From Oscillospiraceae bacterium (GTDB taxonomy: Bacteria > Bacillota > Clostridia > Oscillospirales > CAG-382), in contig SVTM01000023.1 of the NCBI GenBank assembly GCA_015063785.1, forward strand, positions 1 through 49,081: a stretch of DNA of 49,081 bases, read 5' to 3'. Position numbers and translations under genes: made by a program. Under the pieces are notes generated by a model. The model saw nothing but the letters and a program-made list of their open reading frames with translations, was not told where the DNA came from and did no database searches. Positions 1-49,081 of this stretch are shown piece by piece; the first letter of the stretch is position 1; every line of letters starts with the position of its first letter.

Positions 1-31
1 GCGCTTCCGCCCTTTTATTTAAGAATTCAGA

Positions 32-1411
32 TTACTTAGTGATAGTAACTGTCTTTGTGGGATCGTCCCAACCTACTTCGCAACCGAAGCTTTCAGCGAT
101 GGCACGAACAGGAACGAGAGTTCTGGAGTCAACGATCTGTGCAGGAACGTCAAGAGCCTTGTCTGCGCCGTTAACTGTGATTGCTGCCTTACCGATGGTA
201 AGCTTAACAGTTGTGTCGCCCTTTACGGATGTAACTGTCTTTGTAGCGTCATCCCATTCAACAGAAGCGCCAAGTGCTTCGAAGATTGCACGGAGGGGAA
301 CCATTGTTCTGGAGTCGATGATCTGAGCAGGAACGTCGAGAGCCTTTGCTTCGCCGTTTGTTGTGATTTCAGCCTTACCGATGGTAAGCTTGATTTCGGT
401 CTTTTCTTCTACCTTTGCGGGCTGCTGACCGGCTACCCATTCAACGAAGTTTTCGCCGGGCTGAAGTTCTACTGTACCGTTGTAAACGAGTTCGCCGTCG
501 ATCTTTGCAACCTTGGTTTCGGAGTCAGAGATAACTTCGAATACACCAACGTCTGCTGTAGGCATGATCTTACCGCCCTCTTCAGAGTAAACGATATATA
601 CGCCGCCTGCTACTGTTTCTTCAGGATATGCGAACTTTTCGGGAGCTTCCATGCCGTTGTTGAAGATGATGTTGAGAGCGCCCATGATTTCTGCAGGAGT
701 CTTTTCCTTTGTGGAGATCTGAACAACTTCACCACCGTTGATAACGATGTTCATGTTGCCGCCGACAGAGATACCTGTCTGGTTGTCCATGTAGGAGTCA
801 GCTGCTGTGTTGATGTTCTTGATTGTACCGCCGTTAACAACGATTGTGGTGTCGCCCATAACGCCGTTAGCGTAGGATGTGGAGTAACCACCGCCGAGGT
901 AGAATGTGGAAAGGATACCGCTGTTCATTTCGAAGTAGTTTTCTTCAACGATAGCGTTTCCGAGAGCGGGAGTGTGGATCATGTACTTGAATTCAGCGTC
1001 TTCGCCGATATCAAAGATCATCTTTGTACCGTTTGTGTTGAAGTGAGCGTATTCGCCGATTTCTGTGAGGATGTCCTTGAATGTAACGTCGCCGTTGAAT
1101 ACGATACCTGCGCTCTTCTGAACTGTAAGGATAGCGTCAGCAGAAGCACCTGCGATTGTTACCATGCCTTCCCAAGCGGGAGCCTTGAAAGCGGTGATGT
1201 CGTATGCGCCGTAAACGTATACTGTACCGTCCTTGCCACCGAGAGCAAGAATAGCTTCGTCGATTGTGCCGAAGGGGCTGTCTTCGGTACCGTTGCCTGT
1301 TGCACCTGCTTCAACGTAGTAAGCAAGCTCGTCGTCAGCGCTTACAACAAAAGCAGAGAGAGAAAGTACGAGCATTACTGCAAGTACAGCGGATAAAATT
1401 TTCTTTGTCAT
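32..1411 (-). CDS. Secreted protein with two copper-amine-oxidase-type stalk domains
   Basis: Predicted exported surface protein of 459 residues with no assignable enzymatic role. The start chosen is ATG at 1411, behind AGGAGG with a 9-base spacer. The reading frame stays open further upstream, but that extension has no ribosome binding site. Residues 1-25 form a signal peptide (MTKK, hydrophobic core, AFVVSA cleavage region). The middle 300 residues are rich in Gly, Thr, Val and Asn with repeated short strands such as VVNGGTI and VINGGEV, suggesting a beta-helix. The last ~115 residues hold two copies of the stalk domain, each with IGKA, ALDVPAQI, DSRT.VP.RAI and W.D.TKTVT. Such domains are usually structural modules of secreted Firmicutes proteins, not amine oxidases. 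The codon bias looks stronger than in neighbours, which may mean high expression. It is a single-gene unit, convergent with nothing visible. Confidence 0.85.
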   Translation of the reverse strand: MTKKILSAVLAVMLVLSLSAFVVSADDELAYYVEAGATGNGTEDSPFGTIDEAILALGGKDGTVYVYGAYDITAFKAPAWEGMVTIAGASADAILTVQKSAGIVFNGDVTFKDILTEIGEYAHFNTNGTKMIFDIGEDAEFKYMIHTPALGNAIVEENYFEMNSGILSTFYLGGGYSTSYANGVMGDTTIVVNGGTIKNINTAADSYMDNQTGISVGGNMNIVINGGEVVQISTKEKTPAEIMGALNIIFNNGMEAPEKFAYPEETVAGGVYIVYSEEGGKIMPTADVGVFEVISDSETKVAKIDGELVYNGTVELQPGENFVEWVAGQQPAKVEEKTEIKLTIGKAEITTNGEAKALDVPAQIIDSRTMVPLRAIFEALGASVEWDDATKTVTSVKGDTTVKLTIGKAAITVNGADKALDVPAQIVDSRTLVPVRAIAESFGCEVGWDDPTKTVTITK

Positions 1412-1503
1412 GATATAATACCTCCTAAAAGTATCTGCATACATTTTAGCACAATGAAATCAAAAAATCCACCATTTTTTTAATTTTTCACACTAATAAA
1501 GTG

Positions 1504-1541
1504 AAATTCGGCAAAAAAACAAAAATGTGTTTGCCGAATTT
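1504..1541 (-). terminator. Terminator-like hairpin downstream of aroK
   Basis: A 12-bp perfect stem (AAATTCGGCAAA / TTTGCCGAATTT) with a 14-base A-rich loop lies just past the aroK stop. The 3' U run is short and interrupted on the minus strand, so termination may be partial. Confidence 0.55.
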
Positions 1542-1573
1542 GTGCATATCACCCAAACAAAATGGAACTATTT

Positions 1574-2089
1574 TCATTTTCTCGACGCGATAATATCCTT
1601 TTTCAGATAGCCGACGATGGCAAGAGCCACGTCGTAGGCGTCGCCCTTGTCCGAATCGACGATACAATCGGCGTATTTTTCGTAAAGAGGGCGTCTTTCT
1701 TCAAAGATTGTTTCGATCGACTTTTCCTTTGCGCCTGCCACACCACGGGAGGCAAGATTGGTGAGTCTTTTTTTGATCTCGGAAATTTCGGCGCGCATAT
1801 AGACGATCTTGCCGACAGAAGAAAGATAGCGCATTCCGCGCTCGGAATATATGGCGCTGCCGCCGGTGGCGATGACGGTGGAATCGCAATAGACCGAGCA
1901 AAGAGCCCTTTCTTCGGCGGTCATAAAGGCGGAAAGACCGTCCTCGTCGATGACGTCCTGCAACACCTTGCCCTCCATGTTCTGAATGACAAGATCGGTG
2001 TCGAGAAAGCGAAAGCCGATAAGGCGCGAAAGGATGCTGCCGACGGTGCTTTTTCCGCAGCCGGGCATGCCGATGAGGATTATATTCAT
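1574..2089 (-). CDS. aroK: Shikimate kinase
   Basis: Cytosolic enzyme that phosphorylates shikimate at the 3-hydroxyl using ATP, the fifth step of the chorismate pathway to aromatic amino acids. The 171-residue length matches the family. The P-loop GMPGCGKST is at residues 8-16, the shikimate-binding LDTD at about 31-34, the ATGGS loop near residue 75, and a lid region with LASRGVAG near 115. The ATG at 2089 follows AAAGGAGAG. The gene stands alone, divergent from the cation transporter, with no other aro genes in the window. A TATAAT-like box on the minus strand lies at 2124-2129, but I could not pair it with a good -35. Confidence 0.93.
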   Translation of the reverse strand: MNIILIGMPGCGKSTVGSILSRLIGFRFLDTDLVIQNMEGKVLQDVIDEDGLSAFMTAEERALCSVYCDSTVIATGGSAIYSERGMRYLSSVGKIVYMRAEISEIKKRLTNLASRGVAGAKEKSIETIFEERRPLYEKYADCIVDSDKGDAYDVALAIVGYLKKDIIASRK

Positions 2090-2187
2090 TTATGGTCTCT
2101 CCTTTCCTTTTGTTTCATACATTATTATAGTACTTCTGCCGTCGGGGTGTGTTAAGCATTTGTTAACGTTGACGGTGTTTTTGGCGG

Positions 2188-2216
2188 TTGACAGAGCGGC
2201 GAATGTGTGGTATCAT
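2188..2216 (+). promoter_or_regulatory. Vegetative (sigma-A type) promoter of the CDF transporter
   Basis: TTGACA at 2188-2193, a 17-base spacer and TATCAT at 2211-2216. The expected start is only about 20 bases upstream of the ATG at 2243. Confidence 0.75.
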
Positions 2217-2242
2217 ATTTTAAACCAACGGAGGAGAACAAC

Positions 2243-3403
2243 ATGATCTCGTTATTATCAAAAATCTTCATAAAAAACCACGGACTATTCTCGGATCAGA
2301 GGGTGCGCAGAAGCTATGGTACCTTATGCTCCGCCGTGGGAATATTTCTGAACCTCGTGCTTTTCGGTATAAAGCTTTTTGCAGGGCTTCTTTCGGGCTC
2401 TGTTGCCATTCTTGCCGATGCTGTCAACAACCTTTCGGATGCCGGTTCGTCATTGGTGACTCTTTTGGGCTTTAAGATTGCCGCAAAAAAGCCGGATGCC
2501 TCCCATCCCTTTGGGCACGGCAGAAGCGAATATATTGCAGGGCTTATCGTTTCGTTTCTTATCATAACCATGGGCTTTGAGCTTTTGAAAAGCTCAATAA
2601 CAAAGATAATCTCACCCGAAAACATTATTTTTTCGCCCATATCGCTTATTATCCTTGCAATATCGGTATTCATAAAGCTTTATATGGCATATTACAACCG
2701 CAAGATTGGCAAAAAGATCGCATCGTCCGCCATGCGTGCCACCGCCGCCGACAGCGCCAGCGATGCGTTGTCTACCCTCGTGGTTCTTGTATCTATGCTG
2801 ATATTCAAATTTTTTGACATCAATATCGACGCGTGGTGCGGACTTCTCGTTTCACTTTTTATCTTTGCGGCAGGTATACGCTCGGCGGCAGAAACCATAT
2901 CTCCCCTGCTGGGTCAGCGTGCCGACCCCGAAACAGCACGGCAGATAGAAGAGATTGCCATGTCTTTTCCGCAAACCCTTGGCATACACGATCTGATCGT
3001 GCACGATTATGGCGGAGGCAGAACTGTGGCATCGGTACACGTTGAGGTGGATGCCTGCGGAAACTTTCTTTCGCTGCACGACGCCATTGACAATATGGAA
3101 AAGACCATCTGCGAAAAGCTGGGGTGTATCATCACCATCCACATGGATCCCATCATCACCGACGACCCGGAGCTTTGCGACATAAAACAAAAAATAGCGC
3201 AGTTTCTTGACGAAAAATACGAGGGAGTTCTGACCCATGATTTCAGAATGGTCCGCGGCGACACCCACACCAACGTGATATTTGATGCCGTGATCCCTTT
3301 TGAAATGAAAGAAAACGAGGTTGCCGAGGCTTTGAAACGCGCCGTCAATGAATATAACAGCAGCTATTTTGCCGTGGTAAACACAGAAAGAAAATATTCG
3401 TAA
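2243..3403 (+). CDS. Cation diffusion facilitator family divalent metal transporter
   Basis: Inner-membrane metal/proton antiporter of the CDF family, 386 residues, expected to export a divalent metal such as Zn, Mn, Fe or Co. The sequence does not fix the substrate. The ATG at 2243 is preferred because GGAGGAG sits just upstream; the open frame extends 36 bases further without a site. About six membrane segments occupy residues 20-215. The metal-site region ADAVNNLSDAG is in helix 2, followed by the family signature HPFGHGRSEY in the first cytosolic loop. From about residue 220 a soluble C-terminal dimerisation domain follows, containing the VHDYGGG and HVEVDA segments typical of this subgroup. 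The gene is monocistronic between its own promoter and a bidirectional terminator. Confidence 0.92.
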   Translation: MISLLSKIFIKNHGLFSDQRVRRSYGTLCSAVGIFLNLVLFGIKLFAGLLSGSVAILADAVNNLSDAGSSLVTLLGFKIAAKKPDASHPFGHGRSEYIAGLIVSFLIITMGFELLKSSITKIISPENIIFSPISLIILAISVFIKLYMAYYNRKIGKKIASSAMRATAADSASDALSTLVVLVSMLIFKFFDINIDAWCGLLVSLFIFAAGIRSAAETISPLLGQRADPETARQIEEIAMSFPQTLGIHDLIVHDYGGGRTVASVHVEVDACGNFLSLHDAIDNMEKTICEKLGCIITIHMDPIITDDPELCDIKQKIAQFLDEKYEGVLTHDFRMVRGDTHTNVIFDAVIPFEMKENEVAEALKRAVNEYNSSYFAVVNTERKYS

Positions 3404-3425
3404 TCACCGCAAATACAGAACAAAA

Positions 3426-3463
3426 AAGGACAGAGAAGCCAAAAATTCTCTGTCCTTAACTTT
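3426..3463. terminator. Bidirectional terminator between convergent genes
   Basis: A 12-bp perfect stem AAGGACAGAGAA / TTCTCTGTCCTT (3426-3437 with 3446-3457) with an 8-base loop, an A-run on the left and a T-rich stretch on the right. It lies between the CDF gene and the phosphopantetheinyl transferase, which face each other. Confidence 0.8.
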
Positions 3464-3481
3464 TATATTTTTGCAAGACCG

Positions 3482-4102
3482 TCAGATGATACGGTAGTCT
3501 GCGTCGTCCGCATCGGGCGAGCAGACCGAAAGGAAAAACTCTTTTCCGCAAAGATCAAGCTTTTTTGTAAAAACCTTGTGTTCTTTGGCACAGATGCTTT
3601 TTGGCAAAAAGCTTTGTCCTCCCGTTTTTTTGAAAATGCTTTCTTTTTGGGTCCATTTTTCTGCGCAAAACACCGATTTTTCGGTACACGAAAGTTTTTG
3701 GTACTCGCAAAATTCGACATCGCACAGTATCTTTTTTGCAAGGGGCTCGTTGAATCTTTCGGCATCAAAGCCCTCGATGTCGACACCGCAGATAGATCTG
3801 CCTATTGCCACGGCGCAGGCGCCGTCTGTGTGGGACAGTGAGAAAAAGAAGCTGTCGTCGGCACTTTTCCACTTGCCGTTTTCGTCCTTTATCACCAAAT
3901 CGTTGGGAAAAGGTGTGCCAAAGGTATCAAAATATGCAAATTCCAGAAGCTTCCAGGCAAACAGCTTTTGCTCCCTTACCTTAACATTTCGCGCCGCAGA
4001 TATCTCTGCGGCGCGAAGGGGATGGCTTATTTCGCCGTTTTCCAAAACTGTGCCGTTTTGGGAATTTGCGCAATAGACCCGTGTGGGTTTATACGCCGTC
4101 AT
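3482..4102 (-). CDS. 4'-phosphopantetheinyl transferase, Sfp-type
   Basis: Transfers the phosphopantetheine arm of coenzyme A to a serine of a carrier protein. The 206-residue length fits Sfp-type enzymes (about 200-240) better than the ~120-residue AcpS type. The signature motifs are present: FSLSHTDG at about residues 86-93, GVDIE with the metal-binding Asp and Glu, and the helix AEKWTQKESIFKKTG. The ATG at 4102 lies 8 bases beyond the stop of the upstream lipoprotein gene and has no good ribosome binding site, so translational coupling is likely. No polyketide, nonribosomal peptide or acyl-carrier gene is nearby. It may therefore serve fatty-acid synthase ACP or a cluster elsewhere. Confidence 0.88.
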   Translation of the reverse strand: MTAYKPTRVYCANSQNGTVLENGEISHPLRAAEISAARNVKVREQKLFAWKLLEFAYFDTFGTPFPNDLVIKDENGKWKSADDSFFFSLSHTDGACAVAIGRSICGVDIEGFDAERFNEPLAKKILCDVEFCEYQKLSCTEKSVFCAEKWTQKESIFKKTGGQSFLPKSICAKEHKVFTKKLDLCGKEFFLSVCSPDADDADYRII

Positions 4103-4110
4103 ATGTATTT

Positions 4111-5502
4111 TTAATACATCATGTCCATGCCGCCCATGGAGCGCATCATGTTGGTCTGTACAGTCTGGCCGAGCTTTTCAAATTCCTGCATGGACATGGT
4201 GAGGATGTCCTTGTAACCGGGAGCCTTGGGGGCAGCCTTTGTGTCAACAGCGATGGTCATCGAAGGCTGCATGGGTTCGCCGCCAACTTCTTCGATTGTA
4301 AGCTCGAAGGAATTCTTGCTGTACTTGCAATCGCCTGTAAGAACTTCTTCGCCGTCGGCTTCGATGGTGAGCTTGCCGCCCTTGATCTCGATTGCAAACA
4401 GTTCGTCGCCGTCAGCTTCGAGAGCGATCTCAACGTTGTTCTTGGCAAACTTCTTTGTGAGAACCACTTCAAATTCTTCACCGTCGTCTTCAATGCTCAA
4501 GATCCACTTGTCGCTCTTTTCGGGGTTAACACCAAGGTCTATGGTTATCTTTTCGCCTTCGTTGTTTTCAAGTTCAGCATAAACGAACGCGCCGGTTGCC
4601 TTATTGATAACGATGGTGAGAGGAATTTCGTCAACTCCCATTTCCTCGAAAGCATCATATACGTCGTATTCGATCTGATCGATGGTTTCATCAAGGTATT
4701 CATCGAGCATACCGGATGTGAACATGTTTGCGCCAAGTTCGCCGTATGCGCCGAAGGTGGAGAGATAGTTTGTAACAGCGGGGCTATCGAGCATTATTTC
4801 AAGATATTCCTTTGCAACTGTCGAAACAAGCTCGGGGATGATCTCGTAATCGAGAACAACTGCCATAACTTCGCCGTCGCTTACCGAGAACTTTTCTTCT
4901 TTTGCTGTGTAATTGCCTTCGTCGCTGATGATCTCATAAAGATCGTTTTCGCTTTCTGCAAGATATTCGGCAGATTCCTTTACGTAATCACCAAAGTTTT
5001 CAATCATTTCAATAGCATCGCCCGCTTCGCCGAGAAGCTCGTCTGCAGCAATTCCCATAAGCTCGGGAAGAACGGAATCTTCAAGCTTGTCAGCAAGATT
5101 CTTGAATCCGATACCGTAAGCCTTGTTGCCGAGGATCTTGTCACATTCAAGGACAAGGGCGTTTTCGTTGAGGTATGCTGTGCCGTTGATACCCATGGCA
5201 TCAATTCTTGCTGCGGCGTTGATAGACTTGCCTGTCGATACCCAAAAATCCACATTGACCTTCTGTCCCGACTCTTTTGCAGAGATGGACATATGGACAT
5301 TGCCCGAATCGGAAACCTTGTTCACGACAGCAATAGGGGTTGCGTCGATGGTCTTTGTGAAGGTTTCTGCAACAGATTCGGAAACTTCAAGACCGGGGTT
5401 TTCTTCAACCATTGCCTGGGTTGTGCCCTTTTTGGTTGCACAGGAAGTGAGAAGCGAGGCTGTGCAAAGAGCAGCCATGGAAAGTGCTAAGATTTTTTTC
5501 AT
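4111..5502 (-). CDS. Lipoprotein of unknown function (paralogue A)
   Basis: Predicted membrane-anchored extracellular lipoprotein of 463 residues. The lipobox LLTSC ends at Cys21 after a short charged and hydrophobic signal. The mature protein is acidic, with an alternating helix/strand composition and no catalytic motif I recognise. It aligns over most of its length with the protein encoded directly upstream: GNVHMSIS/ENVHVSLD near the N-terminus, VDFW/VEMW shortly after, and PGYKDILTM/PDYKNIFEM near the C-terminus, in the same order. The ATG at 5502 follows GGAGGAAT. The 33-base gap to the upstream gene and 8-base gap to the transferase downstream place it in one operon. It ends in a Met-rich tail. 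Confidence 0.85.
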   Translation of the reverse strand: MKKILALSMAALCTASLLTSCATKKGTTQAMVEENPGLEVSESVAETFTKTIDATPIAVVNKVSDSGNVHMSISAKESGQKVNVDFWVSTGKSINAAARIDAMGINGTAYLNENALVLECDKILGNKAYGIGFKNLADKLEDSVLPELMGIAADELLGEAGDAIEMIENFGDYVKESAEYLAESENDLYEIISDEGNYTAKEEKFSVSDGEVMAVVLDYEIIPELVSTVAKEYLEIMLDSPAVTNYLSTFGAYGELGANMFTSGMLDEYLDETIDQIEYDVYDAFEEMGVDEIPLTIVINKATGAFVYAELENNEGEKITIDLGVNPEKSDKWILSIEDDGEEFEVVLTKKFAKNNVEIALEADGDELFAIEIKGGKLTIEADGEEVLTGDCKYSKNSFELTIEEVGGEPMQPSMTIAVDTKAAPKAPGYKDILTMSMQEFEKLGQTVQTNMMRSMGGMDMMY

Positions 5503-5535
5503 TTTTATATTCCTCCAAAAAATATGTTGCTTTGT

Positions 5536-7389
5536 TTATTTGAACTCGCGGCCGGCAATAAGCTCGCCTTCGCCGTCATAGTACTCATAAATGATAGATT
5601 CGATCTCGCAGTTTGATGCTGCGCGGTGCTTTTCAAGGGCAGAAAGAACAGCGTCACCGATGGTTTCAAGATCTTCTGCGATGTCTTCGGGTATCTTTGC
5701 ATCCTTCGTATATTTATACTGATACACAATAGAATTGTCACGCGCTATTATGCTGACCGAAAGATCATCGTAGTAAACAAGCGAGCGGAAGTCTCTGTCG
5801 AGCTCGTTTGCATATTCTTCAAGAGACATCACGGCAGAAATCTCGTTTTCGACAACTTCGGGCTCGTCTTCACCCACCACAACGTCCACGGGTTCATCTT
5901 CGATGATTTCGGGCTGTTTGATTTCTGCAACGGCAGTTTCTTCAAAGGTGAAAAGGTCTGCGAGAGCTTCAAATTCGTCCTCGTCCATTTCGAAGATGTT
6001 TTTGTAATCGGGAGTTTCGGGAAGCTTTTCGTCGTCGATGACAAACTCGAGCGACTGATCTGCCGCCTCAAGCTCGAGTTCAAACGACTTTTCGCCGTAC
6101 TCGACCGAAAGCTTAAGGGGAACACCGTCAACACTTATGCTGAAAAGGCCGTCTTTTGCTTCAAAGTCACCTGCAAGCATTGCCTGACCCATGGCGGACA
6201 CTGTGTATCTTCCGTTCTTGCGGTCGGCTTCGATATTAAAAATCTCTATCTCTTCCTCGATCTCGCCGTCTTCATAGGTGGTGGCTGTGATGACCATGGA
6301 ATATTCTTTTTTGTCAAGCTTTTCGGCAATCTTGATGACCGAGTCCATTATCTTTTCGCCGTCGGACAATGTATATGCGTTGATATAGACCGTGTCGCTT
6401 GTGAGATAATCGTGGCCGAGGTCGATCTCGAGAACATAGGTGGCATCGGGATCTTCCATGTGATCGGATGTAAACTCAATGACAAACTGCGAAAGTCTGC
6501 CGTTGGCAGCGTTGATGAGATACTTGATATTGAACGAGTCGATATATTCGTCAAAGGCTGCGATAAGCTCGTCAAAAATGTATTCGTACTGATCAACAAT
6601 GTCATAGTATTCGTCTTCGGATCCGGGGATGATCTGCGATGCAGATCCGATAAGAGGATTTCTTTCGAGCACATCGAGATACCAATAGCATATGTCCTCG
6701 AGGCTGTCTGTGGTGATGGGATAATCAACGACGATTGCATCAAGCTTGCCTTCTGCTGTTTCAATCTCGAGCTGTTCGACATTGACTTCCATTTCTGCCA
6801 AGATACCTTCGGCTTCTTCGTTAATCTCGGATTCGAAGGTCGCCAGCTGTTCGCCGAGCGAACTAAACATGGTTGCAAGCTCGTCAAGGCTTATGCCGAG
6901 TTCGTCTTCGATCTCGTCATAAAACTCTTCGGGGGTCATGTCGGCAAATTCCCAGAACTTTGCATTTTCAAAGTTTTCCTTGAGGTTTTCCACGGGGATT
7001 CCGTAGGTCTTTCCGTCATACCCGATGGCGGCGTGCTTTTGGTTGATGTTTGCGCTGATGATCTGATCGGACTGCTTATCGTTAAGGTCCATGGCAAAGC
7101 CCTTGAGATTCTCGGCAACGCTTGCCCACATTTCAACATCTGCAACATTGGGAATGTCAAGCGAAACATGAACGTTTTCAAGCTTTCCGATGTTTTCAAA
7201 AGTTTTGAATATTCCCACCTGGGATGCTTCGGCGGCAGACCTTTCGACAGCACCCGTCGGATCTGCTTTTACTTCTTCAAGGGTTATGGGTGCGCCTGCA
7301 TCGACTGCGTCGCTCTTTTTCTTACACGAGGTAAGCGAAAGAGAGGTGCAAAGGGTTATGGCAAGGAAAAGTGCAAATAATCTTTTCAT
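5536..7389 (-). CDS. Lipoprotein of unknown function (paralogue B)
   Basis: Predicted lipoprotein of 617 residues, larger paralogue of its downstream neighbour. ATG 7389 is chosen because AGGAG precedes it and it gives a canonical signal with lipobox SLTSC (Cys22); the frame is open 36 bases further upstream. The mature protein is very acidic (long runs of Glu and Asp). Compared with paralogue A it carries an extra C-terminal segment of about 130 residues after the shared PDYKNIF block. That segment includes an acidic linker (EIIEDEPVDVVVGEDEPEVV) and a small terminal domain (residues ~530-617). No enzymatic motif is seen. The role is probably at the cell surface, possibly binding a ligand. 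It lies between trmL and paralogue A. Confidence 0.85.
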   Translation of the reverse strand: MKRLFALFLAITLCTSLSLTSCKKKSDAVDAGAPITLEEVKADPTGAVERSAAEASQVGIFKTFENIGKLENVHVSLDIPNVADVEMWASVAENLKGFAMDLNDKQSDQIISANINQKHAAIGYDGKTYGIPVENLKENFENAKFWEFADMTPEEFYDEIEDELGISLDELATMFSSLGEQLATFESEINEEAEGILAEMEVNVEQLEIETAEGKLDAIVVDYPITTDSLEDICYWYLDVLERNPLIGSASQIIPGSEDEYYDIVDQYEYIFDELIAAFDEYIDSFNIKYLINAANGRLSQFVIEFTSDHMEDPDATYVLEIDLGHDYLTSDTVYINAYTLSDGEKIMDSVIKIAEKLDKKEYSMVITATTYEDGEIEEEIEIFNIEADRKNGRYTVSAMGQAMLAGDFEAKDGLFSISVDGVPLKLSVEYGEKSFELELEAADQSLEFVIDDEKLPETPDYKNIFEMDEDEFEALADLFTFEETAVAEIKQPEIIEDEPVDVVVGEDEPEVVENEISAVMSLEEYANELDRDFRSLVYYDDLSVSIIARDNSIVYQYKYTKDAKIPEDIAEDLETIGDAVLSALEKHRAASNCEIESIIYEYYDGEGELIAGREFK

Positions 7390-7428
7390 GTTTTTCTCCT
7401 TTATTATGTTATTTATAGTCCACAATTC

Positions 7429-7917
7429 TCATTCGCCGTACTTGCCGAATTCGCAAAGTCCTTCGAAATTCTTCTGACGCAGGACTTCATAAACGGCAAT
7501 GGCGGCGGAATTTGAAAGATTGAGGCTTCGAAGTGATTGAAGCATGGGGATGCGCACGCAGCGGTCAAGATTTTTTTCGAGCAGTTCCTCGGGGAGCCCC
7601 TTTGTTTCCTTTCCGAAGAAAAGATAGCAGTTGTCGGGATATTCCACCTCGGTGTAGGCACGGGGCGCCTTGGTGCTGAAATAAAAATACTGTCCGTCGG
7701 GATTTTTTTCGTAAAAATCCTCGATGTTTTTGTAATAGTGAATGTCAAGATACTGCCAGTAATCAAGACCTGCACGCTTTAGCTTTGCGTCTGTGATGGT
7801 AAAACCCAAAGGCTCTATGAGATGAAGTGATGCTCCCGTGGCGGCACAGGTGCGAGAAATGTTGCCGGTGTTCTGCGGTATCTCCGGTTCGAGCAGAACG
7901 ATGTTTATCTTTGCCAT
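7429..7917 (-). CDS. trmL: tRNA (cytidine/uridine-34-2'-O)-methyltransferase, TrmL family
   Basis: SPOUT-class methyltransferase that 2'-O-methylates the wobble base of certain leucine tRNAs using S-adenosylmethionine. The 162 residues match the minimal YibK/TrmL form, which is just the trefoil-knot domain. Visible motifs are EIPQNTGNISRTC near the N-terminus, LFFGKETKGLP in the middle, and IPMLQSLRSLNLSNS at the SAM-binding knot. The ATG at 7917 is one base after the stop of the LUD gene on the same strand, so the two are translationally coupled. An upstream in-frame start would overlap the LUD gene by 26 bases and is less likely. Confidence 0.93.
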   Translation of the reverse strand: MAKINIVLLEPEIPQNTGNISRTCAATGASLHLIEPLGFTITDAKLKRAGLDYWQYLDIHYYKNIEDFYEKNPDGQYFYFSTKAPRAYTEVEYPDNCYLFFGKETKGLPEELLEKNLDRCVRIPMLQSLRSLNLSNSAAIAVYEVLRQKNFEGLCEFGKYGE

Positions 7918-7918
7918 G

Positions 7919-8560
7919 TCAATATCCAAGCTCCTCGCCCACAAGGATGACCTTTACCCTTTCGGGGGTCATCTGGCGGCCCATTATCACGGTGTCTGCG
8001 CAGATGCGTCTGTCGCTCTTGCAATCAAGGCATTTGCCCGTGACGGTGCAGGGGGTGCCACAGTCAAGCCGCACGCAGTTTGCGGGGGCGGCAAGCTCTC
8101 TTACCCTTTGCTCTGCCTCGTCAAGGTTGCGGACTATCTTGTTGTAGCCTGCAATAACTATGACGCTTTTGGGGCCGTATACCATGGCGGCAACGCGGTT
8201 TCCGCTGCCGTCCACGTTGTAAAGCTTTCCGTCCTCGGTGATGGCGTTGGTGCTGCAAAGATATGCATCACACGAAAAAGCCTTGCGGTGAACCTCGCCG
8301 ATCTGCTCTTTTGAAAGTCCGGGCTCGTAGCGGTCGAAGAAGGTGTACTTTCCCGAGCGCAGAAAATCAATGGCGCCGATCTCGAAAAGAGTCATCGAGC
8401 CGCCGACGGCGACTGTGGCTTCCTCGTCGAGCAAAGTTTCGAGTATTTCAAGCGCCTCTTCGCCGTTGTCGGCGCATACGGCGTAGAAATTGTTGCGGCG
8501 CAAAGCTTCGGCTGTGCGCTCCATACGCAGACGGATTATTTCATATTTGTTTCTATCCAT
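7919..8560 (-). CDS. LUD-domain (lactate utilisation / DUF162) protein
   Basis: Member of the LUD family, named from lactate-utilisation proteins LutB and LutC; stand-alone versions have no firmly established reaction. The 213 residues contain the family's GGSMTLFEIG segment (about 53-62), the STNAITEDGKLYNVDGSGNR block (about 103-122), and a C-terminal Cys-rich region CGTPC..TGKCLDCKSDRRIC that could hold a metal or iron-sulfur centre. ATG 8560 follows GGAGG. It is the first gene of a minus-strand operon (LUD, trmL, two lipoproteins, transferase). No lactate dehydrogenase or permease lies nearby, so a role in lactate use is not supported by context. Confidence 0.9.
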   Translation of the reverse strand: MDRNKYEIIRLRMERTAEALRRNNFYAVCADNGEEALEILETLLDEEATVAVGGSMTLFEIGAIDFLRSGKYTFFDRYEPGLSKEQIGEVHRKAFSCDAYLCSTNAITEDGKLYNVDGSGNRVAAMVYGPKSVIVIAGYNKIVRNLDEAEQRVRELAAPANCVRLDCGTPCTVTGKCLDCKSDRRICADTVIMGRQMTPERVKVILVGEELGY

Positions 8561-8598
8561 CCGTATAATACCTCCACAATAACGTATTCATACAAAAT

Positions 8599-8627
8599 AT
8601 TATACTACACATTTTTCACAAAAGCAA
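8599..8627 (-). promoter_or_regulatory. Sigma-A type promoter of the LUD-trmL-lipoprotein operon
   Basis: On the minus strand, TTGCTT (8627-8622), a 17-base spacer and TATAAT (8604-8599). The rest of the 300-base gap up to 8861 contains no further gene that I can support. It has a T-rich tract and a possible plus-strand TTGATT near 8788 ahead of the next gene, too weak to list separately. Confidence 0.7.
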
Positions 8628-8861
8628 GAGTTTTTGTTCATAACTCCTCTTTTTTTATGCAAATCTTCAAATCGACGCTTCAGACGTCGGTGACGAGTTT
8701 CGACATTTTGTTAAAAAAGAGTTCACACGTTTTTACCGCATCCGACCGCCCCTTGTGCAAAACAACAAGCCACACCTCCAAAAGGCTTGATTTTGTGCGG
8801 CATCAATGATAATCTTTGGGCTAGTGCTGTTTGGCACAATAATCCGAAAGAAGGAACGTCC

Positions 8862-9128
8862 ATGATGTGCCAAAAGAACAGCGAAAAAGCCTGTCTTTGC
8901 TCTGCCGAAATAACTTCAGAAAGAATAAAGCACGGGCAATGCGAGCTTGTTATTTACGGCATCCGTGTATACTGTATGAAAAAACTTGTCGCCGAATACC
9001 CCGATATCACAGACGACCAAAAAAAGATAGCAGAGCTTTTTTCGTTGCTCGACGGCGCCGACCTTGATTGCAACCATATAAACGACGTTATAGAAGACTT
9101 TGTTGATGCGCTTTACTCTTTGCCGTAA
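8862..9128 (+). CDS. Small cysteine-containing protein of unknown function
   Basis: Hypothetical protein of 88 residues (87 if the second of two adjacent ATGs is used). I do not recognise its family. The start is placed at ATG 8862 after AAGGA; the frame is open 75 bases upstream without a site. The N-terminal part has four cysteines (MMCQ, KACLCS, HGQCEL), then YGIRVYCMKK, and an acidic helical C-terminal half (IAELFSLLDGADLDCNHINDVIEDFVDAL). No signal peptide or membrane segment. It sits just ahead of the sigma-K-like promoter of spoVFA on the same strand, but nothing else ties it to sporulation. Confidence 0.6.
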   Translation: MMCQKNSEKACLCSAEITSERIKHGQCELVIYGIRVYCMKKLVAEYPDITDDQKKIAELFSLLDGADLDCNHINDVIEDFVDALYSLP

Positions 9129-9131
9129 GTG

Positions 9132-9159
9132 ACCGAATCATCGCGTCCTACATACTATA
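9132..9159 (+). promoter_or_regulatory. Mother-cell (sigma-K type) promoter of spoVFA
   Basis: The box CATACTATA at 9151-9159 is a full match to the sigma-K -10 pattern CATAnnnTA. AC at 9132-9133 lies 17 bases upstream, as expected for the short sigma-K -35. The TTG start of spoVFA is 28 bases downstream. In B. subtilis the spoVF operon is transcribed by sigma-K, so both sequence and context agree. The motif is short, so a sigma-E contribution cannot be excluded. Confidence 0.7.
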
Positions 9160-9186
9160 ACAAAAAACATCAAAGGACTGATTTTT

Positions 9187-10005
9187 TTGAATAAACCGGG
9201 CAAAGCCGCCGTTATCGGCGGCGACGAAAGGTGCGCGGTGTGTGCCGAGCTTTTTGCAAAAAGCGGTGTGGAATGTGCAGTTTTCGGGCTTGAAAAAAGC
9301 GGAATTTCTTCCTCTGCCACAAAGGCGGCGTCGATTGCCGACGCCGTGTGTGAAAGCGATATTTTGATTTTGCCGCTTCCTGTGATGAGCGACAGTGCAA
9401 GGATTTTTTCTCCCCTGTCAGACGCAAACATACTGCTTTCGGACGTGATTGGAAATGTATCGGAAAAAACCGTAATATTTGCAGGAAATCCGCAGAAATG
9501 CTTCTTTTCTGCCATTGAGAACGCAGGTCTTTGCAACGAGATCATAAACTACACAAAAAGTGACCTTTTTGCAGTACTTGGCGGTGTTCCCACGGCTGAG
9601 GGAGCGATTATCGAGGCGATAAACGCCACGGGAAAAACCGTTTCGTCCTCAAAAGTGCTGGTCGTGGGCTTTGGACGGGTGGGAAAACAGCTTTCGTCTC
9701 TTTTAAAAGCCATGAACGCAGACGTCACCGTCACCGCGCGCAAGTCCACCGACCTTGCCCTTATCAAATCCTGCGGAATGAGGGCCGAAAAAACGGGCGA
9801 TATTTCCAAAACAAAAAGCAGATTTGATATCATCTTCAACACCGTGCCTGCCTGCATTTTTGACGAAAAGACGCTGAAAGCAATAAAGGGCAGACCCGTC
9901 ATCATCGAGCTTGCTTCAAAACCCTACGGGGAGGGCTTTAAACGCAAAAAAAGGCGCCGCAGTGCGCCGCAGTTTGTTGAAAAACTATTTATAAAAGTTT
10001 TTTGA
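9187..10005 (+). CDS. spoVFA: Dipicolinate synthase subunit A, N-terminal part (split gene)
   Basis: Subunit A of the enzyme that oxidises a dihydrodipicolinate-pathway intermediate to dipicolinic acid in the mother cell; DPA is then loaded into the spore core. Start is TTG 9187 after AAAGGA. Residues 1-248 (to base 9930) are normal for the family: an N-terminal domain, GGVPTAEGAI at about 138-147, the Rossmann motif VGFGRVGKQ near 159, and IIELASKP at 239-246. After SKPYG the family sequence stops. The frame runs 24 codons into unrelated DNA (GEGF then KRKKRRR) to a stop at 10003-10005. The missing C-terminal 47 residues are encoded at 15884-16027 in matching phase. Joined at the shared GGGG the product would be 295 residues, close to my recollection of just under 300 for B. 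subtilis SpoVFA. As it stands the product lacks the conserved C-terminal block and is probably inactive. Confidence 0.92.
   Translation: MNKPGKAAVIGGDERCAVCAELFAKSGVECAVFGLEKSGISSSATKAASIADAVCESDILILPLPVMSDSARIFSPLSDANILLSDVIGNVSEKTVIFAGNPQKCFFSAIENAGLCNEIINYTKSDLFAVLGGVPTAEGAIIEAINATGKTVSSSKVLVVGFGRVGKQLSSLLKAMNADVTVTARKSTDLALIKSCGMRAEKTGDISKTKSRFDIIFNTVPACIFDEKTLKAIKGRPVIIELASKPYGEGFKRKKRRRSAPQFVEKLFIKVF
9915..9942 (+). other. Left attachment junction (attL candidate)
   Basis: The spoVFA coding sequence ends and the element begins around CGGGG (9927-9931). The element-side arm is GGAGGGCTTTAAA (9930-9942). Aligned with the right junction, AAAACCCTACGGGGAGG matches AAAATCCGCCGGGGTGG at 13 of 17 positions. 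The true crossover could be at any point within the shared bases. Confidence 0.65.
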
Positions 10006-10183
10006 TAAAACTTTTTTTCAAAAAAGTTTTCGGTGTTAAGAGGCAGCGCCTCTTATCGCTCTCCGCAGAGAGCGAAATCCCCTTTAGCGTGCGCAAAGCG
10101 CAGGAGTGGGTGAATTTTCAACCGCTTTACGGTTGAAAAGAGGGCGAACCCTCGCCGGGGGTTCGCCCTGATTATTTACAAAA
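9994..10183 (+). repeat. Hairpin-rich dispersed repeat, copy A
   Basis: About 190 bp made of successive inverted repeats: 10007-10030 (A/T-rich), 10038-10054 (AAGAGGC/GCCTCTT), 10057-10074 (CGCTCTC/GAGAGCG), 10115-10139 (TTTTCAACCG/CGGTTGAAAA) and 10142-10168 (GGGCGAACC/GGTTCGCCC), with GCGCAGGAGTGGGTGAA between the third and fourth. A close copy lies inverted at 30317-30504. Differences in hairpins 2 and 4 fall in the loops. The repeat has no coding potential. The 12-bp sequence CCGCAGTGCGCC occurs as a direct repeat on both sides (9957-9968 and 10209-10220). It occupies the non-coding left end of the intervening element. Confidence 0.85.
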
Positions 10184-10237
10184 GACTTTTTCTACAGTCT
10201 GTGGCTCACCGCAGTGCGCCCTTTTGTTGATAATATA

Positions 10238-11824
10238 TTATTTTCCGCCGAGGCTGTCGGTTACATCAACGGTAACCTTCTTGTTGTAGCACGAGAACAT
10301 ACTGTCAAGATCCTTCTTTTCAAGCTTCTTGGTAAAGAGGCTGACAATGGGTACGAGGATAAGTCCTCCGACCATGGCAAAAACGCCCGAGTAAAGCGAA
10401 TTGGTGAAGACAAATCCGACAAAACCGTCGGGGGCGATGGCAAGTACGCCAAAGTCCTTGAGAAGCTGGATTATCTCAATTCCCGTACCGAAAACAAAAC
10501 AGGTTGCAACTGCTATCTTTGTGGTTCCCTTCCAGTACAGACCGTAAATGAAGGGGGCAAGGAATGCGCCTGCAAGAGCACCCCACGAAACGCCCATCAT
10601 CTGCGCGATGAAGGTGAATCCGGGGAACATATCCTTGATAATAGCGATAGCCGCCGACACTGCGATGAAGAAAACTATGAAAATTCTGAGGGTAAGAAGC
10701 TTTTTCTTTTCGGTCATCGAGCCGCTCTTTTTCTTTTCGCAAGCAGGTGAAATGACGTCAAGAGTAAGAGTTGAGCTTGATGTAAGCACCAGCGATGAAA
10801 GAGTCGACATGGAAGCTGCAAGCACGAGAACAATGACAACTGCAACGATTATCGGCTCGAGATTCTGGAGCATCGAGGGAACGATGCGGTCGTTCATCAG
10901 CTTGCCGTTTACATACAGCGCTTCGCTGTCAAACAGTCTGCCAAATCCACCAAGGAAGTAGCAGCCGCCTGCAACGATTATTGCAAAGATGGTGGAAATG
11001 ATAGTGCCCTTGCGGATGGAATCCTCGTTTTTGATCGAATAGAATTTTCCGACCATCTGAGGAAGTCCCCAGGTGCCAAGCGAAGTGAGCAGCACGACGA
11101 TGAGCAAGAACACGGGGTTCGGGCCAAGGAAGGAAGCAAAGGTTCCGGGAGTTTCGGAGGGAATAGATGCAAGCGAGTTGTAGGCTTCCATAAAGCCGCC
11201 CTTGTTGGCAAGCACCGAGCCGATAACGGCAACGATGCCGACGAGCATGATGATGCCCTGAATAAAATCGTTTATGGCGGTTGCCATGTAACCGCCGAAC
11301 ACAACGTATACACCGGTAAGCACCGCCATCACAAGGATGACAACCCAGTAAGGCACGTTGAAGGTGGTTTCAAAAAGACTGGAAAGTCCGTTGTAAAGTG
11401 AAGCTGTGTAAGGAATGAGGAAGATGAAAACAATAAAGGAAGCCGCGATCTTAAGGCCCTTTGACATATATCTTTTCTCAAAAAAGTCGGGCATGGTCTT
11501 GCTCTCAAGATGCTGTGTCATAACTCTTGTTCTTCTGCCGAGTATCACCCATGCAAGAAGCGAGCCGATAAAGGCATTTCCAAGGCCGATCCATGTGGAA
11601 GCCATACCGAACGCCCAACCAAACTGGCCGGCATATCCGACAAAAATTACCGCCGAGAAGTAAGAGGTTCCGTAGGCAAATGCTGTGAGCCACGGGCCCA
11701 CCGAACGTCCACCGAGAACAAAGCCGTCTACGTTTGTGGAATGCTTGCGGCAGTAAAGACCTACGCTTATCATTACTGCAAAAAAGATCACGAGCATTAT
11801 GGATGTGATTACTGTTGTACCCAT
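10238..11824 (-). CDS. Sodium:solute symporter (SSS family), T-box controlled
   Basis: Integral membrane Na+-coupled uptake protein of 528 residues with about 13 hydrophobic segments, in the PutP/SSS family. The N-terminal region has the typical GGRSVGPWLTAFAYGTSYFS loop after helix 1, and further family features are MPDFFEKRY and FGGYMATAINDFIQG. Start is ATG 11824 behind AAGAAGG. The gene sits under its own promoter (12161-12189) and a T-box leader whose candidate specifier codon is UAC (Tyr), so an amino acid, plausibly tyrosine or a related aromatic, is the likely substrate. This is inferred from the regulator, not from the protein. It is inside the spoVFA-intervening element, on the opposite strand. 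Confidence 0.88.
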   Translation of the reverse strand: MGTTVITSIMLVIFFAVMISVGLYCRKHSTNVDGFVLGGRSVGPWLTAFAYGTSYFSAVIFVGYAGQFGWAFGMASTWIGLGNAFIGSLLAWVILGRRTRVMTQHLESKTMPDFFEKRYMSKGLKIAASFIVFIFLIPYTASLYNGLSSLFETTFNVPYWVVILVMAVLTGVYVVFGGYMATAINDFIQGIIMLVGIVAVIGSVLANKGGFMEAYNSLASIPSETPGTFASFLGPNPVFLLIVVLLTSLGTWGLPQMVGKFYSIKNEDSIRKGTIISTIFAIIVAGGCYFLGGFGRLFDSEALYVNGKLMNDRIVPSMLQNLEPIIVAVVIVLVLAASMSTLSSLVLTSSSTLTLDVISPACEKKKSGSMTEKKKLLTLRIFIVFFIAVSAAIAIIKDMFPGFTFIAQMMGVSWGALAGAFLAPFIYGLYWKGTTKIAVATCFVFGTGIEIIQLLKDFGVLAIAPDGFVGFVFTNSLYSGVFAMVGGLILVPIVSLFTKKLEKKDLDSMFSCYNKKVTVDVTDSLGGK

Positions 11825-11878
11825 TTAAAAACCTTCTTTCTGTAGTAAATTTGAGCGGAAAACGGCATCAAAATGGAT

Positions 11879-12154
11879 AAAAAAACACCGTCCTCCGAAA
11901 AGAGGACGGCGAAAATGCACCGTGGTACCACCTCAATTTACCGCCGTGTCACCATGGCGGCCTCATCAGGCACAAAAAACATGCCTTATTGCTGTAACGG
12001 GCAAACCCGGCGCAGCCTACTTGCCAAAAAAAGGCTTTTGGTGTGCAGCTCGCAGGATGTATTCGCGGCGTATATTCCCTTCTGTCTCGCACCAACCGAC
12101 AGTTCTCTTGAGGGAAACGCTGCACCGCTACTTGTTCCCGGTCATCGCTTCTTG
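11879..12154 (-). promoter_or_regulatory. T-box riboswitch leader, candidate tyrosine specifier
   Basis: On the minus strand the leader has a Stem I with AGAGAAC and a GGUUGG loop, the conserved T-box AGGTGGTACCACGG (11933-11920), and a strong terminator CCGTCCTC/GAGGACGG (11888-11909) followed by seven U. In the specifier region GAA-UAC-AUCC occurs, with UAC at 12061-12059, which would read tRNA-Tyr. The T-box bulge is UGGU, which pairs with an A discriminator base as in tRNA-Tyr. Uncharged tRNA should favour antitermination and symporter expression. Confidence 0.88.
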
Positions 12155-12160
12155 TGGTGT

Positions 12161-12189
12161 ATTTTACACCCTCAAAACGCATTTGTCAA
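12161..12189 (-). promoter_or_regulatory. Promoter of the symporter T-box transcript
   Basis: On the minus strand, TTGACA (12189-12184), a 17-base spacer and TAAAAT (12166-12161), just ahead of the T-box leader. Confidence 0.8.
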
Positions 12190-12222
12190 GGTTTTTTTGC
12201 AAAAAAATCAAAATTATTTTTT

Positions 12223-13113
12223 TCACAAACTTTTGTATCGCAATAATAAAATACCCGCCCTTTCAAAAATTTCTCTGGAAACAAGCCCCTTGTGCGAAAA
12301 GGGAGCTACAAAGCGGGATGATGCATCGGTTTTTGTGCGTTTTTTTGATTTGTAGCTGATCTTTTTTACAAAACCCTGGGTCAGATCGCCGACGTAGGTG
12401 GGGTTTGAAAGAATGCGCTTTATCATAACCGAATTCCAGACGGCACTCCCCTTTTCCCTGCCGAATTTATACGCCGAAGGGGTAAGAACGCCGTCCGAAG
12501 TCAGCGATTTTGCAATTGAAAGCATGCTTTTTCCGCCGACAAATTCGCAAAAAATGCGATCAACAACATCTTTGGTTTTTTCGTCGGGGACAAGTTTTCC
12601 CTTATCATTTTCGGACTTTTTGTAGCCGTATGGAGCAAGACTTCCGATGAATTTGCCGGCATTTCGTTTTGCATCAAGTGCCGCGCGAACTTTTTTGCTG
12701 ATATCCTTTGCGTACATATCGTTAAATACGGCACGAAAGGCGATCATTTCGTTGCCTCCGCTGTCTTTTGCTGTGTCTACGCCGTCGTTTGCGGCGATAT
12801 AGCGCAGGCCGTTTTCGGGGAAATACCGCTCGATATATTCGCCTGTGGCAATATAATCCCTGCCGAGCCGCGACATATCCTTGGTTATAATAGTACAAAA
12901 AAGTCCTTTTTTCGCATCGTCCAACATTCTTATAAAATCGGGACGTTGAAAGGATGTGCCCGAAAATCCGTCGTCGATATACTCCGCCACGATATCAAAG
13001 CCGTTTTTGCGGCAAAATTCTTCAAGATACATTCTCTGTCCCGAAATGCTTTCGGATTCTCCCGTCGTTTTGTCATCCCGTGACAAACGCAGATAAATTG
13101 CCGCCCTTTCCAA
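12223..13113 (-). CDS. Serine site-specific recombinase, short form
   Basis: DNA recombinase of the large-serine family, 296 residues from the TTG at 13113, chosen because GGGGAGG lies 9 bases upstream; an ATG at 13137 is in frame but lies within the hairpin and has no site. The N-terminal catalytic domain has AAIYLRLSRDD with the nucleophile Ser at about residue 10, ISGQR near 23, DDGFSGT, and KDMSRLGRD near 79-87. The recombinase domain follows (GSLAPYGYKK, WNSVMIKRILSNPTYVGD, SHKGLVSREIFERA). The protein ends there: the zinc-ribbon and coiled-coil region, usually another ~200 residues, is absent, and I find no remnant downstream. It is the best candidate for excising the element, but may need a partner or be decaying. 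No mother-cell promoter could be recognised upstream. Confidence 0.88.
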   Translation of the reverse strand: MERAAIYLRLSRDDKTTGESESISGQRMYLEEFCRKNGFDIVAEYIDDGFSGTSFQRPDFIRMLDDAKKGLFCTIITKDMSRLGRDYIATGEYIERYFPENGLRYIAANDGVDTAKDSGGNEMIAFRAVFNDMYAKDISKKVRAALDAKRNAGKFIGSLAPYGYKKSENDKGKLVPDEKTKDVVDRIFCEFVGGKSMLSIAKSLTSDGVLTPSAYKFGREKGSAVWNSVMIKRILSNPTYVGDLTQGFVKKISYKSKKRTKTDASSRFVAPFSHKGLVSREIFERAGILLLRYKSL

Positions 13114-13120
13114 AACAAAA

Positions 13121-13167
13121 AACCTCCCCTTTGCCATATGGTAAATACTTATGGCAAAAGAGAGGTT
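13121..13167 (-). terminator. Hairpin that ends the editing-gene transcript and covers the recombinase ribosome binding site
   Basis: An 18-bp stem including two G-U pairs (minus-strand arms 13167-13150 and 13138-13121) with an 11-base loop. Its 3' arm, TATGGCAAAGGGGAGGTT, contains the GGGGAGG site of the recombinase, and UUUUUU runs on directly. It can act as a terminator for the gene upstream and would hide the recombinase start in read-through RNA. Confidence 0.75.
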
Positions 13168-13181
13168 TTAATTCTTAAAAA

Positions 13182-13721
13182 TCAGAGCTCGACCTTGGTA
13201 TAACCGTATCCAAGGGCAGGAAGTATCTTTTCGGTGAGATCAGATGTCTTTATTTTAAGGCTTGACGTGTTTTCGCAGGGGTGACAGCCGAAAAATTCGC
13301 TTTTTAGAACGTCGGCGTCAATGAGCAGGCGAACTTCCCTGTCTGTGTCGAAGATAAGACCGAGAACGCTGGCAGAGCCGGGGGTGGTGCCGATGTATTT
13401 TTCCATATTTTCGGGGCTTGCAAACGACAGGCGTGAGGAATCTATCTGTGCCGAAAGATCCTTGGTCTTAAAGGGCTTGTCGCCCGGCATCATAAGGAGA
13501 TAAAACGAGGTACACTGGCGGTTACACAAGAAAAGGTTTTTGCATATCAAAGAACCGAGAGCCGCATCGATCTTTTCGCAGACCTCCATGGTCATGGCAG
13601 GCTCGTGGTCGGCGCGCTCGAAGCAAACGCCCGCCTTTTCGAGAAAATCGTACACTTTTATTTCTTTTTCGCTTCTACCCTCGTTTGTTTCGGGTCTGCC
13701 CGAAAAAAGTTTAATTTCCAC
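13182..13721 (-). CDS. Prolyl-tRNA editing (YbaK/ProX-type) deacylase
   Basis: Trans-editing enzyme of the INS/YbaK superfamily that removes wrongly attached amino acids (typically Ala) from tRNA-Pro. Length 179 residues. The characteristic blocks are ICKNLFLCNRQ with the catalytic-site Lys at about 61, FYLLMMPGDKPFKTKDLS, RLSFASPENMEKYIGTTPGS, and FGCHPCENTSSL with the conserved Gly-His-Pro near 146. Start is GTG 13721 after GAGGA; it overlaps the end of the preceding membrane-protein gene by 11 bases, so the two are coupled. Related proteins are called PrdX where they sit in proline-reductase operons; no such operon is here. It lies inside the intervening element. Confidence 0.88.
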   Translation of the reverse strand: MEIKLFSGRPETNEGRSEKEIKVYDFLEKAGVCFERADHEPAMTMEVCEKIDAALGSLICKNLFLCNRQCTSFYLLMMPGDKPFKTKDLSAQIDSSRLSFASPENMEKYIGTTPGSASVLGLIFDTDREVRLLIDADVLKSEFFGCHPCENTSSLKIKTSDLTEKILPALGYGYTKVEL

Positions 13722-14118
13722 TTTTGTTTTCCTCTTTCTTGCTCTCGTGTTTTTCTTTCAGTTCTTCTTTTTTGCCCTTTGCCTTTTCATAAAGCTCGTG
13801 CAGAAGGCCAAGTGTTTTTTCATCATTGGGAAAAAGCAACTTCAAAAGTACAAGAGCTATGGCGACGGTTATGATTTTTTCGGGGGTAAAGGGTATCCAC
13901 AAAAGGGCGAGATATCCGCCCCCCACAGCCATCATCCATGGGATGCCGAGCCAGGTGCCCAACGCCAGCATGATATATGCCCAGCCGTTGGTTATCATCC
14001 AGCCGATGCCAAAGCAGAGAAGAAAGCGCGGATTCACGACGAGCATGATTATCTTTTTTGCCCATTCTTTTGTTTTTTTCCAAAAACTTGCCCACGTAAG
14101 TTTTTCTTTGTTTTTCAA
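13711..14118 (-). CDS. Small membrane protein of unknown function
   Basis: Hypothetical protein of 135 residues. I chose TTG 14118 because AAAGGA is 7 bases upstream; the frame remains open to 14235, but that part looks non-coding (Phe/Lys-rich, no site). A charged N-terminus (KNKEKLTWASFWKK) is followed by three or four hydrophobic segments: IIMLVVNPRFLLCFGIGWMI, WAYIMLALGTWLGI, MMAVGGGYLALLWI and IITVAIALVLLKLLF. A highly charged coiled-coil-like tail (KAKGKKEELKEKHESKKEE) ends the protein. The family is not recognised. It overlaps the editing-protein gene downstream by 11 bases. Confidence 0.7.
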   Translation of the reverse strand: MKNKEKLTWASFWKKTKEWAKKIIMLVVNPRFLLCFGIGWMITNGWAYIMLALGTWLGIPWMMAVGGGYLALLWIPFTPEKIITVAIALVLLKLLFPNDEKTLGLLHELYEKAKGKKEELKEKHESKKEENKSGN

Positions 14119-14233
14119 TTTATTTTCCTTTGTTTCACTTTTATCGTAAATATTACACAGTTTAATTTTATCAAATTTTGTCGGTTTGTCAAGAAGAAAA
14201 ACGAAAGAACGAAAAAAAGAGGGCTTTAATTGC

Positions 14234-14268
14234 AAAAAATCAGCGCCCGACCTTTTGGCACGGGCGCT
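14234..14268 (-). terminator. Terminator of serS
   Basis: Minus-strand stem AGCGCCCG/CGGGCGCT with an 11-base loop, followed by GAUUUUUU. It starts 10 bases after the serS stop. Confidence 0.88.
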
Positions 14269-14277
14269 TTTGTATGA

Positions 14278-15564
14278 TTACTTTTTGGGAAGGATCTTTT
14301 CCTGTCCGCCCATGTAGGGGCGCAGAGCGACGGGAATGTTTACGCTGCCGTCGGCGTTGAGGTTGTTTTCGAGGAATGCAATGAGCATTCTGGGAGGAGC
14401 AACCACGGTGTTGTTGAGGGTGTGGGCGAGATATTTGGAATCCTTGCCATTCACTCTGATCTTAAGTCTTCTTGCCTGAGCATCGCCGAGGTTAGAGCAG
14501 CTGCCGACTTCGAAATACTTCTTCTGTCTGGGCGACCATGCTTCGACGTCAACCGACTTGACCTTAAGGTCTGCAAGGTCTCCCGAGCAGCACTCGAGAG
14601 TTCTTACGGGAATATCCATCGAGCGGAAGAGATCGACTGTGTTCTGCCAGAGCTTGTCGAACCACATGGGGCTGTCCTCGGGCTTGCAGACAACGATCAT
14701 TTCCTGCTTTTCAAACTGGTGGATGCGGTAAACACCGCGCTCCTCGATGCCGTGGGCACCCTTTTCCTTGCGGAAGCAGGGGGAATAGCTGGTGAGAGTC
14801 TGGGGAAGCTGTTCTTCGGGGATGATCTGATCGATGAACTTGCCTATCATCGAATGCTCGGAGGTACCGATGAGATAGAGGTCTTCGCCCTCGATCTTGT
14901 ACATCATGGCTTCCATTTCCGCAAAGCTCATAACGCCTGTAACAACGTCCGAACGGATCATAAAGGGAGGTACGCAGTAGGTAAATCCGCGGTTTACCAT
15001 GAAATCGCGGGCATACGATATTACCGCAGAGTGGAGTCTTGCGATGTCGCCCATGAGGTAATAAAAACCGTTGCCGGCAACGCGGCGTGCGCTGTCCAGG
15101 TCGATGCCGTCAAAGCTTTCCATGATGTCTGTGTGGTAGGGGATCTCAAAATCGGGAACAACAGGTTCGCCAAATCTTTCGACTTCGACATTTTCGCTGT
15201 CATCCTTGCCGATCGGAACTGTCTTGTCGATGATCTGGGGAATGACCATCATGATCTTCTTGATCTTTTCTTCGTATTCAGCCTCAAGAGCTTCACATTC
15301 GGCAAGGCGTACAGCCTGCTCGCCGACCTTCTTTTTCATCTCTTCGGCTTCTTCCTTTTTGCCCTGTCCCATGAGGGCGCCGATCATCTTGGAGCACTTG
15401 TTGCGCTCGGCGCGAAGGCCGTCTGCCTCGAGCTTTACGGCACGAGACTGCTTGTCGAGCTCGATAACTTCGTCCACAAGGGGAAGCTTCTGCTCCTGGA
15501 ATTTGTTTTTGATGTTCTGCTTTACGATTTCGGGATTCTCTCGCAGAAATTTGATATCGATCAT
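14278..15564 (-). CDS. serS: Seryl-tRNA synthetase
   Basis: Class II aminoacyl-tRNA synthetase that charges tRNA-Ser, normally essential. Start is ATG 15564 behind GGAGGAAA, giving 428 residues, the usual bacterial size; the open frame extends 390 bases upstream through the T-box leader and is not coding. The N-terminal ~110 residues form the helical tRNA-binding arm (KFLRENPEIVKQNIK then long charged helices). The catalytic core has IGTSEHSMIGKF as the serine-specific TxE region, motif 2 with CFRKEKGAHGIEERG and HQFEKQE, and motif 3 near NNTVVAPPRMLIAFLE. The motif 2 loop GIEERG differs from the GxDTRG that I recall as common in bacteria, so it may be a divergent or second SerRS. It lies inside the intervening element with its own promoter and T-box. 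Confidence 0.93.
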   Translation of the reverse strand: MIDIKFLRENPEIVKQNIKNKFQEQKLPLVDEVIELDKQSRAVKLEADGLRAERNKCSKMIGALMGQGKKEEAEEMKKKVGEQAVRLAECEALEAEYEEKIKKIMMVIPQIIDKTVPIGKDDSENVEVERFGEPVVPDFEIPYHTDIMESFDGIDLDSARRVAGNGFYYLMGDIARLHSAVISYARDFMVNRGFTYCVPPFMIRSDVVTGVMSFAEMEAMMYKIEGEDLYLIGTSEHSMIGKFIDQIIPEEQLPQTLTSYSPCFRKEKGAHGIEERGVYRIHQFEKQEMIVVCKPEDSPMWFDKLWQNTVDLFRSMDIPVRTLECCSGDLADLKVKSVDVEAWSPRQKKYFEVGSCSNLGDAQARRLKIRVNGKDSKYLAHTLNNTVVAPPRMLIAFLENNLNADGSVNIPVALRPYMGGQEKILPKK

Positions 15565-15605
15565 TTTCTTTTCCTCCGAAAAATATATAATAATATTTCT
15601 GACAT

Positions 15606-15826
15606 AAAAAAACAGAGTCTGTTCCCTTAAAAAATGGGACGAAAGACTCCGTGTTGCCACCCAAATTGCAATGATGTCATTGCCGCTCGTTTTCGCTGTA
15701 AGGGGCGAGCCCCGGGGTTTGTGGCCCCACGCTCCGAAAGCGGAAAAGCAAACCGCGCTTACCGCTCTCACCTGCCGCGGTATCTCTGAAAAAACGCCTG
15801 TGTCTGCCGATTCTTTCATCATAGCC
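15606..15826 (-). promoter_or_regulatory. T-box riboswitch leader of serS
   Basis: Minus-strand leader with CAGAGAUACCGC and a GGUGAGAGC region in Stem I, the T-box GGGTGGCAACACGG (15662-15649), and an imperfect terminator GAGTCTTTCGTCCC/GGGAACAGACTC followed by seven U. The bulge reads UGGC, which pairs with a G discriminator base, as in tRNA-Ser. An AGC triplet occurs in the expected specifier area, but I could not fix it with confidence. Confidence 0.85.
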
Positions 15827-15831
15827 CTACT

Positions 15832-15860
15832 ATTATACAACAATCTTCCGAAAAATGCAA
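15832..15860 (-). promoter_or_regulatory. Promoter of the serS T-box transcript
   Basis: On the minus strand, TTGCAT (15860-15855), a 17-base spacer and TATAAT (15837-15832). It lies about 20 bases inside the right end of the intervening element, so serS carries its own promoter whether integrated or on an excised circle. Confidence 0.8.
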
Positions 15861-15867
15861 GAGGAAA

Positions 15868-15895
15868 TTTAAAATCCGCCGGGGTGGATCTGAAA
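15868..15895 (+). other. Right attachment junction (attR candidate)
   Basis: The element-side arm TTTAAAATCCGCC (15868-15880) meets spoVFA sequence at GGGG (15881-15884). Joined with the left element arm GGAGGGCTTTAAA about a central GG, the reconstituted circle site is a 28-bp imperfect palindrome whose arms agree at 10 of 13 positions. Confidence 0.65.
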
Positions 15896-16027
15896 TCCGC
15901 CGAAACGCTGGGGTTCAAAACCGTGGTTGCATCGGGGCTTCCCGGAAAATACACTCCTGTTACGGCAGGAGAGATACTTTTTGAATGTATAAAGCAGGAG
16001 CTTTACGAAAGGGGTTTTGATATATGA
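15884..16027 (+). CDS. spoVFA: Dipicolinate synthase subunit A, C-terminal part (split gene)
   Basis: The last 47 codons of spoVFA: VDLKSAETLGFKTVVAS, then GLPGKYTPVTAGEIL, which is the conserved C-terminal block of SpoVFA. The preceding bases keep the frame open back to 15671, but that stretch is the serS T-box leader read on the other strand and is not a gene. There is no start codon or ribosome binding site at the junction, so this fragment is meaningful only once joined to the N-terminal part at 9187-9930. Its TGA stop overlaps the spoVFB ATG (ATGA), the usual spoVFA-spoVFB coupling. Retention of an intact frame and motif argues that it is still used. Confidence 0.9.
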   Translation: MDLKSAETLGFKTVVASGLPGKYTPVTAGEILFECIKQELYERGFDI

Positions 16028-16584
16028 TAGGCTTTTGCATGACAGGCTCGTTCTGTTCTTTTTCAAAATCGTTGGCTGTGCTTGAAAAGCTTGCCGAAAA
16101 ATACGAGATTCTCCCCATCATGTCCGAAAACGCATATTCGCTGGATACAAAATTCGGCAAAGCGGAAGAACATATAAATAAGGTGGAAGACATCTGCAAA
16201 AGGCAGATAGTACGCACCATTCCCGACGCCGAGCCGATAGGCCCTTCGGTGGTGCTCGACTGTCTTGTGGTCTGCCCCTGCACGGGAAACACCCTTTCAA
16301 AGGTCGCCCTTGGCATCACCGACACATCTGCCACCATGGCAATAAAGGCACAGCTGAGAAACTGTCGTCCGGTGCTTATTGCCCTTGCCACAAACGACGG
16401 TCTTTCGGGATCTTTTCCCAATGTTGCAAAGCTTATGCAGAGAAAAAACGTCTTTTTCGTTCCCTTTGCGCAGGATTCGCCCTTTAAAAAGAAAAACTCC
16501 ATCGTCTGCGATTTTGACAAGCTGCAAGCCGCTCTTGACGCCGCCCTTGAGGGCGAACAGCTGCAGCCGATACTTGCGACGTAG
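16024..16584 (+). CDS. spoVFB: Dipicolinate synthase subunit B
   Basis: Flavoprotein-like subunit of dipicolinate synthase, 186 residues, acting with SpoVFA in the mother cell. It has the family N-terminus IGFCMTGSFCSF (nucleotide-binding loop), then LPIMSENAY near residue 35, VCPCTGNTLSKVALGITD near 81-98, and ALATNDGLSGSFPNVA near 120. The start ATG overlaps the spoVFA stop by four bases. In the present arrangement it has no recognisable promoter of its own; the spoVFA promoter is almost 7 kb away, beyond oppositely oriented genes. Expression would therefore be expected mainly after loss of the intervening DNA. Confidence 0.93.
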   Translation: MIGFCMTGSFCSFSKSLAVLEKLAEKYEILPIMSENAYSLDTKFGKAEEHINKVEDICKRQIVRTIPDAEPIGPSVVLDCLVVCPCTGNTLSKVALGITDTSATMAIKAQLRNCRPVLIALATNDGLSGSFPNVAKLMQRKNVFFVPFAQDSPFKKKNSIVCDFDKLQAALDAALEGEQLQPILAT

Positions 16585-16694
16585 CATTTTGCTTCTGTTC
16601 AACTTTTCGTAAGATGTTTGTTTACAAAATGTTGTGGAATTTGCCTATGTTCAGTGATAGAATACCTTAAAATATCTCCAAAGGAAGTGGAAAA

Positions 16695-17216
16695 ATGCGA
16701 AGCAACAGAATAAGAAGACTCGTGATTTGCGCTCTTTTTGCGGCGCTTGCCTTTGTGGCAACCGTGATCCCCGTGCCTGTGCCGATGCTTCACGGATATG
16801 TCAACATCGGCGACAGCGTGGTGCTTTTGTGTGCATATGCGGCAGGCGGATTGTTCGGAGCTCTTGCGGCAGGTGCCGGATGCGCTATTGCGGATATAAC
16901 CCTTTCGTTCGCTCTTTACGCCCCCGCCACCTTTGTCATCAAGGCGGCAATGGCTTTTTGCGCGTGTCTTTTTTTCAAAAAGGGCGGTGTGATATTCCGA
17001 GCACTCGGTTGCGTTATTGCCGAGATCATCATGGTTTTGGGATATCTTATATTTGAATATTTCATTTACGGCGCAGGCTGTCTTGCATCGGTGCCGGGAA
17101 ACCTTGTTCAGGGCGGAGCAAACGCCGTGATCGGTTTTTGCCTTATCTCGGTGCTGTCAAAAGACAAGAATCTTACAAAATATCTGTCGGGTGGCAGCGA
17201 CGGCAAGAAACATTGA
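16695..17216 (+). CDS. ECF transporter substrate-binding (S) component
   Basis: Integral membrane protein of 173 residues with five or six hydrophobic segments, resembling the S components of energy-coupling-factor vitamin importers. The pattern fits: a basic N-terminus (MRSNRIRRL), ALAFVATVIPVPVP, the GYVNIGDSVVLLCAYAAGG loop and FGALAAGAGCAIAD. The S component binds the vitamin; the shared EcfA/EcfA'/EcfT module is not in the window, as is usual for group II systems. The ligand cannot be read from the sequence, and no vitamin riboswitch is visible in the 110-base gap upstream. Start is ATG 16695 after AAAGGAAG. Confidence 0.82.
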   Translation: MRSNRIRRLVICALFAALAFVATVIPVPVPMLHGYVNIGDSVVLLCAYAAGGLFGALAAGAGCAIADITLSFALYAPATFVIKAAMAFCACLFFKKGGVIFRALGCVIAEIIMVLGYLIFEYFIYGAGCLASVPGNLVQGGANAVIGFCLISVLSKDKNLTKYLSGGSDGKKH

Positions 17217-17267
17217 TAAAAAAATGTCATTGTTTACAAAATATTAAAAAATGTTCTGTAAAAGCTA

Positions 17268-17296
17268 TTGCTTTTTTTGTAAAAAGGTATTAAAAT
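17268..17296 (+). promoter_or_regulatory. Promoter of pfkA
   Basis: TTGCTT at 17268-17273, a 17-base spacer and TAAAAT at 17291-17296. Confidence 0.65.
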
Positions 17297-17352
17297 AATT
17301 AAAGTATTTTATTATACCGATTTGCAAAGAACAAACAGCGAGGTAAAAATAT

Positions 17353-18423
17353 ATGGCAGACAAAAAATTCAAGAGAATAGGTGTTCTCACCTCGGGCGGC
17401 GACGCTCCCGGTATGAACGCGGCAGTAAGAAGCGTTGTGAGAACAGCCATTCAGAACGGCGTTGAAGTTATGGGTATCATCGGCGGCTACAGAGGCCTTG
17501 TCGAAAACGATATGAAGCTTCTTGACGCACGCGATGTGGCAAACATCATCAACCACGGCGGCACAATGCTTTTCACAGACAGATGCCTTGAATTCAAAGA
17601 AGAATCGGGCCTTCAGAAAGCGGTCGCCACCTGCCGCGAAAACAAGATCGATGGTCTTGTTTGCATCGGCGGCGACGGCACCTTCAGAGGAGCCCAGGAT
17701 CTTACACGCCGCGGAATCCCCTGTATCGGTATCCCCGGCACCATCGACAACGATATTTCCGCAACAGACTACACCATCGGCTACGACACGGCAATGAACA
17801 CCGTTGTTGACCTGGTTGACAAGCTCCGCGACACCTGCGAATCCCACGCAAGATGCAACGTCGTCGAAGTTATGGGCAGAAACGCAGGCTACATCGCCAT
17901 CAACACCGGCCTTGCCACCGGAGCTGTGGGCATCGCCATCGAAGAATTTCCCTTTGACCTCGACGGCACCATCGAAAAGATGAAGGAGCTGAAAAAGGCA
18001 AAAAAGAGAAACTTCATCGTGATCGTTTCCGAAGCTTTCGGCAACGAATATTCCGAAAACCTTGCCAAGCGCATCGAAAAGGAAACCGAAATCGAAACAA
18101 AATTTGCCCGTCTTGCCCATGTTCAGCGTGGCGGACGCCCCACCCTTCGCGACCGCGAGCTTGCAAGCCTTATGGGCTACAAGGCAGTCGAGCTTCTGCT
18201 TGACGGCAAATCGAACCTCGTTGTCTGCATCCGCGACGAAGTGATCTGCGGAATCGACATCGAATACGCCCTCACCTACGACAAGCTTTGCAAGGGCAAG
18301 ATCAAGGCAGAGGACATCACCGGTTATTCGCAGGAGCAGGTGGCAAAAATGGTTGCCGACGCCAAGATCCGCGAAGACAGAATGCGCACATCCTACGAGA
18401 TTGCAAGCAAAATCTCTATCTGA
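17353..18423 (+). CDS. pfkA: ATP-dependent 6-phosphofructokinase
   Basis: Committed glycolytic enzyme that phosphorylates fructose 6-phosphate. Length 356 residues, slightly longer than the ~320 of classic bacterial PfkA. Motifs: LTSGGDAPGMNAA near residue 12, CIGGDGTFRGA near 99, PGTIDND with the catalytic Asp near 124, and EVMGRNAGYIA near 173. GGDGT and PGTIDND are the residues expected of ATP-using, not pyrophosphate-using, enzymes. It has its own promoter and a strong terminator, and lies directly upstream of the glycogen operon, so storage and breakdown of hexose phosphate are neighbours here. Confidence 0.95.
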   Translation: MADKKFKRIGVLTSGGDAPGMNAAVRSVVRTAIQNGVEVMGIIGGYRGLVENDMKLLDARDVANIINHGGTMLFTDRCLEFKEESGLQKAVATCRENKIDGLVCIGGDGTFRGAQDLTRRGIPCIGIPGTIDNDISATDYTIGYDTAMNTVVDLVDKLRDTCESHARCNVVEVMGRNAGYIAINTGLATGAVGIAIEEFPFDLDGTIEKMKELKKAKKRNFIVIVSEAFGNEYSENLAKRIEKETEIETKFARLAHVQRGGRPTLRDRELASLMGYKAVELLLDGKSNLVVCIRDEVICGIDIEYALTYDKLCKGKIKAEDITGYSQEQVAKMVADAKIREDRMRTSYEIASKISI

Positions 18424-18435
18424 TCGAAAATATAC

Positions 18436-18473
18436 GGGAGTATGCCGAAAGGTATACTCCCATTGGTTTTTTT
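18436..18473 (+). terminator. Terminator of pfkA
   Basis: An 11-bp stem GGGAGTATGCC/GGTATACTCCC (one G-U pair) with GAAA tetraloop, followed by T7 at 18467-18473. Confidence 0.92.
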
Positions 18474-18628
18474 AGCCACTTTTTATATTTTTTGCGCTTT
18501 TTCAATTTTTTTGAACACAAACGGAAAGTTTTAGTGCATATCTATCATATTTCCTGTTTAGTTGTAACAAACCACGGATATTTTTTAAAGAAAATCATAA
18601 AATTATATAAACTTATCGCATAAATCTA

Positions 18629-18657
18629 TTGCTTTTTTGCTCAAAAAGTTGTATAAT
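18629..18657 (+). promoter_or_regulatory. Promoter of the glycogen operon
   Basis: TTGCTT at 18629-18634, a 17-base spacer and TATAAT at 18652-18657. It is the only clear promoter I see ahead of the glg genes. The 150 bases before it are A/T-rich and hold no gene. Confidence 0.75.
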
Positions 18658-18703
18658 AATGGTACATTCTTTGTACAAAATATCGAATCGCGGTGAAAAA
18701 TGC

Positions 18704-20455
18704 ATGATAAACTTAAAAAATGACGAGATGGCGACTGTTTTTATTCCGACAGGAACGGAATTTTACGGATACCGCTATCTCGGTTTTCATATTGTCCCGG
18801 ACAACCGCGGTGAGAAATACGCCGTTTTTCGCGTTTTTGCACCAAATGCAAAAAATGTCTTCCTCGTGGGAGATTTTAACGGCTGGCAAGAAACCCACCC
18901 GATGGAACGCAAAGAAAACGGCATCTTCGAGATCTTTCTTTCCGCATCGATCCTGCATCACGGGCAGAATTACAAATACAAGATAACAACCTCCGACGGA
19001 AGACAGCTTTACAAGGCAGACCCATACGCTGTCTTTTGCGAAAGCTCACCTGCCACGGCATCAAAGATTTTTCTTTCTGCGCCATATGTGTGGCAGGATG
19101 ACGGATATATCAAAAACAGAAAAAGGCTTTTTGCCGAAAGAGGCAGGTATATTCCGCTGAATATCTACAAGCTCCTGCCGGCCTCGTGGAAGGGATGTGG
19201 AACATACAAAGCACTTTCCGACGAGCTTATTCCATACCTCAAGCAGATGGGCTACACCCACGTTATGCTGTCGGCGGTGACAAATAGCGCGTATGTCGAC
19301 GGGCAGTATCCCGGGATTTCGTCATTTTTTGTTCCTGCCACCGGCATGGGCGATCCCGACTGTTTCCGAGGTTTTGTGGATGCGCTGCACCGGGCAGGGC
19401 TCGGAGTTATTCTTGAAGGGGCACCGTCGCACTTTTCAAAGTGCGAGCAAGGTCTTTGGCGGTTTGACGGAACTCCGATTTTTGAAGGGGAGCAGCCGGA
19501 CGAAAGCGAAGATGCGCCCTTTGACCTTGGCAGCAAAAGCGTCAGAAGCTTCCTTCTTTCAAACGCGATGTTCTGGATTGATGAATACCACGTCGACGGG
19601 CTTTCGTGCGATCTTTCGCAGCATCTCGCAAGCAACCGCGAAGACGACGTTCTGTCGTTTTTTGCACAGCTTAACGACGGAATACATTCCGAATATCCGG
19701 ATATCATCACCATTGCAAAGGCTCGGCTTGCCATAGACGGCATAACCGACAGTGTGCAAAGCGGAGGGCTCGGATTTTCCTTTGCGCGTGACAGACGGCT
19801 TGAAAACGAGATTCTTTCGGCATGCGACCTTGCAGGGGCAAAGCTTTCACACTCGGCAGAACACGGGATATGCGCGCTTTCGGATAACGAAAGCTTTGTG
19901 GGCAGGCTTCGGTGTGACAGCGAGGAGCGTTTTGCCATGTCGCGGCTTCTTCTCTTTTGCATGATGCTTTCCGATTCGAAAAAGCTGACCTTTTCGGGTA
20001 GCGAGATCGGCTGGCTCGGAAAGGGAGAAAACGGTGTCGATTGGGGCTGTCTTTTCGGCGATAATTCGCTTCACAAAAAGCATCAGCTTTTCGTGCGAGA
20101 TATCGGCGCACTTTATCTCTCCTCCCCCGTTCTGTGGGAAGAGGGAAATGTGACGCAAAAAAGTATTTGCGGCTACGCGGCAAGCCTTTCACGAATATAC
20201 AGCGTTTGCGGCGCATATAAAGAAATGATAGCCGTGATAAACTTCGGAAAACAAACCATATCCGATGCCAAGATCGAAACGGGAAGCGCGGCAGGATACA
20301 AAAAGATTTTTTCCAGCGCCCTTTCGGTTTACGGTGGCTGCGAGGAAAAAGACGACACACTGTTTTTTGCAAAAAGCGAAAACGGCAAAAACTATATAAA
20401 AACAGAACTTTCACCCTTGTCGGCATACGTTTTTGAAAACGCGGACGACGGATGA
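18704..20455 (+). CDS. Branching-enzyme (GlgB)-like protein with degenerate active site
   Basis: GH13 protein of 583 residues laid out like 1,4-alpha-glucan branching enzyme: a CBM48-like domain at about 30-130 ([20 protein letters not shown]) and a TIM barrel with [29 protein letters not shown] and a C-terminal beta domain. Start is ATG 18704. The four GH13 active-site regions are altered relative to GlgB. DWVPGHF is EGAPSHF. LRVDAV is LSCDLS, keeping the nucleophile Asp303 but losing the paired Arg (Ser301). TIAEES is TIAKAR, so the acid/base Glu is Lys339. LSHDE is LSDNE. Branching activity is therefore unlikely. It heads the glycogen operon, so a structural or glucan-binding role is plausible. 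Confidence 0.85.
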
Positions 20456-20535
20456 GGGCAGCAGACCTTTTACAAAGCTTTTTACCCAGGAAAAACAAAT
20501 TCAAGACAACAATATATTTAAGGGGGCACGACCAA

Positions 20536-21753
20536 GTGTTTAAGAAAAAAGAATGCGTAGCAATGCTTCTCGCCGGAGGACAGGGAAGCAGACTTTATGC
20601 CCTTACCGAGAAGGTTGCAAAGCCGGCGGTAAGCTTTGGCGGCAAGTACAGGATCATCGACTTTCCTCTATCCAACTGTGTAAATTCGGGCATCGATACC
20701 GTCGGTGTTCTCACCCAGTATCAGCCTTTGGTACTTAACGAATATATCGGCAACGGTCAGCCGTGGGATCTTGACCGTACTTACGGCGGTGTGAAAATCT
20801 TGCCTCCCTATCAAGGCAAAAAGAAGGCAGACTGGTATTCTGGCACAGCCAACGCCATCTACCAGAACATGAACTTTATCAACCGCTACAACCCCGAATA
20901 CGTTCTTATTCTTTCGGGCGACCACATATATCAGATGCAGTATGACGCCATGCTTGCATATCACAAGCAGATGAACGCAGACTGCACCATCGCGGTTATT
21001 GACGTTCCGATCGAAGAAGCAAGCAGATTCGGAATTATGAGCGCAGACGAGGAAGGCAAGATCTTCAAGTTTGCCGAAAAGCCCAAGAATCCCGACAGCA
21101 CCCTTGCTTCGATGGGTATTTATATCTTCAACAGAGACAAGCTTGAAAAGTATCTTGAGGACGACGAAAACGATCCCAACTCGTCCAAGGACTTTGGCAA
21201 AAACATCATCCCCGCAATGCTTGCCGCAGGCGAAAGAATGTATGCATATCCCTTCTCGGGCTACTGGAAGGACGTCGGAACCATCGACAGCCTTTGGGAA
21301 GCAAACATGGATCTTCTGCGCGATGACTGCACCCTTTCGCTTTCCAACAAGCAGCGCCGCGTCTTCTCGCGCACAAACGCCGAGCCTCCGCAGTTTATCG
21401 GCGAGGGCGCAAAGGTTGCAAACTCACTTGTCACAGAGGGCTGCGAAATCTATGGCACAGTTGAAAACTCGGTTCTTTTCGGCGGCGTTATCGTAGAAAA
21501 CGGCGCACACGTCAAGGATTCGGTGGTTATGAGCGGCGTTGTTGTCAAGAAGGGCGCAACGGTTGACTATTCGATCATCGATTCGGGTGCCACCATCGGC
21601 GCCGGCGCATCGGTCGGCAAGGACAAAGCTTCTGCCAAGGGTATCACCGTCATCGGTGCAGACCTTGACATTGCCGCAGGCACCGTTGTTGAAGACGGAG
21701 CCATGGTAAACGATGCTTATTACGAAGAAAATCTGAAAGGGGGCAACAGATAA
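20536..21753 (+). CDS. glgC: Glucose-1-phosphate adenylyltransferase, catalytic subunit
   Basis: Makes ADP-glucose from ATP and glucose 1-phosphate, the committed step of glycogen synthesis. GTG 20536 is chosen because GGGGG lies 9 bases upstream; this gives 405 residues, and an upstream ATG at 20452 would overlap the preceding gene. The nucleotide loop is [18 protein letters not shown] at the N-terminus, followed by [37 protein letters not shown] and a left-handed beta-helix C-terminus ([10 protein letters not shown] and similar repeats). GlgC pairs with GlgD in many Firmicutes. Its stop codon overlaps the glgD start by one base (TAATG). Confidence 0.95.
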
Positions 21754-22883
21754 TGACAGCTTTCGGTCTTGTTTTTTCAAATATCCACGATAAGAGTATC
21801 CCCGAGCTTACCCGTCGCCGCACTATGGCGTCGGTGCCCTTTGGATGCCGCTATCGCCTTATAGACTTTACTCTTTCCAACATGGTGAACGCAGAGATCT
21901 CCAAGGTCGGCGTTATCGTTCACAACAACTACCAGTCGCTTCTTGACCATCTCGGAAACGGTAAGGACTGGGACCTTGCCCGCCGTTCGGGCGGTATAAA
22001 GGTGCTTCCGCCCTTTATCACAGCCTTCGACAGCCTTGCGGCAAGCCAGCTTTACACCACACGTCTTCAGGCGCTTATGGGTGTTTTAAGCTTTATCCAG
22101 CACTGCACAGAGGAATACGCCGTGCTTTCCGACTGCGACGTTATCTGCAACCTTGACATAAAGGACGTTCTTAAAAAGCACGAAGCATCCGGCGCTGACA
22201 TCACTTTTGTCACCAAGAAGGAATTTCTCACCGAAGACAAGGCGCAAACCCGTACCTTCTATGAAACAAAAGACGGCAGAATCACCCAGGTTTATTCTCA
22301 GCCCAAGCATATGTCGGGCGAATTTGATGTGTCGCTCAATGTTTTCGTTATGAAAACAAAGCTGCTTTATGATATTCTCGTCGATGCAATGTCCCGCGAT
22401 CTCAAGAGCTTCTCGCTTGACATCATCGCAAAGCACGTTGACGATATGAACTTTGCAATTTACGAGCACAACGATTTTTATGCCACAGTCGGCTCGATGG
22501 AAGAATATTTTGAATGCAACATGAAGCTGCTTGACAAAGACGTTCGCGAAGCCCTGTTTAGTGTTCCCGACAGAGCGATCTACACAAAGGTCAGAAACTC
22601 TGCCCCCACCCAGTATGCGAACACCGCAAACGTCAAAAACTCGCTGATTGCCGACGGTTGTGAGATCGAAGGCACGGTTGAAAACTGCATTATCTTCCGC
22701 GGCGCAAAGGTAAGCAAGAACGCCGTTGTGAAAAACTGCATCCTCATGCAGGACGCATATGTTGGCAAAAACGCAAAGCTCAACTGCGTTATCACCGACA
22801 AAAACGTTGTTATCAAGGACGACCGCGAGCTTTCGGGTCATCCCACCATACCCTTCTATCTCAACAAAGGAGTTACCGTCTGA
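21753..22883 (+). CDS. glgD: Glucose-1-phosphate adenylyltransferase, GlgD subunit
   Basis: Non-catalytic or regulatory partner of GlgC, 376 residues. It keeps the overall fold (VPFGCRYRLIDFTLSNMVNAEI, GNGKDWDLARRSGGIKVLPPF, hexapeptide-repeat C-terminus with GTVENCIIFRGA). It lacks the AGGxGxR nucleotide loop: the N-terminus reads [13 protein letters not shown]. This is the normal state of GlgD. Translation is coupled at both ends: ATG overlaps the glgC stop by one base, and its own stop overlaps the glgA ATG by one base. Confidence 0.94.
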   Translation: MTAFGLVFSNIHDKSIPELTRRRTMASVPFGCRYRLIDFTLSNMVNAEISKVGVIVHNNYQSLLDHLGNGKDWDLARRSGGIKVLPPFITAFDSLAASQLYTTRLQALMGVLSFIQHCTEEYAVLSDCDVICNLDIKDVLKKHEASGADITFVTKKEFLTEDKAQTRTFYETKDGRITQVYSQPKHMSGEFDVSLNVFVMKTKLLYDILVDAMSRDLKSFSLDIIAKHVDDMNFAIYEHNDFYATVGSMEEYFECNMKLLDKDVREALFSVPDRAIYTKVRNSAPTQYANTANVKNSLIADGCEIEGTVENCIIFRGAKVSKNAVVKNCILMQDAYVGKNAKLNCVITDKNVVIKDDRELSGHPTIPFYLNKGVTV

Positions 22884-24322
22884 TGAAACTGTTATTTGTA
22901 GGCTCTGAGGTTATGCCCTTTGCCGCAACCGGCGGTTTGGGCGATGTTCTCGGTTCTCTCCCCGCTTCTCTTAAAAAGACTTCTCCCGACGATGATATCC
23001 GCCTGGTCATGCCCCTTTACGGCAGTGTGGGCAAGGTTTGGCGCGACAGCATGACCTTTGTAAAATCCTTTGAGATCCAGCTTGCCTGGAGAAAGATATA
23101 CTGCGGAGTTTTCACCCTTGAAAAGGACGGGGTTATCTACTACTTCCTCGACAACGAGTATTATTTCAAACGTGACGCTTTGTACGGCAGCTTTGACGAC
23201 GGAGAAAGATACGCCTTTTTCTGCACGGCGGTTTTGAGACTTATGGGCGAGATAGATTTTTATCCCGACATTCTCCACGCCCACGACTGGCAGTCGGCTC
23301 TTTCGGTCATCTATCTCAACCTCAAATACCGTCACATTGAAAAATACAGATCCATCCGCACCATCTTTACCATCCACAACATCCAGTATCAGGGTCAGTA
23401 CGACTTTTCGATACTCGGCGACGTTTTTGACATCGATTACGTCGACAAGCGTTTTGTGGAATACGACGGCTGCATAAACCTTATGAAGGGCGCCATTGAA
23501 TTTGCGGATTTTGTAACCACCGTTTCCCCCACCTATGCCAAGGAGATAATGACTCCGGCATACGCCCAGGGACTTGACAGTATGCTCAGACGCTGCGATT
23601 TCAAGGTGCGCGGCATACTCAACGGCATCGACTACGATTACTACAACCCCAAGACTGATGCCGACATAGCATCAAACTTTACCTGGAGAACCCTTGACAA
23701 AAAGGTTGCCAACAAGACGGCTCTGCAGGAATACTGCAACCTGCCTGTACGCGAGGACGTGCCGATCTATGCAATCATCACCCGTCTTGCCTCCCACAAG
23801 GGACTTGACCTTGTAAAGCACATTCTTGAAGAATTTGTGGCAAACAACGATGTACAGATTGTCGTGCTGGGCAAGGGTGAATATGATTACGAATGCTATT
23901 TCCGCTATCTTGCATCGAAATACAGCGACAAGGTTGCCGCTCTTCTTGTATATGACAGAGCACTCTCAAAAAGGATCTACGCCGCGGCAGACATGTTTAT
24001 CATGCCATCGAAATCCGAGCCATGCGGTCTTGCCCAGATGATCTGCTCGCGCTATGGCGCGGTTCCGATCACCAGAGAAACAGGCGGACTTTACGACTCG
24101 ATAAAGGGTTACTATGTCGACGGCAAGGGAAAGGTGTGCGGAAACGGCTTTACCTTTGCAAACTACAACGCCCACGAGCTTCTTGACAGAATGCAGGCCG
24201 CCCTTGCCCTTTACGGCGACAAGGAAGGCTGGGAAAAGCTGGTTCGCAAGGTAATGCGCGAGGACTTTTCTTGGGAAAAATCGGCGCAGACATACCTTGA
24301 TCTTTACGCAGAGCTTGTGTAA
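22883..24322 (+). CDS. glgA: Glycogen synthase
   Basis: GT5 glucosyltransferase that extends alpha-1,4-glucan from ADP-glucose, 479 residues, normal length. Motifs include LFVGSEVMPFAATGGLGDVLGSLP at the N-terminus, HAHDWQSALSVIYL near 133, TIHNIQYQG, VSPTYAKEI, ILNGIDYDYYNP near 245, and PSKSEPCGLAQMI near 375 with the catalytic Glu pair region. The N-terminal KTGGL of E. coli GlgA, whose Lys binds ADP-glucose, reads ATGGL here. I cannot tell from this window whether that is usual in its lineage. The gene overlaps glgD by one base. Confidence 0.95.
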   Translation: MKLLFVGSEVMPFAATGGLGDVLGSLPASLKKTSPDDDIRLVMPLYGSVGKVWRDSMTFVKSFEIQLAWRKIYCGVFTLEKDGVIYYFLDNEYYFKRDALYGSFDDGERYAFFCTAVLRLMGEIDFYPDILHAHDWQSALSVIYLNLKYRHIEKYRSIRTIFTIHNIQYQGQYDFSILGDVFDIDYVDKRFVEYDGCINLMKGAIEFADFVTTVSPTYAKEIMTPAYAQGLDSMLRRCDFKVRGILNGIDYDYYNPKTDADIASNFTWRTLDKKVANKTALQEYCNLPVREDVPIYAIITRLASHKGLDLVKHILEEFVANNDVQIVVLGKGEYDYECYFRYLASKYSDKVAALLVYDRALSKRIYAAADMFIMPSKSEPCGLAQMICSRYGAVPITRETGGLYDSIKGYYVDGKGKVCGNGFTFANYNAHELLDRMQAALALYGDKEGWEKLVRKVMREDFSWEKSAQTYLDLYAELV

Positions 24323-24404
24323 AGCGCAAAAAATACGGTAATAATTATTTATTATAACATCATCTCGTTGCATAAGGCATGCAACACGAAAGGAAACACA
24401 GACA

Positions 24405-26837
24405 TTGAATTACACTAACGAAGAAATCAAAGAAATGCTTTGCGGCAAGCTGTCGCGCTATTTCGGCACAACCCCTCAGGACGCTTCTCTTGAACAGATC
24501 TACAAAGCGGCCGCAGTCTCTGTGAGAGACATTCTTGCAAACAAGCGCAACAGCTACAAAAAAGAGGTAAACAAGCAGGGTGGAAAGCGCATCTACTATA
24601 TGTGCATGGAATTTCTGCTTGGCAGAAGCCTCAAGATAAACCTTTTCAATCTCGGTCTTGCCGACGCTTTCAAGAGCGCTTTGTCGGAGCTTGGATTTTC
24701 GCTTGACGAGCTTTATGAGCTCGAGCCCGATGCAGGCCTTGGAAACGGCGGTCTTGGCAGACTTGCCGCGTGTTTCATGGATTCTCTTTCATCCCTTGAC
24801 TATCCGGCAACAGGCTTTTCCATCTGTTATGAATACGGACTTTTCAAGCAGAGGATCGTTGACGGAACACAGGTTGAGCTTCCCGACATCTGGCTTCCCG
24901 GCGGCGAAAGCTGGCTGATTCCCCGTACCGACCGTATCTTCAAGGTTAAGCTCGGCGGCCACGTAAAGGAAAACTGGAAAGACGGAAGACTCGAAGTACA
25001 GTATGAAAACTATGAAGAAGTCGAGGCTGTCCCCTATGACATGATGATATCGGGCTACGAATCGGATGCGGTGAGCCAGCTGCGTCTTTGGAAAGCCCGC
25101 GACATCGTAAACTTCAACATGAAGCTTTTCACCCAGGGACAGTATACCCAGGCGCTTGAGGAAAGCACGAAGGCAGAAGTTATTTCCAAGGTGCTCTACC
25201 CCTCTGACAATCACAACGAAGGAAAACTTTTGCGCCTGACCCAGCAGTATTTCCTTGTTTCTGCTTCCTGTCAAAGCATCATCCGCGACCACATGGCAGT
25301 TTACGGAACCTTGCAGAACTTCCCCGACAAGGTCGCCATCCATATCAACGACACCCACCCTGCCCTTTGCATTCCCGAGCTTATGAGAATATTTATTGAC
25401 GAATATTTTATGGATTGGGACACCGCGTGGGACATGGTTACAAGAACGGTTTCTTACACCAACCACACAGTTATGCCCGAAGCGCTTGAATGTTGGAACG
25501 AGGATCTCTTCCGCCTCAAGCTGCCGCGCATCCACTCGATCGTGCGCGAGATCAACGAACGTTTCTGCCGCAGCGCATGGAACGCTTTCCCCGGCAATTG
25601 GGACAAAATCTCAAATCTTGCAATCCTTTGCAACGGCCAGGTCAAAATGGCAAATCTGAGCGTTGTGGGTTCAAACTCGGTAAACGGCGTTTCAAAGCTT
25701 CACTCGGACATTCTGAAGGCTTCCACCTTCAAGGATTTTTACAAAATGTACCCTGCGAAGTTCCGCAACGTAACCAACGGTATTGCCCACAGAAGATGGC
25801 TCAACTGCTCGAACCCTGCTCTTGCTTCGCTTCTTGACGAGTGCATCGGCACCGGATATCACAAGAACCCCGAAGAACTTTCGAACTTCAAAAAGTTTGA
25901 AAAGGACAGCGCCGTTCTTGAAAGACTTTCGCTGATCAAGCGCGAAAACAAGATTGCCTTTGCCGACAAGGTTTTCAAAAAGACGGGTATCAAGCTCAAT
26001 CCCGATTCGGTGTTTGACGTTCAGATCAAGCGTCTGCACGAATACAAGCGCCAGCTTTTAAACGCTCTCAACATCATCAGCGTTTACAATATGCTGAAAG
26101 AAAACCCCGACGCCGACATCGTGCCCCAGACCTATCTGTTTGGTGCAAAGGCGGCTCCCGGCTACTATATGGCAAAGCAGATCATCAAGCTGATCTACTT
26201 TATCTCCAAGGACATCGAAAGCAATCCCAAAATCCGCGAAAAGCTTCGCGTTGTTTTCCTTGAAGACTACAACGTTTCGATGGCAGAATCTCTTGTCCCT
26301 GCGGCCGAAATTTCCGAGCAGATTTCCCTTGCAGGCAAGGAAGCCAGCGGCACAGGCTGTATGAAGCTGATGATGAACGGTGCTCTTACCATCGGTACTC
26401 TTGACGGCGCAAACGTGGAAATGCTTGCGGCGGCAGGAAAAGAGAATATGTTTATTTTCGGTCTTACGGCTGACGAAGTTGAAAAGCAGTGGATCCAGGG
26501 CTACAACTCTGCCCTCTTCTGCGTGAACAACAAGCGTCTTAACGACGCCATCAACGCCCTTTACAACGGCTTTGCAGGTCAGAACTTTGCAGACATTGCA
26601 AACTATCTGCTGGCAGGTCACGGCGTTGCCGATCCTTATATGTGCCTTGCAGACTTTGATTCGTACACCCGTGTACACGACACTCTCATCCAAAACTATC
26701 GCAACAAGCCCGAATGGAACCGCATGTCGCTGTGCAACATCGCATCGTCAGGCTTCTTTGCGGCAGACCGTAGCATCGACGATTATGCAGGCGATATCTG
26801 GCATCTTAAAAAAGTAACTCTTCCCGAAACAAAATAA
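24405..26837 (+). CDS. glgP: Glycogen (alpha-glucan) phosphorylase
   Basis: PLP-dependent GT35 enzyme releasing glucose 1-phosphate from glycogen ends. Length 810 residues, standard. TTG start at 24405 behind AAAGGAAA. Visible motifs: YYMCMEFLLGRSL near 66, GNGGLGRLAACF near 112, HINDTHPALCIPELMR near 309, RLHEYKRQLLN near 545, and the PLP-lysine segment EASGTGCMKLMMNG near 645. Placed directly after glgA, it provides the breakdown arm of the cycle. A terminator-like hairpin follows, so the GH13 gene downstream may be expressed less. Confidence 0.96.
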   Translation: MNYTNEEIKEMLCGKLSRYFGTTPQDASLEQIYKAAAVSVRDILANKRNSYKKEVNKQGGKRIYYMCMEFLLGRSLKINLFNLGLADAFKSALSELGFSLDELYELEPDAGLGNGGLGRLAACFMDSLSSLDYPATGFSICYEYGLFKQRIVDGTQVELPDIWLPGGESWLIPRTDRIFKVKLGGHVKENWKDGRLEVQYENYEEVEAVPYDMMISGYESDAVSQLRLWKARDIVNFNMKLFTQGQYTQALEESTKAEVISKVLYPSDNHNEGKLLRLTQQYFLVSASCQSIIRDHMAVYGTLQNFPDKVAIHINDTHPALCIPELMRIFIDEYFMDWDTAWDMVTRTVSYTNHTVMPEALECWNEDLFRLKLPRIHSIVREINERFCRSAWNAFPGNWDKISNLAILCNGQVKMANLSVVGSNSVNGVSKLHSDILKASTFKDFYKMYPAKFRNVTNGIAHRRWLNCSNPALASLLDECIGTGYHKNPEELSNFKKFEKDSAVLERLSLIKRENKIAFADKVFKKTGIKLNPDSVFDVQIKRLHEYKRQLLNALNIISVYNMLKENPDADIVPQTYLFGAKAAPGYYMAKQIIKLIYFISKDIESNPKIREKLRVVFLEDYNVSMAESLVPAAEISEQISLAGKEASGTGCMKLMMNGALTIGTLDGANVEMLAAAGKENMFIFGLTADEVEKQWIQGYNSALFCVNNKRLNDAINALYNGFAGQNFADIANYLLAGHGVADPYMCLADFDSYTRVHDTLIQNYRNKPEWNRMSLCNIASSGFFAADRSIDDYAGDIWHLKKVTLPETK

Positions 26838-26849
26838 TTTTTAAAAAAC

Positions 26850-26892
26850 GCCGGCTGCCAAACGTTAAAGAAAACGCGGCAGTCGGCTTTTT
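26850..26892 (+). terminator. Terminator or attenuator between glgP and the GH13 gene
   Basis: Stem GCCGGCTGCC/GGCAGTCGGC with an 18-base loop, followed by T5. The ribosome binding site of the GH13 gene begins four bases later, so read-through is probably needed for expression of that gene. Confidence 0.8.
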
Positions 26893-26910
26893 GCACAGGA
26901 GTCGAAAACA

Positions 26911-28818
26911 ATGTTAGCTCTTGATCCAAGAGATATTTACGATAAAAACAGCATCATCCTTAAAAACAAAAGAAACGGATGCTACACCTTCAGCAAGGCA
27001 TATTCCACAAAAGACAAGGTAAGTCTTGAGCTTTTTACCGAAAGAACCCTGGGTGTTTTTGCGCCAAAGCTTAATCTTCGTGCCGACGGGCTGAATTTTG
27101 CATACACCGCCGATTTTTCGTATGACAGAACCGACGGGAAATACGACGTTTACATCCTTGAATTTGACGTTTCAGCCGTCTGCGGTGCGCCCACCCTTTT
27201 GTTTTACAAAATCTCCTATTCTGTCGGCGACAACAGGATATATTTTTGCAGCAAAAACAACGTGGACGGATATCTGACCTATGACAGAAACGCACGGGAC
27301 GAGTTTAAAATGCTGATATATTCCAATGATCTTGAAACGCCAAAGTGGTTTCACGGTTGCGTTATGTACCACATCTTTGTCGACCGCTTCTGCAAGGGTT
27401 CAAAGGCAGTTCCCATACGCGACGATGCCATAATCAACGAAGACTGGTACGGCGGTGTGCCGCAATACGGCAACAGACCGGGAGATTTTTGTGCCAACAA
27501 TATGTTTTTTGGCGGAACGCTTTGGGGTATCATCGAAAAACTTGACTATCTGCAGTCGCTGGGGGTAAACGTCCTTTATTTGAGTCCCATATTCGAGGCA
27601 TATTCCAACCACAAATACGACACAGGCGATTACTCGAAGGTGGACGAAATGTTTGGAGGCGACAAGGCACTTGATGCGCTTATTGACGAATGCAACAAGC
27701 GCGGAATGCACATAATCCTCGACGGAGTTTTCAACCACACGGGCGACGACAGTATATATTTTAACAAGCACGGACGATATGGCAAGGGCGGCGCATACCG
27801 CGACAAAAGCTCGCCCTATCTTTCATGGTACAGCTTCACGCGCTATCCCGACAGCTACGACAGCTGGTGGGGCATCGAGATCTTGCCAAGGCTTTGCACG
27901 TCAAACCCTGCCGTGGAAGAATACCTTGCAGGCGAATACGGCATTGCGGCAAAATATCTGAAAAAAGGCATTTCGGGACTGCGGCTTGATGTAGCAGACG
28001 AGCTGCCCGACAGTTTTCTTGAAAGGCTGAAAAAAACTGCCAAAGGCACACGGAAGGATGCCGTGATAATCGGCGAGGTATGGGAAAACGCCGCCGACAA
28101 ATGCGCCTATGGCAAACGCAGAAAATATTTCAGGGGCTCCCAGCTTGACGGAGTTATGAACTATCCCATAAAGGATGGCATTGTTTCATACGTCAACTCG
28201 GGAGATTCACAAAGCATAAAAGATGCGGTGTGCGACATATATTCAAGCTATCCTGCCTCTTGCTCGTTATCACTTATGAACATTGTCGGCACGCATGACA
28301 CAGAAAGAATACTGACGGTGCTGGGCACAGAAAGATACAAGGGAATGTGCGGCAACGAACTGAAAGACCTTGTGCTTTCGGAAGAAGAACTGAAAACAGC
28401 AGAAAAAAAGCTGAGGTGTGCTTCGGTTTTGCAGTTCACTCTGCCGGGTGTACCGTCGGTTTACTACGGCGATGAGGCAGGAGTTCAGGGTGGACGCGAT
28501 CCTTTTTGCAGATTGCCCTTTCCCTGGGGACGCGAAAACAAAGAAATTACAGAACACTACAAGATGCTTTGTAAGATACGCCGCGAAGAAAAAGCCCTGT
28601 GTGCAGGCGAGATAGAAAGTATTGACGCCTGCGGCGGAGTTTTCTGCTTTTCACGTTGCTGTGACGGCGAAAAAATAACCGTCTGCGTCAACATGGGCGA
28701 CAAAGAGCACTTCTTTGATGCGCACGAAAACTGCAGTTTGATCTATGGCGGAAAAATCGATGAGGACGGCAAAAAGATCACGGTTTTGCCCTGCTCTTTT
28801 GCCATTGTAAAAAACTGA
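26911..28818 (+). CDS. GH13 alpha-glucan hydrolase (amylase/neopullulanase type)
   Basis: Cytosolic glycoside hydrolase family 13 enzyme of 635 residues with no signal peptide, probably trimming glycogen or imported maltodextrins. An N-terminal beta domain (~1-140) is followed by the barrel: VMYHIFVDRF near 152, LGVNVLYLSPIFEAYSNHKYDT, region I DGVFNHTG near 271, region II GLRLDVADELP (nucleophile Asp), region III GEVWE (acid/base Glu), and region IV NIVGTHDTERI. All catalytic residues are present, in contrast to the GlgB-like protein of the same operon. Start is ATG 26911 after AGGAG. The exact product specificity cannot be read. Confidence 0.9.
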   Translation: MLALDPRDIYDKNSIILKNKRNGCYTFSKAYSTKDKVSLELFTERTLGVFAPKLNLRADGLNFAYTADFSYDRTDGKYDVYILEFDVSAVCGAPTLLFYKISYSVGDNRIYFCSKNNVDGYLTYDRNARDEFKMLIYSNDLETPKWFHGCVMYHIFVDRFCKGSKAVPIRDDAIINEDWYGGVPQYGNRPGDFCANNMFFGGTLWGIIEKLDYLQSLGVNVLYLSPIFEAYSNHKYDTGDYSKVDEMFGGDKALDALIDECNKRGMHIILDGVFNHTGDDSIYFNKHGRYGKGGAYRDKSSPYLSWYSFTRYPDSYDSWWGIEILPRLCTSNPAVEEYLAGEYGIAAKYLKKGISGLRLDVADELPDSFLERLKKTAKGTRKDAVIIGEVWENAADKCAYGKRRKYFRGSQLDGVMNYPIKDGIVSYVNSGDSQSIKDAVCDIYSSYPASCSLSLMNIVGTHDTERILTVLGTERYKGMCGNELKDLVLSEEELKTAEKKLRCASVLQFTLPGVPSVYYGDEAGVQGGRDPFCRLPFPWGRENKEITEHYKMLCKIRREEKALCAGEIESIDACGGVFCFSRCCDGEKITVCVNMGDKEHFFDAHENCSLIYGGKIDEDGKKITVLPCSFAIVKN

Positions 28819-28858
28819 CACGTTATGTTTTTTCGGGCATTTTGTGCCTTTTTTCGGG

Positions 28859-28887
28859 TTTACTTATGATTTTTTTCGGTGTATAAT
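28859..28887 (+). promoter_or_regulatory. Promoter of the GH10 gene
   Basis: TTTACT at 28859-28864, a 17-base spacer and TATAAT at 28882-28887. Confidence 0.7.
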
Positions 28888-28915
28888 CGAATAAAACCGA
28901 TTGTGGGGTGAAAAA

Positions 28916-30253
28916 GTGACAAGAAGAGAAACAGTTTTTAAAAGCTACAACGAACAGCGCGAAATGTGCGAGGAAAGAATAAGAAGCGGCATCGAGCTTA
29001 ACCGAAAGACCTATGCACATCTTTCTTTTGTGGACAAGGACAAAAAGCCTTTGAAAAACGTGAAGTTTTCGGCTTCTCTTGCCGACCACGAATACAAATT
29101 CGGCTGCAACCTTTTTATGCTTGACGAGTTTGAAAGTCAGGAAAAGAACGAAAAATACCGCAAAATCTTTGCAGATGCTTTCAACTACGCCGTCGTACCC
29201 TTTTACTGGAACACTCTTGAACCCGAAAAGGGCAAACCACGATATGAAAAATCAAGTCCCAGAGTGTACCGCAGACCGACGCCCGATCTTTGCGTGGAAT
29301 ACTGCAAACAAAACGGCATCCGTATGAAAGGCCACTGCCTGGTATATGATGCTTTTTCGCCCGCTTGGCTGCCCGACGATCCTGCCTTGGTATGGAAGGA
29401 ATACGACAGGCATTTTGGCGAGATCGCGCAGAGATACAAAAACGACATCCACGATTGGGACATCGTGAACGAAGCCATTTCGTGGCCTGCCTACAAAAAT
29501 GACAATCCCGGCATGACCGCCATATTCTGCGACCGCAGATTTGTGGAAAAATGCTTTGAGCTGGGTCGTCGCCATTTTCCGACAAACAATCTTTTTCTCA
29601 ATGAAGCGGCAGGCATCTGGGAGCGTTTCAGATTTGACAGATCGTATTTTTATCTGTTGCTTGAAAGATACGCAAACGCGCAGGTTTCGTTCGACTCGAT
29701 CGGTATGCAGATGCATATGTTCCAGCCGAGGGACAAAGAAATGGAATGGGGAGCACTGCGATATAACCCACAAAAAGTTTACGACGTGCTTGATACATAC
29801 GGCGAATTCAACCGCCCCTTGCACATTTCGGAGATCACACTTCCCACCTACAACGGCGGACCCGAGGACGAAGAGATTCAGGCACAGCTTCTGAGCATGC
29901 TTTACAGAATCTGGTTTTCGCACAAGGCGACAGACGGCATTGTTTACTGGAACCTGGTGGACGGATATGCCCACGGTGCGCCGATCGGTGCCCTTGACAA
30001 GGGTGAAAACGTATACGGCGGCGGACTTTTGAACTTTGACCTTTCGGAAAAGCCTGCCTTTAAGGAAATGAAGCGGCTGATAAAAGAAGAATGGACAACC
30101 AAGGTGTCCGACATTTCCGACGAGGGCGGAAAGGCGACTTTCCGCGGATTCAAGGGCAAATACAAGCTCACATATTTTGTTGACGGCAAACAGTACGACA
30201 CCGAGTTTTCGGTAACGGATAATGCGGCACAAACGCAAATAGTTGTGGAATAA
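28916..30253 (+). CDS. GH10 family glycoside hydrolase (endo-xylanase-like), no signal peptide
   Basis: Predicted retaining beta-1,4-xylanase-type enzyme of 445 residues from GTG 28916, preceded by GGGGTG. An N-terminal segment (~1-60) with FSASLADHEYKFGCNLFM is followed by the GH10 barrel: FYWNTLEPEKGKPRYE near 92, MKGHCLVYD near 136, acid/base Glu in WDIVNEA near 184-190, and nucleophile Glu in LHISEITLP near 303. It lacks a secretion signal, so it probably acts on imported oligosaccharides in the cytosol. A small C-terminal beta domain ends the protein. It is a single gene between the glycogen operon and a terminator. Confidence 0.88.
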   Translation: MTRRETVFKSYNEQREMCEERIRSGIELNRKTYAHLSFVDKDKKPLKNVKFSASLADHEYKFGCNLFMLDEFESQEKNEKYRKIFADAFNYAVVPFYWNTLEPEKGKPRYEKSSPRVYRRPTPDLCVEYCKQNGIRMKGHCLVYDAFSPAWLPDDPALVWKEYDRHFGEIAQRYKNDIHDWDIVNEAISWPAYKNDNPGMTAIFCDRRFVEKCFELGRRHFPTNNLFLNEAAGIWERFRFDRSYFYLLLERYANAQVSFDSIGMQMHMFQPRDKEMEWGALRYNPQKVYDVLDTYGEFNRPLHISEITLPTYNGGPEDEEIQAQLLSMLYRIWFSHKATDGIVYWNLVDGYAHGAPIGALDKGENVYGGGLLNFDLSEKPAFKEMKRLIKEEWTTKVSDISDEGGKATFRGFKGKYKLTYFVDGKQYDTEFSVTDNAAQTQIVVE

Positions 30254-30257
30254 AAGA

Positions 30258-30294
30258 AAAAGACGAAAGGAAGTAAAGCCTTTCGTCTTTTTTT
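30258..30294 (+). terminator. Terminator of the GH10 gene
   Basis: A 13-bp stem AAAAGACGAAAGG/CCTTTCGTCTTTT with an 8-base loop and T-run. A very similar hairpin recurs in the same orientation at 30529-30560, on the other side of dispersed repeat copy B. Confidence 0.88.
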
Positions 30295-30316
30295 GTTGTA
30301 AAATCCGTATTTAAAG

Positions 30317-30504
30317 TTTTTGCAAATAATTCAGGGCGAACCCCCGGTAAGTGTAGACCTCTTTTCAACCGTAAACCGGTTGAAAATTCACCCACTCCTG
30401 CGCTTTTGGAAGCAAAGGAATTTCGCTCTCTGCGGAGAGCGATAAGAGGCTCTGCCTCTTAACACCGAAAACTTTTTTGAAAAAAAGTTTTATCAAAAAA
30501 CTTT
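30317..30504 (-). repeat. Hairpin-rich dispersed repeat, copy B
   Basis: Reverse-strand copy of the repeat at 9994-10183, nearly identical over its first ~90 bases and in GCGCAGGAGTGGGTGAATTT. The stems of hairpins 1-4 are kept, with loop changes in hairpins 2 and 4. The outermost hairpin (GGGCGAACC arm) is broken by divergence on one side, and the segment before GCGCAGG also differs. No coding potential. It is flanked on both sides by copies of the same terminator hairpin. Confidence 0.88.
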
Positions 30505-30528
30505 CACAAACAAGCTTTGCGACAAAAT

Positions 30529-30560
30529 AAGACGAAAGGACAAGGAGCCTTTCGTCTTTT
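30529..30560. terminator. Second copy of the terminator hairpin, 3' of the M23 peptidase gene
   Basis: Stem AAGACGAAAGG/CCTTTCGTCTT with a 7-base loop, almost the same sequence as 30258-30291. It can end the minus-strand M23 transcript, although the minus-strand U run is broken (UUAUUUU). Confidence 0.7.
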
Positions 30561-30566
30561 GCGTTA

Positions 30567-32513
30567 TCAATATCTCTCTTCCACCTTGCCCAAGAACAGC
30601 TCGGGGTCGATGGAGGTGCCGTCTTTTCGGATCTCAAAATGAACGTGAACTCCGGTTACTCGTCCCGACGCACCCATTTTGCCGATGACCTCTTTTTGTC
30701 CGACGCGCTGACCTTTTTTAACAGTGGCGCGGCTGAGGTGGGCATAAACCGTTTCGTATCCGTTTTCGTGGTCGATGATGACATGATTGCCATATCCCGA
30801 GGTATAGCCAACGTGCGAAACTATGCCGCCGTCCGAGGCAAGAATGTTTGCACCGTAGGGACCCGGAATATCCCAGGCGTTATGGAACTCGCGGGTGCCG
30901 AACTCTCTTACGTTTCTGATGCCGTAGCTTGACGAAAGATAGTTGTTGTACGGCATAATGAAGGTGCCTGTGGCTGTGGTGCGCATTTCTTCTTCGGTGG
31001 GAATGCGCGTGCCGATGTATATTATCTTCGGTTGTGCTTCTTTTAATATTTCCTCCGAAACAAGCTCGCGCTCTACCTCGCCGTCCTTGTCGTAGGTTAC
31101 GGCATAGGTGGCGATGCGCTTGCCGTCCTTGCCGAAGGTATCGACCTTGCGGCTTCCTGCAAGGAAGTTTTCGGTTTCGATCTCGATCGTTTCGTAAGGA
31201 ACGACTTCTTCTGCCGTTTCAAGTCTTGTGATGAGATATCCGAGGGTTATTTCGGACGAATCGCCGCCGTTTGTGAGGGGGACGTTTTGTCCCTGACCGT
31301 CGATGGTAACTTTGTCATCGTCGGTGACAACAACTGTTGCCGTCCGGGCTGCGATCCTGTTTTTTATTCTTGCAATATCCTGATAGTAAAGATCACGGGC
31401 AGAAATGGTTTTTACATCTTCCCCCACAGAAAGATCAAGACCCAGAATCACGCGGATCTCTTCTTCGGTCATAAAGTTTGCTACGTTGAAATTTCGAGAT
31501 TCAACGGTAATATCGTTTGCCCAGGCGACGGTTATTTCATCGTCGTCGCTGACGCCCACAGTCTTTCCCGCGTGGGTTTCAAGGTCGGTCATCACGGCTT
31601 CGATCACCGAATGGTTTTCGCAGGCGGCAACAAGATGACCGTCGATATAAATGCCAAAGCCGGGACGGACGTGATCACGGGCGGCGTCGTTAAGCGCCTT
31701 TATCAGTTCGGCACGGGTGAGAAAATCCACCTTTGCTCCGCTGACAAAGCTGAAGGTTATCTGATCGGAAAAATAAAAGGGTTCGCCAAGCTCTTTTGTA
31801 AATCCGATTTCTATCTGCTCCTTTGCCTCGATAAGCTCGGCTTCGCTTTTTACCGAGCCCACAAGCTCGCCGTTTACGTATATTCCCAGCGATGCGGCGT
31901 TGTCGACCTTGTCGGTGGCATAGTTGATAAACAGCACAAAGCACGCCACGGGGATGGCGACCGACAAAAGCTTTTTGAGCACACGGAAGAAGTTTATATA
32001 TACCTTGTAGGATCTGTCCATGTGGGAGGTTCCGCGGGAGATACCCTTGCGGATCTTCTTGATGCGCTTTTTGAAAATCTTTTTGACCTTGGCGGATAAA
32101 ACGGGCAGCGCGCCGAGAAAAGCGCAGAGCCTTGACCAGATATTGCCCTTCCAGTCGTTGGTGGAATCACCGTACCAGCCCTTGGGGTGGGAATAGGTGT
32201 TTTCAAGCTCTTTTGAAACGGTCTTTTTTGATTGGTCAAAGCGATGCAGGCTTGAAACGTAGGCGGCGTTGTAGAAGCTGTCCTTGAACGAAAGGCCGTT
32301 TTTGCGCGAGCACTGATAAAAATATGAAAAATCCCATTCGGAAATTCCGCGGGAGAAAAGGTATTCGTCGGACACCTTTCCGCGGCGATAAAGCTTTAGA
32401 AGAGCTTTCTTTTCTTTTCTCGAAAGCTTTTGTTTTTTCGCATCGGAAGGGGCAGCAACCGCTTTGCCCGACAGGATTTCTTGCTGTTTTTCTTTGTTTT
32501 CAGTCTCGTTCAA
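30567..32513 (-). CDS. Membrane-anchored M23 metallopeptidase with G5 domain
   Basis: Cell-wall endopeptidase of 648 residues. TTG 32513 is selected because AAAGGAG lies 8 bases upstream; the frame is open further but without a site. The N-terminal ~175 residues are charged and cytosolic, with a basic stretch (KVKKIFKKRIKKIRK). A single membrane helix follows (LLSVAIPVACFVLFINYAT). Outside come two repeated segments with YVNGELVGSV and YIDGHLVAACEN, a G5 domain (VPYETIEIETENF then AVTYDKDGE), and the C-terminal LytM domain. There HNAWD, YAHLS and HVHFEI supply the zinc ligands and catalytic His, so it should be active. No sporulation promoter is visible. Confidence 0.9.
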   Translation of the reverse strand: MNETENKEKQQEILSGKAVAAPSDAKKQKLSRKEKKALLKLYRRGKVSDEYLFSRGISEWDFSYFYQCSRKNGLSFKDSFYNAAYVSSLHRFDQSKKTVSKELENTYSHPKGWYGDSTNDWKGNIWSRLCAFLGALPVLSAKVKKIFKKRIKKIRKGISRGTSHMDRSYKVYINFFRVLKKLLSVAIPVACFVLFINYATDKVDNAASLGIYVNGELVGSVKSEAELIEAKEQIEIGFTKELGEPFYFSDQITFSFVSGAKVDFLTRAELIKALNDAARDHVRPGFGIYIDGHLVAACENHSVIEAVMTDLETHAGKTVGVSDDDEITVAWANDITVESRNFNVANFMTEEEIRVILGLDLSVGEDVKTISARDLYYQDIARIKNRIAARTATVVVTDDDKVTIDGQGQNVPLTNGGDSSEITLGYLITRLETAEEVVPYETIEIETENFLAGSRKVDTFGKDGKRIATYAVTYDKDGEVERELVSEEILKEAQPKIIYIGTRIPTEEEMRTTATGTFIMPYNNYLSSSYGIRNVREFGTREFHNAWDIPGPYGANILASDGGIVSHVGYTSGYGNHVIIDHENGYETVYAHLSRATVKKGQRVGQKEVIGKMGASGRVTGVHVHFEIRKDGTSIDPELFLGKVEERY

Positions 32514-32555
32514 AGCACACCGCTCCTTTCGCCGAATTTTTACACATACAAGTAT

Positions 32556-32584
32556 ATTATAGCATTTAATTGAAAAGAAGTCAA
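32556..32584 (-). promoter_or_regulatory. Promoter of the M23 peptidase gene
   Basis: On the minus strand, TTGACT (32584-32579), a 17-base spacer and TATAAT (32561-32556). Confidence 0.8.
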
Positions 32585-32625
32585 GTGCAGGAATTTTTTG
32601 ATGCCGATTTTCTTGGTCATCACAC

Positions 32626-32654
32626 AAAAAGAGGAACCCCGAAAAAGGTTCCTC
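32626..32654 (-). terminator. Terminator of the 32725-33426 lipoprotein gene
   Basis: Minus-strand stem GAGGAACC/GGTTCCTC with an 8-base loop, followed by UUUUU. Confidence 0.85.
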
Positions 32655-32724
32655 GTGCGCTATCAAAGATCAGAAAAGGGGGTTCGCCCTCTGACGAAAG
32701 CGATCAAAAAATCAACGTCGGTTT

Positions 32725-33426
32725 TTATTCAAAATACTCCTTCTTCGGATATCCGCAAAGAAGAACAGAGTCGGTTTCGTCCACCTGCACCGTGCTTGTT
32801 TCGGGGGATGCGTACTGCGTGTAAAAACAATATTCGGCAGAACCTCCGTAGTATCCGTCCCTTTCCCACTCGGCGGTGACGTGATAGATATAGTTTTCGT
32901 TTTTGAGCTGCAGAATATAGTCACACGCATTTCTTCCGTCGGCATAATCTATCTCTATCGTGTCCACCGTCACGCTTTCTGCGTCTATCCTTCTGTCTTC
33001 AAAGGCGTCTGTCGGCCAGCACTGCGCCGTCACCTTTTTTGGCGATACGTCAAAGATAAGCTCTGCGGTGTACACGTCGTTTGACGAAACGGCGCAAGGA
33101 AGAGTTATGCAGGGCATATATTCCTTTGCATCAAGCGGATAGATACCGTCTGCGACAGTATACTGCGATTTTCCGTCGGTGCCGTCAACACGCCACGAAT
33201 AAGATCCGCGCATTGCCTTGACCTTTTTGCCGTCTGCAAAAACGTACATCTGTGAAGGTTCATTTTCTTTGACTGCGGGGGGTTCCTCTATATTTTCGGT
33301 GATCACTTTTTCGGGCGGAATATCGGGACACACCGCCTTGCCGTTGTCGGTTTCTTTGTTCTTTTTTTCGCAACCCGATGCCAAAATCACGGCAAATATG
33401 GCAAGAAGCAGGCAAAATTTTCTCAT
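32725..33426 (-). CDS. Lipoprotein of unknown function
   Basis: Predicted lipoprotein of 233 residues. Start is ATG 33426; the signal MRKFCLLLAIFAVILASGC gives lipobox LASGC with Cys19. A Glu/Lys/Pro-rich linker follows (KNKETDNGKAVCPDIPPEK), then a domain of ~170 residues with MYVFADGKKVKAMRGSYSW, FDVSPKKVTAQCWP and YHVTAEWERDGYYGGSAEY. The pattern suggests a beta-sandwich, but I do not recognise the family. The gene starts 74 bases after uvrB on the same strand. Its ribosome binding site is inside a 17-bp hairpin, so it may be expressed poorly from read-through RNA. Confidence 0.82.
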   Translation of the reverse strand: MRKFCLLLAIFAVILASGCEKKNKETDNGKAVCPDIPPEKVITENIEEPPAVKENEPSQMYVFADGKKVKAMRGSYSWRVDGTDGKSQYTVADGIYPLDAKEYMPCITLPCAVSSNDVYTAELIFDVSPKKVTAQCWPTDAFEDRRIDAESVTVDTIEIDYADGRNACDYILQLKNENYIYHVTAEWERDGYYGGSAEYCFYTQYASPETSTVQVDETDSVLLCGYPKKEYFE

Positions 33427-33432
33427 AATAAC

Positions 33433-33480
33433 AAAATCTCCTTTTCGCGTTCTGTCTGTTTGACGCAAAAAGGAGATTTT
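33433..33480 (-). terminator. uvrB terminator-like hairpin overlapping the lipoprotein ribosome binding site
   Basis: A 17-bp stem (minus-strand arms 33480-33464 and 33449-33433, AAAATCTCCTTTT/AAAAGGAGATTTT plus GCG/CGC) with a 14-base loop. The 3' arm contains AAGGAG of the lipoprotein gene. A true terminal U run is missing (GUUAUU), so sequestration of the start may matter more than termination. Confidence 0.65.
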
Positions 33481-33500
33481 TGTTCCGTAAAAATATACTA

Positions 33501-35468
33501 TTATTTTGCTTTTTCTTCCCTTGCCGAAAGGCGCACAATCTCGTCGCGAAGATACGCGGCACGCTCGAAATCGAGCCGTGCGGCACATTCTTTCATCTCG
33601 GAGCGCAGAGTGGCAATAAGCGTCTGCTTGTCGCGCTCGGACATGACCTTTTTTGCCTTTTTGTCAGGCTTTGCGGCAATTTCGATGATGTCGCGGACCT
33701 CTTTTTTGATAGTCTGCGGAATGATGCCGTGTTTTTCGTTGTATTCCTGCTGCTTTTTGCGGCGGCGGTTGGTTTCGGAAATGGCACGCTTCATCGAGCC
33801 TGTGACCATATCGGCATACATGATGACTTTGCCTTCGGAATTTCGCGCCGCACGTCCCACCGTCTGAATGAGAGACGTTTCGCTTCGCAAGAATCCTTCC
33901 TTGTCGGCATCAAGGATGGCAACAAGAGAAACCTCGGGGATATCAAGGCCTTCGCGCAGAAGGTTGATGCCGATGAGAACGTCAAAAACCCCCAGACGCA
34001 GATCGCGGATTATCTCCATTCTCTCGATGGTGTCGATGCCAAAGTGCATATATCGGCATTTTATTTCGTTTTCCTCGAGGTATTCTGTCAGGTCTTCTGC
34101 CATCTTTTTGGTAAGGGTGGTAACAAGAACCCTTTCGTCCTTTTCGGTGCGAGATCTTATCTCGCCGATCAGATCGTCGATCTGCCCGTCGATGGGGCGA
34201 ACCTCCACCTCGGGATCCACAAGGCCGGTGGGGCGGATAAGCTGTTCGGCGACGACAAGGCTGTGGTCTTTTTCGTAGTCTCCCGGTGTCGCGCTGACAA
34301 AGATCGTCTGATTGAGCTTTTTTTCAAATTCCTCAAAGCGAAGCGGCCTGTTGTCAAAAGCCGACGGCAGGCGAAAACCGTATTCCACAAGGTTTTTCTT
34401 GCGCGAGAAATCGCCGCCGAACATTCCGCGTACCTGCGGAAGTGTTACGTGCGATTCGTCGACAAAAAGCAGAAAATCCTTGGGAAAATAGTCCATCAAG
34501 GTATGGGGCTGACTGCCGGGAGCACGCCCTTCAAGCACTCTTGAATAATTTTCTACCCCCGAGCAATATCCGATCTCCGAGATCATTTCCATGTCATAAA
34601 GGGTGCGCTCGCGGATACGCTGGGCTTCAATATATTTGTTCTGTGCCTTAAAGAAGGCTTCGCGCTCTTCCATTTCGGCACGGATCTGCGCAAGGGCGAT
34701 GTCCCTTTTTTCGACAGCGGTGATATAGTGGGTGGCGGGATAAACGGCGGCGTACGACAAAGGTCTTATAACAGAGCCTGTTACGGGGTTAAATTCCGAC
34801 ACGGCGTCTATCTCGTCGCCGAAAAATTCTACCCTTATACCCACCGTGGTTTCGGTGGAAAGGCAGATCTCAACCGTGTCGCCGCGGATCCTGAATTTGT
34901 TTCGTTCAAAAAGAAGGTCGTTGCGCTCGTAGTGCATATCCACAAGCTTAACCACAAAATCGTCGCGTGACATTTCTGTCCCGGGGCGCAGGGCAAGCAC
35001 AGAGCGCTTATATTCTTCGGGGTCACCGAGAGAGTAAATACACGAAACACTCGAAACCACAATGACGTCGCGGCGCTCAAAAAGTGATGAGGTGGCGCTG
35101 TGGCGCAGTTTGTCGATCTCGTCGTTGATCGAGCTGTCTTTTTCGATATAGGTGTCTTTGCCGGGGATATACGCCTCGGGCTGGTAATAATCGTAATAGG
35201 AAACGAAATATTCAACGGCGTTTTCGGGAAAAAATTCCTTGAATTCCGAGCAAAGCTGGGCGGCAAGTGTTTTGTTGTGGGCAAGGACAAGGGTGGGACG
35301 GTTGAGATTTGCGATGATATTTGCCATGGTAAAGGTTTTTCCCGAGCCTGTGACGCCGAGAAGTGTCTGAAACTTTTCGCCCGAAAGAACGCCCCTTGTC
35401 AGCTCCTCTATCGCCTGCGGCTGGTCACCCATCGGCGCAAAGGGTGAAACGAGCTTGAATTTATCCAT
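33501..35468 (-). CDS. uvrB: UvrABC system protein B
   Basis: Helicase-like damage-verification subunit of nucleotide excision repair. ATG 35468 follows GGGGGCGG and gives 655 residues, the family length. Walker A is GVTGSGKT near residue 39, the beta-hairpin is [16 protein letters not shown] near 91-106, the DEAD-type box is [12 protein letters not shown] near 335, and motif VI with QTVGRAARN near 540. The C-terminal UVR motif ([18 protein letters not shown]) binds UvrC. uvrA and uvrC are not in the window. It has its own promoter and is divergent from pflB. Confidence 0.97.
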
Positions 35469-35505
35469 TTTTCCGCCCCCTTTTTCTGTTTGTTTTTCTG
35501 CTGAT

Positions 35506-35534
35506 ATTCTACCACAAACTATCACCAATTACAA
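35506..35534 (-). promoter_or_regulatory. Promoter of uvrB
   Basis: On the minus strand, TTGTAA (35534-35529), a 17-base spacer and TAGAAT (35511-35506). No LexA-type operator was recognised beside it. Confidence 0.65.
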
Positions 35535-35641
35535 GTGGAAAGATATTTTTTGCTCTTTTTGTACAAAAAGCACTTTTTTTATGCAAAAGAAGCTTTTTTT
35601 ATGGTGATTAGGTAAATTTTTTCAAAAATGAATGGCACATA

Positions 35642-35670
35642 TTGACACTCATGAGCTTTTGTGATACTAT
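35642..35670 (+). promoter_or_regulatory. Promoter of pflB-pflA
   Basis: TTGACA at 35642-35647, a 17-base spacer and TACTAT at 35665-35670, leaving an untranslated leader of about 90 bases. The rest of the uvrB-pflB gap is T-rich without a gene. Confidence 0.7.
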
Positions 35671-35765
35671 ATATATGGATTGATACAATCCCGAAAATTT
35701 TCTTTTCATGCCTTATGGGTATGATTTAAGATATACCAATATTTCTCAACAAGGAGGTACCCATT

Positions 35766-38021
35766 ATGGTAGATTTTAAAGAATGGGCAGGCTTTGAGGG
35801 CCGTATCTGGAAGCTCGAAGTCAACGTCCGCGATTTTATTCAAAAAAATTATACTCCCTATGACGGTGATTCCTCTTTTCTTGAGGGTCCTACAGATGCC
35901 ACAAACAAGCTTTGGGGCAAGCTTTACGAGCTTCAGAAGCAGGAAAGAGCCAAGGGCGGAGTGCTTGATATGGAAACAGAGGTCGTTTCCACCATCACAT
36001 CCTACGGCGCCGCTTATATCGACGAAGATCTGAAAGATCTTGAAAAAGTCGTCGGCCTTCAGACCGACAAGCCATTGAAGCGTGCTTTTATGCCCTTTGG
36101 AGGCATAAAAATGGCGGTGCAGGCTTGCGAAACCTACGGATATACCCCCAACCCCGAACTTGTAAAGATATTCACCGAATATTGCCGCACTCACAATCAG
36201 GCGGTTTTTGACGTGTACACCCCCGAAATGAAAAAAGCGCGTCACAACAAGATCATCACAGGACTTCCCGATGCATATGCCCGCGGAAGGATCGTCGGCG
36301 ACTACAGAAGAATCGCCCTTTACGGCATAGATTTTCTGATTGAACAGAAAGAAAAAGACCTTGTTGCCTGCGGCGAAAGCAGCATGCGTGACAATGTGCT
36401 GCGTGCACGTGAGGAAGTTTCTATGCAGCTTCGCGCCCTGCAAGATATGAAGGAAATGGCAAAAAGCTACGGCTTTGACATTTCAAAGCCCGCGGCAAAC
36501 GCACGTGAGGCTGTGCAGTGGCTGTATTTTGGCTATCTTGCCGCCATCAAAACCCAAAACGGCGCCGCTATGAGCGTGGGAAGAGTTTCCACCTTCCTTG
36601 ATATCTACATCAAGCGCGACATCGACGCAGGTGTGCTTACCGAAAAAGAAGCCCAGGAGCTTATTGACCACCTTGTCATGAAGCTTCGCATGGTTAAATT
36701 TGCCCGTGTGCCCAGCTACAACCAGCTTTTCTCGGGCGATCCCGTATGGGCAACCCTTTCGATCGGCGGCATCGGCATGGACGGCAGAAGCATGGTTACC
36801 AAAAACGATTTCCGCTTCCTGCGCACCCTTGAAAACATGGGGCCTGCGCCCGAACCCAACCTTACGGTGCTTTATTCTTCGTCGCTTCCCGAAAACTTCA
36901 AAAAATATGCTGGCGAGATCTCTATCCGCACAAGCTCTGTGCAGTACGAAAACGACGACGTTATGAAGCCGGTTTGGGGCGACGACTACGCCATCTGCTG
37001 CTGTGTCAGTGCCACACAGACAGGCAAAGAGATCCAATTTTTCGGCGCACGCGCAAACCTTGCAAAATGCCTGCTGTATGCTATAAACGGCGGAGTTGAT
37101 GCAAAAAATCTTGAGCAGGTTGCGCCCGCATATGCTCCGATTACAAGCGAATATCTCGACTACGACGAGGTTATCAAAAAATACGTTGCAATGATGGAAT
37201 GGCTGGCAAAGCTTTATGTTCACACCCTGAATGCAATCCACTATATGCACGACAAATACTACTACGAGGCCGCCGAAATGGCGCTTATCGACACCGACGT
37301 AAAGAGAAGCTTTGCCACCGGCATTGCAGGTTTCTCCCACGTTGTCGATTCGCTTTCTGCCATCAAGTATGCGCGCGTAAAAGTTATCCGCGATCCCGAA
37401 ACAGGCATTGCAAAAGACTTTGAGATTGAAGGCGATTTCCCCAAGTACGGCAACGACGACGACAGAGCCGATGATATCGCTGTGTGGCTGCTTGAAACCT
37501 TTATGGCAAAAATCAAAAAGCATCACACCTACCGCGACAGCGAACCTTCGACATCGATCCTTACCATCACTTCCAACGTGGTATACGGCAAGGCAACCCC
37601 CTCGATGCCCAACGGCAGACAGGGCGGAACTCCCCTTTCGCCGGGGGCAAATCCCTCTTACGGTGCCGAAGAAAACGGACTTCTCGCCTCTTTAAACTCT
37701 GTGGCAAAGCTGCCCTATCACTGGGCGCTTGACGGCATTTCAAACACCCAGACCATAAACCCCGACGCGCTGGGTGCCGACGAGGGCGAAAGAACACGCA
37801 ACCTCATCCAGATACTCGACGGATATTTCGATCAGGGTGCGCACCATCTGAACGTCAACGTTTTTGGCAAAGAAAAGCTGATTGACGCCATGGAACACCC
37901 CGAAAAGGAAGAATATGCAAACTTCACCATCCGCGTTTCGGGTTATGCGGTGAAATTCATCGACCTTACCTGTGAACAGCAGATGGACGTTATCTCCCGT
38001 ACCTGCCATGGAACTCTCTGA
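35766..38021 (+). CDS. pflB: Formate C-acetyltransferase (pyruvate formate-lyase)
   Basis: Glycyl-radical enzyme converting pyruvate and CoA to acetyl-CoA and formate, central to anaerobic fermentation. Length 751 residues, normal. The catalytic Cys pair is within [14 protein letters not shown] near residue 412-420, and the radical Gly is in [11 protein letters not shown] near the C-terminus. Other typical segments are [19 protein letters not shown] [14 protein letters not shown] and [15 protein letters not shown] 35766 follows AAGGAGGT. The last 14 bases overlap pflA. Its presence supports a strictly or facultatively anaerobic lifestyle. Confidence 0.96.
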
Positions 38022-38766
38022 AAAGCGCGGTTTTGTCCATTCGCTTGAAAGCTTTGGCGCGGCCGACGGACCGGGCATGAGATTTGTGGTGTTTCTGCAG
38101 GGGTGCGATATGCGCTGCAAATTTTGCCACAACCCCGAAACCTGGTCGCAGGGGTGCGAAAAATGGAAAGCACAGGAATGGAACGCAAAGGACCTTTTTG
38201 AAAAGGCTTTCAGGTACCGCAACTATTGGGGCAAAAACATGGAAAAGGGCGGAATAACCGTTTCGGGCGGAGAACCCCTTTTGCAGGCAGAATTTGTCAC
38301 CGAGCTCTTTGCGCTTGCAAAATCAAAAGGCGTCCACACTGCCCTTGACACGGCAGGTCACCCTTTTACAAGCCACGGCGAAAACTTTGAAAAGATAGAA
38401 AAGCTTATCGAAGTATGCGACCTTGTGATGCTTGATATAAAGGCAATTGACGCGCAACTTCACAAAGAGCTTACCGGTTGCGACAACGAGAGCATACTCG
38501 CCTTTGCAAGATATCTTTCGCATATGAAAAAGCCCGTCTGGATACGGCGCGTGCTTGTGCCGGGAATAAACGACGGCGAAAAAGAGCTGCGCGACACCAA
38601 GGCTTTTTTGGACACCCTTTCGAACGTGCAGAAGATCGAGCTTTTGCCCTATCACACTTTGGGACTTTTTAAATGGAAAAAGCTGGGGCTTGATTATCCC
38701 CTTGACGGCGTGCGTACCCCAACCGACGAGGAAATTTCAAGGGCAAAGAGGATTTTGGGAATATAA
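38008..38766 (+). CDS. pflA: Pyruvate formate-lyase activating enzyme
   Basis: Radical SAM enzyme that installs the glycyl radical on PflB, 252 residues. The [4Fe-4S] motif is [15 protein letters not shown] (CxxxCxxC with Cys near residues 32, 36 and 39). [11 protein letters not shown] near 85 contacts SAM. The start ATG 38008 overlaps pflB by 14 bases with no strong ribosome binding site, so translational coupling is likely; the open frame extends upstream into pflB. A terminator follows directly. Confidence 0.95.
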
Positions 38767-38773
38767 AACACAA

Positions 38774-38809
38774 AGACGGCATTCTGCACAGTTTGCCGTC
38801 TCTTTTTTT
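38774..38809 (+). terminator. Terminator of pflB-pflA
   Basis: Stem AGACGGCA/TGCCGTCT with a 12-base loop, followed by T7. Confidence 0.92.
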
Positions 38810-38822
38810 GTGAAATATTCCA

Positions 38823-38851
38823 TTGAATTATAAAAACCATTATTGTATAAT
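38823..38851 (+). promoter_or_regulatory. Promoter of the SLH/SGNH surface protein
   Basis: TTGAAT at 38823-38828, a 17-base spacer and TATAAT at 38846-38851. Confidence 0.78.
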
Positions 38852-38890
38852 ATTGTTATGTTTCCACAAAAAAAGAATCGAGGGATAAAA

Positions 38891-41800
38891 ATGAAAAGAA
38901 CAAAGAAGATTCTTTGTCTCATTCTTGCCTGCGCGGCGGTTTTTTCAAGCACACTTACCGCTCTTGCGCAGATAGAGAACATTGACGGCAAAGACCACGC
39001 CTACGTTTCTTCCTTTGGCAGACTTTCGTACGGCGGCAAGCCAAAGACAGCTTTCAAAAGTTTGCCCGATGCGCTGAACGCTTTGTCAGGCGGCGGCAAG
39101 ATAATCGTTCAGGGCAACTACACTATTGACAGCTTTGCACAAAAAGGCGAGCTTGAGATCGCAGGCACCGGCACCAAAGCCACCGGAAACAGGCTTTCTT
39201 TCCCGTCGGGAAAAATCGAGCTTACAGACGACCTCATCCTTTCAAACGTCTGCATTGATATGCCCGAAAACGGCGTTATCGTGACAAACGGTTATGATCT
39301 GAAAACCTGTGACGGTTTTGATTCGTGGTCGGTGGAAAAATATTCGGCAACAAGTGCCAACACCATCACCTACCCTGCTCCCATATCGGTGGAGGCAGGA
39401 AATTTTGAAAACAGCTCTGCAATCGAGCTTCTTTCGGGAAAATACAAGACAATAAGCGCAGGAAGCGGCACGGGCGACCTTGCAATAACTGCAGATTCGA
39501 TCACGGCAGACAAGATAGTTATAGGCTGTGACGGCGCCAATATTACGGGCGATCTTTCGTACGAGCTTTGCGGTGTCAAAGCAGACGTGGTTTCGTCGGC
39601 AAAGGGAACTATCAACGGAAACCTTGTCGTAAGGATTGATTCAAACTGCGAGATCGCAAGCTTTGACCTTTCGACATTCCCCGAGGTTTCGGGAAAAGCC
39701 GTGCTTGTAACAGACGCGCAGACAAAGGTGGAAAAGGGCGCCTTTGATATCCACATTAAGCTTTCTTGTGGCGACGTTTCTGCCGTTTCCGAAAACGGAG
39801 CTTTTTCGGGGCTGCGTTTTGCTGACGAAAACGGACTGGGCACCAAAAAGATTCTTGTTTCGGGCGAGGAAAAAACGACCGACAACGGAATTTTTGCTCT
39901 TGCCGACGGTGTTTACAACATCTGTCCGATCGCCACAGTCGAGCTTTCTTTGAAAGCTGCATCAAACTTTGTAAACGGCTATGAGGACGGCACTTTCCTG
40001 CCCCAAAACAATATGACAAGAGCCGAGGCAATAACCACCCTTGCAAGACTTATTGCCGATGAAAGCACCTTTAAGGGCACGATCACATCTGATTTTTCCG
40101 ACGTTCCCACCGATGCATGGCACACCTCGTACATCGGACTTTTTGAAAAGCTCGGTTTTCTTGACACCATTGCCGCAGACGGCAAGATTTTGCCGGGCGA
40201 AAAGATCACCCGAGGCGAATTTTGCGAGCTTATTTACAAGATCCATCCCATAATCTCCAAAAACCTGTACGGAACAAAGAAATTTTCGGACGTTTCGTCC
40301 TCTTACAAATATATCGACGCCGTGGAATTTGCAGGCTTTGCCGGCATTGTCGGCGGATACGAGGACGGCACTTTCCGTCCCGACAACCTGATCACCCGTG
40401 CCGAGGTCGTCACCATGATAAACCGCATGATCGGCAGAGTGCCTGCCGAAAACGACGTGACGGTTTTTGCCGACACCCAGGGACATTGGGCAAAGGGACA
40501 GATAAATGCGGCAGCAAATCCTGCAAAGAAGGACGGAGTTATCATGTGGACACAAAAGAACACAACAAAATTTGACGAATATATGCAGTACCGCGGAAGC
40601 CTTGCCAACACCGCCCACAAGCTGAACGTTGAAAAGAAGCTGAACGTTGCTTTCATCGGCGGCTCTGTTACGGCAGGCTCGGGAGTTCCCTCGACAATGT
40701 TCGAAACCCATTCGTGGCGTGCAAGAACCATGCAGTATTTCAGACAGGCATATCCCGATTGCAAAATCAATCAGGTCAATGCCGCCATCGGCGATTCTTA
40801 CACCAAATACGCCGTTTACCGCGCGGACAACGATCTTTTCAGATACAACTTTGACCTGATCTTCATCGAATATGCCATAAACGACTCTCCCTGGTATTCG
40901 GCAAAGAATGACATGGAGACGGTGGTTTATTTCGAAACCCTTCTTCGCCGAATCTACGATCACAACCCCAATGCCGACGTCGTTATCGTATACACCATCG
41001 ACGACAAGATAGACAGAACGCCCAAGTATTTCCCCACAGCCGCAGCGCAGGAGATCATTGCAAAGCACTATGACGTTCCGTCGGTAAACTTTGGACGTGC
41101 CCTTGCCGACCATATTGCAAACGGCGGATACAAATGGGCAGACTATTTCTCGGACTACGTTCACCCCAACGAAGACGGACATCTCTATTACGGTGCTGTC
41201 CTTTCGGAATACCTGACCGAGGCTTTGAAAAACAGCACGTCCGATGCGCTTAAGGCAAAAAATCTTCCCGAAAAGCACACAAAAAAGGAGCTTTGGTACG
41301 ACCTGACAATGCTGGAAGCGCACGAGATCGACCTTTCGCTTTCAAAGAACTGGGCTCTTTCCCCTGACGGAAAAAAGATATACCCCACCGACGCCGACAA
41401 CGAGCTTGTTATAAAGACCTACGGCAGTGACATCTGTATCGCAAGCCCGAGAGACGACATCATGTATTATTCTGTTGACGGCGGAGCCGAACAGTATATG
41501 AAGATGAACCGCAAGCCCCAGACCCTTTTTGAAAACCTTACCGACGGCGAACACACCCTTCGCATCCGCGCAGAAGATATTAAAAACCTCGAGATACAGC
41601 GCGTTATGTACAACGGCAAAGCCCCCGAAAAGGACGGCGCACCAAAGAGCGCAGGCAACCTGCTTATTCTTGGCGACAGCTATTCGACCTTTGAGGGTGT
41701 TATGCCCAAAGACCACGCCGCGTGGTACACCAAAAATCCCGATCCCCAGAACACAGACGTTTCAAAACTTACCGAGACCTGGTGGCACAAGTTTATAACC

Positions 41801-42289
41801 GAGACGGGATCTCTTCTCGCCCTCAATTCCAGCTGGTCGGGTTCCACCATCTGCACCACCGGTTACGGCGGAGCAGACTCTACAAATTCGGCGTTTATCA
41901 CCCGAATCGACAAGCTTGCGGACGAAGGATTTTTTGAAACCAACGATCTTGACACCATCCTTATTTTCGGTGCTACCAACGACACCTGGGCAGGCTCGCC
42001 GATTGGCTGGATGAAATATTCCGACTGGACCAAGGAAGAGATGAAATACTTCCGCCCCGCCCTTTGCTATATGCTTGCAAGGCTTAAAGAGCTTGCAGGC
42101 GATGCACGCATCGTATATATGGTGAACACGGGACTTTCCGAAGCTATCAAGACCAGCATCATCGAAGCCTGCGAGCATTACGGTGTTGAAGCCTTTGTGC
42201 TTTCGGATTTTTCAAAGACCGACGGACACCCCAATATTGCAGGTATGGAAAGCATCAAAAATCAGCTGATCGAATATCTTGCAAAATAA
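38891..42289 (+). CDS. S-layer-anchored protein with two SGNH/GDSL esterase domains
   Basis: Exported surface protein of 1,132 residues. ATG 38891 follows GAGGGA; the signal peptide ends near ALAQ (residues 1-27). Residues ~30-340 are a Gly/Ser/Thr-rich beta-helix-like region. Residues ~355-560 contain three SLH repeats (NGYEDGTFLPQNNMTRAEA, FSDVPTDAWH, GGYEDGTFRPDNLITRAE) that should bind secondary wall polymer. The first SGNH domain (~580-790) has GGSVTAG, FIEYAINDS and VHPNEDGH. A linker follows. The second (~920-1132) has LILGDSYS, FGATNDTW and DGHPNIAGM. Both domains keep Ser, Asn and Asp-His, so deacetylation or ester cleavage of cell-wall or plant polysaccharides is plausible. It has its own promoter and terminator. 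Confidence 0.9.
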   Translation: MKRTKKILCLILACAAVFSSTLTALAQIENIDGKDHAYVSSFGRLSYGGKPKTAFKSLPDALNALSGGGKIIVQGNYTIDSFAQKGELEIAGTGTKATGNRLSFPSGKIELTDDLILSNVCIDMPENGVIVTNGYDLKTCDGFDSWSVEKYSATSANTITYPAPISVEAGNFENSSAIELLSGKYKTISAGSGTGDLAITADSITADKIVIGCDGANITGDLSYELCGVKADVVSSAKGTINGNLVVRIDSNCEIASFDLSTFPEVSGKAVLVTDAQTKVEKGAFDIHIKLSCGDVSAVSENGAFSGLRFADENGLGTKKILVSGEEKTTDNGIFALADGVYNICPIATVELSLKAASNFVNGYEDGTFLPQNNMTRAEAITTLARLIADESTFKGTITSDFSDVPTDAWHTSYIGLFEKLGFLDTIAADGKILPGEKITRGEFCELIYKIHPIISKNLYGTKKFSDVSSSYKYIDAVEFAGFAGIVGGYEDGTFRPDNLITRAEVVTMINRMIGRVPAENDVTVFADTQGHWAKGQINAAANPAKKDGVIMWTQKNTTKFDEYMQYRGSLANTAHKLNVEKKLNVAFIGGSVTAGSGVPSTMFETHSWRARTMQYFRQAYPDCKINQVNAAIGDSYTKYAVYRADNDLFRYNFDLIFIEYAINDSPWYSAKNDMETVVYFETLLRRIYDHNPNADVVIVYTIDDKIDRTPKYFPTAAAQEIIAKHYDVPSVNFGRALADHIANGGYKWADYFSDYVHPNEDGHLYYGAVLSEYLTEALKNSTSDALKAKNLPEKHTKKELWYDLTMLEAHEIDLSLSKNWALSPDGKKIYPTDADNELVIKTYGSDICIASPRDDIMYYSVDGGAEQYMKMNRKPQTLFENLTDGEHTLRIRAEDIKNLEIQRVMYNGKAPEKDGAPKSAGNLLILGDSYSTFEGVMPKDHAAWYTKNPDPQNTDVSKLTETWWHKFITETGSLLALNSSWSGSTICTTGYGGADSTNSAFITRIDKLADEGFFETNDLDTILIFGATNDTWAGSPIGWMKYSDWTKEEMKYFRPALCYMLARLKELAGDARIVYMVNTGLSEAIKTSIIEACEHYGVEAFVLSDFSKTDGHPNIAGMESIKNQLIEYLAK

Positions 42290-42305
42290 TCTGACATTTT
42301 CCCCG

Positions 42306-42341
42306 CCCGGGACGGCAAAATCCGCCGCCCCGGGAATTTTT
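42306..42341 (+). terminator. Terminator of the SLH/SGNH gene
   Basis: G/C-rich hairpin CCCGGG..CGGC/GCCG..CCCGGG (42306-42334) followed by AATTTTT. Confidence 0.88.
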
Positions 42342-42416
42342 CTGCTTTTTGAACGAAATGTTTTCGGCCGTTAAAACAACTTTTTTATTTATTTATAAGA
42401 AAAGAAAAAATAATAC

Positions 42417-42445
42417 TTTACTTTTCTTCCGCTTAGTGTTATAAT
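42417..42445 (+). promoter_or_regulatory. Promoter of the ruvCAB region
   Basis: TTTACT at 42417-42422, a 17-base spacer and TATAAT at 42440-42445, about 36 bases ahead of ruvC. Confidence 0.78.
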
Positions 42446-42481
42446 ATAATAGATTATGCATATATTGGAGTTTTATGCCTT

Positions 42482-42973
42482 ATGATAATTCTGGGAATAG
42501 ATCCCGGATACGCCATTGTGGGCTTTGGCGTCATCGGATATTCAAACAACAAGCTCACCCCCATAGAGTACGGCGCCATCACCACGCCTGCCCACACAAA
42601 GACCGAGCTTCGCCTTTGTGAGATATACGACGGCATCTGCGAGCTGTGCGACAAATTTAAGCCCGACGCCATTTCGATCGAAGAGCTTTTTTTCAACAGC
42701 AACGCCAAAACCGCCGTAAACGTCTGCCAGGCACGCGGAGTCATCTTGCTTGCGGCAAGCCGACGGGGTATTCCCATTTTTGAATACACCCCCTTGCAGA
42801 TAAAGCAATCGGTAACAGGATACGGCAGAGCCGAAAAGCATCAGATCATCGCCATGGTCACCACTCTTCTCGGCCTTAAAAATCCCCCAAAGCCCGACGA
42901 CACCGCCGACGCTCTTGCCGCCGCCATATGCCACGGGTACAGCTCTTCCTCGATGTTGTTCAAACTAAAATAA
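42482..42973 (+). CDS. ruvC: Crossover junction endodeoxyribonuclease RuvC
   Basis: Holliday-junction resolvase, 163 residues. The acidic catalytic residues are visible: Asp7 in LGIDPG, Glu in ISIEELFF near 68-69, and DDTADALAAAICH near 138-150. Start is ATG 42482; GGAG is somewhat distant (about 13 bases), and an out-of-frame ATG lies at 42475, but the protein start fits the family exactly. First gene of ruvC-ruvA-ruvB, each separated by only 15-16 bases. Confidence 0.96.
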   Translation: MIILGIDPGYAIVGFGVIGYSNNKLTPIEYGAITTPAHTKTELRLCEIYDGICELCDKFKPDAISIEELFFNSNAKTAVNVCQARGVILLAASRRGIPIFEYTPLQIKQSVTGYGRAEKHQIIAMVTTLLGLKNPPKPDDTADALAAAICHGYSSSSMLFKLK

Positions 42974-42989
42974 ACTTTACGGAGAAAAA

Positions 42990-43625
42990 ATGTTTTACTA
43001 TCTTAACGGAAAACTCACCCTCCTTCGTCCCGACCTTGCTGTCATTGACTGCTCGGGGGTGGGATATCAGCTTCTTATCAGCGCCACCACCCACGCACGC
43101 CTCAGCGCAAAGCACACTATTCTTCCCGACGGAAAATGCGACGGAAAAGAGCAGCTGCTCTTCACCCACTTTTCGGTAAAAGAGGATTCGCAGGAGCTTT
43201 TTGGCTTTTTTGACGAGGAAGAGCGCGACATCTTCCGTCTGCTGATCACCGTTTCGGGCATTGGTCCCAAGGGTGCCCTTGCCATACTTTCGGCGCTTTC
43301 GCCGTCCGAGATCGCCATTGCCTGTGCCGCAGACGATGCCAAAGCCATATCAAAAGCCAACGGCATCGGACTGAAAACGGCGCAAAAGGTCATAATCGAA
43401 CTGAAGGACAAGATAGCAAAGGCTGTGACAAGCACAAGCTACGGCGATTCGGTGGATATCGACACCGGCGAGGTGCTGACCTCGGCATCTGCCGCAAACG
43501 ATGCCATATCCGCGCTTGTGGTGCTCGGATATACCAAAAACGACGCCGCAAAGGCTGTGAAAGCCGCAGGAAACGGCACGGTTGAGGAGCTTATACGCAA
43601 ATCGCTGGCACTTCTTATGAAGTAA
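42990..43625 (+). CDS. ruvA: Holliday junction branch migration protein RuvA
   Basis: DNA-binding tetramer that loads RuvB on Holliday junctions, 211 residues. An N-terminal OB-fold (FYYLNGKLTLLRPDLAVIDC), two helix-hairpin-helix motifs (LLITVSGIGPKGALAILS and ISKANGIGLKTAQKVIIELKDK), and the C-terminal domain III (AISALVVLGYTKNDAAKAV) are seen in order. Ribosome binding site ACGGAGA. The ruvC gene is immediately upstream and ruvB 15 bases downstream. Confidence 0.96.
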   Translation: MFYYLNGKLTLLRPDLAVIDCSGVGYQLLISATTHARLSAKHTILPDGKCDGKEQLLFTHFSVKEDSQELFGFFDEEERDIFRLLITVSGIGPKGALAILSALSPSEIAIACAADDAKAISKANGIGLKTAQKVIIELKDKIAKAVTSTSYGDSVDIDTGEVLTSASAANDAISALVVLGYTKNDAAKAVKAAGNGTVEELIRKSLALLMK

Positions 43626-43640
43626 AAGGAGTTTTGAATT

Positions 43641-44747
43641 TTGATTAAGAGTACGAGAAACGAAGAATATAGCGAAAACGAATTTGATTTTGAAAGCCGC
43701 ATCATAAGCTCGCGGGAGATCAACGAGGATTCCGAAAACGAGATCTCGCTGCGCCCGAAAACCTTGTCCGAATATGTGGGACAAAAGGGCGTTAAGGAAA
43801 AGCTTGCCATTTCGATGGAGGCGGCAAAAATGCGCGGAGAGTGCCTGGACCACATTCTGCTTCACGGCCCTCCCGGACTTGGAAAAACCACCCTCTCGGC
43901 GATCATCGCCGCCGAAATGGGCGCAGGCATCCGCATAACGTCGGGGCCTGCCATTGAAAAACAGGGCGACCTTGCCGCGCTTTTGACCAACCTTAAAGAA
44001 AACGACATTCTCTTTATCGACGAGATCCACCGTCTTCCCCGTCAGGTAGAAGAAATACTTTATCCTGCCATGGAAGATTTTAACCTCGATATCATAATGG
44101 GCAAAGGTCCGTCGGCCCGAAGCATACGTCTTCCCCTGCCGCGCTTCACCCTGATCGGTGCCACCACCCGTGCAGGTCAGCTGACCTCTCCTTTGCGTGA
44201 CAGATTCGGTCATCTGATGCGCCTTGAGCTTTACAACGAAAACGAGCTTTCGGACATTGTGACAAGAAGCGCAGGTATTCTTGAAATGCCAATTGAGCAC
44301 GACGGAGCTCTTGAGATCGCACGCCGTTCGCGCGGTACCCCCCGTATTGCCAACCGTCTTTTGAAGCGTGTGCGCGATTACGCCCAGGTAAAGGGCGACG
44401 GTGTTATCACCAAGGAAATGGCAGACGGAGCGCTGCAGCTTCTTGAGATCGACGCCCTCGGTCTTGACAGCATTGACCGCAGAATGCTTTCCGCCATCAT
44501 CAAATTTTTCGGCGGCGGCCCCGTGGGACTTGAAACCCTGTCTGCCACCATCGGAGAAGAGGCAGTTACTCTTGAGGACGTTTACGAGCCCTATCTTCTC
44601 CAGCTGGGATTTTTAAACCGCACTCCGCGCGGACGCTGTGCCACTGTGCGTGCCTATGAGCACCTGGGCATTCCCTTTGAGGAAACTCATAAATTGAAAA
44701 CACAAGACAGATCGTCTCTCCCCTCGCTTTTTGACACAGAAGAATAA
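43641..44747 (+). CDS. ruvB: Holliday junction ATP-dependent helicase RuvB
   Basis: AAA+ motor of branch migration, 368 residues from TTG 43641 behind AAAGGAG. An extra acidic N-terminus of about 35 residues precedes [11 protein letters not shown]. Walker A is [11 protein letters not shown] near 73, Walker B is [15 protein letters not shown] near 123, sensor 1 is [12 protein letters not shown] near 170, and the arginine-finger region is PLRDRFGH. The C-terminal winged-helix ends with [11 protein letters not shown]. Length is slightly above the usual ~335 because of the N-terminal extension. Confidence 0.96.
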
Positions 44748-44767
44748 AATTTTGATAAGGAAATATT

Positions 44768-47035
44768 ATGGCTGAAAAGAAACCAACCAAGAAAAAGAGC
44801 AAAACAAAAGTAACAGAAGAGATACTGCCCCCTGCACCCGCCCTTGACCAGGCGATAACCGACACTCTGCGCGTAAACTATATGCCCTACGCCATGAGCG
44901 TTATCATCTCGCGTGCCATCCCCGAGATCGACGGTTTTAAGCCGTCCCAGAGAAAGCTGCTTTACACCATGTACGACATGGGTCTTATGCACGGCGCACG
45001 CACAAAATCGGCAAACGTTGTCGGCGCCACTATGCACCTCAACCCCCACGGCGACGGCGCAATATACGAAACTCTTGTCAGACTCACAAAGGGCAACGAA
45101 ACCCTGCTTCATCCTTTTATCGACTCTAAGGGTAACTTCGGCAAGCGTTTTTCCACAACGGCGTACGCCGCATCCCGTTACACCGAATGCCGTCTTGACG
45201 ATTTTTGCGAGGCAATTTTCGGCGGCATCGACAAGGACGCCGTAGACTTTGTGGACAACTACGACAACACCATGAAGGAGCCCACCCTGCTTCCCACCGC
45301 TTTTCCGAACATTCTCGTTTCGGCAAACCTGGGTATTGCCGTAGGTATGGCAACCAACATCTGCTCGTTCAATCTGGGCGAGATATGCGACGCCACCATC
45401 GAGCTGATGAAAGATCCCAAGGCGGATCTTCTTGAAATAATCAAAGCTCCGGATTTTTCTACAGGCGGACTTCTGATTTACGACAAAGCCGCACTACACG
45501 AGGTTTACGAGACGGGAAGAGGTTCTTTTAAGGTAAGGGCACGCTACTCTTATGACAAGAAAGAAAACTGCATCGAAATTTCGCAGATCCCCTACACCAC
45601 CACCGTCGAAGCGATCATCGCCAAGATTGCAAAGCTGATAAAAGAGGGCAAGCTGAAGGAGATATCCGACGTGCGCGACGAAACAGACCTGCAGGGTCTG
45701 AAGCTTACCATCGACCTCAAGCGCGGCGCTGACCACGAAAAGGTTATGGCAAAGCTTTTGCGCTCCACCCCCCTTGAAGACGCTTTTCCATGCAACTTCA
45801 ACGTGCTTATCGGCGGCAATCCAAAAACTCTCGGTGTGCGCGACATCCTTAACGAGTGGATCGCGTGGCGTACCGACTGTGTCAGACGCGAGCTTTATTA
45901 CAACCTCTGCAGAATGGAAGAAAAGCTTCATCTGCTTTACGGTCTCAAAGAGCTTTTGCTTGACATCGACAAGGCAATAAAGATCATCCGCGAAACCGAA
46001 AGCGAAAAGCAGGTTATCCCCAACCTTATGAAAGGCTTCTGTATTGACGAGGTTCAGGCAGAATATATTGCAGAAATAAAGCTGCGAAACCTCAACCGCG
46101 AATACATTCTTAAGCGCATTGCCGAAACCGAAAAGCTGGAGGCTGACATTGCCGACACCAAAGACAAGCTTTCGTCGGCAAAGAAGATCCACGCGGTCAT
46201 TGCAAAGCAGCTGTCGGACATCAAGAAAAAATATGCCAAGGCAAGAAAGACCCAGTTGCTCTTTACCGAGGACGAACCGATATATGAAGAGCCTGCAAAA
46301 GAGGCATATCCCGTCATCGTCGTTCTTACCAACGAGGGATACTTCAAAAAGCTTTTGCCTCACAAGGGAAATCTGCCACACAACGAAGAACAAAAGCTGA
46401 AAGAAAACGATTTTGTCGTTGTCCGCGAGGAAACAGACAGCGAATGCGAGCTGCTTTTCTTCACCGACAAGTGCCAGTGCTACAAAGCAAAACCCGACGA
46501 TTTTGAAACGGTAAAAGCCTCTGCGCTCGGCGATTACATTCCTGCAAAGCTCGGTTTTGACGAGGGCGAAAACGTTGCTGCCATGCTGCTTGCACGCGAT
46601 TACAAGGGAAGCGTTGCCTTCTTCTTTGAAAACGGAAAAGCGGTGGCCGTGCCCCTCAATTCTTACGCCACAAAGCTTAACAGAAAGAAGCTTACCAACG
46701 CATACAGCGAAGACAGTCCTGCCGTGGGCATCTTCTTTGTGCCCGAAAAAGAGGGCAAAAAGCCTTCGTGCGAGTTTCTTTTGCGCTCGACACAAAACAA
46801 GGCGATCATCATGAATTCCGACCAGCTGGCGGCAAAGAGCACAAGAACCGCCGCAGGCGTTTATGTTTTCACCCTGAAAAAAGGCATAAAGCTGGAGGAC
46901 GTAAAGCTTTTTGCAGACGACGGCTCGGAAGAAATGAAAAAATACGCAAAATACAGAAAATCAAAGCTCCCAAGCACAGGTACTCTGCTTGAAGCTTTTG
47001 ACATCAATGCTCAGCAGGTCAAATTTGACTTCTGA
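44768..47035 (+). CDS. parC: Type IIA topoisomerase subunit A (ParC-type)
   Basis: DNA-cleaving subunit of topoisomerase IV or a related type IIA enzyme, 755 residues. After a Lys-rich start, the breakage-reunion domain begins at LRVNYMPYAMSVIISRAIPE. The catalytic Tyr is in ASRYTECRL near 139, and NILVSANLGIAVGMATNI follows near 181. A long coiled coil (~440-490) is followed by a short beta-propeller-type C-terminus. The QRRGGKG GyrA box is not seen, so topo IV is more likely than gyrase. The partner subunit B gene, often adjacent, is not in the window. The 20-base gap after ruvB suggests co-transcription. Confidence 0.88.
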   Translation: MAEKKPTKKKSKTKVTEEILPPAPALDQAITDTLRVNYMPYAMSVIISRAIPEIDGFKPSQRKLLYTMYDMGLMHGARTKSANVVGATMHLNPHGDGAIYETLVRLTKGNETLLHPFIDSKGNFGKRFSTTAYAASRYTECRLDDFCEAIFGGIDKDAVDFVDNYDNTMKEPTLLPTAFPNILVSANLGIAVGMATNICSFNLGEICDATIELMKDPKADLLEIIKAPDFSTGGLLIYDKAALHEVYETGRGSFKVRARYSYDKKENCIEISQIPYTTTVEAIIAKIAKLIKEGKLKEISDVRDETDLQGLKLTIDLKRGADHEKVMAKLLRSTPLEDAFPCNFNVLIGGNPKTLGVRDILNEWIAWRTDCVRRELYYNLCRMEEKLHLLYGLKELLLDIDKAIKIIRETESEKQVIPNLMKGFCIDEVQAEYIAEIKLRNLNREYILKRIAETEKLEADIADTKDKLSSAKKIHAVIAKQLSDIKKKYAKARKTQLLFTEDEPIYEEPAKEAYPVIVVLTNEGYFKKLLPHKGNLPHNEEQKLKENDFVVVREETDSECELLFFTDKCQCYKAKPDDFETVKASALGDYIPAKLGFDEGENVAAMLLARDYKGSVAFFFENGKAVAVPLNSYATKLNRKKLTNAYSEDSPAVGIFFVPEKEGKKPSCEFLLRSTQNKAIIMNSDQLAAKSTRTAAGVYVFTLKKGIKLEDVKLFADDGSEEMKKYAKYRKSKLPSTGTLLEAFDINAQQVKFDF

Positions 47036-47083
47036 TGCAAATCCCTAATTTGTGCACTTTTTTGGTGCACCCGGAGGAACACC

Positions 47084-48157
47084 TTGGAATTTTTCAAAAA
47101 ACAAATCTGCCTTGACGAAGGCTTTGACGGCGACAAAAACGGCAATTTTGCCGACGGCGAAAACGGAAATATCAAAATGAAGACCATAAAGATCACCCCC
47201 TTTGACCTTTTTCTGCTTCTGCTTTCCGCCATTCTCTTTTGCACCGTCGCCATTGACAAAAGCTATCTTGCCGTAATCGCCCTTGTGCTTTCGGCACCGA
47301 TATACGCGGTGTTTTCGTACAGAATCGGCAACCACTTTTCGTTTTTCATTCCGCTGGTTGCCTATATCATCGGCTTTGCTGTGACGAAGGATTCGGTGGG
47401 GCCTGCAGCCGTTATTTTTGCGGCAGGCACGTCGTTTTCAATAATGCGCGGCATAAACTACTGTCCCGACAGAGCAAAATCGAGTGCCGTTGCCGGCAGT
47501 GCCGTTTCGGCGGTGATCTGCGCGTTTGTGTCGCTTTTGGCGCTGAAACTGCAATACGGCATCTCGCCGAAAGATCTGCTTTCTCAGCTGCAAGGGTATA
47601 TTGACACGGTAAAGCCACAGCTTATTGAAACGATCTCCTCGCTCGAGCCTGCGACTTTGGGATATGCGGCGTTTGAGCCGGGCGATATTCCAAAGCTTGT
47701 GGATGCTATGGCAGAGCAGACCTTATATATGCTGCCTGCGATGCTTGTTCTTTTGGCTATGACCGTGGGGTATATCTCGGCATCCCTCACCCGTCCTGCT
47801 GCAAATCTTTGCGGTGCGCCGAAAATGCTTGACGGTGTGTACTTTGAAGTAAGACTTTTGCCTATTTCGGTGTTTGTCTATTTCATCTGCTCGCTGCTTG
47901 CCATTTTTTCGGACGGTGCCTTCGGACACGCTCTTAACAACATATCCTATCTTCTCTCACCGGGACTTATGCTCTGCGGACTCAAGCAGGTGGGCGTGAT
48001 ATTCCGCAGGAAGAATTATTCAAAGGCAGCCCTTCCCTTTATTATGGCCGCGGCGCTTGTTATTGCCGCCCTGCTGCCGGCAGGACTTGGCACCACCGTC
48101 CTTATCATTCTCGGAGTTTTCTACTGCTCGCACAACAGAGAACCTTATTTACAATAA
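47084..48157 (+). CDS. YybS-like (DUF2232) multi-pass membrane protein
   Basis: Integral membrane protein of 357 residues with about eight hydrophobic segments. Start is TTG 47084 after GGAGGA. A polar, acidic N-terminus of ~45 residues (GFDGDKNGNFADGENGNIK) precedes the first helix. A central soluble-looking segment (residues ~165-215) separates two membrane blocks. The position just upstream of gdpP is the same as yybS upstream of yybT in B. subtilis, which supports the family call; its function is not established. The gap to gdpP is 21 bases. Confidence 0.75.
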   Translation: MEFFKKQICLDEGFDGDKNGNFADGENGNIKMKTIKITPFDLFLLLLSAILFCTVAIDKSYLAVIALVLSAPIYAVFSYRIGNHFSFFIPLVAYIIGFAVTKDSVGPAAVIFAAGTSFSIMRGINYCPDRAKSSAVAGSAVSAVICAFVSLLALKLQYGISPKDLLSQLQGYIDTVKPQLIETISSLEPATLGYAAFEPGDIPKLVDAMAEQTLYMLPAMLVLLAMTVGYISASLTRPAANLCGAPKMLDGVYFEVRLLPISVFVYFICSLLAIFSDGAFGHALNNISYLLSPGLMLCGLKQVGVIFRRKNYSKAALPFIMAAALVIAALLPAGLGTTVLIILGVFYCSHNREPYLQ

Positions 48158-48178
48158 ACTTTCGGAGGTGTAAACATC

Positions 48179-49081
48179 TTGAAAGAACTGCTCGAACAAT
48201 TGCGGGCAATGACCTGGCGAAAAAGCGTTTTGTGCGCCATAGCAAGCCTTGTGGTTTTTACGGTGATATGCGCCTTTTTTAACCCGTGGCTGATACTTGC
48301 AGGCCTTTTGCTTACTGCAGGGTACGTGGTGTGCGCTTTTCTTCTTTTGAGAAAAGACACGAAAAGCGAAGGCTTTTTTGCACAGGACAATGCCATACTC
48401 GGCATAACCCTTGATTTCGTTTCAAAATTCAGATCGCCCGTTATCATCATGAACCCGCAGGGCTTAATAAACTGGTACAATTCCGCTTTTGTCGAGGCGT
48501 CGGGCTCGCGCCACTCGCTTTACGGCAAAAGTGCCGCCGAGACCATAAACCCAAGCTTTACCCCGGCAAGAATTGAACAGCTCAATTCGGGCGCAACCTT
48601 TTCGCTCAACTACAACGACGTGGACTATGAGGTTTCGGGATATGCCCTTAACTCCGGCAGCAAATCTTACTGCCTTGTGGTGCTGGGAGACAAATCCGAG
48701 CTTGTCAGTGCCAAAAAAGAGCTTGCCGACAAAAACGCCGTTGTTGCTTTTATCATGCTTGATAACATCAGCGATTCGGTGTCTGTCTCGCAGGATCAGT
48801 ACCGCAGTGTTTCGGCACGGGTGGCACGGCTTATTTCCGAATGGACAAAGGCCCGCGGCGGCTCTGTTACCGAATACGACAGGGACAAATACATCGTCGT
48901 TTTTGAAGAAAAGCATCTTTCGGGCATTGTTGCTTCGAAATTTGATATTCTCGACAGCATCCGCGAAACCGAGGTGGACGAATCCTCCACCCCAATCACG
49001 GCATCCATCGGCGTTTCCAACATTCCCGGATCTTTTGCCGAAAAGGAAGCGGCGGCACGCTCTAAGAGCGTGCCGCCGCTT
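48179..49081 (+). CDS. gdpP: GdpP-type cyclic-di-AMP phosphodiesterase, 5' part
   Basis: The beginning of a membrane protein that degrades the second messenger c-di-AMP. The TTG start at 48179 follows GGAGGTG; 301 codons run off the window. Two membrane helices (residues ~16-56) are followed by a PAS-like domain (~75-165, ITLDFVSKFRSPVIIMN) and a degenerate GGDEF-like domain (~175-290, AFIMLDNISD, EYDRDKYIVVFEE, SKFDILDSIRE, ITASIGVS). The catalytic DHH/DHHA1 part should follow beyond the edge. The last codons (KSVPPL) fall in a perfect inverted repeat and depart from the family sequence, so they may be an assembly artefact. Confidence 0.9.
   Translation, partial: MKELLEQLRAMTWRKSVLCAIASLVVFTVICAFFNPWLILAGLLLTAGYVVCAFLLLRKDTKSEGFFAQDNAILGITLDFVSKFRSPVIIMNPQGLINWYNSAFVEASGSRHSLYGKSAAETINPSFTPARIEQLNSGATFSLNYNDVDYEVSGYALNSGSKSYCLVVLGDKSELVSAKKELADKNAVVAFIMLDNISDSVSVSQDQYRSVSARVARLISEWTKARGGSVTEYDRDKYIVVFEEKHLSGIVASKFDILDSIRETEVDESSTPITASIGVSNIPGSFAEKEAAARSKSVPPL
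49047..49081. repeat. Perfect fold-back at the window end
   Basis: A 17-base arm 49047-49063 (AAGCGGCGGCACGCTCT) is followed by one A and its exact reverse complement at 49065-49081, ending on the last base. It lies in the gdpP coding region, where such a structure is not expected. Confidence 0.85.

What the first reader, a model, noticed from the sequence alone, without database searches (positions are those of the whole stretch)
9187..16584. Dipicolinate synthase A gene split by a 6-kb recombinase-bearing element that can be excised in frame
Seen: the N-terminal 248 codons of spoVFA (9187-9930) and the C-terminal 47 codons (15884-16027) are separated by 5,953 bp. Both junctions share CGGGG, in the same direction and codon phase. 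Joining them gives an uninterrupted 295-codon gene that regains the conserved C-terminal block (GLPGKYTPVTAGEIL) and overlaps spoVFB by ATGA. A serine recombinase gene lies inside. Known: skin in sigK of B. subtilis and C. difficile is removed this way in the mother cell, and as I recall an element in spoVFB has been described in a Bacillus. Inference: this is a new developmentally excised element controlling spore DPA synthesis in a clostridial lineage.
Basis: partly seen in the sequence, partly recalled or inferred. Interest (0 to 1): 0.96.

Follow-up and report, generated by a model that had tools for sequence, protein, structure and literature searches.

The report
Spore gene split by excisable element
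In an uncultured clostridial bacterium and three relatives, a gene whose relatives make the spore chemical dipicolinic acid is cut in two, in frame, by a DNA element that carries a shortened recombinase and the only detected copy of a likely essential gene; the element is predicted to cut itself out precisely when spores form, which would switch on production of the chemical.

Summary
dpaA (spoVFA) is split at codon 248 by a 5,953-bp element; joined in frame it gives 295 codons followed by dpaB. The same split, at the same codon with both halves open, is in 4 of 5 genomes held for the genus (elements of 5.2 to 18.5 kb); the fifth has intact dpaA-dpaB. Of the best 120 DpaA clusters from a 5.8-billion-protein database, 22 end in the same junction signature; in a tree of the best 44 they form two clades. 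Both halves are under purifying selection. The element-side arms of both sites are conserved to about 14-15 bp from the centre, and the predicted circle junction is near-palindromic. The recombinase is a compact, about 296-aa form without the zinc-ribbon/coiled-coil region, in one clade of 26 compact clusters. In all four split genomes the only serS detected lies inside the element. Best reading: a skin-like gene-intervening element, predicted to be excised in the mother cell, restoring dpaA and the promoter-dpaB link. New features: target gene, zinc-domain-less recombinase with short sites, no recognised directionality factor, serS cargo. Excision itself was not observed.

The parts
9151..9159 (+). 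CATACTATA, -10-like box of a possible mother-cell (sigma-E/sigma-K type) promoter of dpaA
   Evidence: CATANNATA-type box before dpaA in 5 of 5 genus genomes, read by eye; the sigma-K consensus is recalled; weak
9187..9930 (+). dpaA (spoVFA) N-terminal half, 248 codons
   Evidence: Pfam DpaA_N 8.5e-21; dN/dS 0.24 G000 v G003
9915..9942 (+). attL, 28-bp site, centre between 9928 and 9929
9929..15881 (.). intervening element, 5,953 bp
   Evidence: conserved in G002, G003, G004
10238..11824 (-). sodium:solute symporter (SSF) cargo gene
   Evidence: Pfam SSF 2e-51
11899..12154 (-). T-box leader upstream of the symporter gene
   Evidence: Rfam RF00230, 106.8 bits, gathering score 93
12223..13113 (-). 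compact serine recombinase (about 296 aa from a TTG start): catalytic and recombinase domains only, no zinc ribbon found
13119..13169 (-). 20-bp hairpin before the recombinase, its 3' arm holding the ribosome-binding-like GGGGAGG (by eye)
   Evidence: z -5.06 here and -4.51 to -6.43 in the three relatives, with differing sequences
13182..13721 (-). aminoacyl-tRNA editing (YbaK-like) protein, cargo; found in 3 of 4 elements
   Evidence: Pfam tRNA_edit 1.7e-23; not found in G002
13711..14235 (-). small protein of no known family (membrane-like by eye), present in 4 of 4 elements
14278..15564 (-). serS, seryl-tRNA synthetase, the only copy found in the genome
   Evidence: NCBIfam TIGR00414 above cut-off; single match in G000 and in each of G001-G004
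15632..15831 (-). T-box leader of serS
   Evidence: Rfam RF00230, 82.3 bits, below the gathering score of 93
15868..15895 (+). attR, 28-bp site, centre between 15881 and 15882
15884..16027 (+). dpaA C-terminal half, 47 codons and stop
   Evidence: dN/dS 0.30 G000 v G003 over 48 codons; conserved in G002, G003, G004
16024..16584 (+). dpaB (spoVFB)
   Evidence: Pfam Flavoprotein; NCBIfam NF006161 above cut-off, TIGR02852 just below (226.1 of 229)

Best explanation
dpaA (spoVFA) is cut in frame at codon 248 by a 5,953-bp element that carries a compact serine recombinase and the only serS gene detected in the genome, and this element is predicted to be excised in the sporulating mother cell, which would rejoin dpaA and reconnect dpaB to the dpaA promoter. 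Shown by sequence: the split, the frame, its conservation in four genomes, the purifying selection on both halves, the matched sites at the two ends, and the absence of the zinc-ribbon domain. Inferred: the recombinase, made during sporulation, recombines attL with attR at the central GG and releases a circle that carries serS, the symporter and the recombinase gene. Because it lacks the region that is modelled to block attL x attR in large serine integrases, it probably needs no directionality factor, so its expression would be the main switch. The forespore chromosome would keep the element, so the germline keeps serS. An excision in a growing cell would part serS from the replicating chromosome and so probably be lethal in time, which would hold the element in the lineage.
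For: Same split with both halves in frame in 4 of 5 genus genomes; intact dpaA-dpaB in the fifth (G001, 58% complete), where no recombinase was found at 1e-60 and serS lies elsewhere. No second dpaA copy in G000. dN/dS 0.24 and 0.30 for the two halves. 22 of the best 120 DpaA clusters carry the junction signature SKPYG[AE][GED][FL] and then unrelated tails; the other 98 run on. In the five pairs other than G000-G003, the 14 nt of the element next to each exon agree at 10-13 positions and the following 14 nt at 1-5. Predicted circle site palindromic at 10-12 of 14 positions, P 0.00024 or less in each of four genomes. Compact recombinase clade of 26 clusters, SH-aLRT 99, none of them with a zinc ribbon in its listed Pfam domains. 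Of 77 next relatives in one scan, 76 read 498-523 aa from match start to stop and one is cut by its contig end. In LI integrase the RD-binding region is positions 1-12 of the half-site and the ZD motif 16-24 (PMC3783163 passages). An LI integrase lacking the coiled coil does attL x attR within one molecule (PMC5814800 passage). SpoIVA in 4 of 5 genomes, the fifth being the incomplete G001.
Against: No reads, PCR or transcripts, so excision and timing are unobserved. No directionality factor was recognised, although published elements use one. phiC31 integrase lacking its coiled coil was inactive in vivo (PMC5814800), so loss of this region need not give a free excisionase. The gin att sites also hold only a 27-bp inverted repeat (PMC5595907), so a short dyad alone does not prove the zinc-domain-less reading. 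The joined site in dpaA is a poor palindrome, 7, 7, 8 and 9 of 14. On the left arm the fall in conservation beyond position 14 is partly masked by A-rich sequence. No well-conserved -35 box was seen for the recombinase. dS is saturated for several distant pairs, and the C-half is only 48 codons. The four genomes are related, not independent events; G003 is 80% complete with 6% contamination. dpaA halves evolve faster than dpaB (0.24 and 0.30 against 0.125). Sigma-K-family matches in 5 of 5 genomes are all below the TIGR02846 cut-off; B. subtilis in the control set is also below it.
Confidence: 0.85

Rival explanations
1. The split is permanent and dpaA is decaying; DPA is made by another route or the lineage no longer makes proper spores.
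For: The halves evolve somewhat faster than dpaB; no excised form was seen; no sigma-K-family match passes its cut-off.
Against: 4 of 4 split genomes keep both halves open and in phase, dN/dS 0.24 and 0.30, site arms conserved, recombinase at dN/dS 0.12, dpaB conserved, SpoIVA present in 4 of 4 split genomes.
Confidence: 0.04
2. The two halves work as separate polypeptides that assemble, so no excision is needed.
For: A GTG codon is the first codon after the shared GGG of the C-half in 4 of 4 split genomes.
Against: No sigma-70-like promoter was found in 15500-16100 (weak, since the scan also finds none for serS); the frame before the C-half is open for only 24 nt in G002 and the N-half ends 5 to 35 codons after the junction; dpaB would also lack the dpaA promoter; the conserved recombinase and matched sites stay unexplained.
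Confidence: 0.04
3. The element is excisable, but excision is random or reversible in any cell rather than tied to the mother cell.
For: The recombinase lacks the region that gives direction to serine integrases, so the reaction could run both ways; the timing of its expression is untested.
Against: The only serS found is on the element in 4 of 4 split genomes, so excision in a growing cell would be costly; the dpaA promoter box looks like a mother-cell type (weak); published elements in sporulation genes are excised in the mother cell (PMC6957869, PMC4191935 passages).
Confidence: 0.1
4. The interruption is an assembly artefact.
For: The named records that correspond to G002, G003 and G004 are metagenome-assembled.
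Against: Both junctions lie within single contigs in four genomes with elements of 5.2 to 18.5 kb, and 22 protein clusters from several sources show the same left junction.
Confidence: 0.01

Closest known systems
vfbin, element in spoVFB of Bacillus weihenstephanensis KBAB4
   Same: Interrupts a gene of the same two-subunit DPA synthase and is excised in sporulation (passages of PMC4191935, PMC5025042, PMC10747680, PMC6957869; primary paper not read)
   Different: Other subunit and other bacterial class; vfbin is described as carrying phage-related genes (PMC4191935 passage); no link by sequence was tested
skin elements in sigK of B. subtilis and Clostridioides difficile
   Same: Mother-cell gene split by an element with its own serine recombinase, rejoined in sporulation (passages of PMC5025042 and PMC10747680)
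   Different: The C. difficile skin recombinase CD1231 has a zinc ribbon and coiled coil (PMC5025042 passage) and works with the RDF CD1234 (PMC10747680 passage); skin is prophage-like
gin in gerE of Bacillus cereus ATCC10987
   Same: Not a prophage; short shared junction; 27-bp imperfect inverted repeat at its att sites (PMC5595907, abstract and three sections read)
   Different: 28.6 kb, three recombinases, RDF GirX, lower GC than the host; here one compact recombinase, host-like GC, no RDF recognised, and serS cargo
TnpX, SprA (YokA) and other large serine recombinases
   Same: Closest solved relatives: TnpX catalytic domain 2mhc, SprA 9dxh over residues 18-297 of 545; best Foldseek hits are the 9y66 and 9dx entries
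   Different: The compact enzyme ends where the zinc ribbon of its long relative L070 begins

Membership tests
Sporulation gene-intervening element (skin, vfbin, vrin, gin, yin) | Lies inside a mother-cell sporulation gene and splits it | tested here: met
   dpaA split at codon 248; that dpaA is a mother-cell gene is recalled knowledge
Sporulation gene-intervening element (skin, vfbin, vrin, gin, yin) | Short direct repeat at both junctions, joining restores the frame | tested here: met
   CGGGG, same phase; 295 codons after joining
Sporulation gene-intervening element (skin, vfbin, vrin, gin, yin) | Encodes a site-specific serine recombinase | tested here: met
Sporulation gene-intervening element (skin, vfbin, vrin, gin, yin) | Recombination directionality factor | tested here: inconclusive
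   none recognised among the genes named; small ORFs were not tested one by one, and RDFs share little sequence (PMC5814800 passage)
Sporulation gene-intervening element (skin, vfbin, vrin, gin, yin) | Excised during sporulation | not testable with these tools
   no reads or cultures
Prophage or prophage remnant | Phage structural or replication genes | tested here: not met
   of 5 window element proteins scanned only the recombinase matches PHROGs of integration type; symporter and editing protein match PHROGs of unknown function, serS one of unknown function and weakly one named histidyl tRNA synthetase, the small protein none; GC within one point of the surroundings in G000, G003, G002; the extra cargo of G004 was not scanned against PHROGs
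Large serine recombinase | Catalytic and recombinase domains | tested here: met
   PF00239 and PF07508 above cut-off in 3 of 3 compact proteins scanned
Large serine recombinase | Zinc ribbon (PF13408) and coiled coil after the recombinase domain | tested here: not met
   PF13408 absent in 3 of 3 compact proteins scanned (G000, G002, G004), present in the relative in L070; absent from the listed domains of the 26 compact clusters; the coiled coil was judged by length only

The most novel reading that the evidence does not exclude
A domesticated, prophage-free intervening element in which a serine recombinase has shed its zinc-ribbon/coiled-coil region, its att sites have shrunk to 28 bp to match, excision needs no directionality factor, and the only copy of an essential tRNA synthetase rides inside, so the host can neither lose the element nor excise it outside the dying mother cell.
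Probability: 0.48. Interest if true: 0.88.

Novelty: new variant of a known kind. Interest (0 to 1): 0.83.

Why it matters
If true, DPA synthesis is controlled by DNA excision in a lineage of clostridia, a new target gene for developmental rearrangement. Carriage of the only serS on the excised DNA gives a simple reason why such elements persist and why excision must be confined to a terminal cell. The compact recombinase and its short sites offer a natural test of what the zinc-ribbon/coiled-coil region does, and possibly a small excisionase for genetic tools.

Tried and rejected
Position of G001 in a tree of joined dpaA, dpaB, serS, LUD and trmL: unresolved, support 35 and 58 at the forks in question. 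A DpaA tree later put the two G001-like clusters next to the 18-cluster split clade, but whether G001 never had the element or lost it is not settled. The two split clades need at least two changes; two insertions, transfer, or one insertion with losses are not separated. Rfam gave only the two T-boxes in 8500-17500 at E 0.1. The order-wide TIGR02853 survey (363 of 394 genomes matched, none above the cut-off, all 14 control genomes rang) listed too few rows to look for other splits and was not used for that. In viral contigs 92 stretches matched the patterns and none encoded a relative of the recombinase. A second compact recombinase clade (P0161, P0179, P0201, P0235) was chased in 391 class genomes: 5 matches at 1e-90, all with frames of 439-543 aa, so its context stays unknown. 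Recombinase promoter: no clear -35. Decay, two-polypeptide and assembly explanations were set aside as argued in the rivals. Search for prior report: spoVFB with intervening element; 4 of 4 listed; 20 of 30 listed; 17 of 17 listed; the word spoVFA occurred in none, dpaA in one; 20 of 35 listed; none found. No listed title or abstract start reports an element in spoVFA/dpaA; the library lacks most subscription journals. Searches were side searches.

Full report
Observation. dpaA begins at 9187 (TTG), and 248 codons run to 9930; the last 47 codons and stop lie at 15884-16027, overlapping dpaB by ATGA. CGGGG is shared at 9927-9931 and 15880-15884 in the same codon phase, and joining gives 295 codons without a stop. 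The intervening 5,953 bp carries, all on the minus strand, a sodium:solute symporter with a T-box, a serine recombinase, a YbaK-like editing protein, a small protein without a family, and serS with a T-box below the Rfam gathering score. The solved DpaA structures 2rir and 3d4o align with intact G001 DpaA to residues 291 and 290 of 297, that is through the part that the split removes.

Relatives. Among the 63 genomes held for the family, 59 match DpaA; 4 (G000, G002, G003, G004) show an N-half and a C-half, and none of the other 55 shows such a pair (several are cut short, and G018 has two copies). The four split genomes and one intact genome, G001, are the 5 held for the genus. G001 (58% complete) has contiguous dpaA-dpaB. 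Elements measure 5,953 (G000), 5,689 (G003), 5,248 (G002) and 18,542 bp (G004). The G004 element also holds an adhE-like gene, two iron-hydrogenase-domain proteins, a SpoIIE-phosphatase-domain protein and others. Symporter, recombinase, small protein and serS are in 4 of 4; the editing gene is in 3 of 4. GC of the element and its surroundings is 47.5/48.5 (G000), 48.4/48.3 (G003) and 39.6/39.5% (G002); G004 was not measured.

Selection. G000 against G003: dN/dS 0.24 (N-half), 0.30 (C-half, 48 codons), 0.125 (dpaB), 0.118 (recombinase), 0.036 (serS). dS is saturated in several more distant pairs. dN from G000 to the intact N-part of G001 (0.44) is like that to the split genes of G004 and G002 (0.38 and 0.48). 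The halves of the four genomes contain no stop or frame break.

Wider sample. In the large protein database, 5,098 of 7,996 scored candidates matched joined DpaA at 1e-20 (only the candidates sharing most words were scored) and the best 120 clusters were listed. Of these 120, 22 hold SKPYG[AE][GED][FL] and then an unrelated tail; the other 98 run on as in intact DpaA. All 8 clusters with 68% identity or more are of the split kind. A tree of the best 44 (22 split, 22 intact) needs two changes: a clade of 18 split clusters (support 100/96) next to two intact G001-like clusters (89/81), and a clade of 4 (100/97), with intact lineages between. For six DpaA/recombinase cluster pairs the longest contig has the same length, which suggests linkage but was not checked on the contigs; one of these lengths, 6,332, is also given for a further DpaA cluster (P0031).

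Sites. Centred on the shared GGGG, the element-side arm of the left end is invariant in the four genomes at 12 of its first 14 positions and 3 of 4 at the other two; the right arm is invariant at 10 of its first 15, 3 of 4 at four and 2 of 4 at one. Beyond that the right end falls mostly to 2 of 4, the left end less sharply, in A-rich sequence. In the five pairs other than G000-G003 the 14 nt of the element next to each exon agree at 10-13 positions and the following 14 at 1-5. The circle site predicted by joining the arms is palindromic at 10, 11, 12 and 11 of 14 positions in G000, G003, G002 and G004; in random GG-centred pairs P is 0.00024, 0.00008, 0 of 100,000 and 0.00005. attL and attR score 8-10 and the joined dpaA site only 7-9. 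The site pattern, drawn up from the window's two sites, has two exact matches in the 2.5-Mb genome, these two, and one more with two mismatches; the reversed control pattern has one within two mismatches.

Recombinase. It has catalytic and recombinase domains but no zinc ribbon, unlike the 528-aa relative in L070. A profile of the four matches SprA (9dxh) over residues 18-297 of 545. The AlphaFold model (mean pLDDT 85.1, pTM 0.61) has serine integrase complexes of the 9y66 and 9dx entries as its best Foldseek hits; TM-scores to these multi-domain chains are low (about 0.46 by query), so domain placement is not established. Of the 80 named loci kept (of 121 found), 3 are compact and 77 are not: 76 read 498-523 aa from match start to stop and one is cut by its contig end. 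In the protein database the 26 best clusters are 294-306 aa and form one clade with SH-aLRT 99; of the 120 listed, 39 are under 350 aa, and the other 13 are scattered, some probably fragments. In 394 genomes of the order, 11 match a compact member at 1e-75; the three of the genus have frames of 310-316 aa, the other 8 of 418-557 aa. In LI integrase the RD-binding region is positions 1-12 of a half-site and the ZD motif 16-24, and the coiled coils are modelled to block attL x attR unless an RDF acts (PMC3783163, passages). The short conserved arms here fit an enzyme without the zinc domain. LI integrase lacking its coiled coil does both reactions within a molecule, but phiC31 lacking it was inactive (PMC5814800, passages), and gin, with an RDF, has a 27-bp inverted repeat at its att sites (PMC5595907). 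So RDF-free excision is a reasoned inference, not a result.

Control. A hairpin stands directly before the recombinase gene in 4 of 4 genomes with different sequences (z -5.06, -5.60, -4.51, -6.43) and covers a ribosome-binding-like sequence; it could stop or silence read-through from the genes upstream. A transcript starting inside it would free the site; that is a proposal. The dpaA upstream regions share a CATANNATA box in 5 of 5. With the element in place dpaB is 5 to 18.5 kb further from that promoter, so excision would restore both subunits.

Sporulation genes. SpoIVA is found in 4 of 5 genomes, all four split ones. Sigma-K-family matches exist in 5 of 5 but below the family cut-off, in a search that also rings in 11 of 14 control genomes, so they show sigma factors of the type, not sigma-K itself.

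serS. One match in G000 and one in each of G001-G004 at 1e-60. In the four split genomes it lies inside the element; in G001 it lies elsewhere, one gene away from an mnmG-like gene named by eye. Completeness is 97, 94, 80 and 94% for G000, G002, G003 and G004, so a second copy cannot be wholly excluded. serS is taken as essential from general knowledge. This makes loss of the element from the germline unlikely and fits confinement of excision to the mother cell.

Known systems. Published elements interrupt sigK, spoVFB, spoVR, spsM, gerE and yabG (passages of PMC4191935, PMC6957869, PMC5025042, PMC10747680; PMC5595907: abstract, introduction, first results section and discussion). Most are prophage-like, gin is not, and RDFs are reported for SP-beta, the C. 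difficile skin and gin. None of the passages or listings seen names an element in spoVFA/dpaA. The finding is therefore a new variant of a known kind: new target, reduced recombinase and sites, and essential cargo.

Noticed in passing
tree, P0161, P0179, P0201, P0235: A second clade (support 100) of compact serine recombinases, 283-286 aa, apart from the dpaA clade; it may mark another reduced excision element.
   Followed up: partly
window 9943-10237: About 250 bp more lies between attL and the symporter in G000 than in G003, with hairpins, one at 10141-10169; it looks like a recent small insertion.
   Followed up: no
window 14278-15564: serS matches PHROG family phrog_16140 (unknown function) at 7e-167, so seryl-tRNA synthetases of this type occur in sequences filed as viral.
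   Followed up: no
G002 contig C24:483-1355: G002 also has a second recombinase, 44% identical, with a 552-aa frame, about 100 kb from the element.
   Followed up: no
L033 and L037 (G004 contig C16, about 14-28 kb): The 18.5-kb element of G004 holds ordinary-looking metabolic genes (adhE-like, hydrogenase-domain; an FAD oxidoreductase-like gene by eye, whose relative also neighbours serS in G001), so the element may grow by taking in chromosomal genes.
   Followed up: partly
window 17353-24322: Downstream of dpaB lie phosphofructokinase and, by eye from the G002 equivalents, a glycogen gene cluster.
   Followed up: no
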